From Verrucomicrobium spinosum DSM 4136 = JCM 18804 (GTDB lineage: Bacteria > Verrucomicrobiota > Verrucomicrobiia > Verrucomicrobiales > Verrucomicrobiaceae), in NCBI RefSeq assembly GCF_000172155.1, contig NZ_ABIZ01000001.1, positions 5,055,105-5,119,104 on the forward strand: 64,000 bases of DNA. The letters are read 5' to 3'. The notes under the pieces are model-generated. The model saw only the letters and a list, made by a program, of their open reading frames with translations. It did no database searches and was not told the origin of the DNA. Shown piece by piece: positions 1-64,000 of this stretch. Within the stretch, counting starts at the first letter, position 1. The number at the start of each line of letters is the position of its first letter. The translations under genes and the position numbers were made by a program.

Positions 1-76
1 CATAGGGCATGGGACCCGCCAGGTCCACCCCCTCACGTCTGGATTCATTCAGGCACAGCAGCAGGGCCAGTTTCAT
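1..76 (-). CDS. Partial phage gene, N-terminus only
   Basis: An ATG at 76 opens a minus-strand frame of 25 codons, starting MKLALLLCLNES, that stays open to the window edge. It is the next frame downstream of the capsid gene, on the same strand, so a head-completion or tail gene is expected by position in phages of this layout. Nothing visible identifies the product, and there is no clear ribosome binding site. It could be a chance frame. Confidence 0.35.
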   Translation of the reverse strand, partial: MKLALLLCLNESRREGVDLAGPMPY

Positions 77-102
77 AGGCAGTTGATCAATTCGCGTTCT
101 TT

Positions 103-131
103 CCTAACACCTAACTCTTAACTCCTAACCC
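103..131. repeat. Low-complexity TAAC-word repeat
   Basis: Short permuted words of the type CTAAC, TTAACTCC and CTAACCC fill the gap just downstream of the capsid gene. The same kind of words recur at about 44105-44180. No hairpin or coding potential is visible. This is a description only and no function is assigned. Confidence 0.5.
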
Positions 132-139
132 ACTCCCGC

Positions 140-1309
140 TTACGCCAGCGGACTGCGAATGATTTTGAGCTGCGCAGCATCGCCCACCTCGAAGGAATAA
201 TGCACCTCCATCGCCTGGACTTCCTCGTCCGTGTCATCGTAGGCAATCCTGCGGTACTGGATCGTCAGGCCGTTCTCATCACTCAGCTCCTGATAGTCCA
301 CCAGCTTCTTACGCACGCCATCAGTGGGCGGCACGGGGGAAAAGCCCACCAGGATCGCAGAGGGGAGCACCGCGATACCGCGCACGTCTTCATACTTGCG
401 CACCGTGCCGGCGGAAGCATCCACCGTGACGTTGATCGCCGCACCGCCCGGAGTCGCCGCCACCTTGAAGGCGTTCGTCGTCGCATCGCGGACGAAGTAG
501 GCCACCGTTGCAGCCGTCAGGCCTGTACCTCCCGTCAGAGTCGGAAAGATGACCCGGTCCCCATCAGCGAACCCATGCAGCGCCGCCGTCACGATGTCAT
601 CATCCGCCTCAATCGTGCAGGCGATGGCCGTCGTGTTGTTTGGCACCAGGCCCGCGGATACATGGGTATCGAACCCCAAGACGTCACCCACCCGCCCCGA
701 CCGGAACGAGGCTCCACCGTCGCCCCGCTTGCTGGCGTCAATGATCTGCCCCTGCTTCAGCAGGTTGGCACCGTAGCTGGTTCCAAGAATGAGGCTCCTC
801 CCCATCTCCGGCCAATGATCATCAGCGCAGAGCTGCATCATGTCCGCCACTTCGCTTTCATCGAAGTTACCCGCCGTTACAGGCGTGATGGTCGTCCCGG
901 GATAGTTCGCAGCACCCACCACGCCGAAGATGTGGGCCAGCACATCATAGGCCAGCGCCTCCCCCTTCAGACGACCGTGCATCTCAGGATTGAAGGCAGG
1001 CTGACGCGCACGCTCAGCCCCCGTGAAGCTTAGCGCCTGCACCTTGTTGTACCAGGTCGTCATCTCACGGGAATCGGTGACGGTATTGGTCACCAACGCC
1101 TTGTAGGAACCATTCGCGGCACGGCTCTGGCTGGTCCCGGTCGCCGTGAGCGGATAGAACGGGATCGCCATCTTGTCATTGCCCTTCAGGTGCACATTGC
1201 GAAACACCGTGGAGAAGGACAGAAGCGGCAGAAGCGTACGCTTGAGCGCACGCATGGAGCTGTCTAGCACCTCAGAGAGTTGCAGGGCGGAATCAATCGT
1301 ATTGGACAT
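140..1309 (-). CDS. Phage major capsid protein
   Basis: 389 residues. The position is decisive: last of the run terminase, portal, S49 protease, scaffold-like protein, capsid. The sequence fits a coat protein, with an N-terminal helix (SALQLSEVLDSSM), a long soluble body rich in beta segments, no signal peptide and no membrane segment. A Gly/Thr-rich insertion at about residues 230-300 (FPTLTGGTGLTAATVAY) looks like an accessory surface domain in the coat protein. Expected role: hundreds of copies form the procapsid shell around the scaffold and portal. The family (HK97-like fold) is assigned from context rather than from a recognised signature. Confidence 0.75.
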   Translation of the reverse strand: MSNTIDSALQLSEVLDSSMRALKRTLLPLLSFSTVFRNVHLKGNDKMAIPFYPLTATGTSQSRAANGSYKALVTNTVTDSREMTTWYNKVQALSFTGAERARQPAFNPEMHGRLKGEALAYDVLAHIFGVVGAANYPGTTITPVTAGNFDESEVADMMQLCADDHWPEMGRSLILGTSYGANLLKQGQIIDASKRGDGGASFRSGRVGDVLGFDTHVSAGLVPNNTTAIACTIEADDDIVTAALHGFADGDRVIFPTLTGGTGLTAATVAYFVRDATTNAFKVAATPGGAAINVTVDASAGTVRKYEDVRGIAVLPSAILVGFSPVPPTDGVRKKLVDYQELSDENGLTIQYRRIAYDDTDEEVQAMEVHYSFEVGDAAQLKIIRSPLA

Positions 1310-1368
1310 ATGCGGGGACGTTCAAGTTTGGCTTCTGCCAGTTGGGAAGTTCTAGGTGTCAATCACCC

Positions 1369-2100
1369 TCAGTTGCCGCCGTGCACCTTGCGGTACTCCA
1401 CCAGCAGCTTCTGGCGCTCCTGCGCAGTCGGGAGTTTCTCCATTGCCTTCTCCAGATCCTCACGGTTCGAGGGCACATCCCCACTCTTCGCCAGGTCATC
1501 ACCCGACTGCGCCGCCGGCAGTTGAGCGGCAGGGAAACCCAGGGCACGCATCTGCTCCTTCGTCTTCTGGTCCACCGTCTTCGCCTCACCCTTCAGCTTC
1601 GTGGCCTCCGCTTCAATCTTGCCCAGGGCGGCCTCCGCTTCCTTCGCATCCGCCTCCAGCGCTACAATCCTGGCATTCGCCTGATCCAGCTGGCCCTGGA
1701 GCGTGGTAGCCAGCGCTTCCTTTGCCGCCACCTGGCCCTCCAGATCGGCAATCTTGGCATTCAGATCCGCCACCGCCTGATCCCCTTTCGTGACCATCGC
1801 CGCCGCCGCCGTGAACCGCTGGCCAATCGTCATCTTCTTCTCCGGCTCCTTCGCCTGGCCACCACCGGCACCACCTTCGCCACCCTGCCCCGGATCTTCC
1901 GCCTGCTCCAACAGCACCGGACGAATCCACAGCCCCAAGGACGCCGCAGCGATCCCCGCGCCCACATCATGAGCAGCCAGACCGGGACCAAACCCAAGGA
2001 ACTCAGGCCCCGGCACCAACCCCGCAGCCATCGCCAAGGGAACCAACATCAGCGCCAGAATCACCAGCGCCACCACACGAATCAAAGCAGAGGATCTCAT
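1369..2100 (-). CDS. Scaffold-like coiled-coil phage protein
   Basis: About 243 residues from the ATG at 2100, with MRSSALIRVVALVILAL at the N-terminus. A TTG ten codons upstream is possible but less likely. The first 25 residues are hydrophobic, followed by a Gly/Pro-rich linker and a long charged coiled coil from about residue 95 (repeated DLNAKIADLEGQ-like heptads) to about 195. Proteins with such coiled coils between the protease and capsid genes usually act as capsid assembly scaffolds. The hydrophobic N-terminus is odd for a scaffold and could mean a membrane-linked accessory protein instead. It lies 60 bases upstream of the capsid gene and is probably cotranscribed. Confidence 0.55.
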   Translation of the reverse strand: MRSSALIRVVALVILALMLVPLAMAAGLVPGPEFLGFGPGLAAHDVGAGIAAASLGLWIRPVLLEQAEDPGQGGEGGAGGGQAKEPEKKMTIGQRFTAAAAMVTKGDQAVADLNAKIADLEGQVAAKEALATTLQGQLDQANARIVALEADAKEAEAALGKIEAEATKLKGEAKTVDQKTKEQMRALGFPAAQLPAAQSGDDLAKSGDVPSNREDLEKAMEKLPTAQERQKLLVEYRKVHGGN

Positions 2101-2155
2101 ACCCCCGCCGCCACCTGTCAAAACCACCAACTCCCACCGCTCCGCACCCAGTGCG

Positions 2156-2761
2156 TCAGTAGGCAGTGGTCAGTGCGTCAGATTGTTTCCTGCACCGTCT
2201 CGCCAGTTCCACCAACCACGCCGCAAACGCCGGCGGAGTCGCCTCCCTCTCCCATCCTGGCACCCGAGGTCTCCAGCCACTCTGACCCTTCCGGAGACTC
2301 TGCGTGATCACATGCGTAGGCACACCCTCACGCTTTGGCACCGGAGGATAACCGTTGATCGGACAGCCCACTATGTACAGCCTGGTCATCTTCTCACATC
2401 GATGCCCCCACCAAAACTGCGCCACCTCCATGCTCCACCCCCCCCATTCATCCATTTCCCAGGTGAATGGTGCTGGTAGATTCAGGTGAGGCCAGAGGCG
2501 AGACGCCTTTGGGTGCTCCAGAACACCTCCCCATTTTCGGATCTGTTCCACGGACCACACTGCGAGCTGCTTTTCATCCAGTCTCGCCCGCGTTGCAAGT
2601 TTCGCCAGCTGACCCCACAGGCGGCACGGAGGATGCGCCACTATCGGACAGCCACCCTTCCACTTTCGCGCATCCCGATCAATATCCCATGCATCCACAC
2701 CATGCATGGTTTTATAGATGCTATCCGCACGGCAAAATAGCGCCGCCACGTCAGAGGCCAT
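2156..2761 (-). CDS. Phage protein of unknown function with HPPC motif
   Basis: 201 residues, ATG at 2761. Not assigned to a named family. It is Trp-rich and has an IVAHPPCRLWGQLA segment near residues 40-53, which recalls the PPC active-site loop of C5-cytosine methyltransferases. A WSVEQIRKWGGVLEHPKAS stretch and several later Cys/Trp follow. No SAM-binding glycine loop is visible, so methyltransferase activity is only a loose idea. It sits as an extra gene between protease and scaffold. Its start codon lies directly behind the leader repeat at 2762-2797. Confidence 0.5.
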   Translation of the reverse strand: MASDVAALFCRADSIYKTMHGVDAWDIDRDARKWKGGCPIVAHPPCRLWGQLAKLATRARLDEKQLAVWSVEQIRKWGGVLEHPKASRLWPHLNLPAPFTWEMDEWGGWSMEVAQFWWGHRCEKMTRLYIVGCPINGYPPVPKREGVPTHVITQSLRKGQSGWRPRVPGWEREATPPAFAAWLVELARRCRKQSDALTTAY

Positions 2762-2797
2762 ATCAGTGTTCCGTTAGCGCCAATAAGTGGTTTCCTA
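2762..2797 (-). repeat. Phage stop-to-start leader repeat, copy 1
   Basis: Read on the minus strand, the segment runs from the TAG stop of the protease gene to the ATG of the 201-residue gene. It begins TAGGAAACCACTTATT and continues in roughly 11-base units (GGCGCTAACGG, AACACTGAT). From ACCACT onward, 24 of 30 positions match the copy at 6207-6240. The AGGA near its 5' end is too far from the ATG to be a normal ribosome site for that start. Confidence 0.6.
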
Positions 2798-3715
2798 GAG
2801 CAACTCAATAAACTCCTCCCAGCTCCCCACGAGCCCATCCGCCAGCTTCAGCTTCACCGCTTCCTCGCCGCTAAAGGTCTGCCCCTGCATGGTGCTATCC
2901 GCCACCTTTGGCCGCGCCGCAGACACCCCATCTTTGAACCACCCGTTAATCTCCTCCACCTTCCCCTGGAGCAGCTTCCGGTCCGCCTCCGTCAGCGGTT
3001 TCCCCGGCAATCCCATCCCCTTGTGGGTGCCCGCTCCAAAGTACTCCAAACGAAGCCCCTCCATGGCCATCTTCATGGATGGATCTAGCCAGGCCAGGTA
3101 CGTGCCAATGCTCCCCACGGTGCTGGACGGCGTCACATAGATTTCATCCGCCTGGCTCCCGATCCAATAGGCAGCGCTGGCAATCCGCTCATCGCTGAAG
3201 GTGTACACTGTCTTTCCACGAACCTGCGTCGCCTCCCGCACGGCCGCCGCGATTTCACGGATGCCCGTCACCTGCCCGCCCGGGCTCGCCACGTCCAGGA
3301 CAATAGTCTTGATCTCCTTCGCCTTCATGGCCTGCTGAATGGCCGTCATCGCCCCGTTGATGTCAGACAATCCCTGGCAGGCCTCTTCCATGAACCCTGC
3401 ATTCTTCGCAAGAATGCCGTAGATCGGCACCACCGCCACATCCTCCCGGCCCTCCAGCGTGTAGTAAAATCGCTCATCCGTCACCACCGGCGTCCAGCCC
3501 TGGTAGGAAATTTTCGGCGCGGCCTTCGTTGCCCGCCTCCCCGTAAAGGCACTCTTGTGCGACTTGCCCCCAGGCGCGGCCGCAGCTTCCACCCCCTGCA
3601 TATCCTTCCCATTCACGATCCGGGGCCACAGCACCGCATGCACCGAGTGGAAAACCGAGACCTCCACACACAGGGGTTCAAAGTAAACAGCCTGAAACAA
3701 AAGTGGATAGTTCAT
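2795..3715 (-). CDS. Phage prohead protease, S49 (SppA) family
   Basis: 306 residues. Signature peptidase S49: SPGG at about 144-147, the nucleophile serine in IASAAYWIG (Ser180) and the general-base lysine in THKGMG (Lys232). The start MNYPLLFQAVYFEPL resembles that of other phage S49 head proteins and supports the chosen ATG. Expected role: cleaves scaffold and itself inside the procapsid during maturation. There is no signal peptide, unlike cellular SppA. It lies between portal and scaffold-like genes, the usual order in lambda-like phages. It ends in TAG, which is also the first triplet of the leader repeat. Confidence 0.9.
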   Translation of the reverse strand: MNYPLLFQAVYFEPLCVEVSVFHSVHAVLWPRIVNGKDMQGVEAAAAPGGKSHKSAFTGRRATKAAPKISYQGWTPVVTDERFYYTLEGREDVAVVPIYGILAKNAGFMEEACQGLSDINGAMTAIQQAMKAKEIKTIVLDVASPGGQVTGIREIAAAVREATQVRGKTVYTFSDERIASAAYWIGSQADEIYVTPSSTVGSIGTYLAWLDPSMKMAMEGLRLEYFGAGTHKGMGLPGKPLTEADRKLLQGKVEEINGWFKDGVSAARPKVADSTMQGQTFSGEEAVKLKLADGLVGSWEEFIELL

Positions 3716-3754
3716 GAAAATATGTTGGAGTGCCGTCCCGCATGCGGGACGGAA

Positions 3755-5335
3755 TCAGTCTTCAGTTGTCTTCATCTTCGTCTCTTCTGGCTCCTCACTC
3801 TCCACCGGCAGCACACTCGCCCCCGGTATCGCCGGCAGATCCGCCAGCACCAGCCCACGCTTTTCCATCCCCTCTTTGCGATAGGCGATTTCATCGAGCC
3901 ACTGGTCCGTCTGGCGCTTCCAGCCCTCCCCACGGTAACCGTACAGGCTCTTCAGGGTGATGTGTCCACGGTGCCACTGATCAATGTAGATCTTGCCATC
4001 CCGGCCAAAGTCCACCGTCAACCGCGCCGGCGTCAGCCACTCGTGCGCCCACCAGATGGGATCAGTGCACGGCTCCAGATCCCCATTCGCCTCCCACTCT
4101 TGCAGGAGCAGCAGATACGCCGGAGCCAGCAGACGTTGCACCAGGTCCTCCTGGTCAGACTCAATTTGCCCCTGCGCATTTGCCAGGACAAAGCGAGTAT
4201 TGGCACCCCCCAGCGTTTCCGCGTTCCATAGAACCTCGTAGGAGTACCCCGTGCCCGCCGCAATATCCCGGCGGATGCCGTTCTGGTGATTCACCACGTT
4301 CGGATGCGGCCGCTCATCCTGCAAGATCTTCAACCGCTGCCCAGGCCCCAACCTCTCCACCTCCCCCGCCTTCAGCATCTGCTCCAGGCGGATGGGTTTT
4401 CCCGTCTTAGGGTCCTCCACGATCACCGTGGGACGCTGACTGCCAGGCGGCCCCATCGATCCAGGACTGATCCCGCCTCCCTGCGGTGGCATATCCTGCT
4501 CCACCGTCCAGGCCTTCATCGCGGCGTCCTTGATCACGCGGGTGTAGGCGTTTTCTGTCTCCGTGATGTCCACCAGGCGATTCAGCGCGTGCGCCAGGCA
4601 CGTTTGCCCGCGCACCCGGCCGATCCCCTCATAGTGGGCGAAGAAGAGCACGTTTTCCGCCGGCACATCCACCTGCGTCTGCTTCCCCTTCAGATCCTTT
4701 CCCAGGATGCGATACGCCAACGCGGCATCATGACGATTCATGATCACCCCGTCATGCATCCGGGTGCCCGCCGGAGCCAGGCCCTGGCCGTTGCCGATCT
4801 GCCAGCCCTCATACAGAGAAAAGCGCAGGCGGCCATCTTCGTCCCGCGCCGGCACCATGCAGGAATCCCCGCCCTTCAGCTGCGCCACTTTCAGCGCGAG
4901 CTGCGCCGTACTGGCCGAAAACCGATGGTTCAGGCTGAAACTCATCGCCTGCTCCGCCCGCTCATTCCACAGCTCTTTGGCACGAGCGTTGTATTTCTTG
5001 TCCGCCGTCAGATGCTCCGGCACCAGGCCCGTGCCGCACACCATCCGCGCAATGGTCTTGATGATCCCTTTGGCAAATCCGTTGTTGTTATACAACATGT
5101 TGGTCCGCCCCATCATCTCCAAGCGGCTTAAACTGTCCAACTCCTCGCGGCTGTCCAGGGTCGGAACATAGATGTACCCCCGGTCATCCGACCACATCGC
5201 CCCGGCAAAAGATCCATAGGCCGCATTCGGCGTCAGATCCGGAGCCGTCACACGCCCCCCAGAGCGGTCGTGCACGTGTGCGACCGCTTTACCCGTGCCG
5301 TATCTCGCTCTGGATTTATGCCTGTTCCTGCCCAT
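3755..5335 (-). CDS. Phage portal protein, lambda gpB family
   Basis: 526 residues. Lambda-type portal features: an N-terminal basic segment, NNNGFAKGIIKTIARMVCGTG (about 84-104), the ALKVAQLKGGDSCMV region, and AAGTGYSYEVLWNAETLGG leading into the long C-terminal half. The last ~30 residues are acidic. Forms the dodecameric ring at the capsid vertex for DNA entry and tail attachment. It follows the 112-residue gene by 24 bases. Family length is usually 500-550, so this looks complete. Confidence 0.9.
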   Translation of the reverse strand: MGRNRHKSRARYGTGKAVAHVHDRSGGRVTAPDLTPNAAYGSFAGAMWSDDRGYIYVPTLDSREELDSLSRLEMMGRTNMLYNNNGFAKGIIKTIARMVCGTGLVPEHLTADKKYNARAKELWNERAEQAMSFSLNHRFSASTAQLALKVAQLKGGDSCMVPARDEDGRLRFSLYEGWQIGNGQGLAPAGTRMHDGVIMNRHDAALAYRILGKDLKGKQTQVDVPAENVLFFAHYEGIGRVRGQTCLAHALNRLVDITETENAYTRVIKDAAMKAWTVEQDMPPQGGGISPGSMGPPGSQRPTVIVEDPKTGKPIRLEQMLKAGEVERLGPGQRLKILQDERPHPNVVNHQNGIRRDIAAGTGYSYEVLWNAETLGGANTRFVLANAQGQIESDQEDLVQRLLAPAYLLLLQEWEANGDLEPCTDPIWWAHEWLTPARLTVDFGRDGKIYIDQWHRGHITLKSLYGYRGEGWKRQTDQWLDEIAYRKEGMEKRGLVLADLPAIPGASVLPVESEEPEETKMKTTED

Positions 5336-5359
5336 GACATTCAGAGTAGTTTCATCACC

Positions 5360-5698
5360 CTACCACATCGCCGGACGGCACCCGTGCGTCAGGTACGTCA
5401 CCTGCTCCGCCGGAGGCTGCTCCGCACCGCCAGTCGCTTCCTCCGCCGCCAGTGCCTTCAGTGCCATGTCCGTCAGCACCACCAACTCAGCCGAGGTCAT
5501 GCCCCGCAGGTGCGAAGACGAACCACCCTCCGGAGTGGAGAGAGCAGTGCACAGCATATCCCCCGTCAACACCCCCTGGACGGCCAGATCATTGTAATTC
5601 TCCAGCCAGGCCTTTGCCGTCACCCCACCAGGCAACTCCGCCTGCCGTCTCGCAGACCGCACAATCGAAGGAATGAGTAAAGCCGCGTCAATAGCCAC
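5360..5698 (-). CDS. Small phage protein in the head-joining (gpW-like) position
   Basis: 112 residues, mostly helical, with no Cys cluster or membrane segment. It occupies the place of the head-tail joining gene W between terminase and portal in lambda-like phages. The sequence itself does not show the gpW signature and it is longer than the roughly 68 residues of lambda gpW. A head-completion role is inference from position only. It is separated from the upstream gene by 10 bases. Confidence 0.5.
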   Translation of the reverse strand: MAIDAALLIPSIVRSARRQAELPGGVTAKAWLENYNDLAVQGVLTGDMLCTALSTPEGGSSSHLRGMTSAELVVLTDMALKALAAEEATGGAEQPPAEQVTYLTHGCRPAMW

Positions 5699-5708
5699 GT
5701 GCGCCCCC

Positions 5709-6206
5709 CTATGTCAAAGGCTCAAACTCATACCAGTGCGTCACATGCCATCCCGTGGCAGGCTCAGTATTTGCAAAGCGCCCTATCGCGGGCCGCCAGA
5801 CACCTTCAGGCACCCAATGGTGCGGAGTTGCGACCGTGCACAACACCCACCCATCCCTCACCGCCACATAGTGCGTGTACTTGTAGCCTTCCGCCACGGC
5901 CTTCCCAACCCCTATCCACGGTCCCTCAAACTGCACCCGGCAAATGCCATTCCGAAGCTCGCGAGTGCGCAGGCCATAGGTTCGTTGCACCTTTACCCCC
6001 AGCTCTTTCAGCAGGTATTCCAGCATGCTAGGGCTCATCCAGCCCCGCCGCTTCTTCAGCCATTCCTCCTGCATCTTCGCGTGCACCGAGGCTAGGGACA
6101 CGCCAGCCGCCGCAGCAATGCTATGATGGCCGCAGCTCGCCTTCCATTCCCGGTGCGCACGGGCGGAATCTTCCCGGGTGTAGAAGAGCCTTGGAGACGC
6201 ATTCAT
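5709..6206 (-). CDS. Possible papain-fold (C39-like) phage protein
   Basis: 165 residues from ATG 6206 (MNASPRLFYTR). An in-frame GTG at 6239 would begin inside the leader repeat and was not preferred. Residues ~25-34 read CGHHSIAAAAG, close to the Cys-Gly start of the nucleophile helix in C39 and other papain-like peptidases. SPSMLEYLLKELGVKV resembles the following helix-strand, and YTHYVAVRDGW near residue 110 supplies a candidate catalytic His. It lies between large terminase and the gpW-position gene. Peptidase function is a structural guess. Without the Cys/His pattern this would be a hypothetical protein. Confidence 0.45.
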   Translation of the reverse strand: MNASPRLFYTREDSARAHREWKASCGHHSIAAAAGVSLASVHAKMQEEWLKKRRGWMSPSMLEYLLKELGVKVQRTYGLRTRELRNGICRVQFEGPWIGVGKAVAEGYKYTHYVAVRDGWVLCTVATPHHWVPEGVWRPAIGRFANTEPATGWHVTHWYEFEPLT

Positions 6207-6240
6207 TAGCGTTCCATCAGCGTCAATTAGTGGTTCCACT
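6207..6240 (-). repeat. Phage stop-to-start leader repeat, copy 2
   Basis: On the minus strand this lies between the TGA of the large terminase and the ATG at 6206. It reads AGTGGAACCACTAATTG, then ACGCTGATGGA, then ACGCTA before ATG. It is the closest relative of the 2762-2797 copy. An in-frame GTG lies within it, so it could also be read as codons, but the conservation with a non-coding copy argues for a sequence element. Confidence 0.6.
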
Positions 6241-8145
6241 TCAGGTCCCGTCCGGCTTCATCGCAAGCAACTGCTCCCGGATCTCCTGGTAGATCACGTA
6301 CTGCTGCTTCCCAAGGTCGCCGCCGTCATTCGGCCCATGCTTTGCCTTGTCGTGCTTCCACTTTTGCACGATCCGCCCGCCCTGGCCCTTCTCATTCACC
6401 AATCGCTCTGCGCGTAGCTCCATCTTCCAGTTTTCACCGAGATCCGCAGGAAACCACAACCGCGGAGCATTCCGTTTGCCGATCTTGCCTAAGTAAAAAT
6501 CGTTCTTGATGGCATGGTCATAAAACTCACGAATGTAGATCTCCACCCCATCCACCACGTCCTTCCGGTAGAAATAAGTTTTACCCTTGAACTCCGAGTT
6601 CCACCCTGATCCACGCGAGGGAAACAGCGACCAGCCCAGCGTCCAGGCCTTCACACACATCCGTAGCACCTCCACTTTCTCGTCACCGCAGTCCACCAAT
6701 CCTCCATGGATGAAATGCGGCTTCTCCTCCTGCCCCAGCAGGTAGTACGGCCTCAAGCGGAGATCCAAAAAGGCCTCATCATTTGGCACCTGTCCGATAT
6801 CGATCAAGTACCCCTGGCCGTCCCACGTCCAGGCCTGCACCCAGTACTTGTAACAGTCCTTCTGCCTATCGCCCGTGACAGTCAAGTGCAGCGGCCCAAA
6901 CAAGGGCAACGGTGCCTGCGGCTGGCCATCCGACCCGTAGGACAGCACATAGGGCACCCCGTGCGTCACCACCACCCCGTTGACGGATTCCTGATACCCG
7001 CCCACAAGCTTGTTTAAGGCATCTTCCCCCACTTGGAACTCCTTCGCGTCCCAGGGCCACCCCTCATGGTTCGTCCGGAAGTACTTCTGCCGCTCCTCAT
7101 TGGGTTCGATGACAAACGCCTTCAGCCACAACGTGGCAAGAAAGCCCCAGGTCATCTTTGGCCAAAGACTGTAAAAGTCGGAGATATGAAACGACCTCAC
7201 CCCCGGCTCTGCCGCCGCCAGCTTCCCCCCAGGTGCACGCCGTCTCTGATCGTGGGGCGTTGGCATCCACACGCCGGCGTTCACCATCGCCCGCTTTTCC
7301 CACTCATCGATTCGTCCGCTACAGCATGGGCACTGGTACCAGGTATCCCGCAGCACCTGGTCCAGGTCATAGTTGCCCAGCAGGTCCTTGCAGTGGCCAA
7401 ATTGCAGCCCGGATAGCTTCAGCTCAATCCTCTCCCCGCACCTGGTACAGGGCACCATCCACTTCTCCTGCGTCCCACGGATGAATGCCAGGTCAATAAT
7501 CCCGCCGGCCAGCTCAGGCTTGCTCAGCTTCAGGATCAGCCCGTCTGCCAGCGTGGCCTGGCGGGACTCCGCACGGTCTGCCGTGGTAGTTTCCTGATTC
7601 TGGATGTGGTTTTCCAGCTCGTCCAGGATGATCAGTCGGTACCAGGCCTCCATGAACGGCCCAGAGGAGCCCGAGCCGGACACCACCACGTCCATGTTGC
7701 GCAGTCCGAACTTCCGCGCCGTGATATCGTTCTTGTCTCCAGTGAGCTGCCCCGCCGCTGCCTTCTTCAGCGTCTTTTCCAGGCGCTTGTCCGCGACCTC
7801 TTTCGCTTTCGCGTCCGAGTTGATTGAATACAGCGCGTTACCCGGCCAGTTCTCCGGCATCCAGCGCAGCACATTGAGGCAGCCCTCAGTAAAGCCACTC
7901 TGTGAACACTTGAGCACCGCCCCCTCCTTCACGTCCGGCTGGAGAGGCAGGCACTGAATTTCCCGCGTCCACGGCGTCTGGGAAGAGTCATAGAACCCCG
8001 GCGTGGCCGCCATCTTCTCATCCAGCCAAACCTCCCGCTCCGCCCACACCCAGGCAGGCTCCGTTGGCGTCACTCGCAGGCAATCACCCGCCAGATCCCG
8101 CACAAAGGCCGATTCAGCCGACTCAACTACGCTGCATCCACCCAT
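6241..8145 (-). CDS. Phage terminase large subunit, GpA family
   Basis: 634 residues. ATPase half: deviant P-loop KCSQSGFTEG at ~79-88 and Walker B IILDELENH. Two CxxC-like pairs follow (PCTRCGE and QCPCCSG), as in lambda gpA relatives, then the nuclease half with HDKAKHGPNDGGD near the C-terminus. Packages concatemeric phage DNA into proheads and cuts it. The start overlaps the end of the small-subunit gene by 19 bases, consistent with translational coupling. The GpA type together with a gpB-type portal indicates a lambda-like packaging machine. Confidence 0.92.
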   Translation of the reverse strand: MGGCSVVESAESAFVRDLAGDCLRVTPTEPAWVWAEREVWLDEKMAATPGFYDSSQTPWTREIQCLPLQPDVKEGAVLKCSQSGFTEGCLNVLRWMPENWPGNALYSINSDAKAKEVADKRLEKTLKKAAAGQLTGDKNDITARKFGLRNMDVVVSGSGSSGPFMEAWYRLIILDELENHIQNQETTTADRAESRQATLADGLILKLSKPELAGGIIDLAFIRGTQEKWMVPCTRCGERIELKLSGLQFGHCKDLLGNYDLDQVLRDTWYQCPCCSGRIDEWEKRAMVNAGVWMPTPHDQRRRAPGGKLAAAEPGVRSFHISDFYSLWPKMTWGFLATLWLKAFVIEPNEERQKYFRTNHEGWPWDAKEFQVGEDALNKLVGGYQESVNGVVVTHGVPYVLSYGSDGQPQAPLPLFGPLHLTVTGDRQKDCYKYWVQAWTWDGQGYLIDIGQVPNDEAFLDLRLRPYYLLGQEEKPHFIHGGLVDCGDEKVEVLRMCVKAWTLGWSLFPSRGSGWNSEFKGKTYFYRKDVVDGVEIYIREFYDHAIKNDFYLGKIGKRNAPRLWFPADLGENWKMELRAERLVNEKGQGGRIVQKWKHDKAKHGPNDGGDLGKQQYVIYQEIREQLLAMKPDGT

Positions 8146-9017
8146 ACATCAGCAAATCTGGTCGCCCTCAGGTGCGCAAAGATCTTGTCCCGATGCGCCA
8201 GCACCTTCTGCCGGCGCTCATCTGCCGGCACCTCCGGAGCCAGCTCCCGCACCAAGGACATCATGCCATTGAAGAAGCTCTGGCCCATTGCAGAAATAAC
8301 CCCCGCCAGCTCGCTGCGCACCTCTTTGGCCCGCAGCACCTCCCCGCGCTTCTCCTGGATTTGCACAATGTCCTTCTCCCAGGCGCGCAGATCCTTCAGC
8401 GTGGCCAGCCACTCCCGCCGCAGTTCCCGGTATTGCTTCATGACCTGCCTCTCCAGGGCCAGCTGCATTTGCTTGTACGTGGCATCCGCCATGTCCCGCA
8501 ACTGCTTAAGCCACTCATCAGCCGTCACATCACTACCCATCCCCAGCCTCATCGCCGGCAGCTCCTGCTCTGCCGGCACCGCAGCGGCCGCTGGCGCACC
8601 CTCCGGAGCCTGGACAGCCGCCACGGCCACCACCGGCACCGCAGCAGCCCTCACGCGCTCCAGCTCCTCCACCTCATGCCGCAGCACCTTGTCCGGCACC
8701 TTGTGAGTCATCACCCGCCGCCACCACGCCGCCATCTCCCCAGGACTATCCAGCGGAGGAAGATCCGCCGGCACCTTCTCCCGCCCGGCCGCAATCCAAT
8801 TCTTGAAGCTTCGGACCGTGCTTCCGTACGTTTCCTCAAACTCCTTCAGCGGCCGGCCGTACCGCACCGCCTTCTCACGCGCCCGCGACTCATCCCCGGC
8901 CCCCTCCACCTGCGCAGCAGGTGGAGAAAACGGCAGAACCTCCCCGACCTCACCAGCCATCAGGGCAAGCTCTCCAGGCACAGGGGTATCCTCGTTTCCT
9001 TCACCGATCCCACTCAC
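8127..9017 (-). CDS. Probable terminase small subunit / packaging recognition protein
   Basis: 296 residues. Position directly before the large terminase with overlapping ends points to the DNA-recognition subunit. Residues ~50-75 (YGRPLKEFEETYGSTVRSFK) look like a helix-turn-helix, as in Nu1-type subunits. An Ala/Pro-rich linker follows (about 125-150), then a long coiled coil at about 175-270 suited to oligomerisation. It is longer than lambda Nu1 (181 residues). There is no strong family signature, so the call rests on context and the HTH-like segment. Confidence 0.65.
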   Translation of the reverse strand: MSGIGEGNEDTPVPGELALMAGEVGEVLPFSPPAAQVEGAGDESRAREKAVRYGRPLKEFEETYGSTVRSFKNWIAAGREKVPADLPPLDSPGEMAAWWRRVMTHKVPDKVLRHEVEELERVRAAAVPVVAVAAVQAPEGAPAAAAVPAEQELPAMRLGMGSDVTADEWLKQLRDMADATYKQMQLALERQVMKQYRELRREWLATLKDLRAWEKDIVQIQEKRGEVLRAKEVRSELAGVISAMGQSFFNGMMSLVRELAPEVPADERRQKVLAHRDKIFAHLRATRFADVWVDAA

Positions 9018-9734
9018 ACCCGCCCGCCCCTGTCAATCGTTCCCCCCTCCCTCCCACCAGGGCGGCCGCCCAAACCCGCCCCAAACCGCCCTGGCAGGGC
9101 AACAAATAATTTCAACCATTCCCCCTCAAAAAGGGGGCAAGACCCAAACCCGCCCTCTTTTGGGGTGGGAGGGGAATAGATTCCTTATGGGGGTGGGGGT
9201 GGAGTTCCTGAAAGTGGCGAATGCTGCCCCTTTTGGGGCTGAGAGTCTCCGTTAGGGGTAAAAACCTTCAAAACCTTCCCTTACCTCCCCGATTCCTTGG
9301 ATAATCGGGGGAAAGATCACCGGGGTGGTTTCGGCAGCAAGGCTGATGGTCAAGGGTGGTTCCATCTAGAGCAGGAGGAACGGAGGCGGAAAAACGGTCT
9401 AGAACCGGGGTGGTCGGGGAGGTTTTGGGTGGTCCCTATTTTTAACTCAGGGGGTACGGGGGACGGGGAGCGGCTCAACCCAGCTGCCATCAGCCCGCCT
9501 ACGGCGCTACAGTGCGCCGCTGCGCGGCGAGGGATCATGCCGGCAGAGTGACCGCGCTGGTAGGCTCGTAGTGCACCGTGCCAGGTTCTGGCCATGCCGG
9601 TAGGCCCGTGGCCACGCATGACCCTACGGCCGCGCTCCTGCTCAGGCCTGCCCTATCCAGGGTCATGGCCATGCCCGGCAGAGTGGCCGCGCGCCTGGCT
9701 CTGCCGGCAGATACCGTGCAGATCTGATGCACCG

Positions 9735-9768
9735 CACAAGCGGCCGTGCACGTGCACGATCGCTTGTG
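9735..9768. repeat. 34-bp nested palindrome
   Basis: Outer arms CACAAGCG and CGCTTGTG surround a perfect 14-bp palindrome, CGTGCACGTGCACG (9745-9758), all sharing one centre. Only 2 positions on each side interrupt the symmetry. This is the kind of site a dimeric DNA-binding protein recognises. The same phage encodes a ParB-like protein at 15378-18107, but binding is untested. Confidence 0.75.
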
Positions 9769-9788
9769 GCGCGCTCGCTGCCAGGATC

Positions 9789-9813
9789 ATGGCCATCACC
9801 AGGTGATGGCCAT
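9789..9813. repeat. 25-bp perfect palindrome
   Basis: Arms ATGGCCATCACC and GGTGATGGCCAT flank a single A. It lies 20 bases beyond the nested palindrome and repeats the ATGGCCAT word found at 9665. No frame that uses it as coding sequence is credible. It is part of the candidate origin or partition region. Confidence 0.75.
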
Positions 9814-9889
9814 ATGGTACGGATGTGCTCCCAATTGGATACTGCAGGAGCAACCTGGTCGAAACAATCCTACCAGAAACCTCCCCAGC

Positions 9890-11797
9890 CTACTTGCTCG
9901 GCACTGTCTCAGTGAGCGACGGTTTCCGCCGAATCATCACCTTGCTCAGGTCGTTGCCTCCACGGGCGCCCACCTCGAAAACCTCCCGATCAGCAGCTCT
10001 CCAGAAGCGGCCGCTGGCAGCCTTGCTCTTGAAGTACTTCCCAAACCAGCTCCGCATAGAGTAATTCATCCAGATCTCAGCCTGACGCGTGCGCAGCGGA
10101 TCTGGCCCCTTAGGCGTAGGCTCATCCCCTTCCTCACCAAATGGCACATCAGAATGAACGCCACCAGGCTTCTTGTACTTGAAGCCATTCTTGTCCCCCT
10201 CCGTCTCCAGCACGGCCTCCACGGTCCAGAGCTTGTCCTGGAACAACCTGTTACGCCTAGCCACACCCACCACAGCCTGGAGCGTCACAGTGATCACGTG
10301 ATCCTCCTCCGGAGGCAGGTCCGCCGGCCTCGCTGGCACCAGCTCACGGAAGATCGCCTTCATGAGCGTCTCCATCTCCCGTCCCTCCACGTTGCCGGCG
10401 TCGGGCGCGTCAAAGGGCGCCAACGCATTCCCCAGGCTCGCGGCCGCCACGATAGAGGGCACCACCCGGGACCAGGACTCGAACGAATCCAGCAGCTTCT
10501 CTTTGGTCAACGGCCGCCCCAGACGGTCCCACCACTGCACCAGGCCCCACAGGGCAGAGAGCACCTGGCTACGTGCAGCATCATCAGCAAAGAAATCCTC
10601 ATCCAGCATCAGCACGTCATCCGGCAGCACACGCTCCCGCGCCGTGGTGCGTGAGAAAAGGTCAATCACCAGCGTGCGCCGCTCCAGGTCATCATTCAGC
10701 TTCAGCTCATTGCCGGTCATGAGCGTGGCCGCATAGAGCGGACCATGAAACAACTCCTTCGTGCCCATCACACGGCACGACCAGTCGGGAGCCGTCAGCC
10801 AGCGATGCAGGTGCTCATTGCGCACCTTACCGCGCTGCAAATCGTCGAAAAACACATATGGGCCAAAGGCCTGCGCACAGGCATCCAGTTCCTTCCTTAC
10901 CTCATTCTTATCCTCATAGCTGAAGCCCGCACGCGCCGCAGAGCCGTGCACCGCATGCACACACAGCTGCGCCAGGCGCGATTTCCCCGAACCCGGCAAA
11001 TTCGCATTCCACATGAACATGGGCGAACGGCCGCCGAAAAGCCGCGCAGCAAACAGCGTCAGCATGGCCGAGAATTGCACCGCCATAGATCGATTCTCAG
11101 CCCAGGGGAAATACTGCAAAATCTTGACCAGATGCAGGCGGGATCTTTCCTCATCCCAGTCCTCATCATAGTCCAGACTGCCCCGCAGAGTGAAGGTCTT
11201 CGATTCCTTGTCATACCCCTGCTTCAGCAGCTCCATTTTCCTGAAACTCTTACGCCGGTCGTCAGGCTCCCCAGTCAGAAGGTTAATCCCGGCATCCAAG
11301 GCCTTGCGAAACACCGGCAGCTTCACCTTGTGGATATGTTCCACCACAGGCAGACGGTCCCGCAGATCATCACTCTCCAAGATGGATGACGCCTGGAGCA
11401 GTTGCAGTTCTCCATAGAGCGGTATCCACTCCACCACATCCGTCTTATCGTTCCTTTTCTTCTCAAACCCCTCCACAGGCATGATCCCGCACTGCATAGG
11501 CAGCCAGGTGCGCAGCCGGCCGGGTGTCATCACCTTCCACTCCCCGGTCAGCTCATCGATGGTGCCAATCTCCCGGCCCCGGAGATACAGGCCATACTCC
11601 CCGGTAGCCATGTAGCTCACCACCTTCCGCACCACATCATGGATCGGCAGCTTGGTCTTGACGCACTTGACCCGCAGCGCCTCATCTTCCGTCGCTGGCA
11701 GACCAGCCTGCTCCCGGAGGGTCGCCAGCCCCCCAGCCAGCTCCCCACTGCCCGGGTGATCATGTCTGAAATCGTCGTCATCAAGATGAATGCTCAA
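9890..11797 (-). CDS. Phage primase-helicase-type AAA ATPase
   Basis: 635 residues. The central ATPase has Walker A NLPGSGKS (about 266-273), Walker B YVFFDDL (about 320) and a sensor segment TLMTGNELKL followed by DDLERRTLVIDLF. This is the layout of SF3-like or DUF927-type phage helicase domains. The N-terminal 240 residues (GLYLRGREIGTIDELTG) would bind DNA or primase. Likely unwinds the phage origin next to the 9.0-9.9 kb palindromes. The start overlaps the upstream primase-like gene by 17 bases. The exact family could not be fixed. Confidence 0.72.
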   Translation of the reverse strand: MSIHLDDDDFRHDHPGSGELAGGLATLREQAGLPATEDEALRVKCVKTKLPIHDVVRKVVSYMATGEYGLYLRGREIGTIDELTGEWKVMTPGRLRTWLPMQCGIMPVEGFEKKRNDKTDVVEWIPLYGELQLLQASSILESDDLRDRLPVVEHIHKVKLPVFRKALDAGINLLTGEPDDRRKSFRKMELLKQGYDKESKTFTLRGSLDYDEDWDEERSRLHLVKILQYFPWAENRSMAVQFSAMLTLFAARLFGGRSPMFMWNANLPGSGKSRLAQLCVHAVHGSAARAGFSYEDKNEVRKELDACAQAFGPYVFFDDLQRGKVRNEHLHRWLTAPDWSCRVMGTKELFHGPLYAATLMTGNELKLNDDLERRTLVIDLFSRTTARERVLPDDVLMLDEDFFADDAARSQVLSALWGLVQWWDRLGRPLTKEKLLDSFESWSRVVPSIVAAASLGNALAPFDAPDAGNVEGREMETLMKAIFRELVPARPADLPPEEDHVITVTLQAVVGVARRNRLFQDKLWTVEAVLETEGDKNGFKYKKPGGVHSDVPFGEEGDEPTPKGPDPLRTRQAEIWMNYSMRSWFGKYFKSKAASGRFWRAADREVFEVGARGGNDLSKVMIRRKPSLTETVPSK

Positions 11798-12935
11798 ACC
11801 TAAGCCCCTCCACGATTGCCCGCCCTTTCAGAGGCGCGGGATTGAAATACAAAAGTCTCTGGTTCCGCCGGCCATCCGAGAACGGCACGAACTGGAGCAT
11901 GGCACGCCCCTTGTCATCCCGTAGCGCCTTCCCATCAGGCCCCTTTTTCTGGTGCATCTTCCCCTCGCGCCACGTGCACGGCAGACGGGGGTACAGCAGG
12001 CCGTGCATGGCCTGGCCGTCAGCACCCAGGATCTCCAGCACCACCCGGGCGTTTTCATTGTGCACCTCCGCCTGCCACTCTTCCTCCGTCGCCTTATCCA
12101 GGCGCACCACAGCGTGCAGAGATCTGCCGCCGCTCGCAATGATGGCCACAATCCGGATCTGCGCACGCACCAGGGCATTCAGCCACAGCTCGAAGGGTGC
12201 CTTATCGCTCTCCAGCAGCAGATACGGCCACCGTTGCACCGAGTCCTTTGTGCGACGGCTCATCGTCAGCTTGCCCCGTTGGGGCCGCCATTTGCCATCG
12301 ACCGGCTGCATCAGCCAGTTCATCCCTTCCGGAGAACCCAAGGGCATCGCCGCCGGCTCCGCCTTCGTGCCAGGTGTCTTCGCCAGCTTGTACGTCCCCT
12401 TGCCGATCCAGCGCATGAAGCCGCCCGTGGATCGCATATTCTCGAAAACCATGATCTTTTCCCCAGGCTCATACAGAGCATCCAGGAACGTCTCCGCCGT
12501 CATCATGACCGGATCTGTGGGCGAACGCTCCCTCAGCCACTTGATCCACCTGGCCCAATCCATCACCAGGGCAGGGTCCTGCACTGCCTCCAAGGCCGAC
12601 AGGTCAAACTTCACCTTCTTCTTCCGAGGCTGCTCAGACGCCATCCACCCCGCCTCACCCTTCGCCACCTGCTTCCCATCCAACAGGTAGCCCCGTGGCT
12701 CTTTATGAGCGGCATTCCGTGCCGAGTTGAGTTTGTACATCAGCTCACGATCTGTCCAGGGCGGCACACACTTCTGGTTCCACTCCTGCATCAGGCCCAT
12801 CGCTTCCTCAGGTTCGAGCCCAAAACCCCATACCAGGATACACGCCACGCCAAAGGTCACAGCAGAGCCATTATGGCCCTCCTCCGCACCCGGCCGCGTA
12901 TCCAGCAGCTTCCTCGCTCGTTCGATGATAGTCAT
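11781..12935 (-). CDS. Phage replication protein, possible primase
   Basis: 384 residues. The N-terminal part (NGSAVTFGVACILVWGFG, then MQEWNQKCVPPWTDRELMY) resembles the PriCT-like helical domain of phage primases. The later segment ASGGRSLHAVVRLD is typical of archaeo-eukaryotic primase (prim-pol) relatives, where GGR-x-LHA precedes the metal site. It overlaps the helicase gene, so the two products probably work together. No zinc finger is visible. The catalytic acidic pair is not certain from reading alone. Confidence 0.6.
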   Translation of the reverse strand: MTIIERARKLLDTRPGAEEGHNGSAVTFGVACILVWGFGLEPEEAMGLMQEWNQKCVPPWTDRELMYKLNSARNAAHKEPRGYLLDGKQVAKGEAGWMASEQPRKKKVKFDLSALEAVQDPALVMDWARWIKWLRERSPTDPVMMTAETFLDALYEPGEKIMVFENMRSTGGFMRWIGKGTYKLAKTPGTKAEPAAMPLGSPEGMNWLMQPVDGKWRPQRGKLTMSRRTKDSVQRWPYLLLESDKAPFELWLNALVRAQIRIVAIIASGGRSLHAVVRLDKATEEEWQAEVHNENARVVLEILGADGQAMHGLLYPRLPCTWREGKMHQKKGPDGKALRDDKGRAMLQFVPFSDGRRNQRLLYFNPAPLKGRAIVEGLRFEHSS

Positions 12936-12987
12936 AGTCGCTTCACTCCAGACACCAGACTAGAAGACTCCAGACACAAGACCTGAC
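12936..12987. repeat. AGAC-word repeat, copy A
   Basis: The gap contains CCAGACACCAGACTAGAAG followed by ACTCCAGACACAAGACC. The 11-mer AGACACAAGAC also occurs at 53706-53716 and, on the minus strand, at 62785-62795. No promoter or terminator shape is evident. Function unknown. Confidence 0.5.
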
Positions 12988-13683
12988 TCATGCCAGGCCT
13001 TCCAGCACTCGGAATTCAGTCACCCACACGACAGGATTCTCATCCCAGGCACCCGCACCGTAGAGCCCATCCCAAACGAGTTGGAACGCGTGCCGATGAT
13101 CCCGAATATCATCACTGCAACCTGTCAGCTCATCCGTAATCTGCACCCCTTCCGCTTTCGCACCTTCTTCTGTGATCTCCTGAAGCCTTTCCAGGTGAAC
13201 ACTTACCACATTCAAAAGGATGCGGGCAGCCTCACGGGGCATATGAATTGAAGGGGTCCAGGGCTGGCAGCCAATTACTGAACGCTGCTCATCTTCATCA
13301 TAATCAGCCCGGTAAAGCCAATTAGCCGAAATACCCTCAAACTTCGGAAAGCCCCGATGCGGACGAACGTCAAAGCAAGTTTCACGCACCCACAAAGTCT
13401 CACCAGGCCTGGCATAAGGCGTCGTGATCTCAATCGATCCCTCCTCCGGATACTCATCGATCCAAATCTTGAACACGCCATTGAACCAACCCTGGCCAAC
13501 GCTTTCCTTTGTCGCAGGCTCACCATCAGCTCCGCCGCCGACAAAATCAAAACACTCAACGACTCGCCCCAGCGCGACACGGCGCGTATTCTTCTTGAGC
13601 CCCGCTCGAGTTGCTCTCACCATTTGCCCGTTCATTAAGACAGGCCGTTCACCAAGTTCATGCGCAGCAATATCAGTGATCAT
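12988..13683 (-). CDS. ASCH-like phage protein
   Basis: 231 residues. The N-terminal segment RPVLMNGQMVRATRAGLKKNTRR matches the opening of ASCH-domain phage morphogenesis-like proteins (RPI-x-F-x5-RA-x2-GxKTQTRR). PGETLWVRETCFDV matches the conserved GD-x-LWVRE segment. These domains are RNA/nucleotide-binding folds related to PUA. In phages the role is not settled. It sits between replication and early genes. Its ATG at 13683 lies behind a short copy of the leader repeat. Confidence 0.68.
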   Translation of the reverse strand: MITDIAAHELGERPVLMNGQMVRATRAGLKKNTRRVALGRVVECFDFVGGGADGEPATKESVGQGWFNGVFKIWIDEYPEEGSIEITTPYARPGETLWVRETCFDVRPHRGFPKFEGISANWLYRADYDEDEQRSVIGCQPWTPSIHMPREAARILLNVVSVHLERLQEITEEGAKAEGVQITDELTGCSDDIRDHRHAFQLVWDGLYGAGAWDENPVVWVTEFRVLEGLA

Positions 13684-13707
13684 AAGTGTTCAATCAGTGG
13701 TTTCCTA
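13684..13707 (-). repeat. Phage stop-to-start leader repeat, short copy
   Basis: On the minus strand, TAGGAAACCACTGATTG then AACACTT runs from the TAG stop of the 103-residue gene to the ATG at 13683. The first 12 bases (TAGGAAACCACT) are identical to the copies at 2762-2797 and 32340-32356. It lacks the middle 11-base unit of the longer copies. Confidence 0.6.
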
Positions 13708-14016
13708 CACCTTCCCCATATCCACGAGCTGGCCCCAGTGCGCTTGCACTACCCTGCTCAGCTCATCACCCATTTCCCGCGACGACTTCCACCCAGAGCG
13801 GACCAGCTCGCAGGCCTGGCCCCACTGCCCCCGCAGAGACTCCCACTCCATCTCATTGTCCACCTTCTCCGGCTCCGCCGGCAGGTCCGCATAGTATCGC
13901 CGCTGGTAGCCCGGCGAATCCGCCAGGTACCGCTCCACCACGGCAATCGTCTGCCCACTCACCCCTGGCAGATCAAGGATGGCCCGCAGCGTTGTTTCAT
14001 CAGGCCAGTCAGTCAT
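13705..14016 (-). CDS. Small phage protein, unknown
   Basis: 103 residues, acidic and helical, Trp-rich (MTDWPDETT, EWESLRGQWGQ, AHWGQL). No recognised domain. The ATG at 14016 overlaps the stop of the upstream ribbon-helix-helix gene by 4 bases, which marks it as part of a coupled early operon. The stop codon is TAG and begins the short leader repeat. Function cannot be inferred. Confidence 0.55.
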   Translation of the reverse strand: MTDWPDETTLRAILDLPGVSGQTIAVVERYLADSPGYQRRYYADLPAEPEKVDNEMEWESLRGQWGQACELVRSGWKSSREMGDELSRVVQAHWGQLVDMGKV

Positions 14017-14291
14017 ACCTTGTCGTCAGAGCGAGGTTGGGGTGGTGGCGAAGGGAGCGCAGGCCTTTCCGGCTCCAGCACAAGCTCCATCTCCTGGAGA
14101 GAAGGCTCCGCTGGCTCCTCCGCCTTGATCTCCAGGACAACCGCCAAGTTAAACGGCAGATCCACGCCCATGGCAGACATCAGGAGGCGATGCTGGATCA
14201 GCTCCCCAGGCGTCATCTCAAAGACCGCCGCCTTAGCTTCTAGAGCCTCCACTACCTTGTCCGGGAGGCTGAAGGTGATTCGCTGGCTCAT
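14013..14291 (-). CDS. Ribbon-helix-helix-like small protein
   Basis: 92 residues. It begins SQRITFSLPDKVVEALEAKA: a strand followed by helices, as in CopG/Arc DNA-binding proteins, then FEMTPGELIQHRLLMSAMG. The C-terminal half is acidic and Pro-rich. Probably a DNA-binding repressor or accessory factor. It overlaps both neighbours by 4 bases (ATGA junctions). Confidence 0.6.
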   Translation of the reverse strand: MSQRITFSLPDKVVEALEAKAAVFEMTPGELIQHRLLMSAMGVDLPFNLAVVLEIKAEEPAEPSLQEMELVLEPERPALPSPPPQPRSDDKV

Positions 14292-14842
14292 ACGATCTCA
14301 AACCCTTTCCCCTTGAGGAACTCGCTATTGATCTTCTCCGGCCAGTCCGCCGGCCATTTCAAATGCCCCACCACATTGCCCGTGGTGACATCCTGCACCA
14401 TGGGCAACCACCCCTCATCCCTGTAAGCCACAAGCTTCAGCCCGTAGCCTAGAAATCCCAGGCAGAGCCGGTCCGCATCGAAGACTGCCTGCACCAGCAC
14501 ACAATCCTCTCGCTCAGTCGCCGCCCGCACCGTCAGACTCCCACGCTCGCCCCACGACACGCGCAGATCCTGTTCCGTCCACCCAGCACACTGGAGACTG
14601 TGCCGCATCTCCGCGCAGGTCTTCTGATAGAGCCGTAATGCTCCCGTCAGGTCCACAAGACGCGGCTCCAGATCACTTACCGCGGACTCCCGAGCCTTCT
14701 TCGTGATCTCATTCACCACAGCTCCCTTCAACTCCGCCAGTCCAGCCATTCGCTGCACCGTGGCACCAAAGTTCCAGAGCATACCAACCCCGACCCCAGC
14801 CAGAAACACCCCCAGGGCAAACCAAGGCATCCAGCTCATCAC
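14288..14842 (-). CDS. Phage membrane-anchored protein, unknown
   Basis: 184 residues. A single N-terminal membrane segment at about 5-25 (WFALGVFLAGVGVGMLW), then a soluble coiled-coil-like region and a globular C-terminus with no known motif. The topology suggests a cytoplasmic or periplasmic domain tethered to the inner membrane, as in superinfection-exclusion or lysis accessory proteins, but no motif supports either. It overlaps the neighbouring genes by 4 bases at each end. Confidence 0.5.
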   Translation of the reverse strand: MMSWMPWFALGVFLAGVGVGMLWNFGATVQRMAGLAELKGAVVNEITKKARESAVSDLEPRLVDLTGALRLYQKTCAEMRHSLQCAGWTEQDLRVSWGERGSLTVRAATEREDCVLVQAVFDADRLCLGFLGYGLKLVAYRDEGWLPMVQDVTTGNVVGHLKWPADWPEKINSEFLKGKGFEIV

Positions 14843-15348
14843 GCATCCCTCCTTTCCAGCCGGATAAAAATAGCGCGCCTGGCCAGGTCGGGACAGAGTT
14901 TGATCCCATCACCGCTGATCACCGTCACCGTGGCAAGATTCCGCTGCACGATATCCTGCGTCCCCCGAAGACGATACTGCCACAGGTGAGCCGAGACCCA
15001 TCGGGAGACTAGTTCACTTTCCCTCTTATTAAGGGCGCGGCAATCATCCACCCACAAGCATGGGCTAAATTTGTCCGCCACACCGGCCAACATATTCTCA
15101 TCGAACGACCAGCAAACAGCAGGAGCCATATCGTACGACTCCAAGACCCGGCGCACCAACGTGGACTTCCCACTCCAGGGCTCACCATCCACGCAAACCA
15201 GTGGCGGCCGGAAAACTTTCCGTTCCAGCGTGGAGGAGCACCTGGCCACGCCCACCCAATAGGCGAACAGCAGCGCGTTCTTCCGGCTCTCCTGGTCTGC
15301 AAACCTGAACCCGTCCAATAGCTGAAATGCGTCTTCGAAACCTTTCAT
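14839..15348 (-). CDS. Short phage P-loop ATPase
   Basis: 169 residues. Walker A DGEPWSGKST at about 54-63, Walker B CLWVDDC at about 96-102, and a C-terminal segment TVISGDGIKLCPDLARR that mirrors the sensor segment of the 635-residue helicase (LMTGNELKLNDDLERR). It therefore looks like a stand-alone copy of the helicase ATPase core without the DNA-binding N-terminus. A degenerate duplicate or a loader subunit are both possible. It ends by overlapping the membrane protein gene. Confidence 0.6.
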   Translation of the reverse strand: MKGFEDAFQLLDGFRFADQESRKNALLFAYWVGVARCSSTLERKVFRPPLVCVDGEPWSGKSTLVRRVLESYDMAPAVCWSFDENMLAGVADKFSPCLWVDDCRALNKRESELVSRWVSAHLWQYRLRGTQDIVQRNLATVTVISGDGIKLCPDLARRAIFIRLERRDA

Positions 15349-15377
15349 AGTCGTGTGTCTTGAGAGTGGATTGATAG

Positions 15378-18107
15378 TTATTTCTTCTTCCCCGCCTTCT
15401 TCACGGGAACCTTCTTGGCCGCTTTCTTCGCCGCCTTTTTCGCGACACTCTTAATCTTCGCCGGCGAGGTTGGAGTACCACCTTTAGGGGGCTCAGGATC
15501 AGTCGCAGGTTGCACCTTCGGAGCAGCAATGATCGTCACTCCACCCTGATCCACATCCAGCAGGCGAAGCTGCAAGCCACCACGCTCAGGCGAGGCACAG
15601 TAAACCGGGAGTGAAATCGTAAGATCCAAGGAGTTCACCCCTGATCGGGTCGTGAAATCTTCCCTTGAAATCACCTCACCCTGCAACTCGTGCCCACCGG
15701 ATACCCAGGCGACCACAGTACCCACGGGAGTATCCAGAGAAGCCTCACCCTTCAACTCTGCCACGGCCGCCCGCACCTTTGCTACGAGCTCCTCCAAGAC
15801 TTCAATATTGCAGGTTGAAGCTCGATAATCTGGCAATCCACCTTCGGCCGCAATCGTGTTTACCCAAGCGATGAACTCGTCAACGCTCGCCTGCACATCA
15901 TCGATGTAGGTATGTCCCGCAGCCTCGTACAAGCACACCAAATCATTCTCCAGAGCGCAGCACCTTTGCATCTTCTCTGTAACGCTCAACTCCTCATCAC
16001 TGACGCACTGCCCACTGCCCACTGACGCACTGACCCCAAGCTCCTCCACCACCCGCCGAGCCGCCAGCACGATCAGCTCCGCGTCCGCCAGGCCGTGATT
16101 CGGATCACTGTACGGCTTCAGCCCGTTGTCTTTGGCGATGATGTCCAGCCACTTCACCAGCTCATCCGTGTGCTCCAGGTCGTCATCATCATAGACGTTC
16201 CCCGCCTGCACATACAGGTCCACCAGCTCCTTCTCCAGGGCCACGCGACGGTCCACCATCTTGGCAGCATCCACCGCTTCCTGGTTCACTGTCTTCCCCT
16301 TCCCTTTACCCGCGTCCACCTTCGCCAGGCGCTTCACCGCGTCCATGTCCACGCCAAAGGTTCGCGCCAACAACAGGAATGGCTCATTCTTTGCCACCGG
16401 AGAATCCCCGTCCACGAACCCCAGCCGTTCACCCGCCAGACACATCACCACATAGGCCTCCAGCTTTGGCCGCGTGTAGTCGGCCGCTTTGTAGTGCTCC
16501 AGGATCGGCAGGATGAAATCTCGACCGCTCCCCTGGTACCCAGGCTCACCTCTCTTCCGGGGCTGAAGCTTCAGCGCCTTCCCCATCACCATCACCCCTT
16601 GTGCATTCATCATCCCCAGCAGGCTCTGGAGCACCACCAGGCCCTCATCCTCACCATACCCCCCACGCTTCACCACCGCTTCACCCAGGGCGTTCAGTGC
16701 CTCATAGGATTCCGCCACCGCCACCTTCTTCTCCTCAGCCCGCTTCCTCTCCGCCGCCTTGAACGCACCGTCCCCACTGCCAGCCGCTGGCCGCTTGCCA
16801 AAGAGGCTCGTTGCCCCCTTCGCTTTCGCGGCCTGGTTCGCCGCCTCAATGGCTTCATCACGCTTCACCAGTTGGTGGATTCGGCCGGTGTCTGGATTCC
16901 GGGCCACCGTCACCTTCACCTCGCAGGGCGATCCCTTCACCACCTGCTCCCACTTTGGCAGGCTGTCTTCGTCGTAGTGCCCCACATCCTGAGGGCGCGG
17001 CTTCGCGGCCAGGTCCACGTACTCGCTGTCACCCCGCACCGAGCCCTCCACAAACACCGCCTTCGCCCCCTGGACGGACAGCACGTTTTTCCCGGAACCC
17101 TCCGCACTGGCCACCACCAGCTTCCACGCCGCCTCTTGCTTTCTCCGGAAGCAAGACGGCTTCGTGCAGACATGGGGATCAACCCCCATCGATCCGCCGC
17201 CACTCTGTCCACCCACCACCTTCAGCTCCTCCTGGAGACTGGCATCATTGCCACTGCGGAAAGGGCACCCCATGCAAGCCCCACCACAGAGCCGCTCCCC
17301 CTGGGCGGAAAATTGCACAGGCAGCAGCTCAGCATCATCCACATCGAACCCACAGCCCTTCAGGGACAGCATGTAGTCCCGGCGGATCAGCGCCACCGTC
17401 TCCCGTACGTTCAATGGCAGATCCTTGTCCCGCATCTGCGGAGCCAGGATGGCCTTTGCCAGCTCCTCCCGCGCCTCCACATCAGGGATGCGCCCCACCA
17501 GCTCACAGTGCCGGGAGCCGATCACCCCTTTCTCACAGGCCTCCAGCAGACGCTTCGGCGCACGGCGCAGCTTCAAGCGTTGCGTCACGTGCGATTCAGA
17601 CCGCCCTATCCGCTCCGCGATCTTCGCCACCGTGTAGAGCGGCTGCCCATCCTCCCCCTTCAGCGCCAGCAGATCCGCGTACCCGTCCGCTTCCTCCACC
17701 ACCGTCAGGTCCTCCCGCTGGAGGTTTTCCACCAGCATGAACTCCCGCGCCTGCACGTCAGACATGTCCTCCACCATGCACGGCAGCTCACCCAGCTTTG
17801 CCACCAGGCGGTGCACCTGCTCCACATCATCATAGTTCACCACACGGTCCAGGGCCATGCCATTGCCCCGCCACCGACGCGCCCCGGCAATGATCTCATA
17901 CTGCCCCGCCACCGTCCTGGACGGCCGCACCAGCAGGGGCTGCTTCACCCCCATCTCCTCAATGTTCTTACTCAGCTCCTCCAGGGGGCCGGGCTTGAAC
18001 TCCTTGCGCGGATTCAAGATGCACTCATGCAGATTTTCGTGGGGCAGGTACACCACCGTGGCCCTGGTCGGCGCAGGGGCCGCTTCCGTTGATTGTGTCG
18101 CGATCAT
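15378..18107 (-). CDS. Large ParB-like phage protein with Cys clusters
   Basis: 909 residues, two to three times the usual ParB size. ParB N-domain: LNPRKEF (31-37), QYEIIAGARRWR (69-80) and MLVENLQREDLTVVEEADGY (124-143). HTH: TVAKIAERIGRSESHVTQRL (159-178). Then CGGACMGC (274-281) and CTKPSC (314-319), a possible zinc site. The remaining ~580 residues are acidic helical blocks, and the protein ends in Lys/Ala repeats (KKAAKKAAKK). Such proteins bind DNA and may use CTP. Roles could be partition, replication control or transcription. A clear AAGGAAA ribosome site precedes the ATG. No ParA is seen. Confidence 0.82.
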   Translation of the reverse strand: MIATQSTEAAPAPTRATVVYLPHENLHECILNPRKEFKPGPLEELSKNIEEMGVKQPLLVRPSRTVAGQYEIIAGARRWRGNGMALDRVVNYDDVEQVHRLVAKLGELPCMVEDMSDVQAREFMLVENLQREDLTVVEEADGYADLLALKGEDGQPLYTVAKIAERIGRSESHVTQRLKLRRAPKRLLEACEKGVIGSRHCELVGRIPDVEAREELAKAILAPQMRDKDLPLNVRETVALIRRDYMLSLKGCGFDVDDAELLPVQFSAQGERLCGGACMGCPFRSGNDASLQEELKVVGGQSGGGSMGVDPHVCTKPSCFRRKQEAAWKLVVASAEGSGKNVLSVQGAKAVFVEGSVRGDSEYVDLAAKPRPQDVGHYDEDSLPKWEQVVKGSPCEVKVTVARNPDTGRIHQLVKRDEAIEAANQAAKAKGATSLFGKRPAAGSGDGAFKAAERKRAEEKKVAVAESYEALNALGEAVVKRGGYGEDEGLVVLQSLLGMMNAQGVMVMGKALKLQPRKRGEPGYQGSGRDFILPILEHYKAADYTRPKLEAYVVMCLAGERLGFVDGDSPVAKNEPFLLLARTFGVDMDAVKRLAKVDAGKGKGKTVNQEAVDAAKMVDRRVALEKELVDLYVQAGNVYDDDDLEHTDELVKWLDIIAKDNGLKPYSDPNHGLADAELIVLAARRVVEELGVSASVGSGQCVSDEELSVTEKMQRCCALENDLVCLYEAAGHTYIDDVQASVDEFIAWVNTIAAEGGLPDYRASTCNIEVLEELVAKVRAAVAELKGEASLDTPVGTVVAWVSGGHELQGEVISREDFTTRSGVNSLDLTISLPVYCASPERGGLQLRLLDVDQGGVTIIAAPKVQPATDPEPPKGGTPTSPAKIKSVAKKAAKKAAKKVPVKKAGKKK

Positions 18108-18128
18108 GGTCTTGTTATTTCCTTTTGT

Positions 18129-18731
18129 TTACTGGTCCTTCTTCAGCTTCTTCCCACCCCGCCGGTTGCAGTTGCCTTTCTGCACATCCCGGTACTTCTC
18201 CCTGGCGGCCTCCGATTTCGTGCCGCCGAAAAGTTTGAATCCCTTCACACCCCAGCGCTGGAGCAGCTCCTCCACCGTCCGCTTCTCCCGCGCATGCACG
18301 GCCGCCCGTGTCTCATCCAGCAGCCAGGCCACCTCCGTTTGGGATACCCCTTTGATCAGCAGCGGCTTCACCCGCCGGGTGACCGCCAGCACATTCTTCA
18401 TCACGCACCAGGGCGATCTGGCACCGGACCACAGATAGTTCAGCAGCGCCTTCAGCGTCCGCACCCGCTCCCGGTCCACCATCTGCTGGAGCCCCTTACA
18501 GATTTCCTCAAACCGCTCCTCCAGCACGTCCGGATGCTCATACTTCACCCTCGCCATCAGCTCACCGACCGATTGCGCCAGAGCGGACAGGTCCCGCGGA
18601 TCATCCTCCTTCGTGCCCGGCTCCATCAGGTCCCCCAGGGGCATCCGGTCGTCCACCACCACCGGCTCACCATCCACGTACACCACAGGCGGTACGTACT
18701 GCTCAGCGAAGTCCGCTTGAAAATCTGCCAT
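18129..18731 (-). CDS. Phage early protein, unknown
   Basis: 200 residues. Helical, with a highly basic C-terminus (NCNRRGGKKLKKDQ). TRRVKPLLIKGVSQTEVAWLL near residues 116-136 could be a helix-turn-helix. It is 21 bases upstream of the ParB-like gene and probably cotranscribed. A DNA-binding accessory role is plausible but not shown. Confidence 0.5.
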   Translation of the reverse strand: MADFQADFAEQYVPPVVYVDGEPVVVDDRMPLGDLMEPGTKEDDPRDLSALAQSVGELMARVKYEHPDVLEERFEEICKGLQQMVDRERVRTLKALLNYLWSGARSPWCVMKNVLAVTRRVKPLLIKGVSQTEVAWLLDETRAAVHAREKRTVEELLQRWGVKGFKLFGGTKSEAAREKYRDVQKGNCNRRGGKKLKKDQ

Positions 18732-18748
18732 GGGAGTATGTGAGGTTG

Positions 18749-19069
18749 CTAAGGTCCGTCTGGATCAAGTGTGTGGTCATTGGCTGCTCTGCTCTTACCG
18801 TCCGCGCCGGCAGCCAGGGCAGCGCGGGGGCGTGGCTCAATCACGGGCGGAATAGGCGGCGGCACCATGCTGGCCATCTGCACCGCCCGGCACAGCGCCA
18901 CGTGCTCATGCACGCCCGCTAGCAGCTCAGTGAACCGCATCCGGATCTCCGTCACATCCGCCCGGAGCAACGGCGTAGGCACGTCCCGGTAGAGCGCAGC
19001 CAGGCGCTCGTGGACAGCCTTGCAGGCCTCCACGATCTCCTCCGCACTGCTCACCAGGTCCGCCGGCAT
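18749..19069 (-). CDS. Phage early protein, unknown
   Basis: 106 residues, largely helical (SSAEEIVEACKAVHERLAAL) with a Pro-rich C-terminal tail. No motif recognised. The ATG at 19069 follows the TAA of a 55-residue gene after 5 bases, so it belongs to the same early operon. Confidence 0.5.
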   Translation of the reverse strand: MPADLVSSAEEIVEACKAVHERLAALYRDVPTPLLRADVTEIRMRFTELLAGVHEHVALCRAVQMASMVPPPIPPVIEPRPRAALAAGADGKSRAANDHTLDPDGP

Positions 19070-19074
19070 GGCGC

Positions 19075-19242
19075 TTACTCAGCCCCCTCCGTGGTTGGAC
19101 GATCCTCAGGACGGTCGCACACGTGTGCGACCGTATCGCCCAGTTCATCAAGTATCAGTAACGGCAATTGCTCACCTGCCACAGAGCTGCCAGCGCCAAC
19201 CAATACCATCTCCATCCAAGCGTTGTGTTCGTCCCAGGGCAT
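19075..19242 (-). CDS. Small phage ORF, 55 residues
   Basis: ATG at 19242 to TAA at 19075-19077, starting MPWDEHNAWMEMVLVG. It fits exactly between two genes: the upstream stop is 2 bases before its ATG and the downstream ATG is 5 bases after its stop. That tight packing is the main support. The product is acidic, with no recognised domain. Easily missed because of its length. Confidence 0.6.
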   Translation of the reverse strand: MPWDEHNAWMEMVLVGAGSSVAGEQLPLLILDELGDTVAHVCDRPEDRPTTEGAE

Positions 19243-19244
19243 GA

Positions 19245-19511
19245 TCAGTGATTGCTAGTTGTTTCCGGGTACTCCCCGGCGAGCATGCGGTTCTGCACGT
19301 CCTCCACGGCCGCGACCGCGTAGAATTCCCGCCCCTCACTCCGCGCCGTAGGCTTGCGGCAGCACGGCTCCAGCCACCCGGCGGACCGGGCATCCTCGAA
19401 TACCTGGCGCGTCAGCAGCACGATCACCTCCGCCTGCGTGAGCACCTTGGTGAGGGGCAGCGCCGCCTGGCGTGGCTTCCACTTTGGTTTCTGGAACACC
19501 AGGCCACTCAT
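19245..19511 (-). CDS. Small phage protein, unknown
   Basis: 88 residues. Basic N-terminus, then LTQAEVIVLLTRQVFEDARSAG and VEDVQNRMLAGEYP. The order helix, basic patch (CCRKPTARSEGREFY), helix recalls excisionase-like or MerR-like small winged helices, but the match is weak. It overlaps the upstream gene by 4 bases. Confidence 0.5.
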   Translation of the reverse strand: MSGLVFQKPKWKPRQAALPLTKVLTQAEVIVLLTRQVFEDARSAGWLEPCCRKPTARSEGREFYAVAAVEDVQNRMLAGEYPETTSNH

Positions 19512-19933
19512 CGCCCGCCGCCCCCTTTCACGGCCACCATCTTGACCACCAGCCAGGCCAGCGCCGCCACCAGCCCCAGGGCAAGCAGCTCGATCCCAAG
19601 GAAGGCCAGCAGAGTATGCTCATGCACCAGGCGCAGCAGCCACGGCGCGACCGCAGGCACCACGTGGCACGCACAAGATCTCAGCGGGGGCAAGCCCTCC
19701 AGGGCCAGCGCCGGCTGCTCCTCCGGAGGCAGATCCTCCAGGCGAATACGGACCGCCTTCCCCTGTCCCCGCTCAAAGACAGGCGGGAGATTGAAGTGAG
19801 GCACCGCCGCCGAGAGCTGCCCCAGCGCTTTCGCCGTCGCATCCGCACGATTCAGCGCGCCAATGATCCGCAGCGTCCCCTGCGCCGGAGTGTAGCCGGT
19901 GACATGCACCGTGAAGTGCGCCTTGAAGTTCAT
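19508..19933 (-). CDS. Phage protein with C-terminal membrane segment
   Basis: 141 residues. N-terminal strand-rich domain (FKAHFTVHVTGYTPAQG) and a hydrophobic helix at about 105-133 (HTLLAFLGIELLALGLVAAL) ending in a short basic tail, so it is probably tail-anchored in the inner membrane. No known family. It overlaps both neighbours by 4 bases. Confidence 0.5.
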   Translation of the reverse strand: MNFKAHFTVHVTGYTPAQGTLRIIGALNRADATAKALGQLSAAVPHFNLPPVFERGQGKAVRIRLEDLPPEEQPALALEGLPPLRSCACHVVPAVAPWLLRLVHEHTLLAFLGIELLALGLVAALAWLVVKMVAVKGGGGR

Positions 19934-20361
19934 GACGCCCCACCCCCTTCTTTCAGATTGGGCAGCTCCACCGTGATCCCCTCGCTCGACAACTCCACCA
20001 GGCGCAGAGGAAAGGTCTTCGATCCACGGAAGACCGTCACAGGAAACAGGTCCCTCAGCTCAGCACGATAGGAGGCATTCAACGCCCATCGCACGCCCCG
20101 GCCATTCCCAGGCGGACGCAGTTTGCGGCGACTGATCGCCCGGGGCGCGATCCGCAGGATTCCCAGGTTCAGATCAATTTGCAGCTCCACCCGGTGCCCC
20201 AGGGCTGCAAAGCCACCCACCTCCACCAGGCGGGGAGAGAGGAAGAAGATCAGGTTGCCCGCCGCGCTCCCCGTTGGGTGCAGGTGCGCCACGATCTCTG
20301 ACGCAGCCCGCCGCCCAGAGCCGCCACGCCGCACATCCAGGTCCACAGTCTTCCAGGCCAT
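19930..20361 (-). CDS. Phage early protein, unknown
   Basis: 143 residues, strand-rich and basic (DVRRGGSGRRAASEIVAHL, PRAISRRKLRPPGNGRG). No motif recognised. Its ATG shares one base with the TGA of the upstream gene (TGATG), a sign of coupled translation. Confidence 0.5.
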   Translation of the reverse strand: MAWKTVDLDVRRGGSGRRAASEIVAHLHPTGSAAGNLIFFLSPRLVEVGGFAALGHRVELQIDLNLGILRIAPRAISRRKLRPPGNGRGVRWALNASYRAELRDLFPVTVFRGSKTFPLRLVELSSEGITVELPNLKEGGGAS

Positions 20362-20750
20362 CAGCGAGGCCCTCCCTTCACACTCAGCAGCTCGCGCACT
20401 TGATTCATCCCCGCGTATCCACGGGACGCCAGTCGGACCAGCTCACAGAATCCACGTACCGACTCCCCATCTATGTCGCTAGGTGCACCCAAAAGCTGGA
20501 GGAGCATTTGCCCCAGTTTGGCCGCCGCCTGCTCCCCAGTACTGGCGGCATTCTTGGCACCGATCCCCTGCCGATAGTGCCGGACAAAGGTATCAACGGC
20601 GGACGCATCCACAGGCTCATTCCGCCAAACAGCATCCTTCTTACCAGCTGCCAGATACCCCCTGAAATCAGCCAATGCTTGCGCCTTTTCGGCGGCATCA
20701 TCCGTTTCCTCGAACTCATCGCCACGAGCTTCTCCATGCTCCACGCTCAT
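20361..20750 (-). CDS. Phage early protein, unknown
   Basis: 129 residues from the ATG at 20750 (MSVEHGEARGDE). Longer readings upstream overlap the preceding gene and were rejected. GGAAGGGAGG lies about 10 bases before this ATG. The N-terminus is acidic, the rest helical (AEKAQALADFRGYLAAGKK, LGQMLLQLLG). Function unknown. Confidence 0.55.
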   Translation of the reverse strand: MSVEHGEARGDEFEETDDAAEKAQALADFRGYLAAGKKDAVWRNEPVDASAVDTFVRHYRQGIGAKNAASTGEQAAAKLGQMLLQLLGAPSDIDGESVRGFCELVRLASRGYAGMNQVRELLSVKGGPR

Positions 20751-20752
20751 AT

Positions 20753-21187
20753 TCACGCGGCCCTCCCTTCCCCTGCCGCGTTTGCACGCTCGTTCACCTG
20801 GAGGCGGATCATCGTCCCACCCTCGACCAGGTTCGACCAGCCCTGATGCGGGCTGGCATAGAGCATGGCCCCGAATCCAGGGCGCGCCACATGACGGCTC
20901 CCCACGTACCACACCCCACCCACATACCGGCGGAGCCAGCGGCCAGCCACCCCGCGCCAGTCCCGCATAGCGAGAGACCCCAGCCGGGAGAGCCGCTTGG
21001 CGACCACATCCCGGCGGAGTCTGGTTCCGCGTTGCCCCAGCTTTTCAGCCAGGTACCGGAGCGCAAGCACATCCGCGTGCACCCCTTCATCATTCCGCAG
21101 TCCACCCACCTCTGCGCACATCGCCGGCATCCTGACGGACTGCGCACCGGCCCCTGGTCTTCTTCTGCCTGTATTATTAGTTTTCAT
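20753..21187 (-). CDS. Phage early protein, basic, unknown
   Basis: 144 residues from the ATG at 21187 (MKTNNTGRRRPG), chosen because AAGGAAAAGGAAAT lies just upstream and longer forms overlap the preceding gene. Arg-rich, with a block RLRRDVVAKRLSRLGSL that could contact nucleic acid. No domain recognised. The stop lies 2 bases before the next start. Confidence 0.5.
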   Translation of the reverse strand: MKTNNTGRRRPGAGAQSVRMPAMCAEVGGLRNDEGVHADVLALRYLAEKLGQRGTRLRRDVVAKRLSRLGSLAMRDWRGVAGRWLRRYVGGVWYVGSRHVARPGFGAMLYASPHQGWSNLVEGGTMIRLQVNERANAAGEGRAA

Positions 21188-21242
21188 CCCAGTAGTTATT
21201 TCCTTTTCCTTGGTTGCTGCACCGCCAGCCAAAGCGGTGAAA

Positions 21243-21464
21243 TCACTTCGTCGCCACCATGGCGACACGCCGCAAAGCGGACCTCTTACCCCGCCGCTTC
21301 GCGCCACCTGCAGATTCCGGAGAGGGGTTCACGAAAGCGTGCACCGCGTCACAAATGACCGCATCGATGCTCTTCTTTTCGCTCGACGCCCTCTCCAAGA
21401 GTCTTCTCACGTCATCAGGGCCTAGGCCGGCCTCCGACAGGTTCAGGTTAATGGTCGCATTCAT
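21243..21464 (-). CDS. First early phage gene, ribbon-helix-helix-like
   Basis: 73 residues from ATG 21464 (an ATG at 21488 is possible). MNATINLNLSEAG looks like a beta strand, followed by helices PDDVRRLLERASSEKKS and DAVICDAVHAFV, the CopG-like pattern. It has a basic tail (AKRRGKRSALRR). It is divergent from the regulator at 21559 and is the first gene of the long leftward operon, so a Cro-like or antirepressor role is reasonable. No Shine-Dalgarno sequence is evident at either start. Confidence 0.5.
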   Translation of the reverse strand: MNATINLNLSEAGLGPDDVRRLLERASSEKKSIDAVICDAVHAFVNPSPESAGGAKRRGKRSALRRVAMVATK

Positions 21465-21466
21465 CG

Positions 21467-21476
21467 TTTCGAACAG
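21467..21476. promoter_or_regulatory. Putative second operator half-site
   Basis: TTTCGAACAG directly upstream of the leftward gene repeats the TTCGAACA core of the operator at 21524-21540. Two related sites in a divergent intergenic region fit a lambda-like switch. The short length makes chance occurrence possible. Confidence 0.35.
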
Positions 21477-21523
21477 ATTACACCCCATTAATTATCCATT
21501 TCGGACAACTGGCAAGAAAAAAG

Positions 21524-21540
21524 TTGTTCGAATCGAACAA
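21524..21540. promoter_or_regulatory. Palindromic operator between divergent phage genes
   Basis: TTGTTCGA, one A, then TCGAACAA: a perfect 8-bp inverted repeat 19 bases before the ATG of the regulator. The size and position fit a dimeric HTH repressor site controlling both the regulator and the leftward early operon. The intergenic region is clearly AT-richer than its surroundings. Confidence 0.6.
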
Positions 21541-21558
21541 TACCCTTACCTATTGAGA

Positions 21559-21957
21559 ATGGAGCCAGACCAATTGCGCCATTTACGAGAGTCCCGAGGC
21601 ATGACCCGCGAAGCCCTTGCTGAGTGGCTAGGAGATTGCTCCGCCTCTACGGTGAACAAGTGGGAACGAGGAATGCACGCCATCCCCGGATGGGTGGAGC
21701 AGAAGATGTTGAGCGATCTCCATCTGAACCTCCCTTTGAAAGCCATTCACGCCCTGATGAATCACGCGCAAAGCACAGGGCAGGACTTCGCCAGCACACT
21801 GGCCCTGGCCATCCAGCAGTATCTAGGCACCGAGGAAAAGACCAAAGAGACGGGCACCACCTACAACAAGCCAGCGAGCAAGATCACCGAATTTCCCCTC
21901 GCGGCTGAAGAACGCACGCACTACAAGGCTCCCCGCCAGAAACCCACCGCCTCCTAA
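21559..21957 (+). CDS. Cro/CI-family phage transcriptional regulator
   Basis: 132 residues from ATG 21559. The N-terminal HTH_3 domain reads MEPDQLRHLRESRGMTREAL then AEWLGDCSASTVNKWERG, the classical helix-turn-helix of Xre/Cro proteins. The C-terminal half has a helical LPLKAIHALMNHAQSTGQDF region and a basic tail. It is the only phage gene on the plus strand in view, divergent from the early operon, with a palindrome in between. No LexA-like protease domain is present, so it is not a cleavable CI repressor. Likely the lysogeny switch or an immunity regulator. Confidence 0.78.
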   Translation: MEPDQLRHLRESRGMTREALAEWLGDCSASTVNKWERGMHAIPGWVEQKMLSDLHLNLPLKAIHALMNHAQSTGQDFASTLALAIQQYLGTEEKTKETGTTYNKPASKITEFPLAAEERTHYKAPRQKPTAS

Positions 21958-22056
21958 TTTTGCCCGCACCCCCACCGAACGTAATACCCTATTCCAGGTT
22001 CTACGGTCAATAGTTGGATATACGGGCAAGTAAAACTTTCGGTGTACCTAAAGAAA

Positions 22057-22086
22057 AAGCCACGACACCGCAAGGCACCGTGGCTT
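22057..22086 (-). terminator. Rho-independent terminator
   Basis: On the minus strand, arms AAGCCACG and CGTGGCTT enclose an inner GTGCC/GGTGT stem with a TTGC loop, and the hairpin is followed by TTTTTCTTT. It lies 18 bases past the stop of the secreted-protein gene at 22104-22760 and close to the probable right edge of the prophage. Confidence 0.8.
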
Positions 22087-22103
22087 CGAAATTTCTACTG
22101 CTC

Positions 22104-22760
22104 TCAGTTTGGCCGGGAGATCCAGCGCTGAAGCGTGCGGCCATCTATTTCCTTGACCCCGTCCCTAGCAGTCATTCCGCGGATCACGTCACCCTCCGCC
22201 ACCTTTTCCTTCACACCCTCCACGTAGAGCGGAGTGGAGTAGTCCGTCCAGGCAGGCTCAGCGGCCGCCGCCCTACCACCCACGAGCGCACCCACGGCAC
22301 GGGCCGCTGCACCAGGCGCACCGCCTTCGTTGTGCTTGTAGCAGACCAGCGCCCCGTCCGGCAGCACCTGGTGCACCCTCAGCGACCGATTCACCCACTC
22401 AAGATTTTCCAGACGCTGCTGACTCTTCCGCTCCTCACTCTGCAACTGCATTTTCTCGCGCAGCTCCCTCTTCCCGTCCGCCGTCGCCTTTGCCCTGGTC
22501 ACACGAGCCAGCTCCGCTTTCGCGGGATCAAACGCAAAGGCCTCCCGGATCTCCGCCGGCAGCTGCTCATACGGCACCCGGGCCACACCGTCCGCATGCG
22601 TGATCCGCAGCCCGTCCGGTTCCACCGCGCTCACTTTCACAGACCGGTATTCCTTCCCGGTGGAGATCTTCAGTAGGTCCCAGCCCGCCGGCGTCTCCGC
22701 CTGGCACGGTTGCAACACCACCCAGCACAGCCCGGCTACAGCGAGGATTCCCGTCTTCAT
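22104..22760 (-). CDS. Secreted protein of a Verrucomicrobia-type family
   Basis: 218 residues. Signal peptide at 1-20 (MKTGILAVAGLCWVVLQPCQA). Then the pattern DLLKISTGKEYRSVKVSAVE, PDGLRITHADG and FAFDPAKAE, which I know as a recurring secreted-protein type in Verrucomicrobia with no assigned function. The middle is a charged coiled coil. The C-terminal part (VCYKHNEGGAPG, YVEGV) is a separate small domain. It is the first host-like gene right of the phage. The family memory supports the taxonomic guess but was not searched. Confidence 0.65.
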   Translation of the reverse strand: MKTGILAVAGLCWVVLQPCQAETPAGWDLLKISTGKEYRSVKVSAVEPDGLRITHADGVARVPYEQLPAEIREAFAFDPAKAELARVTRAKATADGKRELREKMQLQSEERKSQQRLENLEWVNRSLRVHQVLPDGALVCYKHNEGGAPGAAARAVGALVGGRAAAAEPAWTDYSTPLYVEGVKEKVAEGDVIRGMTARDGVKEIDGRTLQRWISRPN

Positions 22761-23091
22761 GACGGCATTTTACTCCTCAGCTTTGCAGTCCGCAACCTCG
22801 ATGGCAATTCGCCAAAAGCACACTCCGTTTAGCACACAGATTCCGCACGCCTTATTTTATGGGCCTTGCATCTTCTTGTTGTTTTTGTTGTGACAAAATA
22901 AACACGGGTGCGAATTTTTATCAATTGAACATAATAATCCACTGGGAATTGATATCCTTGCTGAATCAAGCAATGCCTGTTTCAGCGGGTGTAAAGCGCT
23001 TTTGGCGTCTTAAGCTGCATAAAATCGACATTTTGGCAGAGGCAAAGGTGTAAATTTCTCGAAAGAGCCACCCACATGCGTAGGGTGCGGC
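22761..23091. other. Intergenic region, AT-rich, divergent promoters expected
   Basis: 331 bases between the divergent secreted-protein gene and the TerD-fusion gene. From 22850 to 23050 it is markedly AT-rich compared with the flanks. No convincing paired -35/-10 hexamers with 16-18 base spacing were found, and no gene is supported. Confidence 0.4.
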
Positions 23092-24525
23092 ATGCCAATC
23101 ACTTTACCCAAAGGCGGAAACATCTCCCTGTCCCCCGAAGAGCATTCCGATGGAAAACTGGCTGTAGGACTTGGATTCAGCGCCACTCCTGGACTCCACA
23201 GCCCTATCGATGTCGATGCGAGCGCTTTCCTGCTAGGCGAAGACGGGAGAGTGAGGCGGGGAGCCGACTTCATTTTCTACAATCAGCCCTCCGACGAGGA
23301 GAGCCGTTTCATCTGCCTTCTAGAGAACTCTCCCGGGCAGTCCGCAAACCCAGTCACCGAGGAGACGGATTCGGACCACGTCCGATTCTCCATCGATCTG
23401 GAAGCAATCCCCCCAGAGATTCACAGGATCGTCTTCTGCCTGACCTTGCATGGTGCCGAAGAAAGACAGCAGAATTTCGGGTGCATCAAGAGACTCTATC
23501 TTCGCGTCCTGAATCGCACCCAGAATATTGAAACGGTTCGCTTTGAGGCTGTGGGCGAGTTTTCGACGGAGACGGCACTGCAGGTTTGTGAGCTCTATCG
23601 GCGGGGAGACGGCTGGAAGTTCCGGGCAATCGGCCAGGGATTCGCGGGAGGATTGGCGTCGCTTGCCACCGGATTTGGAGTGCACCTGGAGATGGCGACA
23701 GACACTGATGATCACCCCCCTGCCAAACAAGACGATTCAAGTGAGACAGCCAATTTTGAAGTTGTGCCTCCAAGCATCAGCAGCGGCAAGGCCCCGCCCA
23801 GTCTGACAGATGGTTTCAATCCAGAGCTCCCCTCACTCTCGAAGAAGAAGCGCAGATCCAGCTCAGAAATTTTGGCGGCGCAGACGGAGGAGATCGCCCG
23901 CGCAATGAAGCCGTTTCTCCCCCAAATCGGTCTTACTCTGAGAAACGCGGCGAATGAGAGCAGCACCCGCATCTTGCTTGACCGTATTTTGCAGCAGGTG
24001 TTGGGATACAGTCTCGAGGAGATCAAACCAGAGCACAAAATACAGGGGAGAACTGCCGACTACGTGCTCTCACCGGGCGGCGTCGATGCCGTGGTGATCG
24101 AGGTCAAGCGTATCGGCGCGCCTCTCAAACAGAAGCAAATCTTTCAGGCCACCAGCTACGCCGCCTACTCTGGGATCAAATGGGCTCTGCTCACCAACCT
24201 CATCACCTGGAAGCTCTATCGGGTGTCCACAACAGACAAGATCGAGCCCCACCTGGTTTTCACCATTGATCTGAACAAGGGGCTCTCTGAAGATGCCGCA
24301 CACTATCTGACCCTGATCTCGAAGAATGGCATCGTACGGAAAACACCTTTGGAGAGACTGTGGCAGATCCGGCGATCACTCTCTACTGAAAGCCTGATCG
24401 GAGCGATCCTGCATGATGATGTGCTGGGACGCATCCGCACACTTATCGCCAGAGACACCGGCATCAACCTCGACACAGCGGACATCAAGGCTGCTCTGGA
24501 GCAGGACATTCTAAAAATTGAATAG
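23092..24525 (+). CDS. TerD domain fused to a PD-(D/E)XK type IV restriction-like nuclease
   Basis: 477 residues. Residues 1-200 are a TerD domain: MPITLPKGGNISLS, IDVDASAFLLGEDG (39-52), DFIFYNQ, SIDLEAIPPEIHRIVF, and ELYRRGDGWKFRAIGQGF (167-184). A polar linker (200-255) follows. Residues ~265-400 match the HSDR_N/COG2810 nuclease type: ADYVL (Asp323), VVIEVKR (Glu337, Lys339), QATSYAAY (Gln352, Tyr356), GIKWALLTNLITWKLY. The catalytic set looks intact. TerD domains bind calcium; the usual GDN loop is altered here (LENSPGQ). It stands alone between the prophage and plsC. Expected role: nucleic-acid cleavage triggered by a stress or phage signal sensed by TerD. Confidence 0.82.
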   Translation: MPITLPKGGNISLSPEEHSDGKLAVGLGFSATPGLHSPIDVDASAFLLGEDGRVRRGADFIFYNQPSDEESRFICLLENSPGQSANPVTEETDSDHVRFSIDLEAIPPEIHRIVFCLTLHGAEERQQNFGCIKRLYLRVLNRTQNIETVRFEAVGEFSTETALQVCELYRRGDGWKFRAIGQGFAGGLASLATGFGVHLEMATDTDDHPPAKQDDSSETANFEVVPPSISSGKAPPSLTDGFNPELPSLSKKKRRSSSEILAAQTEEIARAMKPFLPQIGLTLRNAANESSTRILLDRILQQVLGYSLEEIKPEHKIQGRTADYVLSPGGVDAVVIEVKRIGAPLKQKQIFQATSYAAYSGIKWALLTNLITWKLYRVSTTDKIEPHLVFTIDLNKGLSEDAAHYLTLISKNGIVRKTPLERLWQIRRSLSTESLIGAILHDDVLGRIRTLIARDTGINLDTADIKAALEQDILKIE

Positions 24526-24645
24526 GCGACCGCTCACTGCGCCGGAAGATCGGGCCAGTGACGTACTTTTCGCACGCCCTGGCCGGTTCATTTAAGCCCC
24601 ATCGACAAGCCTTGAACGCCTGAACGCCTCAACTTCATCGATCCT

Positions 24646-25257
24646 TCAAAGCTGCAACGCCGCGATCTGCGCCATCAAGTCCTCGCTAATTTTCCGGTAC
24701 AGATCTTTACCAGTCTCTGTGTAGTTGGCGGGATCAAAGTACCAAGGCTCCCCCACCACGAGAGTCACCTCAGAAGGGGCAGGCATGGAGCCGCCACGGG
24801 GCAGCGCCTCCCGCGTGCCGAAGAGCCGCACAGGGATGACGGGAACTTCAGACTTGGCGACGATCAACCCGACTCCAGGCTCACCGGGCAGCATCTTCCC
24901 ATCCAGATTGCGGGAACCCTCAGGGAAGATCAGCACCTTCTCCCCCTGTTTGAGCAGACGGATCACCGCCTTCAAACTGCCCATATCGGGCCGATCCTGG
25001 TCCACGGGAATGGAGTTCCAGGCCCGGTAAACTGCGCGAGCCATGGGGTTGTTCATCAGCGACTTTCTGGCGAGATAATAGATCTCCTCATCAAACGCGA
25101 TCCCCACGGCAGGAGGGTCAACGAAGCTCGCATGGTTGGAGACGATCAACGCACCACCTTTGAGATTCAGCCTCTCACCACCGATGACTTGATAGTTGAA
25201 GAATCCCCGGGCGAGGGTCTTGAATGTCTGATAGCCCAACCAGTAAGAGAGTTTCAT
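24646..25257 (-). CDS. plsC: 1-acyl-sn-glycerol-3-phosphate acyltransferase
   Basis: 203 residues. PlsC motifs: NHASFVDP (His42, Asp47 of HX4D), VYRAWNSIPVD, and FPEGSRN near residue 115, with PVIPVRLFG later. Transfers an acyl group to lysophosphatidic acid in phospholipid synthesis at the inner membrane face. The start overlaps the cmk stop by 4 bases, so it is the last gene of the tyrA-aroA-cmk-plsC operon. The cmk-plsC pairing is common in bacteria. Confidence 0.9.
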   Translation of the reverse strand: MKLSYWLGYQTFKTLARGFFNYQVIGGERLNLKGGALIVSNHASFVDPPAVGIAFDEEIYYLARKSLMNNPMARAVYRAWNSIPVDQDRPDMGSLKAVIRLLKQGEKVLIFPEGSRNLDGKMLPGEPGVGLIVAKSEVPVIPVRLFGTREALPRGGSMPAPSEVTLVVGEPWYFDPANYTETGKDLYRKISEDLMAQIAALQL

Positions 25258-25961
25258 GCGGATGCTACAGGAGCTTGGACCGGACCCGTTTCAGGGAAAC
25301 TCCGGGATGCCAGAAGGGCGAGCACATGGGCGACCACTTCTGCGAGATTCATTTCTGAGCTATCAACCACCACGGCATCTGCCGCTGTCATGAGCGGTGC
25401 GGTTTTCCGCGTGGAATCCATGCGATCGCGATCCCGCACCGAATCCGTGAGGCCCTGGAGGCCACGACGCTTCGCGCGAACTTCCTCCGAGGCGTCGATG
25501 TAGAATTTCCAGGGAGCATCGGGAAAAATCACCGTGCCGATGTCACGCCCTTCCATCACCGCCGGCTGCGAGAGGCCAAGACCACGCTGGAGATCAAGCA
25601 GAAGCTCGCGCACCTTGGGGATGCGAGCGACGTGGGAGACGGCCTTGTTCACCGGCTCGGAGTTCAGCTCCGCTTCCACATCAGCACCATTCACCAGAAT
25701 GACGCTGCGCCCATCCTGCACCGGACACGTGAATTTCGTGCGATCCATCACTTCCAACACTGCCGCTTCGTCCGTGGGATCCGCTTCCGCCAGGATCACA
25801 GCCAGTGTCGCGGCACGGTACATGTTGCCGGTGTTCACATAGGTCCAGCCCAAGCGGGCCGCCAGTTCCCGTGCGACGCTGCTCTTTCCAGAGGCAGCAG
25901 GCCCGTCTATGGCGATCACCTGGGGCATCACCTTGGATGTCGATTCGTCGAGGGTCGTCAT
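25254..25961 (-). CDS. cmk: Cytidylate kinase
   Basis: 235 residues. P-loop AIDGPAASGKSSVARELA at about 17-34, then YVNTGNMYRAATL and VMEGRDIGTVIFPDAPWKFY, all diagnostic of CMP/dCMP kinase. Phosphorylates CMP and dCMP with ATP. GDIGT-type residues and the RDR-x-DSTR segment near the C-terminus (DRDRMDSTRKTAPL) are intact. A short N-terminal extension of about 12 residues precedes the domain. Two bases separate it from aroA. Confidence 0.95.
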   Translation of the reverse strand: MTTLDESTSKVMPQVIAIDGPAASGKSSVARELAARLGWTYVNTGNMYRAATLAVILAEADPTDEAAVLEVMDRTKFTCPVQDGRSVILVNGADVEAELNSEPVNKAVSHVARIPKVRELLLDLQRGLGLSQPAVMEGRDIGTVIFPDAPWKFYIDASEEVRAKRRGLQGLTDSVRDRDRMDSTRKTAPLMTAADAVVVDSSEMNLAEVVAHVLALLASRSFPETGPVQAPVASA

Positions 25962-25963
25962 GT

Positions 25964-27343
25964 TCAGTCTTTGGCGAGGCGTTCACTCACCTCGGAAGGA
26001 ATGCTGCTGATGACGGGGATGGAGGTCTCGGGATCCAACGGCGCACGCTGGAAGAGTTCGAGATGTTTCTCAAAGCCGGGGTAGGAGGTGCTGATGCACT
26101 CCGTTTCGTTGATGGTGGTAACCCCCTCCGCGAAGAGGCCGGCAATGGCGAAGGCCATGGCGATACGATGGTCACCGTAGCTTTCCAGCTCGGCCCCATG
26201 AAGGTCCAGTCCGCCGGTGATTTCCATGCCATCGTCAAACTCCTCCACATGCACGCCCATCAGGCGCAAGTTTCGCGCCACGGCAGCGATGCGATCCGTC
26301 TCTTTCACACGCAACTCTTTGGCGTCCCTGATCACGGTCACGCCGCGGGCCAGCGCCCCGGCCACGGCCAGAATGGGGAGTTCATCGATCACGTTGGGAA
26401 TCTCCAGCCCGCCAATCTCTGTGCCCACGAGATCACCGCCCTGGACGGTGATGTGACCACAAGGTTCGCCATCGCTGATTTCCACCGTGTCGTTGATGCG
26501 GGCCCCCATGCGAATGAGCACATTCAGGATGCCGGTGCGGGTGGGGTTGAGACCCACCTTCTTGATCGTCAGGCTGGCCCCGGGAGTGGCCGCAGCGGCC
26601 ACAAGCCAAAAGGCGGCACTGGAGATGTCCCCCGGCACGAACAGGTCCTTGGGCTGAGGCTTTTGCCCGCCGTAGATGCTGATCGCATGACCGTCCCGCA
26701 CGACCTTTACATCGAAGTGGGCCAGGAGACGCTCGGTATGATCACGGGTGGTGACCGGCTCGATGACGGTGGTCTTGCCAGGCGTATTCCAGCCAGCGAG
26801 CAACACGGCACTCTTCACCTGGGCACTCGCCATCGGCAGCGTGTAGGTGATGGCTTCCAGCTCACCGCCATGAATGGTGATGGGAGCCGAGATCTTTTCC
26901 CCCTGCCCCTCCAGCCGCGCCCCCATCTGGCTGAGCGGGTCTGCCACCCGCTTCATCGGGCGCTTGGAAAGACTGGGGTCGCCAGCCATGGTCGCCGTGA
27001 AGGACTGGGCTGCCAGAATGCCAGACATCAGCCTCATGGTGGTGCCGGAGTTTCCACAATCAATGGTCTCCGCAGGAGCCTTCAGTTGCATGCCATGCCC
27101 GGTGACGGTCAGCTTCACCGGTTTGCCCCGACTGTCGGTCTGGAGCACCTCATACTCCGCCCCCATGGCCTTCATCGCGTTCAGGGAGCAAAGGCAGTCA
27201 TCGCTGGAAAGGAAGTTCTCGATCAGCGTCGTGCCCTCGCACAGGCCGGCAAACATGACCGCGCGGTGGCTGATGCTTTTGTCCCCCGGCACGATGAGCT
27301 CGGGGGGGACGTGTTTCAAAGAACGGACTTTGAGCTGAGACAT
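25964..27343 (-). CDS. aroA: 3-phosphoshikimate 1-carboxyvinyltransferase (EPSP synthase)
   Basis: 459 residues from ATG 27343 (MSQLKVRSLKHVPPEL). Motifs in order: VPGDKSISHRAVM, CGNSGTTMRLMSGIL, RDHTERLL, RVKETDRIAAVARNL and SYGDHRIAMAFAIAGL. Joins phosphoenolpyruvate to shikimate-3-phosphate in the shikimate pathway. The frame is open further upstream but would run antiparallel to nothing and through the tyrA coding region in another frame, so the internal ATG is used. It lies 55 bases after tyrA, a logical pairing in aromatic amino acid synthesis. Confidence 0.95.
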   Translation of the reverse strand: MSQLKVRSLKHVPPELIVPGDKSISHRAVMFAGLCEGTTLIENFLSSDDCLCSLNAMKAMGAEYEVLQTDSRGKPVKLTVTGHGMQLKAPAETIDCGNSGTTMRLMSGILAAQSFTATMAGDPSLSKRPMKRVADPLSQMGARLEGQGEKISAPITIHGGELEAITYTLPMASAQVKSAVLLAGWNTPGKTTVIEPVTTRDHTERLLAHFDVKVVRDGHAISIYGGQKPQPKDLFVPGDISSAAFWLVAAAATPGASLTIKKVGLNPTRTGILNVLIRMGARINDTVEISDGEPCGHITVQGGDLVGTEIGGLEIPNVIDELPILAVAGALARGVTVIRDAKELRVKETDRIAAVARNLRLMGVHVEEFDDGMEITGGLDLHGAELESYGDHRIAMAFAIAGLFAEGVTTINETECISTSYPGFEKHLELFQRAPLDPETSIPVISSIPSEVSERLAKD

Positions 27344-27398
27344 GGAGGTGTTGGCGTATGAAAAGAAAACTGACCGGACCTGGCGACTTTTGCCGGAT

Positions 27399-28268
27399 TC
27401 ACACCACTCCGTCACGGAGGGTTTTGGCGTTCTGAAGGAAGTGGTGCAATGCCCTGTCATCCACGTTTTCGAGGATCGCAAGCAGTTCATTGTAGAGGTC
27501 CCGGGCGGCCCGCACGGAGGCCTGCACCTCCTGCCTGTTCTCGAGCAGGATGCCCGTCCACAGGGCAGGGTCCCCTGCAGCCACCCGGGTGGTGTCACGG
27601 AACCCATTCCCGGCACAAGCCGCCGCAGAGGGGTCCTCATGAAGCGCGGCCAAGGCCGTAACAGCTGCGGCGACGTGCGGCAGGTGGCTGATGCGGGCCA
27701 CCTTGCGATCATGCTCCTCAGGGGACATCTCCAGAACCCGGCCGCCCAGCAGGGACCAGAAAGCGCGGACCGTGGTCAGAGCGGACTCTGCCGTGAACAA
27801 GGTAGGGGTGATCAGGCACGCCGCCCGCTGGAAGAGGTCCGGACGAGCGGCCTCCAGCCCGGCACGTTCAGATCCCGCCATGGGATGGCTGCCCACGAAC
27901 CGATAGGTGGAACGGGCAAAGACATCCTCCAGTGCCGTGACGACCGTCTCCTTCACACTGCCCACATCGGTCACCACACAATCCGGGGCCACCACGCTCT
28001 GCAGCGTCACCATCTCCGCAGCCAGCGCAGGCATCGTCTCCACCGGCGTACACAGCACCACCAGCCCTACTCCATTAAGCACATCATCGAGCTTGGTGGA
28101 AGCCAGATCGGCAAAGCCGCGCTCCGTGAGCTCCACAGCCGCTTCTGGACGTCGGGCCCAAGCACGCAGATGGGCGCCCGGGAGACCGGCACGCAGCGCC
28201 ATCAGCATGGAGCCACCGAGCAAACCGGGGCCCACGACAGCGATGTGAGGTGGCAGCGGGGTATTCAA
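27399..28268 (-). CDS. tyrA: Prephenate dehydrogenase
   Basis: 289 residues. NAD-binding motif IAVVGPGLLGGSMLMAL at 9-25, then VLCTPVETMPALAAEM, VTDVGSVKETVV, FVGSHPMAGSERAG and ARISHLPHVAAAV: a typical TyrA core. Oxidatively decarboxylates prephenate toward tyrosine. No ACT domain or chorismate mutase fusion is present. First gene of the tyrA-aroA-cmk-plsC cluster. Confidence 0.92.
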   Translation of the reverse strand: MNTPLPPHIAVVGPGLLGGSMLMALRAGLPGAHLRAWARRPEAAVELTERGFADLASTKLDDVLNGVGLVVLCTPVETMPALAAEMVTLQSVVAPDCVVTDVGSVKETVVTALEDVFARSTYRFVGSHPMAGSERAGLEAARPDLFQRAACLITPTLFTAESALTTVRAFWSLLGGRVLEMSPEEHDRKVARISHLPHVAAAVTALAALHEDPSAAACAGNGFRDTTRVAAGDPALWTGILLENRQEVQASVRAARDLYNELLAILENVDDRALHHFLQNAKTLRDGVV

Positions 28269-28366
28269 CGAGACAAAGAAAAAGCGTTCAAGAAGGTCGG
28301 AGCATGGTCATCAGATCTTCCCGGTCAGGCATGAGCTCAGCGGCAGCGAATGCGGGGGAAAGAAAA

Positions 28367-28389
28367 GGCGCGTTGGAACCCAACGCGCC
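28367..28389 (-). terminator. Rho-independent terminator
   Basis: On the minus strand GGCGCGTTGG, GTT, CCAACGCGCC is followed by TTTTCTTT. It sits 32 bases past the stop of the lipoprotein gene at 28421 and separates it from tyrA downstream. Confidence 0.82.
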
Positions 28390-28420
28390 CTGTTCAAGTT
28401 CAGCCATTACCCCAGGACGC

Positions 28421-28933
28421 TTAGGGGACAAGGAAGATTTTGCCGGTGCGCGGGTCGCGCACCTTTTGACCGGGGGTGAAATCACGCACATCCACCATGT
28501 TTTCCGGCTTGGCTTCCACGCCAGGGGGATAAACAAAGCCGGGGCGACCAGGAACCATCTTGCCATAGGTGGGCGGACCACCCGTACCAGCCCCCGTCTG
28601 CGCAGCGGGAGCGGGACCGGGCGGCGGGGGCACGGGAGGCGAAGGAGGAGCAGGCGGTGTGTCCGGAGTGCTGGGTGGGGTCACGTCCGTGGACGACGTC
28701 ACCGTGGACTCTGTGGGCTGCATGTTGGGGTCCGAAGACTCCACCGTGGTCGTCGGTGCACCAGACTGGGTCACCGGACTAGTCTGGTAGCGAGCCTGCC
28801 CTGAAGGGGCGTCATCCAGCGAGTACCCGCTGTTCCGCTGGCGGATGGTTTGCTGCGAACTGGTAGTCTCACAACTGGCAAGCACCAAACAGGCGCCCGC
28901 GCTGAGCAAAGGCAACAGGATCGAGGTCTTCAT
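28421..28933 (-). CDS. Pro-rich lipoprotein with C-terminal DPxTGK motif
   Basis: 170 residues. Lipoprotein signal with lipobox LASC (Cys at 20). A Ser/Thr/Gln-rich stretch is followed by a Pro-rich spacer (about 85-110). The last ~40 residues, with YPPGVEAK, DVRDFTPGQKVRDPR and TGKIFLVP, match the C-termini of the proteins at 44183-44836 and 44914-45648. An envelope protein with a conserved C-terminal module is the safest call. It lies 17 bases downstream of dnaN on the same strand, then a terminator. Confidence 0.7.
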   Translation of the reverse strand: MKTSILLPLLSAGACLVLASCETTSSQQTIRQRNSGYSLDDAPSGQARYQTSPVTQSGAPTTTVESSDPNMQPTESTVTSSTDVTPPSTPDTPPAPPSPPVPPPPGPAPAAQTGAGTGGPPTYGKMVPGRPGFVYPPGVEAKPENMVDVRDFTPGQKVRDPRTGKIFLVP

Positions 28934-28950
28934 CTTCAGGGGAAGGGAGT

Positions 28951-30048
28951 TTAGGAATTCACGCGCATCGGCATCAACACATAGAGGAAATTGGTCCCAC
29001 TACGCAGTACGCCAGGGCTGATCTCGTCAATCAAATGAAGGTAAACTTCGTCACTGACGAGATTGCGCAACGGAGCCATGAAAAACTCCGGGTTGAAGGC
29101 GATGGTCATCTCCGCCCCTTTGTAGTTGATGGCGACGCTCTCGCGGGCCTCACCCACGTCGGGAGCATTGGCCACCACTTCGAGATTGTCCTTGGTAAGG
29201 TGCAGCTTCACCGAGTTGGACTTGTCGCTCAGCAGCAATGACGTACGGCCAAGCGTACGCAGGAGGGGCTCGCGATCCAGTGCAATACGCTCACGAGCCT
29301 CTCCAGGGATCACCTGGCGGTAGTTCGGGTAGTTCCCCTCGATCAGCTTGCTGGCGAGGAAGAAGTCACCCAGATCAAAGGCGATCTGGCCGGAGCCCAC
29401 CTTGAGGGTCACTTCCCCCTCATCTTCCAGCAGACGCTGAATCTCATTCACCGCCTTGGTCGGGATGATGATGTCCACCTCGTTGCTCTGGGGGAATTCC
29501 AACTCCTGCTCCACCATCGCCAGACGGCGACCGTCCGTGGCCACCATGGTCAGCATGTTTTCCTTGAAGGAGCACAGGATGCCGTTGAGCACGTAGCGGG
29601 TCTCATCAGTAGAGATCGCATAGGAGGTTTTGCGCAGACAATCCTTGAGCACCCGCTGTTCCAGCTTGAACTCACGCGCATCACTGAAAGTCGGCAGCGG
29701 CGGGAACTCGTCAGCCGCCAGACCCATGACCTTGAAGAAGCTCGGTCCGCTGCGAATGTGGGCCACATTGCGCTCGTCCACGGTCACTTCCACCTCGTCC
29801 GACGGCAGTTCCCGGATGATCGAGACCAGCTTGCGGGCCGGAAGAGTGGTCGCTCCTGCCTCCTCAACTTCCGCCGCCACCGTACCGCTGATACCCACGT
29901 CAAGGTCCGTCGTGACAAACTGCAACTGGCCGTTGCCAGCCTTGATCAGGACGTTGGAAAGGATGGGGAGCGTCGTCCGGGTGCTGACGACATGTTGCAC
30001 TTGTTGGAGCGCGGTGAGGAAAGCTTCCTTGCTGATGGAGAATTTCAT
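28951..30048 (-). CDS. dnaN: DNA polymerase III beta subunit (sliding clamp)
   Basis: 365 residues from ATG 30048 (MKFSISKEAFLTAL). Clamp features: STRTTLPILSNVLIKA, EVTVDERNVAHIRSG, LNGILCSFKENMLTMVATDG, and the C-terminal SGTNFLYVLMPMRV. The dimer encircles DNA and tethers the polymerase. An in-frame reading upstream of this ATG adds 20 hydrophobic residues with no homology, so it was dropped. It lies downstream of dnaA in the usual order, with a large stem-loop between. Confidence 0.95.
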   Translation of the reverse strand: MKFSISKEAFLTALQQVQHVVSTRTTLPILSNVLIKAGNGQLQFVTTDLDVGISGTVAAEVEEAGATTLPARKLVSIIRELPSDEVEVTVDERNVAHIRSGPSFFKVMGLAADEFPPLPTFSDAREFKLEQRVLKDCLRKTSYAISTDETRYVLNGILCSFKENMLTMVATDGRRLAMVEQELEFPQSNEVDIIIPTKAVNEIQRLLEDEGEVTLKVGSGQIAFDLGDFFLASKLIEGNYPNYRQVIPGEARERIALDREPLLRTLGRTSLLLSDKSNSVKLHLTKDNLEVVANAPDVGEARESVAINYKGAEMTIAFNPEFFMAPLRNLVSDEVYLHLIDEISPGVLRSGTNFLYVLMPMRVNS

Positions 30049-30100
30049 GGTCAGGCTTGCGGCTTCTCTTAGCGAGAGGCAAAAATTAAGCAAGCATAAT

Positions 30101-30161
30101 GGGAGCAAAACCGGATGGTGTCGAAGGAAAAAAGTCCTTTCGTCTCACCCGTTTTGCTCCC
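30101..30161. terminator. Large stem-loop between dnaA and dnaN
   Basis: Perfect 11-bp arms GGGAGCAAAAC (30101-30111) and GTTTTGCTCCC (30151-30161) surround an inner imperfect stem CGAAGGA...TCCTTTCG. It lies 10 bases after the dnaA stop. It could terminate or attenuate the dnaA transcript, or be an RNA-processing site. The run of T after the stem on the minus strand is weak, so full termination is uncertain. Confidence 0.55.
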
Positions 30162-30171
30162 GGCAACCCGG

Positions 30172-31791
30172 TCAGGAAATCTTTTTAATTTTTTCCGTCA
30201 GAACACCCAACGTACGGCGAAATTCTTCAGAATTTGCCTTCGTCGAGACCGCTTTGCAGGCGTGAATGACCGTTCCGTGATCCCGCCCGCCAAAGGCATC
30301 GCCGATTTCCTTCAGCGAGGACTTGGTCAGCTCCCGCGCCAGGTGCATGGCAATCTGCCGCGGGATGGCAATGGAGGCGGGCCGACGATGGCTCGTCATG
30401 TCTGCCAGACGGATGTCGAAATGCTCGGCTACGACCTTCTGGATCCAGTCAATGGTGACCGCCTTGGCATCCGGCTCTTCCAGGATGTCACGGAGCAGGG
30501 TCTCCACGATCGTCTGGGTGAGCGGGCCACCGTTGCCCAGGGAGATGTGGGCTGCCACGCGCATGAGAGCCCCCTCCAGACGACGGACGTTGGTGCGGAT
30601 GTTCTCAGCGAGAAATGAAAGGACCCAGTCGTCCACCTGAACGCACCAGTCCACCATCTTCTGGCGCAGGATCGCCGTGCGAGTCTCCAGGTCTGGAGAC
30701 TCGATCTGGGTGGCCATCCCCCACTCGAAGCGCGACACCAAGCGGGCTTCAAGGTTCTTGATCTCACTCGGGGCACGGTCACTCGTCAGGACGATTTGTT
30801 TAAAAGAGTTAAACAAATCATTGAAGGTGTGGAAGAACTCCTCCTGAGTGCTCCCTTTTCCAGCAAAGAACTGGATGTCATCGATGAGCAGGACGTCCAC
30901 CTTCCGGTACTTCTGGCGGAAGGCACTCACCTTGCTATGGCGCAGGGCTTCGATGTACTCGTTGGTGAAGGCTTCACTCGTGACGTAGCGCACCACCTTC
31001 TTGGGCTTGTTGTGCAGGATCTCCCGTCCGATGGCCTGCATCAGGTGCGTCTTGCCCAAGCCGACCGCTCCATGCAGGAACAGGGGATTGTAGGTGCGGC
31101 CCGGCTTCTCCGCGACGGCCTTGGCCACCGCGCAGGAGTAGGTGCAGTTGGGCCCCACGACGAAGGCATTGAAGGAGAAGCGAGTGTTCAGGCCTGACTC
31201 CATGAGGAGACGGTTGAAGCGCGAATCGCTCTCGAACAAGGGACCCGTGGCCACCTCTGGCTTGTCCGTGACCCGATCCATCTTCTTCGCAGCCTCCTTG
31301 GCCGTCAGCGCGACCCCTGCGTCGAAGCTTGCCGGCACCAGATTGGGCGCCCCAGCAGCCTGGGCCTCTTTCACCGCCGCGGGCGAGGGCGCGACCACCG
31401 CCTTGAGCACGGGCGGCTCAGACACCGCGTCCGCCGCGACCATGTAGTCGATCTCACGCCCCCCGGGCAGGACCTCGCTTGCCGCGACTTGCAGCAGCTG
31501 CTGGTAGTTGTCCTCAATCCAGTACTGGTGCATCAAGTTTGGCACCAGAAGCACGAGCCGCTGATCATCCAGCAGCTGCATCCCCACACGCTGGAACCAG
31601 CGCTCAAACATGAGCGGACCGATGCGCTCTTTCATCAGGGCCTTGATCCGGGACCAAGGCTCCTCCTCGGGCGTGGCTACGGGACTCCCGCCCGTCCACA
31701 AAGGAAGCTCGCCATCCACCTCCCCTTCCCCGATCATGACCGTATTCGTCATCTTTCCGCTTGGTACTTTTAGGCCCCCTGATTGATCCAT
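30172..31791 (-). CDS. dnaA: Chromosomal replication initiator DnaA
   Basis: 539 residues. Domain I (about 45-115) has the WFQRVGMQLLDDQRLVLLVP pattern. A long Ala/Pro linker follows (120-185). AAA core: GAVGLGKTHL (241-250), VDVLLIDDIQFFAGK, LTSDRAPSEI. Domain IV: SLKEIGDAFGGRDHGTVIHA, the DnaA-box-reading helix-turn-helix. Starts replication at oriC using ATP. It is longer than E. coli DnaA (467) because of the linker and N-terminal tail. The first 20 residues could be non-native, and a start at MTNTVMIG (residue 14) is an alternative. Confidence 0.96.
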   Translation of the reverse strand: MDQSGGLKVPSGKMTNTVMIGEGEVDGELPLWTGGSPVATPEEEPWSRIKALMKERIGPLMFERWFQRVGMQLLDDQRLVLLVPNLMHQYWIEDNYQQLLQVAASEVLPGGREIDYMVAADAVSEPPVLKAVVAPSPAAVKEAQAAGAPNLVPASFDAGVALTAKEAAKKMDRVTDKPEVATGPLFESDSRFNRLLMESGLNTRFSFNAFVVGPNCTYSCAVAKAVAEKPGRTYNPLFLHGAVGLGKTHLMQAIGREILHNKPKKVVRYVTSEAFTNEYIEALRHSKVSAFRQKYRKVDVLLIDDIQFFAGKGSTQEEFFHTFNDLFNSFKQIVLTSDRAPSEIKNLEARLVSRFEWGMATQIESPDLETRTAILRQKMVDWCVQVDDWVLSFLAENIRTNVRRLEGALMRVAAHISLGNGGPLTQTIVETLLRDILEEPDAKAVTIDWIQKVVAEHFDIRLADMTSHRRPASIAIPRQIAMHLARELTKSSLKEIGDAFGGRDHGTVIHACKAVSTKANSEEFRRTLGVLTEKIKKIS

Positions 31792-32087
31792 TTCACCGCA
31801 CTCTTAACCCCGCTCCCGCCGCCTGGAAAGTTTTTAAAATTCATGCTCATGGTTTAGGACTCTTCGGCACGTCAAACAAGGAAATCTTCACTTAATTTTA
31901 GAAGCAGATTTTAGTTGTCAGCTCATAACACGGATTTTTAAATTTAATTTATAGCATTTCAAAATCGGATCATTTTTTCCATGATGTTCGACTTGACGTT
32001 TTGCCGCATTCGAGAAATCAAGGCCTCCGGAACTTTCCCCCTCCCCGAGATTGCCATCTGCCCCAACTGGCATCAATCGTGCGTGCC
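31792..32087. other. AT-rich region upstream of dnaA
   Basis: 296 bases upstream of dnaA, with a run from 31840 to 31990 that is strongly AT-rich for this genome (TTTTTAAATTTAATTTATAG). It should hold the dnaA promoter. I looked for DnaA boxes (TTATCCACA, up to two changes) and found no convincing cluster, so it is not called an origin. Confidence 0.4.
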
Positions 32088-32345
32088 ATGTCTCTAGATT
32101 TTCCAACCCTCAAAAGCTTGTTGCAAAAGCGTCTCGCTGTCATCGGTGATCACGCTCTGCGCGATGCGGATCCCGCCTCCCACCTCACGGCGCTGCAGGA
32201 GGTCTCTGAGGCCATTGAGACCGAGCACCAGCGGCTCCGCGGCAGCCTGCCAGGGCGGTTGCGTCATTTCCTAGAACAAGCCAGCTACCAGAAGGCGCTG
32301 GCTTTGCTGGAAGATGGAGGCGCAGGGATTGAGGGGCCGCATTAA
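32088..32345 (+). CDS. Small conserved-looking protein, unknown
   Basis: 85 residues from ATG 32088 (MSLDFPTLKSLLQKRLAVIG). Helical, ending LPGRLRHFLEQASYQKALALLE. The last segment resembles small Verrucomicrobia proteins I recall without a function. It is divergent from dnaA across the AT-rich gap and could share regulation with replication genes. The stop is followed at once by the reverse of a TAGGAAACCACT word (32340-32356). Confidence 0.5.
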   Translation: MSLDFPTLKSLLQKRLAVIGDHALRDADPASHLTALQEVSEAIETEHQRLRGSLPGRLRHFLEQASYQKALALLEDGGAGIEGPH

Positions 32346-32356
32346 GTGGTTTCCTA
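32340..32356 (-). repeat. TAGGAAACCACT word outside the phage
   Basis: On the minus strand CTAGGAAACCACTTAATG. It shares 12 or more bases with the phage leader repeats at 2762-2797 and 13684-13707. No minus-strand gene starts here, so this copy is not a leader. It shows the word is not confined to the prophage. Confidence 0.5.
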
Positions 32357-32404
32357 GTCCGGTTGGCGGTAACTGGTGGGTAGGAACGTGACGCGAGAAG
32401 CCCA

Positions 32405-32680
32405 CAGTCGTGGCTGCGTTTGTAAAACGCGGTGCGTCCTTCGTCCCCGCCGCGCTTCATCGTCTCGCCCCCTCTCCGACCCAGTAGCCCCGACGCATGC
32501 TCACGAATGCATCCACGAGCAACCTCTACGGCACCGATCAGTCGTGGCTGCGTTTGTAAAAACGCGGTGCGTCCTTCGTCCCCGCCACGCGTCATCGTCT
32601 CGCGCCCCTCTCCGGTCCAGCAGCTCTGACACTGACGCATTCTCCCAAATGCATCCCCGAGCAGCCTCTTCAGCACCGCT
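32405..32680. repeat. Two tandem REPIN-like units (array 1)
   Basis: Units at 32405-32538 and 32539-32680, about 75-80% alike by eye. Each begins CAGTCGTGGCTGCGTTTGT followed by AAAACGCGG, a GTGG tetranucleotide plus an imperfect hairpin (CTGCGTT/AACGCGG). Each ends with an inverted relative: read on the minus strand, GTGGATGCATTCGTGAG then CATGCGTC in unit 1. A hairpin pair in inverted orientation behind GTRG is the architecture of REPINs moved by RAYT transposases. The array abuts the anti-sigma gene's 3' end. Frames through it are not credible genes. Confidence 0.65.
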
Positions 32681-32698
32681 CAGTCGCAGCCATCTCAT

Positions 32699-33466
32699 TC
32701 ACATCAAAAGCAGGGCGAACAGCTTCTCCAGCGCATTGCGCGGCGCCCTGGTTGCGATGAAATAACACTGCCCACCGTCACTCCAGCGCGCCACGTTCCA
32801 GCCATCCTTCTGCATGAACTCCGGACGCCGCAGCGGGGGCGCTCCAGGCAGATCGCCGCGGGAATTGTCCACCACCACCAGGTGGGCCTCCTTGCCGGGG
32901 ATGATTTCAAAGCACACCACGGTCATTTCCCGCGGCCCCAGATGGACCGTTTTGCACCCCAGGCTGCGCATGGCCTCCACACCCCTGGGAAGACTGGTCG
33001 GCACCGGACGCTCGTTCTTCGTCAGCATGCTCCGAATTTCATCGAGGTTGCTGGAAAAATGATCCAGCCGCATCGCACCAGAGTCGATCTGCCGCACGAG
33101 GGCGAATGACTGCTTCTGCCAGTCGGGCATGGAACGGCTGCCACCGAGGTCATTCCACAAAACCACCGTGCCCACCGCCACCACGGCCATGGCGGCGATG
33201 GTGGTCAACCAGACATCCAAGCGTCGGCGTGCCGGGGGGGCCTTGGGTGCCTCCTGGTGCTCAAGCGCCAGCAGCTTTGCACGCAGATCATCTGGCACGG
33301 GCAGAGCGGACATGGCAGAGGCGACCTGTTCGTCGAAATGTCGCCGCCCCTCCGCCCACTTCCCCAGCTCGGAATCCACCGCGGCCAAGGCGCGGGCCTC
33401 CTCCGCGGTGTCATGCGGACGCAGCGTCGTGGCATCGAGGTTCAACCTGGCTTCTTCAGGGGTCAT
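32699..33466 (-). CDS. Putative anti-sigma factor, single-pass membrane protein
   Basis: 255 residues. The cytoplasmic N-terminal ~100 residues (WAEGRRHFDEQVASAMSAL) are helical, as in anti-sigma domains. One membrane segment lies at about 107-127 (TTIAAMAVVAVGTVVLW), then a ~125-residue extracytoplasmic domain with three cysteines and GPREMTVVCFEI. It is encoded 49 bases after an ECF sigma factor, the normal arrangement. It probably holds the sigma factor until an envelope signal, here perhaps copper. No ZAS zinc motif is present. Confidence 0.72.
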   Translation of the reverse strand: MTPEEARLNLDATTLRPHDTAEEARALAAVDSELGKWAEGRRHFDEQVASAMSALPVPDDLRAKLLALEHQEAPKAPPARRRLDVWLTTIAAMAVVAVGTVVLWNDLGGSRSMPDWQKQSFALVRQIDSGAMRLDHFSSNLDEIRSMLTKNERPVPTSLPRGVEAMRSLGCKTVHLGPREMTVVCFEIIPGKEAHLVVVDNSRGDLPGAPPLRRPEFMQKDGWNVARWSDGGQCYFIATRAPRNALEKLFALLLM

Positions 33467-33515
33467 GGATTCATTGGGATCAACATCGCATCAGTCATGC
33501 CAGCATCAGGGCCGC

Positions 33516-34160
33516 TCACGCAGCCCTCCCTTCACGGGGTACGTCGTTGTAGCGTTGGAGGATCCTGCGGAGCGCGGACTTGCCCCGGGAAAGTCGCGAC
33601 ATGACGGTGCCTATGGGAACGTCCAGAATATCTGCTATCTCCTTGTAGGAAAGCTCCTTCAAGTAGAACAGCACCACTGGGGCCCGGTAGGTGGCATCCA
33701 GTTGTTCCAGGGCGCTCTGCAGCGCCACACTGTCCACCACCGGAGGATCACTGGCGTCCTCCAGGACCTCACCGTGAAGTTCGGGGTCAAACTCCACCGC
33801 TTCATGACGCTGAGCTTTGCGGGCCACGCCCAGCCACTCCCGATACAGCGTGGTGAAGAGCCATGTCTTGATCTTGGATCTGTCCCGCAAGGCATCCCCT
33901 TTGCGGGCCCATTGCAGGAAGGTGTGCTGCACGAGGTCCAGCGCCGTGGCATGCTGATGGCACATGCTCAATGCAAAACGATGGAGCGGCGCATAGTGCG
34001 CATCCACGATTTGCTCAAAACTTGGCGTCACCTCCCCCACCGCCACAGCTAAGGCGTGGCAGCCTGCCCGGTCAATCAGGATCTCCGGTTCTCGATCCTC
34101 CCTCCACATCACAAGATCCCCCCCATGGCTCCAGTCTGCCAGCTTTGCACTCATCATCAT
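33516..34160 (-). CDS. ECF-family RNA polymerase sigma factor
   Basis: 214 residues. Region 2: FEQIVDAHYAPLHRFALSM and ALDLVQHTFLQWARK with SKIKTWLFTTLYREWL. Region 4: ALEQLDATYRAPVVLFYLKE, LSYKEIADILDVPIGTVMSR, LSRGKSALRRIL, a clear sigma-70 region 4 helix-turn-helix. The start ATG overlaps the doxX stop, so it is translated with the buf-like operon. Sigma/anti-sigma pairs beside DUF692 operons are known from Caulobacter sigma-F, which supports autoregulation of the whole cluster. The N-terminal ~40 residues precede the usual domain start. Confidence 0.88.
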   Translation of the reverse strand: MMMSAKLADWSHGGDLVMWREDREPEILIDRAGCHALAVAVGEVTPSFEQIVDAHYAPLHRFALSMCHQHATALDLVQHTFLQWARKGDALRDRSKIKTWLFTTLYREWLGVARKAQRHEAVEFDPELHGEVLEDASDPPVVDSVALQSALEQLDATYRAPVVLFYLKELSYKEIADILDVPIGTVMSRLSRGKSALRRILQRYNDVPREGRAA

Positions 34161-34633
34161 GCCACCACTTTCCGCCGGCGGGATTGCAACAGCCCGTCCA
34201 CAGACCAGCGGCCGGGCCCGAAGACGAAGACGATGATACTAGCAAGGAGAAACAAAAATGGCGGTGCCGACACGAAGGCATCACTGTCCTGCCAGATGCC
34301 CACCACGACCTCGCGGTGCGCCGCAAGGTAGGCTACAACCATCGTCGCTATCAGAGGCACTGACACCAACCGCGAAGCGAGCCCCACCAACAGCAACAAG
34401 CCGCCGAAACACTCCGTAGCCCCAGCCAACGTGGCCTGGGCCGTGGCTGCCGGCAATCCCAAGGAGGCAAAGAACTCCGACGTCGCCTCCAGGTTGGACA
34501 GCTTACCCTTCCCAGTGAGGAAAAACTGCCAGCCCCAGTAGAGACGGATGGCGCATAAAAAGGGATCCGTCAGAAAGGCGGCAACCCGATCCAGCTCTGA
34601 CTGTAGATAAGCCCAAGTTTCGCGGAATTTCAT
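34157..34633 (-). CDS. DoxX-family membrane protein
   Basis: 158 residues with about four membrane segments: AIRLYWGWQFFLTG, TLAGATECFGGLLLLVGLA, LIATMVVAYLA, FLFLLASIIVFVFG. The pattern R-x-Y-x-G-x2-F-x2-GxGKLSN is typical of DoxX/DUF417-like proteins. In buf/hvf operons a DoxX protein accompanies the precursor and oxidase and may handle electrons or export. It lies 29 bases after the DUF2063 gene. Confidence 0.85.
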   Translation of the reverse strand: MKFRETWAYLQSELDRVAAFLTDPFLCAIRLYWGWQFFLTGKGKLSNLEATSEFFASLGLPAATAQATLAGATECFGGLLLLVGLASRLVSVPLIATMVVAYLAAHREVVVGIWQDSDAFVSAPPFLFLLASIIVFVFGPGRWSVDGLLQSRRRKVVA

Positions 34634-34662
34634 GGTGGTGTGTTTGTGAATAGGAAGGGTCT

Positions 34663-35634
34663 CTACGAAGACGGAACATCAGTCCCTGGATGGTGACACA
34701 GCCAGCCCAAGGCGGCCCAGGTCTCGAACATCCCCCGGATCCGTCCGCCCCAATCCAGATGCGGGTCCGCATCCGCCAGAGCCAGTTCGAGCGCCTCGGA
34801 CAGCGTCCGCCCATCGCGGAGCGCTGCAAGCAGCCGGAAGGCTTCCAGATCCAGGCGCTTGAAATAGATCGTGTTCTCGTACCGGTGAACTGCCAGCCAC
34901 ACATGCTCTCTTCGCAAAGCGGGCCGCCGACCAGTGACGACGGGCCTCCCAGCACGATCCGCGACGGCATGACTCGCCGCTCCGCGCAATCCCGCATCCT
35001 GCATGCGAACCAGGTCCATGTACCGGTCCACCGCATGCCCCAACTCCAGCAGCACAAGGTGTGGCTGGAGCCTGAAGCGGAGTGTCGCAGCATCCGCACC
35101 GAGGAGGTCATCCCCTCGAACGGGAGGAAGTTCGCCCTCATCAAATGCCAAGGTCTGAGCCCACTCAGTGCGGGCCAGATCCAAAGCCCTGGCCTGCACG
35201 CCCCGCCCTTTCAGCGGGTGAGCTTCAAGGTACTCCGCAAACCGGCGGCCAAGATTCCTTAGCGTCCAGGAGCCACTGGGGCAGGCAGCCAGATACTCAC
35301 GACACAGCCTGTGAAAACGCCTCTCGCCCAGGAGAACCCGCAACCCGGGATAGTCATCGTACAAACAGTCCAAAAGACGGTACCAATACTGGCGGTTGTA
35401 CACCTCCAGCCTCTCGAAGGCGCTCATTCGATCGTTGGGAATGATGAACTGGTCCACCACTTCGCATGCGGGCCTCCCATCCGTCCAGCGTGGCTGCATG
35501 CCGTCATGGCGCGTGAGCGGGCGAAACAGGGCCTCACTCATCACCAACTGCAACTGCCTCCAGGACGCCACGGAGTCGATCCGGGCCGGGCACAGGGCGG
35601 ACGGGGGGCTCGGATCAAACGGTGGTCTCGGCAT
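34663..35634 (-). CDS. bufC: DUF2063 protein, partner of the MNIO maturase
   Basis: 323 residues from ATG 35634 (MPRPPFDPSPPSAL). The N-terminal DUF2063 domain has the segments RMSAFERLEVYNRQYWYRLLD, YDDYPGLRVLLGERRFHRL, and YLAACPSGSWTLRNLGRRFAEYL. Family members (BufC/HvfC) bind the DUF692 oxidase and its precursor peptide. The C-terminal half is a winged-helix-like region (LAVHRYENTIYFKRLDLEAF). It overlaps bufB by 20 bases. Confidence 0.85.
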   Translation of the reverse strand: MPRPPFDPSPPSALCPARIDSVASWRQLQLVMSEALFRPLTRHDGMQPRWTDGRPACEVVDQFIIPNDRMSAFERLEVYNRQYWYRLLDCLYDDYPGLRVLLGERRFHRLCREYLAACPSGSWTLRNLGRRFAEYLEAHPLKGRGVQARALDLARTEWAQTLAFDEGELPPVRGDDLLGADAATLRFRLQPHLVLLELGHAVDRYMDLVRMQDAGLRGAASHAVADRAGRPVVTGRRPALRREHVWLAVHRYENTIYFKRLDLEAFRLLAALRDGRTLSEALELALADADPHLDWGGRIRGMFETWAALGWLCHHPGTDVPSS

Positions 35635-36463
35635 GATCGTGGAGGAATTGATTGGCCTTGAGCGCCTCTTGGTGAACCTCTTCAAAACTCGGGATGCGGT
35701 CATCCCACTCTAGAAGCGTCGCAGTGTTGCCACAGCTCTGGATGGCCGCCGCATAGAGTGCCCACACCGGGTCAGGCACCGGCTGGTCATGGGTATCCAG
35801 GATGAGGTTCTCGTACTTTGAGTGCCCGGCAATGTGGATCTGGCCCACGCGATGCAACGGCACCCCCCGCAGATAATCCATGGGATCGAACCCGTGGTTC
35901 TGGGACGACACATAGATGTTGTTTACGTCCAGCAACATGCCGCAGTCGGCACCCTCCACCACCTCCGTCAGGAACTCCCATTCCGTCATCTCATTCTGGC
36001 GGAATTCAGCGTAGCTGCTCACATTCTCCACACAGATGGGCACCTCCAGGAAATCGCTGGCCTGCCGTATCTTCTCTGCGGTATGGCGGGCGACCGCCAG
36101 CGTGTAAGGCATGGGCAGGAGGTCATGGGAACAGCGCCCGTTCACACTTCCCCAGCAAAGGTGGTCAGAAAGCCAGGGGGTGTTCGTGCGTTTCACCAGA
36201 CGCTTGAGCCGGGTGAGGTGATCACGATCCAACGGGTCCGCGTTCCCCAGGTACATGGAAACACCGTGCTGCACGACCCGGTACTGCTCCAATAACTGGT
36301 CCAGCACCTCCAGAGGTCGCCCCCCGTCCACCATGAAGTTTTCGGATATGATCTCAAACCAGTCCACCACTGGCTTCTGCTCCAGAATGTGCCGGTAGTG
36401 CGGGACTCGCAGACCAATGCCGATACCGTAGTCGGTGTGTCCGTTAAAAGGGTTCGCAGGCAT
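35615..36463 (-). CDS. bufB: DUF692 multinuclear non-haem iron oxidase (MNIO)
   Basis: 282 residues. TIM-barrel motifs: GIGIGLRVPHYRHILEQKP, DWFEIISENFM, VQHGVSMYLGNADPLD, WLSDHLCW, CVENVSSYAEF, CGMLLDVNNIYVSSQNHGFD, HIAGH, LILDTHDQPV and LLEWDDRIP. The His/Asp/Glu set of the iron site (QHG, SDH, EN, DVNN, AGH, DTH, EWD) looks complete. MNIOs oxidise cysteines of peptide substrates into thiooxazoles or oxazolone/thioamides. The substrate is probably the Cys-rich peptide encoded upstream at 36769-37023. Confidence 0.92.
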   Translation of the reverse strand: MPANPFNGHTDYGIGIGLRVPHYRHILEQKPVVDWFEIISENFMVDGGRPLEVLDQLLEQYRVVQHGVSMYLGNADPLDRDHLTRLKRLVKRTNTPWLSDHLCWGSVNGRCSHDLLPMPYTLAVARHTAEKIRQASDFLEVPICVENVSSYAEFRQNEMTEWEFLTEVVEGADCGMLLDVNNIYVSSQNHGFDPMDYLRGVPLHRVGQIHIAGHSKYENLILDTHDQPVPDPVWALYAAAIQSCGNTATLLEWDDRIPSFEEVHQEALKANQFLHDHAETTV

Positions 36464-36768
36464 GGAAGGTGGCAGTTTTCAATTTCGAGTCTTCAATTTT
36501 CAGTACCCGGCGAGAATCGCGCCTGGGCCGCCGGACAGCAGGCCTTCAGTTCCTGGTCTTTCCGTTTCAAGATTCAGAGGCGATTCCGACTGCCCCGCTA
36601 AAAACTTGAAACTGAAACCGAGTCCTTCCTCCAGCGTCCGGCAGCCTACGTCTAAAGGCTGCCGGACATCAGGTCCCAGGAGTTCCGGATTCCCTCATTC
36701 AAGCTTCAGTTTTCAGCATTCATGCGGCTTCCCGGCTGAACACTTGAACTGGAAACCCGAATCCTCCC
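36464..36768. other. Intergenic region between precursor and MNIO genes
   Basis: 305 bases. No gene is supported. It carries a strong hairpin (36636-36667) and low-complexity words such as CAATTTCGAGTCTTCAATTT, AACTTGAAACTGAAACC and ACTTGAACTGGAAACCC. The stretch lies inside the presumed operon, so the words would be transcribed. Confidence 0.5.
36636..36667. terminator. Perfect 11-bp hairpin downstream of the precursor gene
   Basis: GTCCGGCAGCC and GGCTGCCGGAC around a 10-base loop. No T-run follows on the minus strand, so it may act as an mRNA stabiliser or partial attenuator. That would let the peptide gene be expressed more than the enzymes behind it, a common arrangement in RiPP operons. 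Confidence 0.55.
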
Positions 36769-37023
36769 CTACTTTTTCGGCATGGTGTTGCACCCACCTT
36801 TGCCCTTGCAGCTGTTCTTGCCCTTGCAGCCGTTGTCTCCAGACTTGCAACCACCCTGGCCCTTGCACTCATTGTGCCCCTTGCATGCATGCTGGCCCTT
36901 GTCGGCCATCTTGAGGATGGCGGTGCCGGCGTCGGCAGATTTGGCGCTCACAGATTGGGAGGCATAGGCCCCGGAGAGAATGCCTGCAATGGCGGCACCG
37001 GCGATCATATGTTTCGTGCTCAT
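36769..37023 (-). CDS. Cys-rich precursor peptide, bufferin-like RiPP
   Basis: 84 residues from ATG 37023 (MSTKHMIAGAAIAGIL). Sec-type signal at 1-27. The core has six cysteines at 47, 53, 59, 66, 72 and 78, spaced 6, 6, 7, 6, 6. It is an internal duplication of CKGxNxCKGxGGC (HACKGHNECKGQGGC and GCKGKNSCKGKGGC), ending NTMPKK. It is the first gene of the DUF692/DUF2063/DoxX operon, the standard place of the substrate. Related bufferins bind copper after cysteine modification and are exported. Which cysteines are modified here is unknown. Confidence 0.82.
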   Translation of the reverse strand: MSTKHMIAGAAIAGILSGAYASQSVSAKSADAGTAILKMADKGQHACKGHNECKGQGGCKSGDNGCKGKNSCKGKGGCNTMPKK

Positions 37024-37177
37024 GCGATGTTTGATTTTTGAGTTGGTTTCGTTGGCGGGTTTGAGGATCTGCTTTGGCTCATTGACCAGCACCGCATCCG
37101 CGGGTAGTCGGAGATGTGAGGGCTCAGCCCCTCCCGGTATTCCCGCGAAATACAAAACTTTTTGCCCACCCTCTACC

Positions 37178-40100
37178 GTGCCCCTGCCCCTCATCTGGAA
37201 GATAGCCGCCGACACCGGCGGGACATTCACGGACTGCCATGCTCTCACACCCGCCGGTGAGGAGCGTCGGGTGAAAGTCCTGTCCTCCGGCATCCTGCGC
37301 GCCAGGGTGCAGGGGTGGGATGAGCAGGGCGCGGTGCTGGCGCAGACATGGCAGATGCAGAACGGTTTCTTCAACGGGTGGACTCTGCGCTCTGCCTCCG
37401 GCGCAGGAGATGGCAGCAACATCCGGCACTCCCGTGTCAACAAGGGACGACTGCACCTTGAGTTCTATGAAACACCACATCCGGTCCTGCCGGGGACTCT
37501 GGTGGAACTCACCTCTGGCGAGGCCGCTCCGGTAGTGGGGGCGAGGCTCCTGACCGGAACGCCCCTGGGACAGGCGTTCCCACCGCTGCAATTCAGGCTG
37601 GCCACAACACGTGCCACCAATGCCCTCCTGGAGCGCAAGGGAACGCCGGTGGCATTTTTTGTGACTCAGGGGTTCGCGGATCTCCTGCGTATCGGCGACC
37701 AGCGCCGGCCCCATCTCTTTGCCCTGCATCATGCCCCGAGGGAGGTGCACTATGCGGCGGTGTGTGAAGTAAGCGAGCGCCTGGCGGCCGATGGCTCCGT
37801 GATCGCAGGTCTCGACGAAGCAGCACTAAGAGCGCATGCCCTGGGACTGGTGGAATCAGGATTGGTCACGGCCGCTGTCAGCCTGCTGCACAGTGACATC
37901 CAGCCTGCCCATGAACTGGCGGTGGAAAAGATCCTGCGGGAGTGCGGTTTCCAACATGTCTCCCTGAGCAGCCGCCTCGCCCCCTTCATCCGCATCCTGC
38001 CGCGGGCCCAGAGCGCGGTGGCCAATGCCTACCTGACCGGACCCGTCGAGCAGTTCATTCGCGATGTGGCAACACCCATCGCAGAGGGACACGACACCGT
38101 ACCTCTGTCCCTCATGACGAGTGCGGCAGCCCTGGAGCCCTCCGCCACCATTCAGCCAAAGGACCTGTTGCTGAGCGGCCCCGCCGCTGGCGCACTTGGG
38201 GCATTGCATGCTGCCCAGAGGTTGGGCTACTCCCGCATCATCACCTTCGACATGGGTGGCACCAGCACCGATGTGGCGCGACTGGACGGTGCGGTGGCTT
38301 ACCGCTTTAGCCAGACTGTGGGCGGCATCACCTTGCTGAGCCCCAGCGTTGCCATAGAGACCGTCGCCGCTGGCGGCGGATCCATCTGCCATCTCACTCC
38401 GCAAGGACTGGCGGTGGGCCCACAAAGTGCGGGATCTGATCCCGGCCCCGCCTGCTATGGCAAAGGAGGCCCCCTGGCCATCACGGATGTGAATCTGCTG
38501 CTGGGGCGATTTGATCCCGCCCGCGCGCCCATTCCCCTCAGTCTGGAGGCTGCGGAGGCCCGGCTCCAGGAGCTGCTGGCCGCCACCAACGCCCAGGGGC
38601 ACGCCCCGGTCAACCGGGAGGAATTGCTGCTCCAGTTGCTGGCGCTCGCCACTGAGCGCATGGCGGATGCGATCCGGAAGATTTCTGTGCTGGAAGGGTA
38701 TGATCCGGCGGAATATGCGCTGCTCGCCTTTGGTGGTGCCGGCCCCCAACACGCCTGCGACGTCGCAGCGCGCCTGGGCATGACCACCGTGCTGGCACCG
38801 CACCACGCCGGAATTCTGAGCGCCGTGGGTCTGCAGGAAGCCCTGCCAGAAAAGTTCGCGGAAAAACAAGTGCTTCAACCACTGGAAGACATGGCCGGTT
38901 CCCTGCCCGATCTGCTGGCCGGGCTTGCCTCAGGAGCCCGGTCCGCACTGCCGGATGGCGGCCAGGGTGCCACGATGCGCCAACTGGCAGAACTGCGCGT
39001 GAGAGGCCAGGACACCCCGCTGCAGATTGAGTTTGTGGACTCCTCAAACCTCGCACGAGACTTCGCCGCCAAGTACACCCATCTCTTTGGTTACGCCCCT
39101 CCTTCCACCAAGCCGGTGGAGCTGGTCAGCCTGCGCGTGATTGCCACGAGCGCCGCCCCCTCTCCCGCCAGGCTGTCAGACCGTGCCGCCCTGCCTGCAC
39201 CCGTGACGGGTCCGACGCTGGTGCAGGACGCCTTCAGCACCCTGCTGGTGGCCCCCGGTTGGACAGCTCAGGATCATCCCGCGCTGGGCTGGGTGCTCAC
39301 GCGGGAGGTGGCCTCGAAAGAAAGCATCTCAGCATCTGTTCCCTCGGACCTATTCAGACATCGCTTCACCAGCATCGTGGAGGATATGGGAGCCCTGCTG
39401 CGACGCACTGCCCTGTCCACGAACATCCGGGAGCGGCTCGACTATTCCTGTGCCCTGCTTTCACCTGAGGGTCGTCTCGTGGTCAGCGCTCCCCATATCC
39501 CCGTCCATCTGGGAGCCCTGGGCGTCTGCGTGCGGGAGGTGCTGAAGGTCTGCCCGGTGCAACCTGGGGACACCATCATCACGAATCACCCCGCATTCGG
39601 TGGCTCGCACCTGCCAGACGTGACCCTCATCACCCCGGTGTTCGACACCTCCTCGAACCTCCTCGGCTTTGTGGCCAACCGCGCCCACCATGCGGAAATT
39701 GGCGGGCTGTCCCCGGGCTCCATGCCTGCCAATGCCCGCACGCTTCCCGAGGAAGGGGTGGTCATCTTCCCCCAGCACCTCCGGCGGGACGGAGAGGTTC
39801 TGTGGGAGGAGATCCGCAGTCTGCTCATGACCGCGCCCCATCCGACTCGCTCCGTGGAAGACAACCTTGCCGACTTGCAGGCCCAACTGGCTGCCAATCT
39901 GCTTGGGGCAGAGCGTCTGCTGGGCCTGATTCCTGACGGCGCAGCCCCTAGCGTCCTGCCGCAGCAGATGCAGTTCATCCTGGACCAGTCGAGCCGTATC
40001 ATGCGGGCCTTCCTGGACCGCATCCCCGCGGGTGAGGCAGAGGAACCGCTCGATGACGGACGCCTCATCCGCGTCAGACTAGCTCAGGTGGATGGCAGGC

Positions 40101-40867
40101 TCCGGCTGGACTTCAGCGGCTCAGGGTCACAGCATCCAGGCAATCTGAATGCCACACCCGCCATTGTCAGCAGCGCCGTGCTTTATGTCCTGAGACTCGT
40201 GCTGCAGGAGGATCTGCCGCTCAATGAAGGCCTGCTGGAAGATGTGGAAATGATCCTGCCGGAGGGAAGTTTCCTCAATCCCAACTTCAGTGATGGCCCA
40301 CCGCCAGCCGTGGTGGGAGGCAACACGGAGGTCAGCCAGCGTGTGGTGGACACGCTCCTGAAGGCTCTAGGCGTGCAAGCCTGCAGCCAGGGCACCATGA
40401 ACAACTTCCTCTTTGGAAACACCCGCTTCGGCTACTATGAAACCCTCTGCGGCGGCACCGGAGCTTCAGAGGGCCACGCAGGTGGCAGCGCCCTGCACAG
40501 TCACATGACCAACACCGCCATCACCGATGTGGAGGTGATTGAGCGCCGCTACCCCGTACGGCTTCATCAGTTTGCCATCCGGATCGGCTCTGGCGGCCAC
40601 GGCATTCACTCCGGTGGAGACGGCGTCGTGCGGGAGTTTGAGTTCCTCGAACCCCTCACCGTATCTGTGCTCACCCAGCACCGGGTGACGGCACCCTATG
40701 GACAGCGAGGAGGCGAATCGGGATCCTGCGGTCGTCAAACTCTGGTGCCCGCTGATGGCAGAGCACCCGAGGTTCTCCCCTCCAGCGCCACCTTCACCGT
40801 CCAACCGGGCGATCGCACCATCATGGAAACTCCCGGCGGCGGTGGGTGGGGTGAAAATCAGGCATAG
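37178..40867 (+). CDS. Fused hydantoinase A/B, probable ATP-dependent 5-oxoprolinase
   Basis: 1229 residues from GTG 37178 (PLPLIWKIAADTGGTFTD). The HyuA half has DTGGTFTD, RLATTRATNALLERKG, FDMGGTSTDVARLDG and GGSICHL. The HyuB half begins near residue 715 (FRHRFTSIVEDMGALLRRTA) with NHPAFGGSHLPDVT and GGGGWG at the end. Full-length fusion of about 1250 residues is the 5-oxoprolinase form: 5-oxoproline plus ATP gives glutamate, in glutathione salvage. It is divergent from the bufferin-like operon with a 154-base shared gap. An upstream ATG exists but would add an unrelated 66 residues over that gap. Hydantoinase specificity cannot be excluded. Confidence 0.85.
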   Translation: MPLPLIWKIAADTGGTFTDCHALTPAGEERRVKVLSSGILRARVQGWDEQGAVLAQTWQMQNGFFNGWTLRSASGAGDGSNIRHSRVNKGRLHLEFYETPHPVLPGTLVELTSGEAAPVVGARLLTGTPLGQAFPPLQFRLATTRATNALLERKGTPVAFFVTQGFADLLRIGDQRRPHLFALHHAPREVHYAAVCEVSERLAADGSVIAGLDEAALRAHALGLVESGLVTAAVSLLHSDIQPAHELAVEKILRECGFQHVSLSSRLAPFIRILPRAQSAVANAYLTGPVEQFIRDVATPIAEGHDTVPLSLMTSAAALEPSATIQPKDLLLSGPAAGALGALHAAQRLGYSRIITFDMGGTSTDVARLDGAVAYRFSQTVGGITLLSPSVAIETVAAGGGSICHLTPQGLAVGPQSAGSDPGPACYGKGGPLAITDVNLLLGRFDPARAPIPLSLEAAEARLQELLAATNAQGHAPVNREELLLQLLALATERMADAIRKISVLEGYDPAEYALLAFGGAGPQHACDVAARLGMTTVLAPHHAGILSAVGLQEALPEKFAEKQVLQPLEDMAGSLPDLLAGLASGARSALPDGGQGATMRQLAELRVRGQDTPLQIEFVDSSNLARDFAAKYTHLFGYAPPSTKPVELVSLRVIATSAAPSPARLSDRAALPAPVTGPTLVQDAFSTLLVAPGWTAQDHPALGWVLTREVASKESISASVPSDLFRHRFTSIVEDMGALLRRTALSTNIRERLDYSCALLSPEGRLVVSAPHIPVHLGALGVCVREVLKVCPVQPGDTIITNHPAFGGSHLPDVTLITPVFDTSSNLLGFVANRAHHAEIGGLSPGSMPANARTLPEEGVVIFPQHLRRDGEVLWEEIRSLLMTAPHPTRSVEDNLADLQAQLAANLLGAERLLGLIPDGAAPSVLPQQMQFILDQSSRIMRAFLDRIPAGEAEEPLDDGRLIRVRLAQVDGRLRLDFSGSGSQHPGNLNATPAIVSSAVLYVLRLVLQEDLPLNEGLLEDVEMILPEGSFLNPNFSDGPPPAVVGGNTEVSQRVVDTLLKALGVQACSQGTMNNFLFGNTRFGYYETLCGGTGASEGHAGGSALHSHMTNTAITDVEVIERRYPVRLHQFAIRIGSGGHGIHSGGDGVVREFEFLEPLTVSVLTQHRVTAPYGQRGGESGSCGRQTLVPADGRAPEVLPSSATFTVQPGDRTIMETPGGGGWGENQA

Positions 40868-41133
40868 CAACATCGACTCCCTCAACGAGTGGGTGCTGCC
40901 CTTTCCCATACAGGCCGGTCAGATTCACGAGAGGGAAGTCAGGGCCACCTAGCGTTCGGCCCCGCTGACTGACGAGAAACAGAAGCGCCTCCTTGGACCC
41001 ACTGAGAAAGCCACAGTCTGAACTGGCGAGACGACATCCGACTGGCAATAGGTCCGGATCATCAATCGAACGGGATCAAAAATGGAACCCATGCGCTGAC
41101 GGTCAGCGGGGCGCACAAAAACCCATGAATGCC

Positions 41134-41583
41134 CTAGGCATCTCTGGCCGTGGAGGGGACGATGAGCACGGGACAGGGCGCATGCTTCAGCACCTCTGTG
41201 GTGGCAGTGCCCACCAGAAAGTTATACAGCGCCCCATGCCCGTGGGTGCCCATCAGGATGAGATCAGCGTCATGCTGCACGGCCTCCGCCACAATGGACT
41301 CCACCGTGGCTCCACGCAGTTGCTTGGTGGTCGTCTGCACACCGAACTTGGTGAGCGACTCGCCCAGCGAATCAAGCTTCTCCCGGTCCGTCGCTATTTC
41401 CTCGTCCGTCGGTTCCCGCAAGAGGGTCGGGGAGGCCACCCCGATTCCCACCACCGTTGATTCTTTGGGGACGACATGCACCACGATGACGTGGCTGCCA
41501 AAGGCATGCGCCAGTTTGTGTGCCTGCTTGAGGATCTTGAATGTCAGATCCGAGAAGTCCACGAGTGCAACAATGGTTTTCAT
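41134..41583 (-). CDS. Universal stress protein, UspA family
   Basis: 149 residues. Starts KTIVALVDFSD, ends with the ATP-binding pattern MGTHGHGALYNFLVGTATTE then VLKHAPCPVLIVP (G-2x-G-9x-G-S/T). Single USP domain; family length is 140-160. Cytoplasmic stress-survival protein that binds ATP. It stands alone, convergent with the oxoprolinase. Confidence 0.92.
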   Translation of the reverse strand: MKTIVALVDFSDLTFKILKQAHKLAHAFGSHVIVVHVVPKESTVVGIGVASPTLLREPTDEEIATDREKLDSLGESLTKFGVQTTTKQLRGATVESIVAEAVQHDADLILMGTHGHGALYNFLVGTATTEVLKHAPCPVLIVPSTARDA

Positions 41584-41666
41584 AAAGTCTCTGACCAGCC
41601 GCAGGGCCGGGTGTTTGTTTCATCCCTTTGTATTTTCAAGCCGCTGGCGTGAGCGCACTCCGAATG

Positions 41667-42815
41667 TTATTTCTCTGCCACCGTCGTAGGGGCAGCAATC
41701 GGTGGCACCGTGGCAGTCCCCGGCACGGAACTGACGCGCCACGCCGGCTTGCCAGGGATGCGTTCGGCTTCAATTTCACACAACTTCAATCGCCGCTCGA
41801 AGGCCTCCTGCGAGGGATTAAACTGGAAAGCTTCCAGCAGGCACACGGTGGCCATAAGGCCCTCATCGTTGTCGGCGATCTCCGCGATCCACGGGTGGAA
41901 GGTCGTGAACCTAGTGGACAAGATCAGGCTCGTGTCCTGCTCTTTTTGCCCCAACACCTTGCGAAACCACCCGGAGAAATGCACATCTGATTTACACGAA
42001 GCCCAGCTCACGATGTAGGGTTTGGCCTTGGACTTGGCAAGAGCGGAGGATAGCGAGGCCAGACCGGGGCGTGTGTTCCGGTACGGGGTGTAGTCCACCC
42101 GGTGAAGGTACTTCCCCCCATCCGGCTTGATCTCGGGCGGAAAGGTATCCGGGCCTCCGCCTTCGCGGGAGTGGCCCACGTAGAGCATGACCTCTGCCTC
42201 TGAGGCCGCCTTTTGCATGAACTTCAGCGCTTCCTCGCTGCACTTCACCTGCTCCAGATACTCGGCCCCTATGTTACGGGCAAAGCTGGTGGTCCGGGCG
42301 CTCCAGATCACAGCGATGTTGAGCCGGCGTCCATTGGTGCCGACACCCTCAAACAAACGCAGGTTTCGCGCTTCAATCGTCACCCCCAGTTGCTCACGCT
42401 TCTCCTCAGTTGGCTCCACCGGCTTGTAGCCAGCCTTCTTCAGATAGTCCATGAAATGCTCCGCACGAAAGGGGTCATTCACATGGCGGATGTCTGCCGA
42501 ATTATCGTAGCCAAAGACCACCCGTATGTCCGCCTCATTGTCGTTGGCAAACACACGCTGGAGGTTGCGCTCAAACGGCGTGAGCGGTGCAACGGGCGGC
42601 GAGGGTGGCACCAGAGAGACGGCAGGAGGAGATACAGAAGCCTCCGGAGGCAGGAGGGAGAGAGGCGGAGAGGTTGCGGAAGATGCCATCGCCCCCGCAG
42701 ATGCTGGGAGCTCAGATGCCGATAGGCCCGGGTGGAGTGCCAACAACCCCACCCCCACAGCCATGGTAGCACCACTCCAACGGCGGAGGGCTTGGCTGCC
42801 TGATCGGAGATGCAT
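41667..42815 (-). CDS. Secreted protein with caspase-like His/Cys pattern
   Basis: 382 residues from ATG 42815 (MHLRSGSQALRRWSG); ATG 42830 is an alternative. N-terminal signal or anchor at about 12-33, then a Pro/Ser/Ala-rich linker (40-80). The globular part has EVMLYVGHSREGGGPD (His215) and AKPYIVSWASCKSDVHF (Cys274). A hydrophobic strand ending GH-S and a second ending S-x-C are the hallmark of clan CD peptidases (caspase, gingipain). The spacing (59 residues) is usual for that fold. The rest is unfamiliar. Peptidase activity is inferred from this pattern only. Confidence 0.5.
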   Translation of the reverse strand: MHLRSGSQALRRWSGATMAVGVGLLALHPGLSASELPASAGAMASSATSPPLSLLPPEASVSPPAVSLVPPSPPVAPLTPFERNLQRVFANDNEADIRVVFGYDNSADIRHVNDPFRAEHFMDYLKKAGYKPVEPTEEKREQLGVTIEARNLRLFEGVGTNGRRLNIAVIWSARTTSFARNIGAEYLEQVKCSEEALKFMQKAASEAEVMLYVGHSREGGGPDTFPPEIKPDGGKYLHRVDYTPYRNTRPGLASLSSALAKSKAKPYIVSWASCKSDVHFSGWFRKVLGQKEQDTSLILSTRFTTFHPWIAEIADNDEGLMATVCLLEAFQFNPSQEAFERRLKLCEIEAERIPGKPAWRVSSVPGTATVPPIAAPTTVAEK

Positions 42816-43068
42816 GATGAGGGGGGACATGCAATGCCCGGGATGTCCTGGGGCGAATGACTGAATTCTACCACATGGAGCGGGGTGATCAAGATCCGAC
42901 CGTTTCATCTTCAGGGACATGCGGGGTTGCCTGAAGATCGTGTGACACCCAGGCGCTGGTGGCACTCCAGCGCAAAATCTCGGACTTCACCAATCGCAAA
43001 GGCGTAATCTCCTCCCAGACATTTCGTGTCCCTGGTTTTTTGCCTGCGTAAATCCCCCAGCCTGCTTC

Positions 43069-44106
43069 ATGGATCCCCTGACCCACTCTTTTCTTGGCAT
43101 CTCCACCGCCCTGTTGGTGGCACGTCACGGCACCCCGCGGGGCCAAGCGGCCTTGGCCGGCCTGGCAGCGGGGCTCCTGCCGGATACGGATGTCTTTCTG
43201 CGCAATGCCGCCGACCCGCTCTTTTTCATCGAGTACCACCGGCACTTCACGCACAGTCTGGCATTTTCACCCGTGATCGCCGCGCTGGCGGCAGGCATCG
43301 CCTGGTTGATCTATCGAGTGATCGCCCGTCGCCGTATCTCCCTGATCCCGCTCCTGTTCCCTGCATGGTTGGCAGGACTAAGCCATATTTTTTGTGATCT
43401 CTGGACCAGCTATGGCACCCGGGTGTGGTGGCCCTTTTCAGATGCCCGTGTCTCGCTCGACTGGGTGGCGGTGGTGGATCCCCTGCTGACACTCCCGCTG
43501 CTGGTGCTGACAGCTCTAGCACTCACAGGGAAAAGAAACGCCCGGAAGTACGCCGCCCTGGCCCTGGCCTGCGTAGGTTGCTACTTGGGGCTGGCGATCA
43601 TGCAGCATCACCGCGCAACGACGGCGGTGCATCAATGGCTGGCCCAGTCCGACTCTCCCTCCCCAGCCCCTGTGCAGATCACGGTCAAGCCCTCGATCGC
43701 AAACATCATCGTCTGGAGGGCGTTGATCCGGGATCCCGAGGGTGTGCGGGTCATGGCCGTTCGTTGTGGCCTTGGCGCATCGGAGATCCTGAACTCTTCG
43801 CCCCCCCACTACGCGGCCTTTGCCACCCCGGCCGAAGCTGCGGACGCCTTCGGTTTGTCGGCAGACTCAGCCCAGGCTTCGGACATCCAGCGGTTCTTCC
43901 ATTTCTCCGATGACTGGGTAGGCGTGCATCCCCAGCACCCGCAAGTACTGGGTGACCTCCGCTACGCTTCACTGCCAGACGACATCCGCCCACTCTGGGG
44001 CATCCGCCTGCAACCCGCGCATCCCGAAGCCCGGGTGGAGTGGCAACAGTTCACGGAAATGGAACCCGGAGCCGTGAAGCGACTGTGGGGGATGATTTGG
44101 AAGTAG
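43069..44106 (+). CDS. YdjM-family membrane-bound hydrolase-like protein
   Basis: 345 residues. The start MDPLTHSFLGISTALL with GLLPDTDVF, EYHRHFTHSLAFSP and LSHIFCDLWTSYGTRVWWPF is the DUF457/YdjM pattern of conserved His/Asp in membrane segments. About five membrane helices occupy residues 10-180. The C-terminal ~165 residues are soluble. Proteins of this type are annotated as metal-dependent hydrolases, though the activity is little studied. The ribosome site is not obvious. Confidence 0.85.
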   Translation: MDPLTHSFLGISTALLVARHGTPRGQAALAGLAAGLLPDTDVFLRNAADPLFFIEYHRHFTHSLAFSPVIAALAAGIAWLIYRVIARRRISLIPLLFPAWLAGLSHIFCDLWTSYGTRVWWPFSDARVSLDWVAVVDPLLTLPLLVLTALALTGKRNARKYAALALACVGCYLGLAIMQHHRATTAVHQWLAQSDSPSPAPVQITVKPSIANIIVWRALIRDPEGVRVMAVRCGLGASEILNSSPPHYAAFATPAEAADAFGLSADSAQASDIQRFFHFSDDWVGVHPQHPQVLGDLRYASLPDDIRPLWGIRLQPAHPEARVEWQQFTEMEPGAVKRLWGMIWK

Positions 44107-44180
44107 GGTTAAGAGTTAGATGTTAGACGTTATGCGACAGGAGAAGATCCCGTAACCCATAACCCATAACTCTTACCCCC
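44105..44180. repeat. Low-complexity TAAC-word repeat
   Basis: GGGTTAAGAGTTAGATG, then GTTAGACGTTATG, and later CCCGTAACCCATAACCC with ATAACTCTTACCCC. These lie between convergent genes. They are words of the same type as at 103-131 but in both orientations. They could weakly pair (GGGTTA/TAACCC). No T-run terminator. Confidence 0.5.
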
Positions 44181-44182
44181 CT

Positions 44183-44836
44183 TCACGGAATCCTGAACAC
44201 CTTCCCATTCGTGGGATCCTTGGCCAGAGAGCCGGGATTGAGACCCGAGACGTCCAGCTCGGTGTAGGGTGGATAGGGACTCTTTACGCGGCCGGCAGTT
44301 TTGGCGCGGGTGGCCGTTTTGATGTCCTTGGGGTCCGTCTTGGGCGTACCCGTGTCCGGCTTAGGACCTGAGGGCACGACGTCATCCCTCAGCCTGGGCT
44401 GAGGCTGAGGTTGGGGCTCTGTCGGAGTCCGTTCCTGGGTTTCATCAGCAGCACTCTGGCGATCTTCTTCCCGCGCGCTGTGCTCATCATCCAACTCTTC
44501 ATCACGCTCGTCACGGAGATACTCGTTCCTCCCGCCGTGATGAGGTCCACGTGGACCGTAGTTGTAGTAGTTGTCTCTCCTGCGATTGCTCCGGGGGGAA
44601 TGCTCATAACGGTCGCCATACTGGTAGCCTTCGTCATAGTAGCGGCCAGGGCCTTGCCGCTGCCGCTGATTGTAGCGACTGGGCGGAGGCCCCCCTTCCG
44701 GCCCCGGTTCCACCATGTAGGATGGCGGTTCATCATATCCGTAGTCGTAGGGGTCATAGACGCAGCCTGCCGCTGTCACGAGAAGCAGGACAGACAGGCT
44801 GGAAAGTTTTAGACGTCGCAGAGGGGGAAAATCCAT
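44183..44836 (-). CDS. Tyr/Arg-rich lipoprotein with C-terminal DPxTGK-like motif
   Basis: 217 residues from ATG 44836 (MDFPPLRRLKLSSLSVLL). Lipobox VTAAGC. The middle is low complexity: Tyr/Gly/Arg-rich (RYYDEGYQYGDRYEH), then acidic (DERDEELDDEHSAREED), then Pro/Gln. The C-terminus GRVKSPYPPYTELDVSGL followed by NPGSLAKDPTNGKVFRIP closely matches the neighbour at 44914. Envelope protein of unknown role, paralogous to the neighbour at its C-terminus only. Confidence 0.68.
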   Translation of the reverse strand: MDFPPLRRLKLSSLSVLLLVTAAGCVYDPYDYGYDEPPSYMVEPGPEGGPPPSRYNQRQRQGPGRYYDEGYQYGDRYEHSPRSNRRRDNYYNYGPRGPHHGGRNEYLRDERDEELDDEHSAREEDRQSAADETQERTPTEPQPQPQPRLRDDVVPSGPKPDTGTPKTDPKDIKTATRAKTAGRVKSPYPPYTELDVSGLNPGSLAKDPTNGKVFRIP

Positions 44837-44913
44837 GGTTGAGTGATTGGACGCAGCAGATCGAAAATAACTCAATCTACCAGAGGATCGCGTTCTCCCA
44901 CCTCTGTGAGTTT

Positions 44914-45648
44914 CTAAGGAATCCGGAAAACCTTGCCCGTAGCAGGATCTCTTGCCAGAGAGCCAGGGAGGACTCCCCCAGAATCCAGTTCCAAATACGG
45001 TGGATACGGGCTGCGTACTCTGCCGAAGGTGCTGCTCCGGGTCCCCGTCTTGATATCCGCGGGGTCCATGGGCATAGGCTGCACGGGTACGGGCGCAATG
45101 GCGGATGCCGGCCTCTGGGCACCCACCGGAGCCCCATCGCGGGGCAAGGGCAGGGTTTCGTACCCCGTTTCCATCTGTCGAATCGGGTAGCCTGTTTTCT
45201 TGTCGAAATGCACGGGGTCCATCGGAGCCACATCCTGCCTCAGCAAGGTCGTCGAACTCTCGGTGATGGGCGCACGGCGCGAGCCTTGATCATACTTGGG
45301 GCGCTGTGGAATGCCCGGTGCGTCTCCGTTGTTGAGATTCCCAAAGAAACCCGAACCGCCGGAGTCCTGAGTGGCACCCGTCTGCGCCACGTAGGCTCCG
45401 CCTCCGGCTGCTCCGGGAGGCAAGGCAGGCTGACCGGGCAGCGGCACCCCATCGGGCCCTAGGGCAACCTGGCCAGGCACGACACCTGCCTGTGCTTGAG
45501 CCTGCTGTGCTTTCCGCGCTCCAGAGTTGGCCTTCATGCGAGCCGCCCATTGCGGCCCCTGACCACTGGGACTCTGCAGGCCGATGCAACTTGCCAACGC
45601 CAGGCCACAAACGATTGAAGTGAGGAATGAAGAGGCATTGGATTTCAT
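44914..45648 (-). CDS. Lipoprotein-like protein with C-terminal DPxTGK motif
   Basis: 244 residues from ATG 45648 (MKSNASSFLTSIVCGLAL). Signal with LASC lipobox. Gly/Pro/Ala/Gln-rich body, with FDKKTGYPIRQMETGYETLP in the middle. The C-terminus GRVRSPYPPYLELDSGG then VLPGSLARDPATGKVFRIP is nearly identical in pattern to the adjacent gene, so a tandem duplication with divergent bodies is likely. A FDKKTGYPI stretch may be a weaker internal copy of the motif. Located 77 bases upstream of the paralogue, same strand. Confidence 0.68.
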   Translation of the reverse strand: MKSNASSFLTSIVCGLALASCIGLQSPSGQGPQWAARMKANSGARKAQQAQAQAGVVPGQVALGPDGVPLPGQPALPPGAAGGGAYVAQTGATQDSGGSGFFGNLNNGDAPGIPQRPKYDQGSRRAPITESSTTLLRQDVAPMDPVHFDKKTGYPIRQMETGYETLPLPRDGAPVGAQRPASAIAPVPVQPMPMDPADIKTGTRSSTFGRVRSPYPPYLELDSGGVLPGSLARDPATGKVFRIP

Positions 45649-45776
45649 GGCAGATGGGCAGTGCATCCTGAAGACATGGGCAAAACTCCAGCCCCCGACG
45701 CCCCCTTTCATACCGCTGGAAGAAATTCCCGGCAATGAGAGAATTGGGTGAGCGAGAAGAGGCGGCAACGAGGTAT

Positions 45777-46312
45777 CAGTCGTGGATGCGTTCATCAGAA
45801 CGCGTTCAGGCAGCTTGCCACCCATGTGACCCGCTGCCCACCCCACAGGGCCACGCCACCCTTCCGCACTTTCACAAGTGCAGCTACGAGCTTCCGTTGC
45901 GCGGCCAGTGAGAGTCAGTCGTGGATGCGTTCGTCAGAACGCGTTCAGGCAGCTTGCCACCCATGTGACCCGCTGCCCACCCCACAGGGCCACGCCACCC
46001 TTCCGCACTTTCACAAGTGCAGCTACGAGCTTCCGTTGCGCGGCCAGTGAGAGTCAGTCGTGGATGCGTTCGTCAGAACGCGTTCAGGCAGCTTGCCACC
46101 CATGACCCGCTGCCCACCCCACAGGGCCACGCCACCCTTCCGCACTTTCACAAGTGCAGCTACGAGCTTCCGTTGCGCGGCCAATGAGAGTCAGTCGTGG
46201 ATGCGTTCGTCAGACCCCGTTCAGGCAGCTTGCCACCCATGGACCCACTCCCACCCACAGGCCCGCGCCGCCCTCCGCACTTTCACAAGGGCAGCCACGG
46301 GCTTCCTCCGTC
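45777..46312. repeat. Four tandem REPIN-like units (array 2)
   Basis: Units at 45777-45915, 45916-46054, 46055-46191 and 46192-46312. The first three are almost identical (139, 139 and 137 bases) and the fourth is degenerate. Each starts CAGTCGTGGATGCGTTC then GTCAGAACGCG, a GTGG plus hairpin ATGCGTT/AACGCGT. Near the end, read on the minus strand, is GTAGCTGCACTTGTGAA then AGTGCGG, a GTAG plus hairpin. So each unit has two inverted GTRG hairpins. The near identity of three copies points to recent amplification. It lies between a lipoprotein gene and the 3' end of the macroglobulin gene. Confidence 0.75.
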
Positions 46313-46316
46313 ACTA

Positions 46317-49300
46317 TCACTCTTCCACCACCACACTCCGCTCCTCGGCATTCCCCTTCAGCTCCGGCGCGTACATACCCTCGATCACACTGGGCAGGGC
46401 GCTGAACTTCCCGGGAATTTCAGCGCGGAGACGATAGGTCAAAGACTGCTTCCCGCGAGGCAACCTCTCCAGGTAGTGCGTCACCTTTTCATCGCGGAAC
46501 TCGCGATAGGTGTTCAGCCCCTGGCTCCAGAAGTAGCCGCTCTGCAGATCCACCGCTTCACATCCGGCGGGCTTGAAGTCCTCCAGCATGAGGTACTCGT
46601 AGTCGTTCTTGCTCTCCGTGATGAGTTCCACTTCCAGCAGGTCGCCGCTTTTCACGGTGGCCTCAGGTCCCAGGGGTTCGCGGCGATAACGCGACCCCTG
46701 CTGCTTGAGAGCCTGGCCATGAGCACCCGACACCAGGTCCTGCGTTTTCTCCGGTACCAGCTTGTAGAGGTTCCGCTGCACCTTCACTTCCAGCCCGGCC
46801 GCCCGGAGGTGATCTTCCAGGGTGAAGCAGGCGAGGTAAGCGTTGGCGTACAATGGCCCCGCCCCTTTGCGACGGATCTCAAGCTGGTGTTTGCCAGCGG
46901 TGAGCGCCTCACCCTCGATCACGAAGGCGTGGTCGAAGGAGAACAGGTTGTCCTTGTTGATGGGGGCCTCTTTGACCTTCTTGCCATCCAGCCACAGCTC
47001 CACCAGCAGGTCAGGGGCGGTCTCACCGGAGGACTTGATGTACTTGGCCAAGGCGCTGATGGCCGCCGCCGTGTCGCGCGTGCTCTTCCAGTAGTTCCCA
47101 TGCTTTCGATTGTTCAGCAGGTACTTCACCAGACGGGATGCCACAGGATCCTTGCCGTCCTTGATGAGCCGTAGCTTCAGGTACGCTGCCAGGGTCTCGG
47201 TCTCGTCGTCATACCAGTACCACCACCGCTGGTCGTTGCCGAAGTCCAGCCACGCGGTCTGGTTCTCCTCATCCTGTTTCTGGAACTGCTCCAGATTGCG
47301 GATGATCATGTCCCGACGCTCCGTCTCCTTGACGGTGGCGCAGGCCAGCCCCACGAGGGCCTGCATCGATTTCGAGAGCTTGAGGCGGTCGTTGTAGAGG
47401 TGGGTGCGCATGCCTTTATTTCCGCGCTCCCCGGCAACCAGGGCGGCGTGCACCAGGGCGTCTTCATTGTCCGCCTGGAATTTGTGATCCTGCGTCTTCT
47501 CCGGCAGGTTCAGGCGGCGCAATTCCTTCTCCTCATGACGTGACAGCCAGTCCAGCCCGCGGCTGAGCATGCCAGCAGGCACCTCTGCACCGGCGGCACG
47601 CGCCTGTAGCAGGCCTTCCACCACTTGGGCCGTCAGATGTGCGGTTCCCTGGGCGGCACCGGGCCACCATCCCCACCCGCCGTCGTTCGCCTGCATGGAC
47701 TCCAGCCGCTCCACCCCGGCAGCGGCCATCTTTTTGACGACTTTCTCGTCGAAGACCGGATCCTGATCGTTCTTGCGATAGCGCCGCCACTGCTGGGCGC
47801 GTTTGACGGGATCTCCCAGCTCCTGGGCATTCAAGTTCACGCCCTTGTCCCGAATGGCTTTAAGATCCAGGCCCAGGTCCAGCAGCACCTTCTGGGTGAT
47901 CACTGTGGGCACAAACCGGTTCAACGTCTGCTCCGTGCAACCATGCGGATAGCTCACGAGGAAAGGCAGGGCATCCACCATGGCGGCGGCCAGGCTGGGG
48001 CTGTAGCGCACCTCGAACCGCGTCTGGGCGGGACGGCGCATTTCCGGCACTTCAAAGGTTATGGTCCCCTGCCCCTGATCCGGGCGGATGGCCAGGCTCC
48101 AGGCGTCCTGTCGCAACATGCCATGCACATAGACGGGGAATTTCTTCTCCACCGCGTCACTTTCCCCAGCGGCCAGGGCCTTCATGCGGACGGTTGCCTC
48201 ACCCTCGGCAATCACCTTGACCCGCCAGTCAAACCGGTGCTCGCCACCGGGGGCAATCTCAAACCGTTGCTCGGTGGCCTGCCCCTCCAGCGGAGCGAGC
48301 GTCCTGCCATCGAGTTCGAGGACCGCACGCACGTTTTGCTTCTCCTTCAGATCATTGTGCACGATGCCGGAGAGCACCACCTCATCCTTCTCAACAAAGA
48401 AGCGCGGGGCCTGCATGCGCACGAGCAGGTCCTTGCGACTGATGACCTCCACCGAGGCCTCGCCCACCTCCGTGTTGGGCCCCAGGACCCAGGCGCGAAG
48501 CTTCCAGGTGGTGAGATCATCCGGAAAATGCACCGGAAGACTGACCTTGCCCTGCGCGTCTGTGGTCGCCGCGGCATGCCACACCAGCAAATCGGCGAAG
48601 TCCTGGCGAATCATGGGCACGGCCTCGTCCGCTCCACCCGCCGTTTGATTGGCAGCCAGGAGCCCGTCAATGGAGCCGGCCATGGCTTTCGACTTGGCTG
48701 CCTCCATGGGCATGGCTGTGGCCGCCATGGGCGCTGCGGCGGGCACAACCGGCGACGCCGCGAAGCTGTCGTAGTCTGCTCTGCCCGAACCGGACCATCC
48801 CCTCCCGAACCCGCTTATGCTCCCTCCGCCGGCAAACATTATCCGGCCGAGGTATTGGGTCCCAAACATCCCCACCGGCTCCCAAGTCAACCCATACACG
48901 GAGATTCGCGAGTTCACAGTGTTCAGGGAACTCATCCCCGCCACATGGTGATTCCGCTTCCACCCCCAGAAGAAATCGCGCACGTTGGGCACGTTGCTTC
49001 CGCCAGAAATGTACTCGAGGGCCTTGTCATACCCGGTCAGGATGACCGGCCCCTGCACCGGGGTGCCATCGGGGTGCTTTACCTGGATCTGTACCGTGCC
49101 ATCCGCTTGCGGTTTATAAGTCTCTTGTGAAGGGGTGACGCTCACGTCCGCAATCCTTTTACCGGGCGGCACCGGCACCTGCACCACCCGGGTGTGGATC
49201 TTGGCTCCATGAACTGTCACCACCTCCAGGAAAAAGTTGGGCTGGTCTTTCGAGCCCACGGGCAGGCTGAAGCGGGTGGACTTCCCCTGGGCCAGCGTAA

Positions 49301-52300
49301 GCACGCGGGGCTTGAGATAGCCACCATTCTGGGGGCGCTCGAACACCAGGAGGCTGCCGCCTTCCTGGGCGATGTTCACCACGAAGGATGCTTCTTCACC
49401 AGGAGCATACTCCGCCTTCTCTGCCACCACCTCCAGATCCGGGAAACGGAAACCTCTGCCGTCGAAGTCCTTTCCTCGCACCGTGGTGTGGGCGGTGCCG
49501 CCCACCTGATGCCCTGCGCCATCGTCAAACTCCACCGCCAGCCGGTATTGTCCTGCCTCCGGGAACTGCAGCATCTGCACGGCCGGGTCCCCATCCCTTG
49601 CGGCAAGCTCAAACCGGGCCTTCTCTGCCTCCACCGGAGCACCGCCCGGTTCATAGGTGACTGCCAGGACCTTCAGCACCGCCTTGCCGTTCACGGGGCT
49701 GCCGTCTGGTGTGCGAGCTTGCACCGAGACGCGAGCCTCCTCGCCGGCTTCATAGTACCCGCGCTGGGTCCACACGTACACCTGGTAGGGCTGGCGCGGG
49801 GCCACGACGGAGCCGGAGCCGGAGATCATGCGACGGGATGAGTCCGTCACCTCTGCGGAGATGTTGTACTGGTGATCCTGGTCACCGTGCAGTTCCTTGG
49901 CCAGAGCCGTCTCGATCGGGATCTTCACCGTACCATCCGGACCGATGTCCACGGTCGCCTCGGCCACAACCTCCGGCGGATCTGCCCGCACACCCCACCA
50001 GGGCGGCCAGATGCGGATGCAACTGGTATAGCCGGGGAGCCACGCGTAGTCATTGTTCCGCCACCAGTAGCCGGGGCCGTAGAGCCAGTCCCATCGCGTG
50101 ACGGGGAACCACGATGCGTCGTGACGCACACGCTCGACTTTATAGTGCACCTTGGCCTCGCTCACCGCTCCGCCGAAGTAGTACTTGGCCTCCACCGTGG
50201 CGGTGAAGGGCTCACCCAGTTGCACCGGTTTTTCCGGTGTCTTCACTTTGACCTCGAACTCCGGCTTCTTGTACTCCTCCACCTGGAAAAAGGCATACCC
50301 CGCCATCTGGGTGGAATTGCTGATGCTCACCGAATAGCGTCCCAGAGCCGCCGTCTCCGCAAGGGTGAGGTCCAGGCTCATGGCTCCATTTGCATCCGCG
50401 ACCACCTGCTGCTCCAGCAGCTTCTCCCCACGAGGGTCATTGATGTGCACCGCAAAGCGCTGATTCGCGAACTCATTGCCGGACTTGCCCTCTTCATAAG
50501 TGGCCCGCCGGGCCCAGCCAGCCAGATAGACCTTCTGCCCGGGGCGATACGCAGGACGGTCCGTGGTGATGTAGAGTTTCTGCTGCTGGCCATCGGGATC
50601 CTGGCCCCGGTAGTGGCGGTAAAACTGGGAGAAGCCCACCACGGCCTTGCCACCCTCGGGTGACTCAACGCGGAGCATCCAGCTGTAGCGGCTCTCGTCA
50701 TCCCCTGTGATCAGGAAGTCTCCATCCGTCCCAGTGGTGAAGCGTTGTTCGCGGGTGAACCAAACCTCTTTGGAACGGTTGCCCTCATTGCGATACTCAT
50801 TGCGGTATCCAAAAGCCACGACGCTGGCCTTCGGCACCGGGCGCCCGGTGGCCGCATCCAGCACAAAGCCGTGGGCTCCACCTGCATTGTACACGGGCTT
50901 GGTGAGTACGACCAGGTCCGTCAGGTCCACCACGGTATGCGCCACGCTGCCGCCTTCAAAGGTGGCTTCGAGGAAATAGATGCCTGCCAGGCTCAGTGGA
51001 GTCTCAATGCGGATGCGCCGGTCGGCGTGCTTCTCCCGCGGCTCCAGGGCCACCTCCCAGGTGACCGCAGATTCGCCCAGGTACTTCTTTACCTCGGCCT
51101 CCCTGATCGGCACGGAGCCGTTGAGAATGGTGGCGAAGGCCTGGTCCAGCCAGGTCCACTGGCTTTGTTCCCGTTCCTTTTTCCCGTTGGCCCGTGCCTT
51201 GTATTCCTCCTGCAGGGTATTCAGCAGGGCATCCATCCTCACCGGTCGGGCAGTGAGCTTGACCTGCCGGGCGTTGCGGAAGACCAGGTCCACCTCAGCC
51301 TTCTTCCCGGCAGGCTGTGTTTCCTTGACCTCCAGTTTTCCCAGGTTGCTCTCAATCTGGCGCAGCCGGGCCAGGGCCACGCCCTTCACTTCTGGGTCCT
51401 CGCCATGGCGCTCGATGATCTCTTTCCACACCGCAGCGGCCAGGTCACGTTGCTGCCTGGTTTCATAGATGCTCGCCAGTAAAATCAACGCCTGTGGGCC
51501 ACTCGTCGTGCTGCCCGAGCCAAGCTCCCGCAAGATCGCGATAAACCGGTAATCTTCCGGAAGCGTGTGCCGACGGATCCCAGTGGCCAGCCTGGTGATG
51601 GTTTCCTCCGGCTTCAACGTGGGCAGATCCACGATGCCCTGGCGCAGCTTGCCCTCTTCCTCACTTGCCTTCTGGATCATCGGCCAGAAGGCAGTCTGCT
51701 GTAGGGTACCGACGTCCAACCACCCCTGGATCTCGCTCGCAAAGGCAAATGTCGCCAGGTGGGCTGAGGCCGGATCCGTGTCCGCAGCGAGCTTCAGGAG
51801 ATAACGCCAGCGTTCCCCGTCATTGGCGGCGGCCTCCCAGGAAGCTGGAATCTTGAAGTAAACGGGATTGCCCGCCGCATCCACCGGGTAGCCGGTGCCA
51901 CCGGCCGCATATCCCCACCCCCGACCTTTGCCTCTCCCCATCATTTGCCCACGCCCCCCTTCGTTGATTTCCACCTCCGGCAGTTTCTCCAGATCCGTCA
52001 GACTTTGGAGCTCCCAAGGTTCCTTGCCTGACAGCACGGCGGCGGCCTCCTCCATCAGGACGCCGACACGCTCCGCTGCCGTCGCCCCCGCATCTTGCAG
52101 GGCCAGAGTGGATGCCTTGCGCAACCACATGAGCGCCTGCCCATGGTCACGGTCCGTGCTGTCAGCCCTCTTCCCGGACCAGTTCTGCCGCTGGAATTTG
52201 CCATCTATCATACTGCCCTGGTGAGGGCTGCGATCCAGCAATCTGGCAGATAGGGCTAGTACCCGCCAGCTCTGGGGGTGGGCCTTATGCACCCCTTCAA

Positions 52301-52628
52301 AGAGATCATCCACCCCGGTCCCCGCCGCCCCCAAACTCTGTAGCCCGTTGTAAGCCAGATCGAGCGCGCGCTCCACCTGCTTGTCATCGACGCCTGATTC
52401 GGCAAGAGGCTTCTCCAGCAAAGGCTGAAGCAGCTTCATCGCCTCCGCCCCATTGCCCTCACTCAGCAGTTTTTCAGCCCGCGTCAGCAGCTTTTCCGGA
52501 TCACCGTTGCCTTTGTCGCCGCCTGCCTGGGCCAGGAGATCCAGCGAGATAACGGCGCACAACATCACCAGCGGCACAAAGACCGCGAGGGAGGCGAACC
52601 AGGGGAGTTTCACAAAACAGCTTTTCAT
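46317..52628 (-). CDS. Bacterial alpha-2-macroglobulin family protein
   Basis: 2103 residues. An N-terminal hydrophobic segment (about 13-33) without a lipobox suggests an anchored or exported protein. TPR-like N-terminal part, then MG domains (YNAGGAHGFVLDAATGRPV, VYLAGWARRATYEEG), the macroglobulin family segment HAAATTDAQGKVSLPVHFPD, and the thioester motif HGCTEQTLNRF with Cys1564 and Gln1567. The family traps proteases covalently in the periplasm. A Gly-rich insertion (GRGQMMGRGKGRGWGYAAGG, about 225-244) and the Ala/Met bait-like region near 1285 are unusual. No penicillin-binding protein PbpC is adjacent, unlike in Proteobacteria. Confidence 0.9.
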   Translation of the reverse strand: MKSCFVKLPWFASLAVFVPLVMLCAVISLDLLAQAGGDKGNGDPEKLLTRAEKLLSEGNGAEAMKLLQPLLEKPLAESGVDDKQVERALDLAYNGLQSLGAAGTGVDDLFEGVHKAHPQSWRVLALSARLLDRSPHQGSMIDGKFQRQNWSGKRADSTDRDHGQALMWLRKASTLALQDAGATAAERVGVLMEEAAAVLSGKEPWELQSLTDLEKLPEVEINEGGRGQMMGRGKGRGWGYAAGGTGYPVDAAGNPVYFKIPASWEAAANDGERWRYLLKLAADTDPASAHLATFAFASEIQGWLDVGTLQQTAFWPMIQKASEEEGKLRQGIVDLPTLKPEETITRLATGIRRHTLPEDYRFIAILRELGSGSTTSGPQALILLASIYETRQQRDLAAAVWKEIIERHGEDPEVKGVALARLRQIESNLGKLEVKETQPAGKKAEVDLVFRNARQVKLTARPVRMDALLNTLQEEYKARANGKKEREQSQWTWLDQAFATILNGSVPIREAEVKKYLGESAVTWEVALEPREKHADRRIRIETPLSLAGIYFLEATFEGGSVAHTVVDLTDLVVLTKPVYNAGGAHGFVLDAATGRPVPKASVVAFGYRNEYRNEGNRSKEVWFTREQRFTTGTDGDFLITGDDESRYSWMLRVESPEGGKAVVGFSQFYRHYRGQDPDGQQQKLYITTDRPAYRPGQKVYLAGWARRATYEEGKSGNEFANQRFAVHINDPRGEKLLEQQVVADANGAMSLDLTLAETAALGRYSVSISNSTQMAGYAFFQVEEYKKPEFEVKVKTPEKPVQLGEPFTATVEAKYYFGGAVSEAKVHYKVERVRHDASWFPVTRWDWLYGPGYWWRNNDYAWLPGYTSCIRIWPPWWGVRADPPEVVAEATVDIGPDGTVKIPIETALAKELHGDQDHQYNISAEVTDSSRRMISGSGSVVAPRQPYQVYVWTQRGYYEAGEEARVSVQARTPDGSPVNGKAVLKVLAVTYEPGGAPVEAEKARFELAARDGDPAVQMLQFPEAGQYRLAVEFDDGAGHQVGGTAHTTVRGKDFDGRGFRFPDLEVVAEKAEYAPGEEASFVVNIAQEGGSLLVFERPQNGGYLKPRVLTLAQGKSTRFSLPVGSKDQPNFFLEVVTVHGAKIHTRVVQVPVPPGKRIADVSVTPSQETYKPQADGTVQIQVKHPDGTPVQGPVILTGYDKALEYISGGSNVPNVRDFFWGWKRNHHVAGMSSLNTVNSRISVYGLTWEPVGMFGTQYLGRIMFAGGGSISGFGRGWSGSGRADYDSFAASPVVPAAAPMAATAMPMEAAKSKAMAGSIDGLLAANQTAGGADEAVPMIRQDFADLLVWHAAATTDAQGKVSLPVHFPDDLTTWKLRAWVLGPNTEVGEASVEVISRKDLLVRMQAPRFFVEKDEVVLSGIVHNDLKEKQNVRAVLELDGRTLAPLEGQATEQRFEIAPGGEHRFDWRVKVIAEGEATVRMKALAAGESDAVEKKFPVYVHGMLRQDAWSLAIRPDQGQGTITFEVPEMRRPAQTRFEVRYSPSLAAAMVDALPFLVSYPHGCTEQTLNRFVPTVITQKVLLDLGLDLKAIRDKGVNLNAQELGDPVKRAQQWRRYRKNDQDPVFDEKVVKKMAAAGVERLESMQANDGGWGWWPGAAQGTAHLTAQVVEGLLQARAAGAEVPAGMLSRGLDWLSRHEEKELRRLNLPEKTQDHKFQADNEDALVHAALVAGERGNKGMRTHLYNDRLKLSKSMQALVGLACATVKETERRDMIIRNLEQFQKQDEENQTAWLDFGNDQRWWYWYDDETETLAAYLKLRLIKDGKDPVASRLVKYLLNNRKHGNYWKSTRDTAAAISALAKYIKSSGETAPDLLVELWLDGKKVKEAPINKDNLFSFDHAFVIEGEALTAGKHQLEIRRKGAGPLYANAYLACFTLEDHLRAAGLEVKVQRNLYKLVPEKTQDLVSGAHGQALKQQGSRYRREPLGPEATVKSGDLLEVELITESKNDYEYLMLEDFKPAGCEAVDLQSGYFWSQGLNTYREFRDEKVTHYLERLPRGKQSLTYRLRAEIPGKFSALPSVIEGMYAPELKGNAEERSVVVEE

Positions 52629-52935
52629 GAGCAGAGGGAAGACGTGCGAGGACGGGGCACCAGACGGAGGGAGACCGCAGTGCGTTCATACTAGGCCTGA
52701 CGGAGAAATCGTGGCAATCTTGGAAAATAACCCTGCTATGCGGAAACTTTCCCTGACGTGCCCAGAGCCCACTTTTCTGACAGACCAAGCCAATGTGACG
52801 AAAAGTCCACTTTGGCATCAGGGAAGGTGCCCCACAGTGACAGGCTGGTGAGGTTGGGTTCGGTCGTCAGCGGGGGCGAGCTCGGACGCCGGTCTCCATA
52901 GGCATCCGCTTCTCTCAACCCCCACCGTTGGTGAC
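52629..52935. other. Intergenic region between divergent A2M and phoU genes
   Basis: 307 bases that should hold both promoters. No gene, strong hairpin or recognised operator was seen. In particular no clear Pho-box pair (CTGTCAT repeats) lies before phoU. Confidence 0.4.
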
Positions 52936-53637
52936 ATGACCGATCCCTCCCAAGGACACATTTCCAGCCAGTTCAACCGGGACCTCGGCACTCTCCGGGA
53001 CAACGTCCTAATGATGTCTGCACTCACAGAGCGCAGCCTGGCCAATGCCCAGGCGGGACTCTTTCAAAGGGATGCGGAACGCTGCAATCGCGCCATCGCC
53101 GATGACGACGAGATCGACACGCTGGAGCGCGAGCTCAGCGCGGAAGCCATGCGAGTGATCCTGCGCTTTCAACCCGTCGCGCTCGATTTGCGGGTTGTCG
53201 TGGCCACCATCAAGATCAGCGTGAACCTGGAGCGGATTGCGGATCACGCCGTCAGCATTGCACGGCGCGCCCGCAAGCTGCTGGACTGGGAGCCCATCCC
53301 CCAGATGCCCGCGCTGGCCGCCCTCTTCACCGATTGCTGCAAGTTTCACCACCAGGTGGTGGAGGCCTTTGTGACGCATCACGCCCTTTCGCCCAACTTT
53401 TTGGAAATCGCCCACGCCGGCCTGATCCGCCGCGCCCAGGAATACAGCGACACGGTGGCTGCCCGAATGCCCTACGAGCTGGACCAAGCCATCAACGCCT
53501 GCATGGAGCTGGTGCACATCGCCAAGTTGCTGGAGCAGATCGTAGGCATCAGTCGTGACATCGGCACCGATACCCAGTTCGCCTTTAATCCCGAGTTCGT
53601 GGCGGTGCGTCGGCAGGATGTCGAGGGAATGGAGTGA
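52936..53637 (+). CDS. phoU: Phosphate transport system regulator PhoU
   Basis: 233 residues. Two PhoU helical bundles: FNRDLGTLRDNVLMMSALTE, then DDDEIDTLERELSAEAMRVI and LRVVVATIKISVNLERIADH, and again NACMELVHIAKLLEQIVGIS near the C-terminus. The ERIADHA segment is the metal-binding signature; the second bundle has LLEQIVGIS instead of the usual ERIGDHA form. PhoU dampens PhoR signalling and phosphate uptake. No pst genes are adjacent. Confidence 0.9.
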   Translation: MTDPSQGHISSQFNRDLGTLRDNVLMMSALTERSLANAQAGLFQRDAERCNRAIADDDEIDTLERELSAEAMRVILRFQPVALDLRVVVATIKISVNLERIADHAVSIARRARKLLDWEPIPQMPALAALFTDCCKFHHQVVEAFVTHHALSPNFLEIAHAGLIRRAQEYSDTVAARMPYELDQAINACMELVHIAKLLEQIVGISRDIGTDTQFAFNPEFVAVRRQDVEGME

Positions 53638-53673
53638 GGCGGCCATCTCGCCTTGCGCTTGTTCGAGGATACT

Positions 53674-53697
53674 GGAGGCGGGGGGTCCCAGCCCCGC
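53674..53697 (+). repeat. Single REP-2 hairpin
   Basis: GGAGGCGGGGGGTCCCAG then CCCCGC. Same hairpin type as in array 3 (53811-54386), found 137 bases before it as a lone copy and followed directly by the AGAC-word repeat. Confidence 0.55.
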
Positions 53698-53700
53698 TGC

Positions 53701-53750
53701 GCGGGAGACACAAGACTGGAAGACAAAAGACTCAAGACTTGAGTTCTGAC
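53701..53750 (+). repeat. AGAC-word repeat, copy B
   Basis: GCGGGAGACACAAGACTG then GAAGACAAAAGACTCAAGAC. Its first 30 bases match the minus strand at 62771-62800 at 28 positions. Both copies are directly preceded by a GC-rich hairpin. Confidence 0.6.
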
Positions 53751-53810
53751 CATGTGTGGTCGCTGCGGGCGTAGTCCGATTGTCCCTACAGGCCCACTCA
53801 CCAAGCCTCC

Positions 53811-54386
53811 CTTGATCCTCTTCCCGCTCCGCCCACCCATCAGACCGCGGGGCCAGAGACCCCGCCTCCTGTATTCCGCGGTCATGTTGCCTTGCAGCTT
53901 GTTTCTGGGCAAAGGAGGCGGGGGTTCCCAGCCCCGCTCACGCTCCACACGTCTCTTGATCCTCTTCCCGCTCCGGCCACCCATCAGACCGCGGAGCCAG
54001 AGACCCCGCCTCCTGTATTCCGCGGCCAAGTCACCTTGTAGCTTGTTCCTGGGCAAAGGAGGCGGGGGTTCCCAGCCCCGCTCACGCCCCAATCGTCCCT
54101 TGATCCTCTTCCCGCTCCGGCCACCCATCAGACCGCGGGGCCGGAGACCCCGCCTCCTGTATTCCGCGGACAAGTCACCTTGTAGCTTGTTCCTGGGCAA
54201 AGGAGGCGGGGTTCCCAGCCCCGCTCACGCCCCAATCGTCCCTTGATCCTCTTCCCGCTCCGGCCACCCATCAGACCGCGGGGCCAGAGACCGCGGGGCC
54301 AGAGACCCAGCCTCCTTTATTCCGCGGACAAGTCACCTTGTAACTTGTTCCTGGGCAAAGGAGGCGGGGGTTCCCAGCCCCGCGCG
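53811..54386. repeat. Four tandem 144-bp units with inverted GGAG hairpins (array 3)
   Basis: Units start at 53811, 53955, 54099 and 54242 with CTTGATCCTCTTCCCGCTCC. Each holds two related hairpins in inverted orientation. Left, on the minus strand: GGAGGCGGGGTCTCTGG then CCCCGC. Right, on the plus strand: GGAGGCGGGGGTTCCCAG then CCCCGC. About 45 bases lie between them (GTATTCCGCGGACAAGTC). Unit 3 has lost a G in the right hairpin, and unit 4 has a small duplication in the left one. Same general architecture as arrays 1 and 2 but a different hairpin family. Not coding. Confidence 0.75.
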
Positions 54387-54459
54387 GGAGCGAAGTGGCT
54401 AGCGACGAAAACCGGATGGTGCCGTGACCGCCTGCAACGTCAGTCGCAACGCGCCCTGA

Positions 54460-54487
54460 CCGCGCAAACGCGGAACTCCAACCCTGT
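54460..54487 (+). repeat. Hairpin element flanking the DKNYY gene, left copy
   Basis: CCGCGCAAACGCGGAACTCC then AACCCTGT. The minus strand at 55646-55672 reads CCGCGTAAACGCGGTGCTCC then ACCCTGT. The stem is CCGCG/CGCGG. The two copies point toward each other across the gene at 54535-55452. Confidence 0.55.
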
Positions 54488-54534
54488 AGCATCGCTAAAG
54501 GCACCTCTCGGCCAGGCGTTTGCCCCCACCGCAC

Positions 54535-55452
54535 TCACTCCTCAAACAAGATCCGGTTCTCCCAGCAGGAGCGGCATTTTTTACCCACCGGGAAGGAGGC
54601 GGGGTTTGCACCGGGGATGACGTTGTTCCAATGGTAGGCCCGCACGCCGTCGTGGCTGCAATGACTATTCTCATTGAGAATGACGAAGGTGTCCGGATTG
54701 GCTCCTGCGATGAGCTTGCCATCCCAGAAGACCTGCCGGGCATCACGGGTGTACCAGCGGGTCATCACCTGGAAGGTATTGACATCTGCACCAGGTATGG
54801 ACTTGGTGAGCTGATAGACCCGGCGAGCATCCCGGCTGTAGGCGTGACTCAGCAGGCGAAAGGTCGCCGGATCGGCTCCCTCCACCTTGATCCCATTGGC
54901 CAGCACCTGCTGCCGGTCACGGTGATAGGCCACCGCCCCAGAGTGCCCGATGTAGCGAAAGTTCGGCGCATCTTCGGAAATCACATGCCCGCACCAGTAA
55001 ACACGGCGGCTGTCCTTGCCCGCGAGCTCGTCCAGCAGCTTGAAGTGGGCGGGATCCTTGGAGATGGCGTAGCCCTGGTAGTAAACCTGCTTCGCATCCA
55101 GCGCGTAGGTGTTGCGCAGGCGGGTGAAGGTAGCCGGATCAGCACCAGGGATGGGCTTGCCGCAATAATAGACGGCTGCTTTGTCCCGCCCGTAAAACGA
55201 GGCTGGCTCGAGGTCGTCCAGCTTCTGGAAGGAAGCCCCATCGCCCCCGGGGATCTCCACAGGACTCGAGATACCGAACCCACCATGATAAAAGACCTTG
55301 CCACCCCGCACGTGGTAGCCAGAAGCCGAAAAGCCCGAGGGCTTCCCCTGAGCGCAGCCACCAGAGGTCACCAGGGTGATGGCGGAAGCAAGGGTGACGG
55401 ACAAAGCGGCGGCGGAACGCAAAAAGGGGAGTTGGAGCGTGCGAGGCGACAT
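54535..55452 (-). CDS. DKNYY-repeat protein, probably exported
   Basis: 305 residues. N-terminal signal at about 10-33 with a possible lipobox ending SGGC. From residue ~45 there are about six repeats of 40-45 residues with the pattern D-x-R/K-x-VYY-x-G-x-I-x-GADPATF-x-L, e.g. YALDAKQVYYQGYAISK, YSRDARRVYQLTKSIPGAD, YTRDARQVFWDGKLIAGA. This is the DKNYY family, of unknown function. A C-terminal KKCRSCWENR pair of cysteines is present. It is flanked on both sides by an inverted hairpin element. Confidence 0.8.
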   Translation of the reverse strand: MSPRTLQLPFLRSAAALSVTLASAITLVTSGGCAQGKPSGFSASGYHVRGGKVFYHGGFGISSPVEIPGGDGASFQKLDDLEPASFYGRDKAAVYYCGKPIPGADPATFTRLRNTYALDAKQVYYQGYAISKDPAHFKLLDELAGKDSRRVYWCGHVISEDAPNFRYIGHSGAVAYHRDRQQVLANGIKVEGADPATFRLLSHAYSRDARRVYQLTKSIPGADVNTFQVMTRWYTRDARQVFWDGKLIAGANPDTFVILNENSHCSHDGVRAYHWNNVIPGANPASFPVGKKCRSCWENRILFEE

Positions 55453-55645
55453 GTGAGGCGGGGCGAGGTATTTGCAGTTTTAATGTCTCTCGCGGTTTCA
55501 TTGTGACAGGAAATGGTCTGTCATGCTGTCATAGTCAGGGCGAGCACGGCCCAAAAAAGTTGGCTCCATGACCACCCGCGCGCCCGCCCCCCTGGGGAAG
55601 CTCCTCCACTCTCAAGGGATCCCCGCCTCCCTTCCGTGGCCGCAA

Positions 55646-55672
55646 ACAGGGTGGAGCACCGCGTTTACGCGG
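55646..55672 (-). repeat. Hairpin element flanking the DKNYY gene, right copy
   Basis: On the minus strand CCGCGTAAACGCGGTGCTCC then ACCCTGT. Stem CCGCGT/ACGCGG (55659-55672). The tail AACGCGGTGC also resembles the hairpin end of array 1. Confidence 0.5.
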
Positions 55673-55729
55673 CTTACTTCACAAGCTACCCACAGCGCAC
55701 CCCTTTCCTGACACCCCCGGCTGCGCGCC

Positions 55730-56305
55730 TCAGCACTCCGGCAACCGCTCGTCATACTCCTTCATCAACCGCTCGTGCTCCGGCCAGAACGGTCCGAGCT
55801 CGCGGTTCTCCAGCAGATCCATCAGCAGTCCTACGTGGGTGTGCCAACCAGCCGCGACGGAGACTTTGTTCTCTTTATGAAGGAGCCGCCGATGCGTCAG
55901 GACCAGCCGGACGGACTCCCCTTCTGGACTGAGTTCGAAGGTGACCTCGGACATCCCCTCACAGAACTCCCACTCGAACACCAACAGTGTCGGCGGCGTG
56001 CAGCGGATCACCTTCCCGGGAGCGGGCTCCATATCCTGGGTGCTCCGGTAGTTCTCCGGCACCTCTTCTCCGGGCTGACTGAGTTCCCGATGTCGGAACT
56101 GAAGTTCCATGTAACCGCCATTGCGCTGCTCCATCTGACCGCCCGCGAACCATTTCCGGCGTTTCTCCGGTTCCACCAAGTAGCTCCAGACTCGCTCGAT
56201 GGGGCCGGGTAGCAGACGCTCCAGCTGCAAGGTGCCGGGTTCTAGAGGGACGCCGTAAGACTGATTTACCGACTGGGTATTTGGCAGGATAGCACTCATA
56301 ATCAT
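55730..56305 (-). CDS. SRPBCC/AHSA1-domain protein
   Basis: 191 residues (ATG 56305; ATG 56299 is possible). The AHSA1 pattern is clear: LERLLPGPIERVWSYLVEPEKR, KWFAGGQME, GGYMELQFRH, LVFEWEF, VTFELSPEG, VRLVLTHRRL, and a C-terminal helix AAGWHTHVGLLMDLLE. This is a ligand-binding helix-grip fold of unknown ligand. Encoded 22 bases after an ArsR regulator, a very common pair in bacteria. Confidence 0.9.
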   Translation of the reverse strand: MIMSAILPNTQSVNQSYGVPLEPGTLQLERLLPGPIERVWSYLVEPEKRRKWFAGGQMEQRNGGYMELQFRHRELSQPGEEVPENYRSTQDMEPAPGKVIRCTPPTLLVFEWEFCEGMSEVTFELSPEGESVRLVLTHRRLLHKENKVSVAAGWHTHVGLLMDLLENRELGPFWPEHERLMKEYDERLPEC

Positions 56306-56327
56306 CCAGGGGGGTTATGTTTTTACG

Positions 56328-56657
56328 TTATTGTCGTGATTCAATCTGACTGGGTTCCTCGGGCTTGAGCAGCTCTGCCTCTAGAGCGTCCAAGCTGCGA
56401 TTCCAGAAGCGCTTCATATGGGCGAGCCAGGTTTCGATCTCGCGGATGCCTGCGGGGTCGAGCCCGTGGATTCGGCGTTGGCCTTCGACACGAACGGTCA
56501 CCAAGTGCGCCGTCCGCAACACTTTCAAGTGTTGGGAGATGGCTGGGGCGCTCATGTCAAAGTGAGAACAGATGGCACCGGCGGTGAGTTCCCCTTCCGA
56601 CAGGATCTCGACAATGCGGCGCCTCGTGGGGTCGGCCAGAGCTTCTATCGGGTTCAT
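56328..56657 (-). CDS. ArsR-family transcriptional regulator
   Basis: 109 residues. A winged-helix domain fills the protein: ALADPTRRRIVEILSEGELT, AGAICSHFDMSAPAISQHLK, VLRTAHLVTVRVEGQRRIHG. No metal-binding cysteine box (ELCVCDL) is present, so it is of the AHSA1-partner type rather than a metal sensor. It probably represses the two-gene operon it starts. Confidence 0.9.
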   Translation of the reverse strand: MNPIEALADPTRRRIVEILSEGELTAGAICSHFDMSAPAISQHLKVLRTAHLVTVRVEGQRRIHGLDPAGIREIETWLAHMKRFWNRSLDALEAELLKPEEPSQIESRQ

Positions 56658-56794
56658 GGGCTCTTTATGAAGCAGTCACTTAATTAAGTCAATGCCTAAA
56701 TAAGCATGTTCGCAGACCTTCCTCGACGGCCAGTCGGATCAAACCCGGGCTTCGTAGAAGGATTGACTCCTTGAACATCGCCCCTCTCACTTCC

Positions 56795-58135
56795 ATGCCC
56801 CCCTACTCTCACATCGCCCGCCGAATGACAGCGGCCACCACCCTGGCTTGCGCGTGTTTCAGCCTCACCTCCCTGTCACTTGCAGATGACTGGCCCCAGT
56901 GGATGGGCCCCAAGCGCGACGGCCATTGGCGGGAGAACGGCCTGTTGGAAAAGTTCCCTGAAGGCGGTCCCAAGATTCTCTGGCGCGCCCCGATCAGCGG
57001 CGGCTACAGCGGCCCCTCCGTGGCGGGCGGCAGCGTGTTCGTGATGGATTACGTGCGCAGCGACGGTGACCCAGCCCCGAGCGCGGGAGCCAGGCAGAAC
57101 CTCTCCGGCAAGGAGCGGGTGCTGTGTTTTGACGCCGCTACTGGCAAACAGAAATGGGTGGTCGAGTACGATTGCCCCTACTCGGTGAGCTACCCAGTGG
57201 GCCCCCGCTGCACCGTGACCGTCGATGGCGATCGCGCCTACGCCCTGGGCGCAATGGGGAACCTCCACTGTATTCACGTAGAAACCGGGAAAATCATCTG
57301 GTCCAAGGACTTCCCCAAAGACTACGGTGCCGAGGCTCCCTTTTGGGGTTACTCCAGCCATCCAATGGTCGTGGATGATCTGGTGATCACCCTGCTGGGC
57401 ACTCAAAAGGGAGTGGTCGTGGCCTTCAACAAGCGGACCGGGACCGAAGTCTGGAGATCGCTCGAAGCCACTGCGCCAGGGTACTCGCCAGTGAATCTGA
57501 CCCGAGCCGGCGGGGTGGATCAACTCATCGTGTGGCACGCAGATGCGCTCAACGGCATTAATCCAAAAACGGGAAAACCCTATTGGCAGGTTCCTCTGAA
57601 GCCGATGTACGCGATGAGCATCATGATGCCACTTATTCACAATGACCTCGTTTTTGCTGGTGGCATTATGGGGATCAGCGCGACCGTGAAACTGGATGCT
57701 CACACTCCTACCGCCGCTCTCCATTGGGAAGGCAAGCCGAACAATTCCCTAGGCCCCAAGAACAGCACGCCGGTGGTTGTGGATAACTTGATGTACGGCT
57801 TTGACCGCGACGGCGACCTGCGGTGCGTGGACTTACTCACAGGCCGCAGATTGTGGACAACTACCGACCCAGTGGGCGGAAGGAGTCAAAATAGCAGCAC
57901 CGCTTTTCTCATAAAAACCAACATTAACTTCATAATTTTCAATGAAATGGGTGAGCTAATTACGGCTAAACTAGATCGAGAAGGTTATTCACAAATCTCA
58001 AAGGCGAAGGTCCTAGAGCCAACAACCCCTCACGCCAACCGAAAGGTGATCTGGAGCTGTCCTGCTTTCGCTCACCGCTGCGTCTATGTGCGTAACGATG
58101 AGGAATTGATCTGTGTTTCCCTCGCCGCTGAATAG
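56795..58135 (+). CDS. Exported PQQ-like beta-propeller protein
   Basis: 446 residues from ATG 56795. A TTG at 56771 and an ATG at 56825 are alternatives. Signal peptide to about residue 30 (TLACACFSLTSLSLA), then DWPQWMGPKRDGHWRENGL, the usual start of such proteins in Planctomycetes and Verrucomicrobia. Propeller blades: DAATGKQKWVVEYD, VETGKIIWSKDFP, NKRTGTEVWRSLEA, NPKTGKPYWQVPL, DLLTGRRLWTTTD. No PQQ or haem ligand set is visible, so it is probably a non-enzymatic scaffold. The segment 57880-58030 is AT-richer than the rest of the gene. Confidence 0.85.
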   Translation: MPPYSHIARRMTAATTLACACFSLTSLSLADDWPQWMGPKRDGHWRENGLLEKFPEGGPKILWRAPISGGYSGPSVAGGSVFVMDYVRSDGDPAPSAGARQNLSGKERVLCFDAATGKQKWVVEYDCPYSVSYPVGPRCTVTVDGDRAYALGAMGNLHCIHVETGKIIWSKDFPKDYGAEAPFWGYSSHPMVVDDLVITLLGTQKGVVVAFNKRTGTEVWRSLEATAPGYSPVNLTRAGGVDQLIVWHADALNGINPKTGKPYWQVPLKPMYAMSIMMPLIHNDLVFAGGIMGISATVKLDAHTPTAALHWEGKPNNSLGPKNSTPVVVDNLMYGFDRDGDLRCVDLLTGRRLWTTTDPVGGRSQNSSTAFLIKTNINFIIFNEMGELITAKLDREGYSQISKAKVLEPTTPHANRKVIWSCPAFAHRCVYVRNDEELICVSLAAE

Positions 58136-58149
58136 CGCCAAGAACGTAA

Positions 58150-58196
58150 AAAGACCCGGTCCTCCGGGAGTTGCTCCCACGGGGTACCGGGTCTTT
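58150..58196. terminator. Bidirectional terminator between PQQ-like gene and clpB
   Basis: Arms AAAGACCCGGT (58150-58160) and ACCGGGTCTTT (58186-58196), with an inner GGGAG-TTG-CTCCC stem. A-rich on one side and T-rich on the other, between two convergent genes, so it can serve both. Confidence 0.88.
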
Positions 58197-58218
58197 AGTT
58201 GCTCACTTATTCACATCT

Positions 58219-60795
58219 TCACTTCTTGGCGAACTGGATCCCGGTGCCCTCCAGTCGGGCCTCAATGACTTCGCCATCGACGAACTTCCCGTCCAGCATG
58301 TCGAGCGAGAGCGGGTCCAGTACCAGCCTCTGGATAGCCCTCTTGAGCGGGCGTGCTCCGAAGACGGGGTCGTAGCCTTCGTCGGCAATCTTCCGCACCG
58401 CCTCGTCCGTGAGGACCAGGCCGATGTTTTGCTTCGCCAGGCGGCTGACCACCCGCTGGAGCTGCACCTTGACGATGGCGCTGAGATCGCGGGCATCGAG
58501 CCGGTCGAAGATGATGACCTCATCAATGCGGTTCAGGAACTCCGGACGGAAGAACTGGCGCAAGGCATCCCGAACGAGAGCCTCCCGCTGCTCGGGATTG
58601 GCCTCTTCCTGGATGGCATGGCTGCCGATGTTGCTGGTCATGATGATGACCGTGTTCCGGAAGTCCACCGTCCTCCCCTGCCCGTCCGTGATCCGCCCGT
58701 CATCCAGCACCTGGAGGAGGGAGTTGAACACATCCGGGTGGGCCTTCTCCACTTCGTCAAAGAGGACCACACTATAGGGTCGGCGGCGCACCGCCTCCGT
58801 GAGCTGCCCCCCCTCTTCATAGCCGACATAGCCGGGAGGTGCCCCGATGAGTCGGGCCACGCTGTGCTTCTCCATGTACTCGCTCATGTCGATGCGGGTC
58901 ATGGCGTTCTCATCGTCAAAGAGGAACTCGGCCAGAGCCTTGCTCAGCTCCGTCTTCCCCACCCCGGTAGGTCCGAGGAAGAGGAAGCTGCCAATGGGGC
59001 GGTTCTCATCCTGGAGGCCGGCCCGGGCGCGCCGGACTGCATTCGAGACCGCCTTGATGGCGTTCTTCTGCCCGATGACGCGATTGGCCAGACGGTCCTC
59101 CATGTGGGTGAGCTTCGACCGCTCCCCTTCCTGAAGACGGCTCACGGGGATCCCAGTCCAGGTGGCGACCACCTTGGCGATGTCGTCCTCAGTCACCTCT
59201 TCCCGCAGCAACTGCCCTTTGGCAGTCCCCTGGGCATGGGCCTGGGTCGCCTCCTGGAGCTTCTTCTCCAGGTCGGGGATAAGGCCGTACTGGATCTCCC
59301 CGGCGCGGGCAAAGTCGCCGCGACGCTGGGCTTGCTCCTGCTCAGTGCGGAGGCGGTCAATCTCCTCCTTCACCTTGCGGCTGGCCTGCACGACTTCCTT
59401 CTCCTTCTGCCACTGAAGCTTCAGGCCGGAGCCCTTCTCTTTCAGGTCGGCAATTTCCTTTTCCAGCTTTTCCAGACGGGCACGGCTGGCGGGATCGGTC
59501 TCCTTCTTGAGGGCCTGCCGCTCCATCTCCCGCTGCATGACATCACGCTCGATGACGTCGATCTCCGTGGGCATGGAGTCGAGCTCAATCTTCAGCCTAC
59601 TGGCAGCCTCGTCCACCAGGTCCACCGCCTTGTCCGGCAGGAACCGATCACTGATGTACCGGTGGCTCAGAGTGGCCGCCGCCACGATGGCGCTGTCTTG
59701 AATGCGCACGCCATGGTGCACTTCATAGCGTTCCTTCAGGCCTCGCAGGATGGCGATGGTGTCCTCGACACTGGGCTCTCCCACGTACACCGGCTGGAAG
59801 CGGCGCTCGAGAGCGGCGTCCTTTTCAATGTACTTGCGATACTCGTCCAGGGTGGTCGCCCCAACGCAGCGCAACTCTCCACGAGCGAGTTGCGGCTTGA
59901 GCAGGTTGCTGGCGTCCACGGCACCTTCACTCGCGCCTGCTCCCACAATGGTGTGGAGCTCATCGATGAAGAGGATGATCTCGCCTTCGCTGGAAGTGAC
60001 TTCTTTAAGGAAGGCCTTGAGGCGCTCTTCGAACTCACCACGATACTTGGCCCCGGCCAGCATCCCGCCCAGGTCCATGCTGATGACGCGCTTGTTCTTC
60101 AGGGAGTCGGGCACGTCACCCGCGACGATGCGGCGGGCCAATCCCTCCACAATCGCGGTCTTGCCCACCCCGGGCTCGCCAATCAGGACGGGGTTGTTCT
60201 TGCTGCGGCGCGAGAGCACCTGCATGACACGGCGAATCTCGTCGTCACGGCCGATCACGGGATCGATCTTCCCCTGCCGCGCACGGGCGGTCAGGTCCGT
60301 ACCGTATTTTTCCAGCGTCTGATACTTCCCTTCCGGGTCCTGGTCAGTCACCCGCTGGGCGCCACGCACGGAAGTGAGGGCCTGCAGCAGGGTCTCGTAC
60401 TTCAGCCCGGCCTGCTTCAGCACGCCTTCGATATCGGTGCGCGTCTTGAAGAGGGCGAGGAGGAAGTGCTCCACGCTCAGGTACTCGTCCTTGAGCGTCT
60501 TTTGCTCCTTTTCGGCATTGGCCAGCGTCTCACGGAGATCGCCGGAGAGCCGGTCGGCCCCGCCGCCGCCAGAGATCCGGGGCTGCTTGGCCAGGAAAGC
60601 TTCCACAGCAGACTGGAGAGCAGCCGCGTTGGCACCCACCTTGTCCACCAAGGGCTTGGTGATGCCGCCGTCCTGCTCCAGCAGGGTCAGCAGCATGTGA
60701 GAGGGTTTCACCTCCGCGTGGCCATAGCGGGTCGCAAGGGATTGCGACGAGGCCAGGGCTTCTTGAAGTTTAACAGTGATTCGTTCCGGGTTCAT
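58219..60795 (-). CDS. clpB: Disaggregase ClpB
   Basis: 858 residues. N-domain at 1-145 ([22 protein letters not shown]). AAA-1: [15 protein letters not shown] (206-220), then [15 protein letters not shown]. Middle domain: a charged coiled coil at about 410-520 ([19 protein letters not shown]), which distinguishes ClpB from ClpA/C. AAA-2: [38 protein letters not shown]. Rescues aggregated proteins with DnaK. No CIRCE element was found upstream, so the heat-shock control is not visible. Confidence 0.96.
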
Positions 60796-61079
60796 AAGTT
60801 GTTGAGGAGCTTGCGAAAGTTGTTTCTACAATGAGTACGCATAAACCAGCCCAACCTATGCTGATTGGCCTATCCTTCAGAGAATGAGCTTCATAGCAGA
60901 TAAATGCGAGCCAACGGGCTGCGAGCCATTTGAGCCAATTCGTCTCATTAAGCAATTCTCGGCTCTATTTGATTTGCGCCATATAGACACACTTGATATC
61001 CAATCGGAAAGAAAGTGCACTCCTTCATAGGAGAAATCGACACTCCCCACCTGATTCGGCGAGTGAAAATGCCAAAAAA

Positions 61080-61814
61080 ATGCGTTTCATCCGCTCCATC
61101 ACCATGCCGACGAGATGCCTTTCCTTCTGGACCGTAGCCTGCCTGCTCATCACGGGGTGCCGAGGAGTCGCCATGGGCGAGGAGATCAAAGACGTGGCTG
61201 GATGGAAAGTCCATGTGCAACCAGAACTCATGGAGCGGCATCCGGTCGAGACGGCGAAGGCGCTGAGTTTGCTGAAGCTTCAACTGACGGAGATTGATCG
61301 AAAGCTACCCGCCCCTGTGGTTGAGCGACTGCGCGACGTGCCGCTTTGGTTTTCGGTCGGATATGCAGGAGTGGTGCCTCGGGCTGAGTACCACCCCAAT
61401 GCCGCGTGGCTGAAGAACAACGGCCGCGAGGTTGCCATGGCCAAGGGCATTGAGTTTTCCAACATCCTCAAGTTCGAGGAGGAGATGGATCGCATGCCCA
61501 ACTTCGCCCTGCATGAGCTGGCCCATGCTTATCATGATCTGGTCCTGGGGTTTGATCAGCCGGAGATCCTGGCCGCCTTTGAGCGGGCCAAGGCGGCGGG
61601 TCTGTACGACCGGGTGGAGATGCGCCCCGGCAAGGAGCGGCCCCGGATTGTCCGGAAGGCGTATGCCCTGACAGATCACAAGGAGTTCTTCGCCGAGTGC
61701 AGTGAGGCGTATTGGAGCCGGAATGATTTTTACCCGTATGACCGCCCGGAGCTGGAGAAGTATGATCCGGAGACAGCTCGGCTGATGGGGAAATGGTGGG
61801 GCGGCGTGAAGTGA
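61080..61814 (+). CDS. Secreted HExxH zinc-peptidase-like protein
   Basis: 244 residues from ATG 61080 (MRFIRSITMPTRCLS); an upstream ATG at 60993 and ATG 61104 are alternatives. Lipobox-like LITGC near residue 28. The zinc motif is ALHELAHAYHD at about 142-152. A third ligand may come from KEFFAECSEAYW near 212-223. Also VPLWFSVGYAGVVPRAEYHP, a segment usual in this type of secreted metalloprotein. Substrate unknown. Confidence 0.72.
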   Translation: MRFIRSITMPTRCLSFWTVACLLITGCRGVAMGEEIKDVAGWKVHVQPELMERHPVETAKALSLLKLQLTEIDRKLPAPVVERLRDVPLWFSVGYAGVVPRAEYHPNAAWLKNNGREVAMAKGIEFSNILKFEEEMDRMPNFALHELAHAYHDLVLGFDQPEILAAFERAKAAGLYDRVEMRPGKERPRIVRKAYALTDHKEFFAECSEAYWSRNDFYPYDRPELEKYDPETARLMGKWWGGVK

Positions 61815-61877
61815 GGTGGGTGGGCGGGGCGGTCAGAAGATCTGCGCATTTGTTATTCTGTCGCTCCGCTGCCCGAG

Positions 61878-61894
61878 CCGGACGGCACGTCCGG
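61878..61894. terminator. Short hairpin between convergent genes
   Basis: CCGGACG, GCA, CGTCCGG: a 7-bp perfect stem with a 3-base loop. No T-run follows on either strand. It may serve as a weak terminator or be another short repeat. Confidence 0.4.
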
Positions 61895-61931
61895 ACTACT
61901 CCCGGGAAAACGCAGAGGGGGGCATTCCCAC

Positions 61932-62762
61932 TCAATCTCCCACCGGCACCGCAAACACACCTGCCGCCGCTTTCACGGAGATCTTCTGATTGCCCGCATA
62001 GGCCCGCGCGGCCGCAGCCTTCACTTCAGCATCGGATTTCCCGTCGAAGACCACCTCAAGCGCATCCCGCAGGATGAACGCGCCGGGATACATGAGCTGC
62101 GTGGTGGTCAGGGCCATGGGGGTCCCAAGTTTCGGGAAATACTTCTGCCCAATACAGCAGAGCACAAGCGCCCGGCGAGACGTCGCGGCCGACGCTCCTG
62201 CGGGAACTTCCGGCCAGTTTACCTCGAACTCCATCAGGCCGTTGTGGCCGATGTAGGCCAGCCAGCGGGCCTGTGACCCGATTGGCAGCGCGACCTCCGC
62301 ACCATCCGATCCTTTCACCTGGATGGACTCCGCCGCCCCGGTCGCCCCAGCGGCATTCACAAACGCTTGCAAACACGGCTTGATCTCACGACCACGCCAG
62401 GCATCGGCGACCAAATAAACGTCTTTCCGGGTGGCGTGGCGGAAGACCACCCGCTCCAGCACCTCGGCGCGGGGCGATGCCACCGCAGGCAGGGCCTTCC
62501 AGGACTTGCTCGCCCGGAAGCAGGACTTCAACCCATCGGAACAGCCCCAGTAGAGATTGGCGTCTGGCTTGTCGCCGTCGCCAATCTTGGCTGGCACAGG
62601 GATGATTCCCTGGGAGGCGTTGTCGCAAAGGGCCACGTACACGTGAACCACCTGCACCTCAGCCCCTCTGGCTGCCGGAGCCGACATCATGCCGGCTCCG
62701 GTCAACGCCATGCCCACAAGAAACAACTTCATCACCACAGCGGTCATGGCATTGGTTTTCAT
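61932..62762 (-). CDS. Exported protein of unknown function
   Basis: 276 residues. Signal at 1-34 (VVMKLFLVGMALTGAGM, APAARG), start MKTNAMTAVV uncertain (Met6 or Met11 possible). Mature part begins VQVVHVYVALCDNASQGIIP with ANLYWGCSDGLKSCFR, and later WLAYIGHNGLMEF, LVLCCIGQKYF and LTTTQLMYPGAFILRDAL. The GHNG motif together with the cysteines might form a catalytic or ligand site. I recognise no family. Confidence 0.6.
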   Translation of the reverse strand: MKTNAMTAVVMKLFLVGMALTGAGMMSAPAARGAEVQVVHVYVALCDNASQGIIPVPAKIGDGDKPDANLYWGCSDGLKSCFRASKSWKALPAVASPRAEVLERVVFRHATRKDVYLVADAWRGREIKPCLQAFVNAAGATGAAESIQVKGSDGAEVALPIGSQARWLAYIGHNGLMEFEVNWPEVPAGASAATSRRALVLCCIGQKYFPKLGTPMALTTTQLMYPGAFILRDALEVVFDGKSDAEVKAAAARAYAGNQKISVKAAAGVFAVPVGD

Positions 62763-62770
62763 GTCTGGCG

Positions 62771-62800
62771 TCTTCTGTCTTCAAGTCTTGTGTCTCCCGC
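62771..62800 (-). repeat. AGAC-word repeat, copy C
   Basis: On the minus strand GCGGGAGACACAAGACTTG then AAGACAGAAGA, matching 28 of 30 bases of 53701-53730. It lies between the stop of the NIPSNAP gene and the ATG of the exported protein gene and is preceded by a CCCGC/GCGGG hairpin. Confidence 0.6.
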
Positions 62801-62813
62801 GAAGCGGGCGGGC

Positions 62814-63602
62814 CTACTTGATCTTGGAGAAGTCCACGGGCTTCATGTACACTGACTTCACGCCCTCGGGCTGGGGAACGGTAAGAGAGCCGTTCTTCTC
62901 GCTCTCCCCTTTGGCAGCGATCCACACCGGATCCGCGCGGAAGGCACCGAAAGAAGCGAGGCCGGCCTCTTTGCTCTTGTGGGCAAGGATGTAGATGAGC
63001 TTGTTATTATGCCCCTGCTCCGCATCGATCGGCGTCCAGTAGCACAGGTTGGTCATGCCGTGCTTCTCAAAAAGCTTGCAGGTGTGGTTGGTAAACCGCG
63101 CATGCAGTTCCGGCAGCTTGCCTTCATTGGTGGTGTAGGTGCGCAGTTCAAACACCCGCTCCGGATCGCTGGCGGAGACCTTGAGTTCAGGAGAAAACTC
63201 CGTGCGGGTCATGAAGATGGATTCCGGCGGCTTGGCCAGGATCTTGCCGTTGGCCTCGCTGGCCTCCCGGACCTGCTTCCACTCGGGGTCAGCACCGAAG
63301 GCCTTGAAGGATTCCTTGGCGGCCTCGCGGCTCTTGTGCTCCAGCACATAGATGAGCGTGTTGTCCGCTCCGTTCTCCTTGTCCACCGGCACCCAGTAGC
63401 CAAGATTGGTCATCCCGTGTTTTTCAAAGAGCTTGCAGGTGTGATCGCGAAAGCGCTTCAACAGGTCGGGCAGCTTGCCTTCATTGGTGGTGTAGATGCG
63501 CATTTCATACACGGGCTCGGGCTCGGCGGCCTTCGCCGTCGTCGCACCCATTGTTGTCGCCATGGCCAGCCCAACGGCGGCTGCTTGCAAAAGTGATTTC
63601 AT
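62814..63602 (-). CDS. Exported tandem NIPSNAP-domain protein
   Basis: 262 residues from ATG 63602 (MKSLLQAAAVGLAMAT). Sec signal to about residue 26. Two NIPSNAP domains: VYEMRIYTTNEGKLPDLLKR with FEKHGMTNLGYWVP and TLIYVLEHKS, and again VFELRTYTTNEGKLPELHAR with FEKHGMTNLCYWTP and KLIYILAHKS. The halves are about 60% identical by eye, so an internal duplication. Function unknown; secreted NIPSNAP proteins are common in Planctomycetes and Verrucomicrobia. Confidence 0.9.
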   Translation of the reverse strand: MKSLLQAAAVGLAMATTMGATTAKAAEPEPVYEMRIYTTNEGKLPDLLKRFRDHTCKLFEKHGMTNLGYWVPVDKENGADNTLIYVLEHKSREAAKESFKAFGADPEWKQVREASEANGKILAKPPESIFMTRTEFSPELKVSASDPERVFELRTYTTNEGKLPELHARFTNHTCKLFEKHGMTNLCYWTPIDAEQGHNNKLIYILAHKSKEAGLASFGAFRADPVWIAAKGESEKNGSLTVPQPEGVKSVYMKPVDFSKIK

Positions 63603-63717
63603 AGTAGGTTTGGATATCGAAACTCGATTCTGTTGATTCTGTGAATTCTGTCTAAAAAAACTCCGTCTCTGTGCTCCCGGTGCCTCTGTGGTTGTTTCAA
63701 GGTACTCTTCTCTCACC
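63603..63717 (-). repeat. Low-complexity ACAGA-word leader
   Basis: On the minus strand AACCACAGAGGCACCGG, AGCACAGAGACGGAG, a run of T, then GACAGAATTCACAGAATC, AACAGAATC. Period near 9-11 bases. It lies between a stop codon and the NIPSNAP ATG, like the phage leader repeats. The start AACCACAGAGG resembles their AACCACT core. Confidence 0.5.
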
Positions 63718-64000
63718 TCACTTTGCCACCACCCCGCGCTTCTGCTGGAAGAGCCAGTCCCACATCTCCTGGCTGTCATAGGTGACCGTCCAGGAATCGT
63801 GTTGCAGGTTGGGATACATGGTGAGTTTCACTGGCGCGCCCAGCTTGCTCAAGGAGTTGTAGATTCGCTGGGAATTGCCTGGTTCAACCACAGGGTCTTT
63901 TGCCCCGTGGAAAACCCAGATGGGCAGGTTCTTGATCTTCTGCGCCATCACAGACTTCACCCCCGCACCTCCACAGATGGGCACCGCGGCGGCGAAAAAG
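63718..64000 (-). CDS. C-terminal part of an esterase-type alpha/beta hydrolase
   Basis: Runs from the right window edge, in frame as FFAAAVPICGGAG, to the stop at 63718, so the N-terminus lies outside. KIKNLPIWVFHGAKDPVVEP gives the catalytic Asp and NLQHDSWTVTYDSQEMWDWLFQ the catalytic His. FAAAVPICGGAG is the strand after the nucleophile serine, which itself is off the window. Resembles secreted feruloyl-esterase or PHB-depolymerase-like hydrolases. Same strand as NIPSNAP, 115 bases upstream. Confidence 0.8.
   Translation of the reverse strand, partial: FFAAAVPICGGAGVKSVMAQKIKNLPIWVFHGAKDPVVEPGNSQRIYNSLSKLGAPVKLTMYPNLQHDSWTVTYDSQEMWDWLFQQKRGVVAK

What the first reader, a model, noticed from the sequence alone, without database searches (positions are those of the whole stretch)
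23092..24525. TerD domain fused to an intact-looking PD-(D/E)XK nuclease next to a prophage
Seen: a full TerD domain (residues 1-200), a polar linker, and a nuclease domain with Asp323, Glu337-x-Lys339 and a Gln352-x3-Tyr356 element. Known: TerD proteins belong to Ter stress modules linked in the literature to metal sensing and DNA processing, and COG2810/HSDR_N domains are type I/IV restriction-like. Inference: a single-gene effector in which calcium or metabolite binding by TerD controls DNA cleavage. It stands alone, without other ter genes, directly beside a phage genome.
Basis: partly seen in the sequence, partly recalled or inferred. Interest (0 to 1): 0.75.

Follow-up and report, generated by a model that had tools for sequence, protein, structure and literature searches.

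The report
TerD-fused DNA nuclease, single gene
One bacterial gene joins a stress-response (TerD) domain to an apparently intact DNA-cutting domain, and relatives of this same fusion turn up in distant bacteria and in temperate phages, so it looks like a mobile stress- or infection-triggered DNA cutter rather than a one-off, although nobody has yet tested what it does.

Summary
In detail: window 23092-24525 (+) encodes 477 aa, TerD (Pfam 3.9e-54) plus an HSDR_N_2 PD-(D/E)XK nuclease with D323, E337, K339, Q352 and Y356. Two parts of the interpretation fail. (1) Calcium: three or four of the six side-chain ligands of the known TerD Ca2+ site are lost in all 12 fusions examined, while 226 of 238 stand-alone TerDs keep at least five. 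(2) Phage adjacency is secondary: two related Verrucomicrobium genomes carry the gene at the same place (dnaE | gene | plsC-cmk-aroA) without the prophage, a 45.6-kb insertion with att repeats and integrase. The nuclease domain has dN/dS 0.012-0.017, below dnaE and dnaN.

New here: the fusion is a family (Verrucomicrobium, Methylococcales, viral contigs). Its nucleases form one clade (98/91) that also holds three zinc-ribbon versions. Every fusion-bearing genome tested also has ordinary TerDs (10/10, against 10/30 controls). Methylococcales carry a second TerD fusion to a different, Can2-like nuclease.

Best reading: a mobile one-gene effector whose TerD domain couples the Ter system to DNA cleavage, probably for defence; function unproven. 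New variant of a known kind; interest 0.6.

The parts
23092..24525 (+). CDS, 477 aa TerD-HSDR_N_2 fusion protein (P0001)
   Evidence: dN/dS 0.047-0.061 against two congeners
23092..23676 (+). TerD domain, residues 1-195
   Evidence: PF02342 E 3.9e-54; PDB 2kxt/3ibz by sequence; 3ibz Z 22.2 by structure
23320..23379 (+). residues about 77-96: place of the TerD Ca2+ loop (GDNxTGxGDGDDE in ordinary TerD), here LENSPGQSANPVTEETDSDHV; D78, D88 and E89 not kept
   Evidence: ligand numbering from PMC8779313
23677..23856 (+). polar, disordered linker, residues 196-255
   Evidence: pLDDT under 50 over about 204-247; fast-evolving
23857..24522 (+). nuclease module, residues 256-477, with C-terminal helical tail
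   Evidence: PHROG 17239 over 265-476; modelled alone at pLDDT 91.8; dN/dS 0.012-0.017
23956..24237 (+). HSDR_N_2 PD-(D/E)XK core, residues 289-382; D323 (24058-24060), E337 (24100-24102), K339 (24106-24108), Q352 (24145-24147), Y356 (24157-24159)
   Evidence: closest solved folds BpuSI 3s1s Z 13.3, HsdR 3h1t Z 13.1, DrdV Z about 12
22901..23091 (+). 5' intergenic region with two blocks shared with the congeners (ATTTTTATCAATTGxACAT and AAATTTCTCGAAAGAxCCACC...TGCGTAGGGTGC)
22883..22905 (.). right end (attR) of the prophage insertion: TTTTGTTGTGACAAAATAAACAC; 18-bp core shared, one mismatch, with the left end at G000 5032354-5032371
   Evidence: tyrosine integrases beside the left end
1..22882 (-). 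right part of the 45.6-kb prophage (head, protease, portal, terminase, primase, ParB-like genes); not part of the conserved locus
   Evidence: absent at this place in L007 and L008
24646..27712 (-). conserved right flank: plsC-type acyltransferase (24646-25257), Cmk-type kinase (25254-25961), aroA (ORF 25964-27712); dnaN and dnaA further on
   Evidence: Pfam for acyltransferase, EPSP synthase, DnaN, DnaA; Cmk named from sequence; synteny in L007 and L008

Best explanation
The gene encodes a self-contained effector: a catalytically intact PD-(D/E)XK DNA nuclease of the HsdR_N/type IIG-like branch, tethered by a flexible linker to a TerD domain that has lost the usual calcium loop. SHOWN by sequence or model: both domains; conserved catalytic residues; very strong purifying selection on the nuclease; a stable chromosomal place in the genus; a family spread over two bacterial phyla and viral contigs, from one nuclease clade; and co-occurrence with ordinary TerD genes. 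INFERRED: the TerD part is the control or docking module that listens to the cell's Ter system, through a non-calcium ligand or a TerD-TerD contact; when stress or infection engages Ter, the nuclease is released or clustered and cuts DNA. The likely benefit is defence against phages or plasmids, or in temperate phages exclusion of competitors. In Verrucomicrobium it would be a long-established, possibly domesticated, copy.
For: Nuclease: Pfam; D/E/K/Q/Y in 17/17 fused rows; fold nearest BpuSI, HsdR and DrdV; dN/dS 0.012-0.017 versus DnaE 0.028-0.031 and DnaN 0.022. Family: fusions in six Methylococcales genomes plus two truncated copies in a seventh and in viral contigs L309, L311, L312; 14 TerD-fused rows (two of them the truncated copies) and 3 zinc-ribbon nucleases form one clade, 98/91, against the stand-alone relatives; a single clade of the fused TerDs is not rejected, p-AU 0.164. 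Ter link: ordinary TerDs in 10/10 fusion genomes versus 10/30 others, Fisher p 0.0004; 7/7 versus 10/30, p 0.002, without Verrucomicrobium; in L311 an ordinary TerD with all six ligands lies 4 bp upstream of the fusion. Sensor-effector logic: a second TerD fusion in Methylococcales bears another nuclease whose profile's best non-TerD PDB hit is the CARF nuclease Can2, E 0.0021. Phage setting: LexA/CI-type Peptidase_S24 proteins immediately upstream of the nuclease in 8/43 viral loci, 0/43 downstream.
Against: No activity, ligand, partner or phenotype has been measured. In Verrucomicrobium and Methylococcales the gene sits alone among housekeeping genes, not in defence islands, and its slow evolution is unusual for a defence gene. 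No PADLOC family matches convincingly (best E 0.0011 for P0001). Co-occurrence with TerD is not corrected for phylogeny, and the controls were not drawn at random. In most of the viral loci no repressor domain was detected immediately upstream, several loci are near-duplicates, and most of those nucleases lack TerD.
Confidence: 0.5

Rival explanations
1. A Ter-dependent DNA-processing or repair enzyme, not defence: the nuclease trims or nicks the cell's own damaged DNA under oxidative or metal stress, and TerD recruits it.
For: Fixed place in the genus beside dnaE and plsC-cmk-aroA, and dN/dS below DnaE and DnaN; solitary in housekeeping neighbourhoods in Methylococcales.
Against: Patchy distribution: within the family only Verrucomicrobium has it; the same clade occurs in viral contigs; nearest folds are restriction nucleases.
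Confidence: 0.25
2. A phage accessory (moron) gene for superinfection exclusion; the chromosomal copies are leftovers of older prophages.
For: Fusions or close zinc-ribbon relatives in contigs with Mu-type transposase, pRha and CI-type repressors; in Verrucomicrobium the gene lies just beside a site where a prophage has integrated.
Against: In both congeners the locus has no prophage; Methylococcales copies have no recognised phage neighbours within about 8 kb; strong selection argues against a relic.
Confidence: 0.15
3. One reading: Ca2+ binding by TerD switches the nuclease.
For: TerD family membership; D40 and D42 are kept.
Against: D78 and D88 are lost in 12 of 12 fusions and E89 in 11 of 12, and in several Methylococcales proteins much of the loop is deleted; 226 of 238 stand-alone TerDs keep at least five of six ligands.
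Confidence: 0.05
4. The nuclease fold is used for DNA binding or as a scaffold, without catalysis.
For: Some PD-(D/E)XK proteins are inactive (general knowledge).
Against: No loss of D, E or K in any of 17 fused rows; dN/dS 0.012-0.017.
Confidence: 0.05

Closest known systems
TerD/TerE/TerZ proteins of Ter systems (PF02342; structures 2KXT/2KXV, 3IBZ)
   Same: Full TerD fold and sequence, about 38-40% identity, including the D-x-D-A-S element.
   Different: Ca2+ loop lost; fused to a nuclease; not encoded in a ter cluster.
Stand-alone HSDR_N_2 nucleases (COG2810-like; PHROG 17239)
   Same: Same domain, motifs and C-terminal helical extension, about 22-32% identity.
   Different: These are roughly 230-320 aa without TerD and form separate branches.
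Type I HsdR and type IIG enzymes (EcoR124I, BpuSI, DrdV)
   Same: Nuclease fold and D...ExK...QxxxY layout.
   Different: No helicase motor, methyltransferase or specificity domain.
CARF nucleases Can2/Card1 (DUF1887)
   Same: Works-like comparison only: N-terminal sensor-type domain plus C-terminal PD-(D/E)XK nuclease; the second TerD fusion family carries a Can2-like nuclease.
   Different: No CARF domain; no CRISPR link tested; ligand unknown.
TerD in predicted conflict systems (Anantharaman 2012, cited in PMC7824862; Kaur 2020, PMC7159879)
   Same: Those authors propose TerD as a sensor of nucleoside-like or specialised nucleotide signals.
   Different: Hypothesis; no HSDR_N fusion mention was found in texts I could read; the 2012 paper is not held.

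Membership tests
TerD family (PF02342) | profile match above curated cut-off | tested here: met
   183 bits versus 25.3
TerD family (PF02342) | TerD fold | tested here: met
   3ibz Z 22.2, rmsd 2.8 over 172
TerD family (PF02342) | Ca2+ ligands of K. pneumoniae TerD | tested here: not met
   3 of 6 side-chain ligand positions match in this protein; 2-3 of 6 in all 12 fusions
Ter operon component | encoded with other ter genes | tested here: not met
   no ter neighbour in Verrucomicrobium or Methylococcales loci; exception: viral contig L311 with an adjacent TerD
HSDR_N_2 PD-(D/E)XK nucleases (PF13588) | profile match above curated cut-off | tested here: met
   31.7 versus 25 bits
HSDR_N_2 PD-(D/E)XK nucleases (PF13588) | catalytic D, E-x-K and QxxxY | tested here: met
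HSDR_N_2 PD-(D/E)XK nucleases (PF13588) | DNA cleavage | not testable with these tools
   needs enzyme assay
Type I restriction-modification | HsdR helicase motor and HsdM/HsdS partners | tested here: not met
   no such domains in the protein; none among the scanned neighbours
CARF nuclease (Can2/Card1) | CARF domain N-terminal to nuclease | tested here: not met
   N-terminal domain is TerD
Known anti-phage systems (PADLOC) | convincing match to a system's core protein | tested here: inconclusive
   only weak nuclease-domain matches, best E 0.0011 for P0001 and 3.5e-5 for the Methylovulum protein

The most novel reading that the evidence does not exclude
TerD serves as an exchangeable sensor module for nuclease effectors, parallel to CARF: a calcium-free TerD lineage fused to at least two unrelated PD-(D/E)XK nucleases, triggered by a small molecule made by Ter or by a neighbouring cyclase (in viral contigs L311 and L312 a FIST-GGDEF protein with an intact GGEEF motif precedes the fusion), forming a Ter-based signalling immune system carried by both bacteria and temperate phages.
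Probability: 0.2. Interest if true: 0.85.

Novelty: new variant of a known kind. Interest (0 to 1): 0.6.

Why it matters
What TerD proteins do is a long-standing open question. A TerD domain hard-wired to a nuclease gives TerD a readable output (DNA cleavage), so ligands and partners can be screened directly. If the control is as proposed, it would give experimental footing to the idea that Ter systems sense a signal and process DNA.

Tried and rejected
A single-sequence viral scan found nothing, whereas the profile scan found 48 loci. Anantharaman 2012 is not held; searches for papers naming TerD with a fused restriction nuclease or HSDR_N found none, which is no proof of absence. NCBIfam has no match to P0001. 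Considered and rejected: prophage cargo; tRNA or other Rfam RNA as attachment site; ORF artefact (dN/dS); fusion as a genus oddity. No TerD-HSDR_N fusion in samples of Verrucomicrobiota outside the genus, Planctomycetota, Myxococcota and Actinomycetota; these are samples only. Four solved structures match P0001 by sequence at E up to 1, two of them TerDs and two chance-level, and the nuclease profile has no meaningful PDB sequence match.

Full report
THE GENE. The window is a stretch of an 8.22-Mb single-contig genome; 87-95% protein identity to two Verrucomicrobium strains places it in that genus, and genome size suggests V. spinosum (my inference). The ORF at 23092-24525 (+) is as described: TerD at residues 1-195 (E 3.9e-54) and HSDR_N_2 at 289-382 (E 1.7e-7), both above Pfam's cut-offs; the region 265-476 matches PHROG 17239 (E 2.5e-36). 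D323, E337, K339, Q352 and Y356 are present and conserved in every fused relative. An AlphaFold model from 60 rows (pLDDT 86.6) shows two confident domains and a disordered linker. TerD aligns to 3ibz (Z 22.2); the nuclease modelled alone (pLDDT 91.8) aligns best to BpuSI (Z 13.3), a Vibrio HsdR (13.1) and DrdV (about 12).

THE LOCUS. In BvORR034 (L007) and BvORR106 (L008) the same gene sits between dnaE and the plsC-cmk-aroA run, with no phage. In the window genome dnaE lies 45.6 kb away; the two edges carry an 18-bp near-identical core (TTTTGTTGTGAC[A/G]AAATA), one at window 22883 and one at genome 5032354, with tyrosine integrases beside the left edge and head, portal, terminase and ParB-like genes inside. 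The phage therefore inserted upstream of an existing gene. The nuclease domain evolves with dN/dS 0.012-0.017, TerD 0.084-0.108; DnaE is 0.028-0.031, DnaN 0.022, and the other neighbours measured (PlsC, Cmk, AroA, DnaA) 0.045-0.091. The gene's dS (0.57 and 1.23) is higher than that of most neighbours, so the ratio should be read with some care; the nuclease's dN is low in absolute terms as well.

THE FAMILY. A profile of the nuclease found TerD-nuclease fusions in Methylovulum psychrotolerans, five further genomes of its order and two truncated copies in a seventh, and in viral contigs L309, L311 and L312. Samples of other groups gave only stand-alone nucleases. In a 104-row tree 14 TerD-linked rows (including the two truncated copies, whose TerD part is not visible) plus three zinc-ribbon-nuclease rows form one clade (98/91), the zinc-ribbon rows nested inside (98/89): the N-terminal module seems to have been exchanged on one nuclease lineage. 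The fused TerD domains also cluster, and a single clade is not rejected (p-AU 0.164). In Methylococcales the fusion is solitary, each time in a different housekeeping neighbourhood.

CALCIUM. PMC8779313 lists the K. pneumoniae TerD Ca2+ sites. Of six side-chain ligands (D40, D42, D78, N79, D88, E89), 226 of 238 stand-alone TerDs keep at least five; all 12 fusions keep two or three. In L311 an ordinary TerD with all six lies 4 bp upstream of a fusion with two. The six second-type fusions also lack this loop by eye in the alignment.

LINK TO TER. All ten fusion genomes tested hold ordinary TerD genes besides the fusion, versus 10 of 30 genomes without it (p 0.0004; 7/7 versus 10/30 without Verrucomicrobium, p 0.002). 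Controls were taken from the search listing, not at random, and relatedness is not corrected.

A SECOND TERD NUCLEASE. The same search exposed six Methylococcales proteins (490-636 aa) with TerD and a different PD-(D/E)XK-like nuclease (YEIDVFFLI...LFIECKSG). Its profile's best non-TerD PDB hits are Can2 (E 0.0021) and VC1899 (E 0.8), both CARF nucleases; PMC7969007 shows Can2 to be a cA4-activated nickase and RNase that protects against phage. The resemblance is weak by sequence but falls on the catalytic stretch.

PHAGE SETTING. In 43 viral loci the gene immediately upstream has a Peptidase_S24 domain (LexA/CI type) in 8 and HTH_3 in 9; downstream 0 and 5. Several loci are near-duplicates. 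L307 and L308 carry Mu-type transposase. L311 and L312 have a FIST-GGDEF protein upstream (shown for L311) with an intact GGEEF motif, 97% identical between them although the fusions are only 66% identical, as if the fusion occupied a variable slot.

MECHANISM. Shown: domain content, conserved catalytic site, selection, family, loss of the Ca2+ loop, TerD co-occurrence. Inferred: TerD is the control or docking part, it listens to the Ter system by something other than that calcium site, and the output is DNA cleavage in defence or stress. Published authors treat TerD as a possible sensor of nucleoside-like signals (PMC7824862, PMC7159879), which is a hypothesis there too. I put the overall model at 0.5, own-DNA processing at 0.25, a phage exclusion gene at 0.15, and calcium switching at 0.05.

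NOVELTY. Both domains are known; I found no description of this fusion in the literature I could search, but the key 2012 Ter survey was not readable. I file it as a new variant of a known kind.

Noticed in passing
L355, L356, L357, L359, L361, L363 (Methylococcales): A second family of TerD fusions with a different, Can2/DUF1887-like PD-(D/E)XK nuclease, also without the TerD calcium loop.
   Followed up: partly
L311 1952-5672; L312 2511-5672: FIST-GGDEF protein (intact GGEEF) directly upstream of the TerD-nuclease in two related viral contigs; cyclase 97% identical but fusions only 66% identical.
   Followed up: partly
L307 4779-5672, L308 4809-5672, L310 4848-5681: Closest relatives of this nuclease carry an N-terminal CxxC...CxxC zinc ribbon instead of TerD, near CI-type repressors; L307 and L308 have Mu-type transposase genes.
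   Followed up: partly
window 1-22882 and G000 5032354-5077987: 45.6-kb prophage with att repeats; two integrase-family genes near the left end and a 909-aa ParB-like protein (window 15378-18107).
   Followed up: partly
window 23092-24525: Synonymous divergence (0.57 and 1.23) is higher than that of most neighbouring genes, perhaps weaker codon constraint or allele exchange.
   Followed up: no
L245 and L246 (genome G1063): Two diverged copies of the nuclease end, each at the very start of a contig, suggesting a duplicated fusion gene.
   Followed up: no
G000 5977210-5992799: Separate TerD-rich region with five ordinary TerD-domain genes, also present in both congeners.
   Followed up: partly
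L358, L360, L362, L364: TerD fused to a C-terminal region that looks like a TerF/vWA-type domain (by eye only).
   Followed up: no
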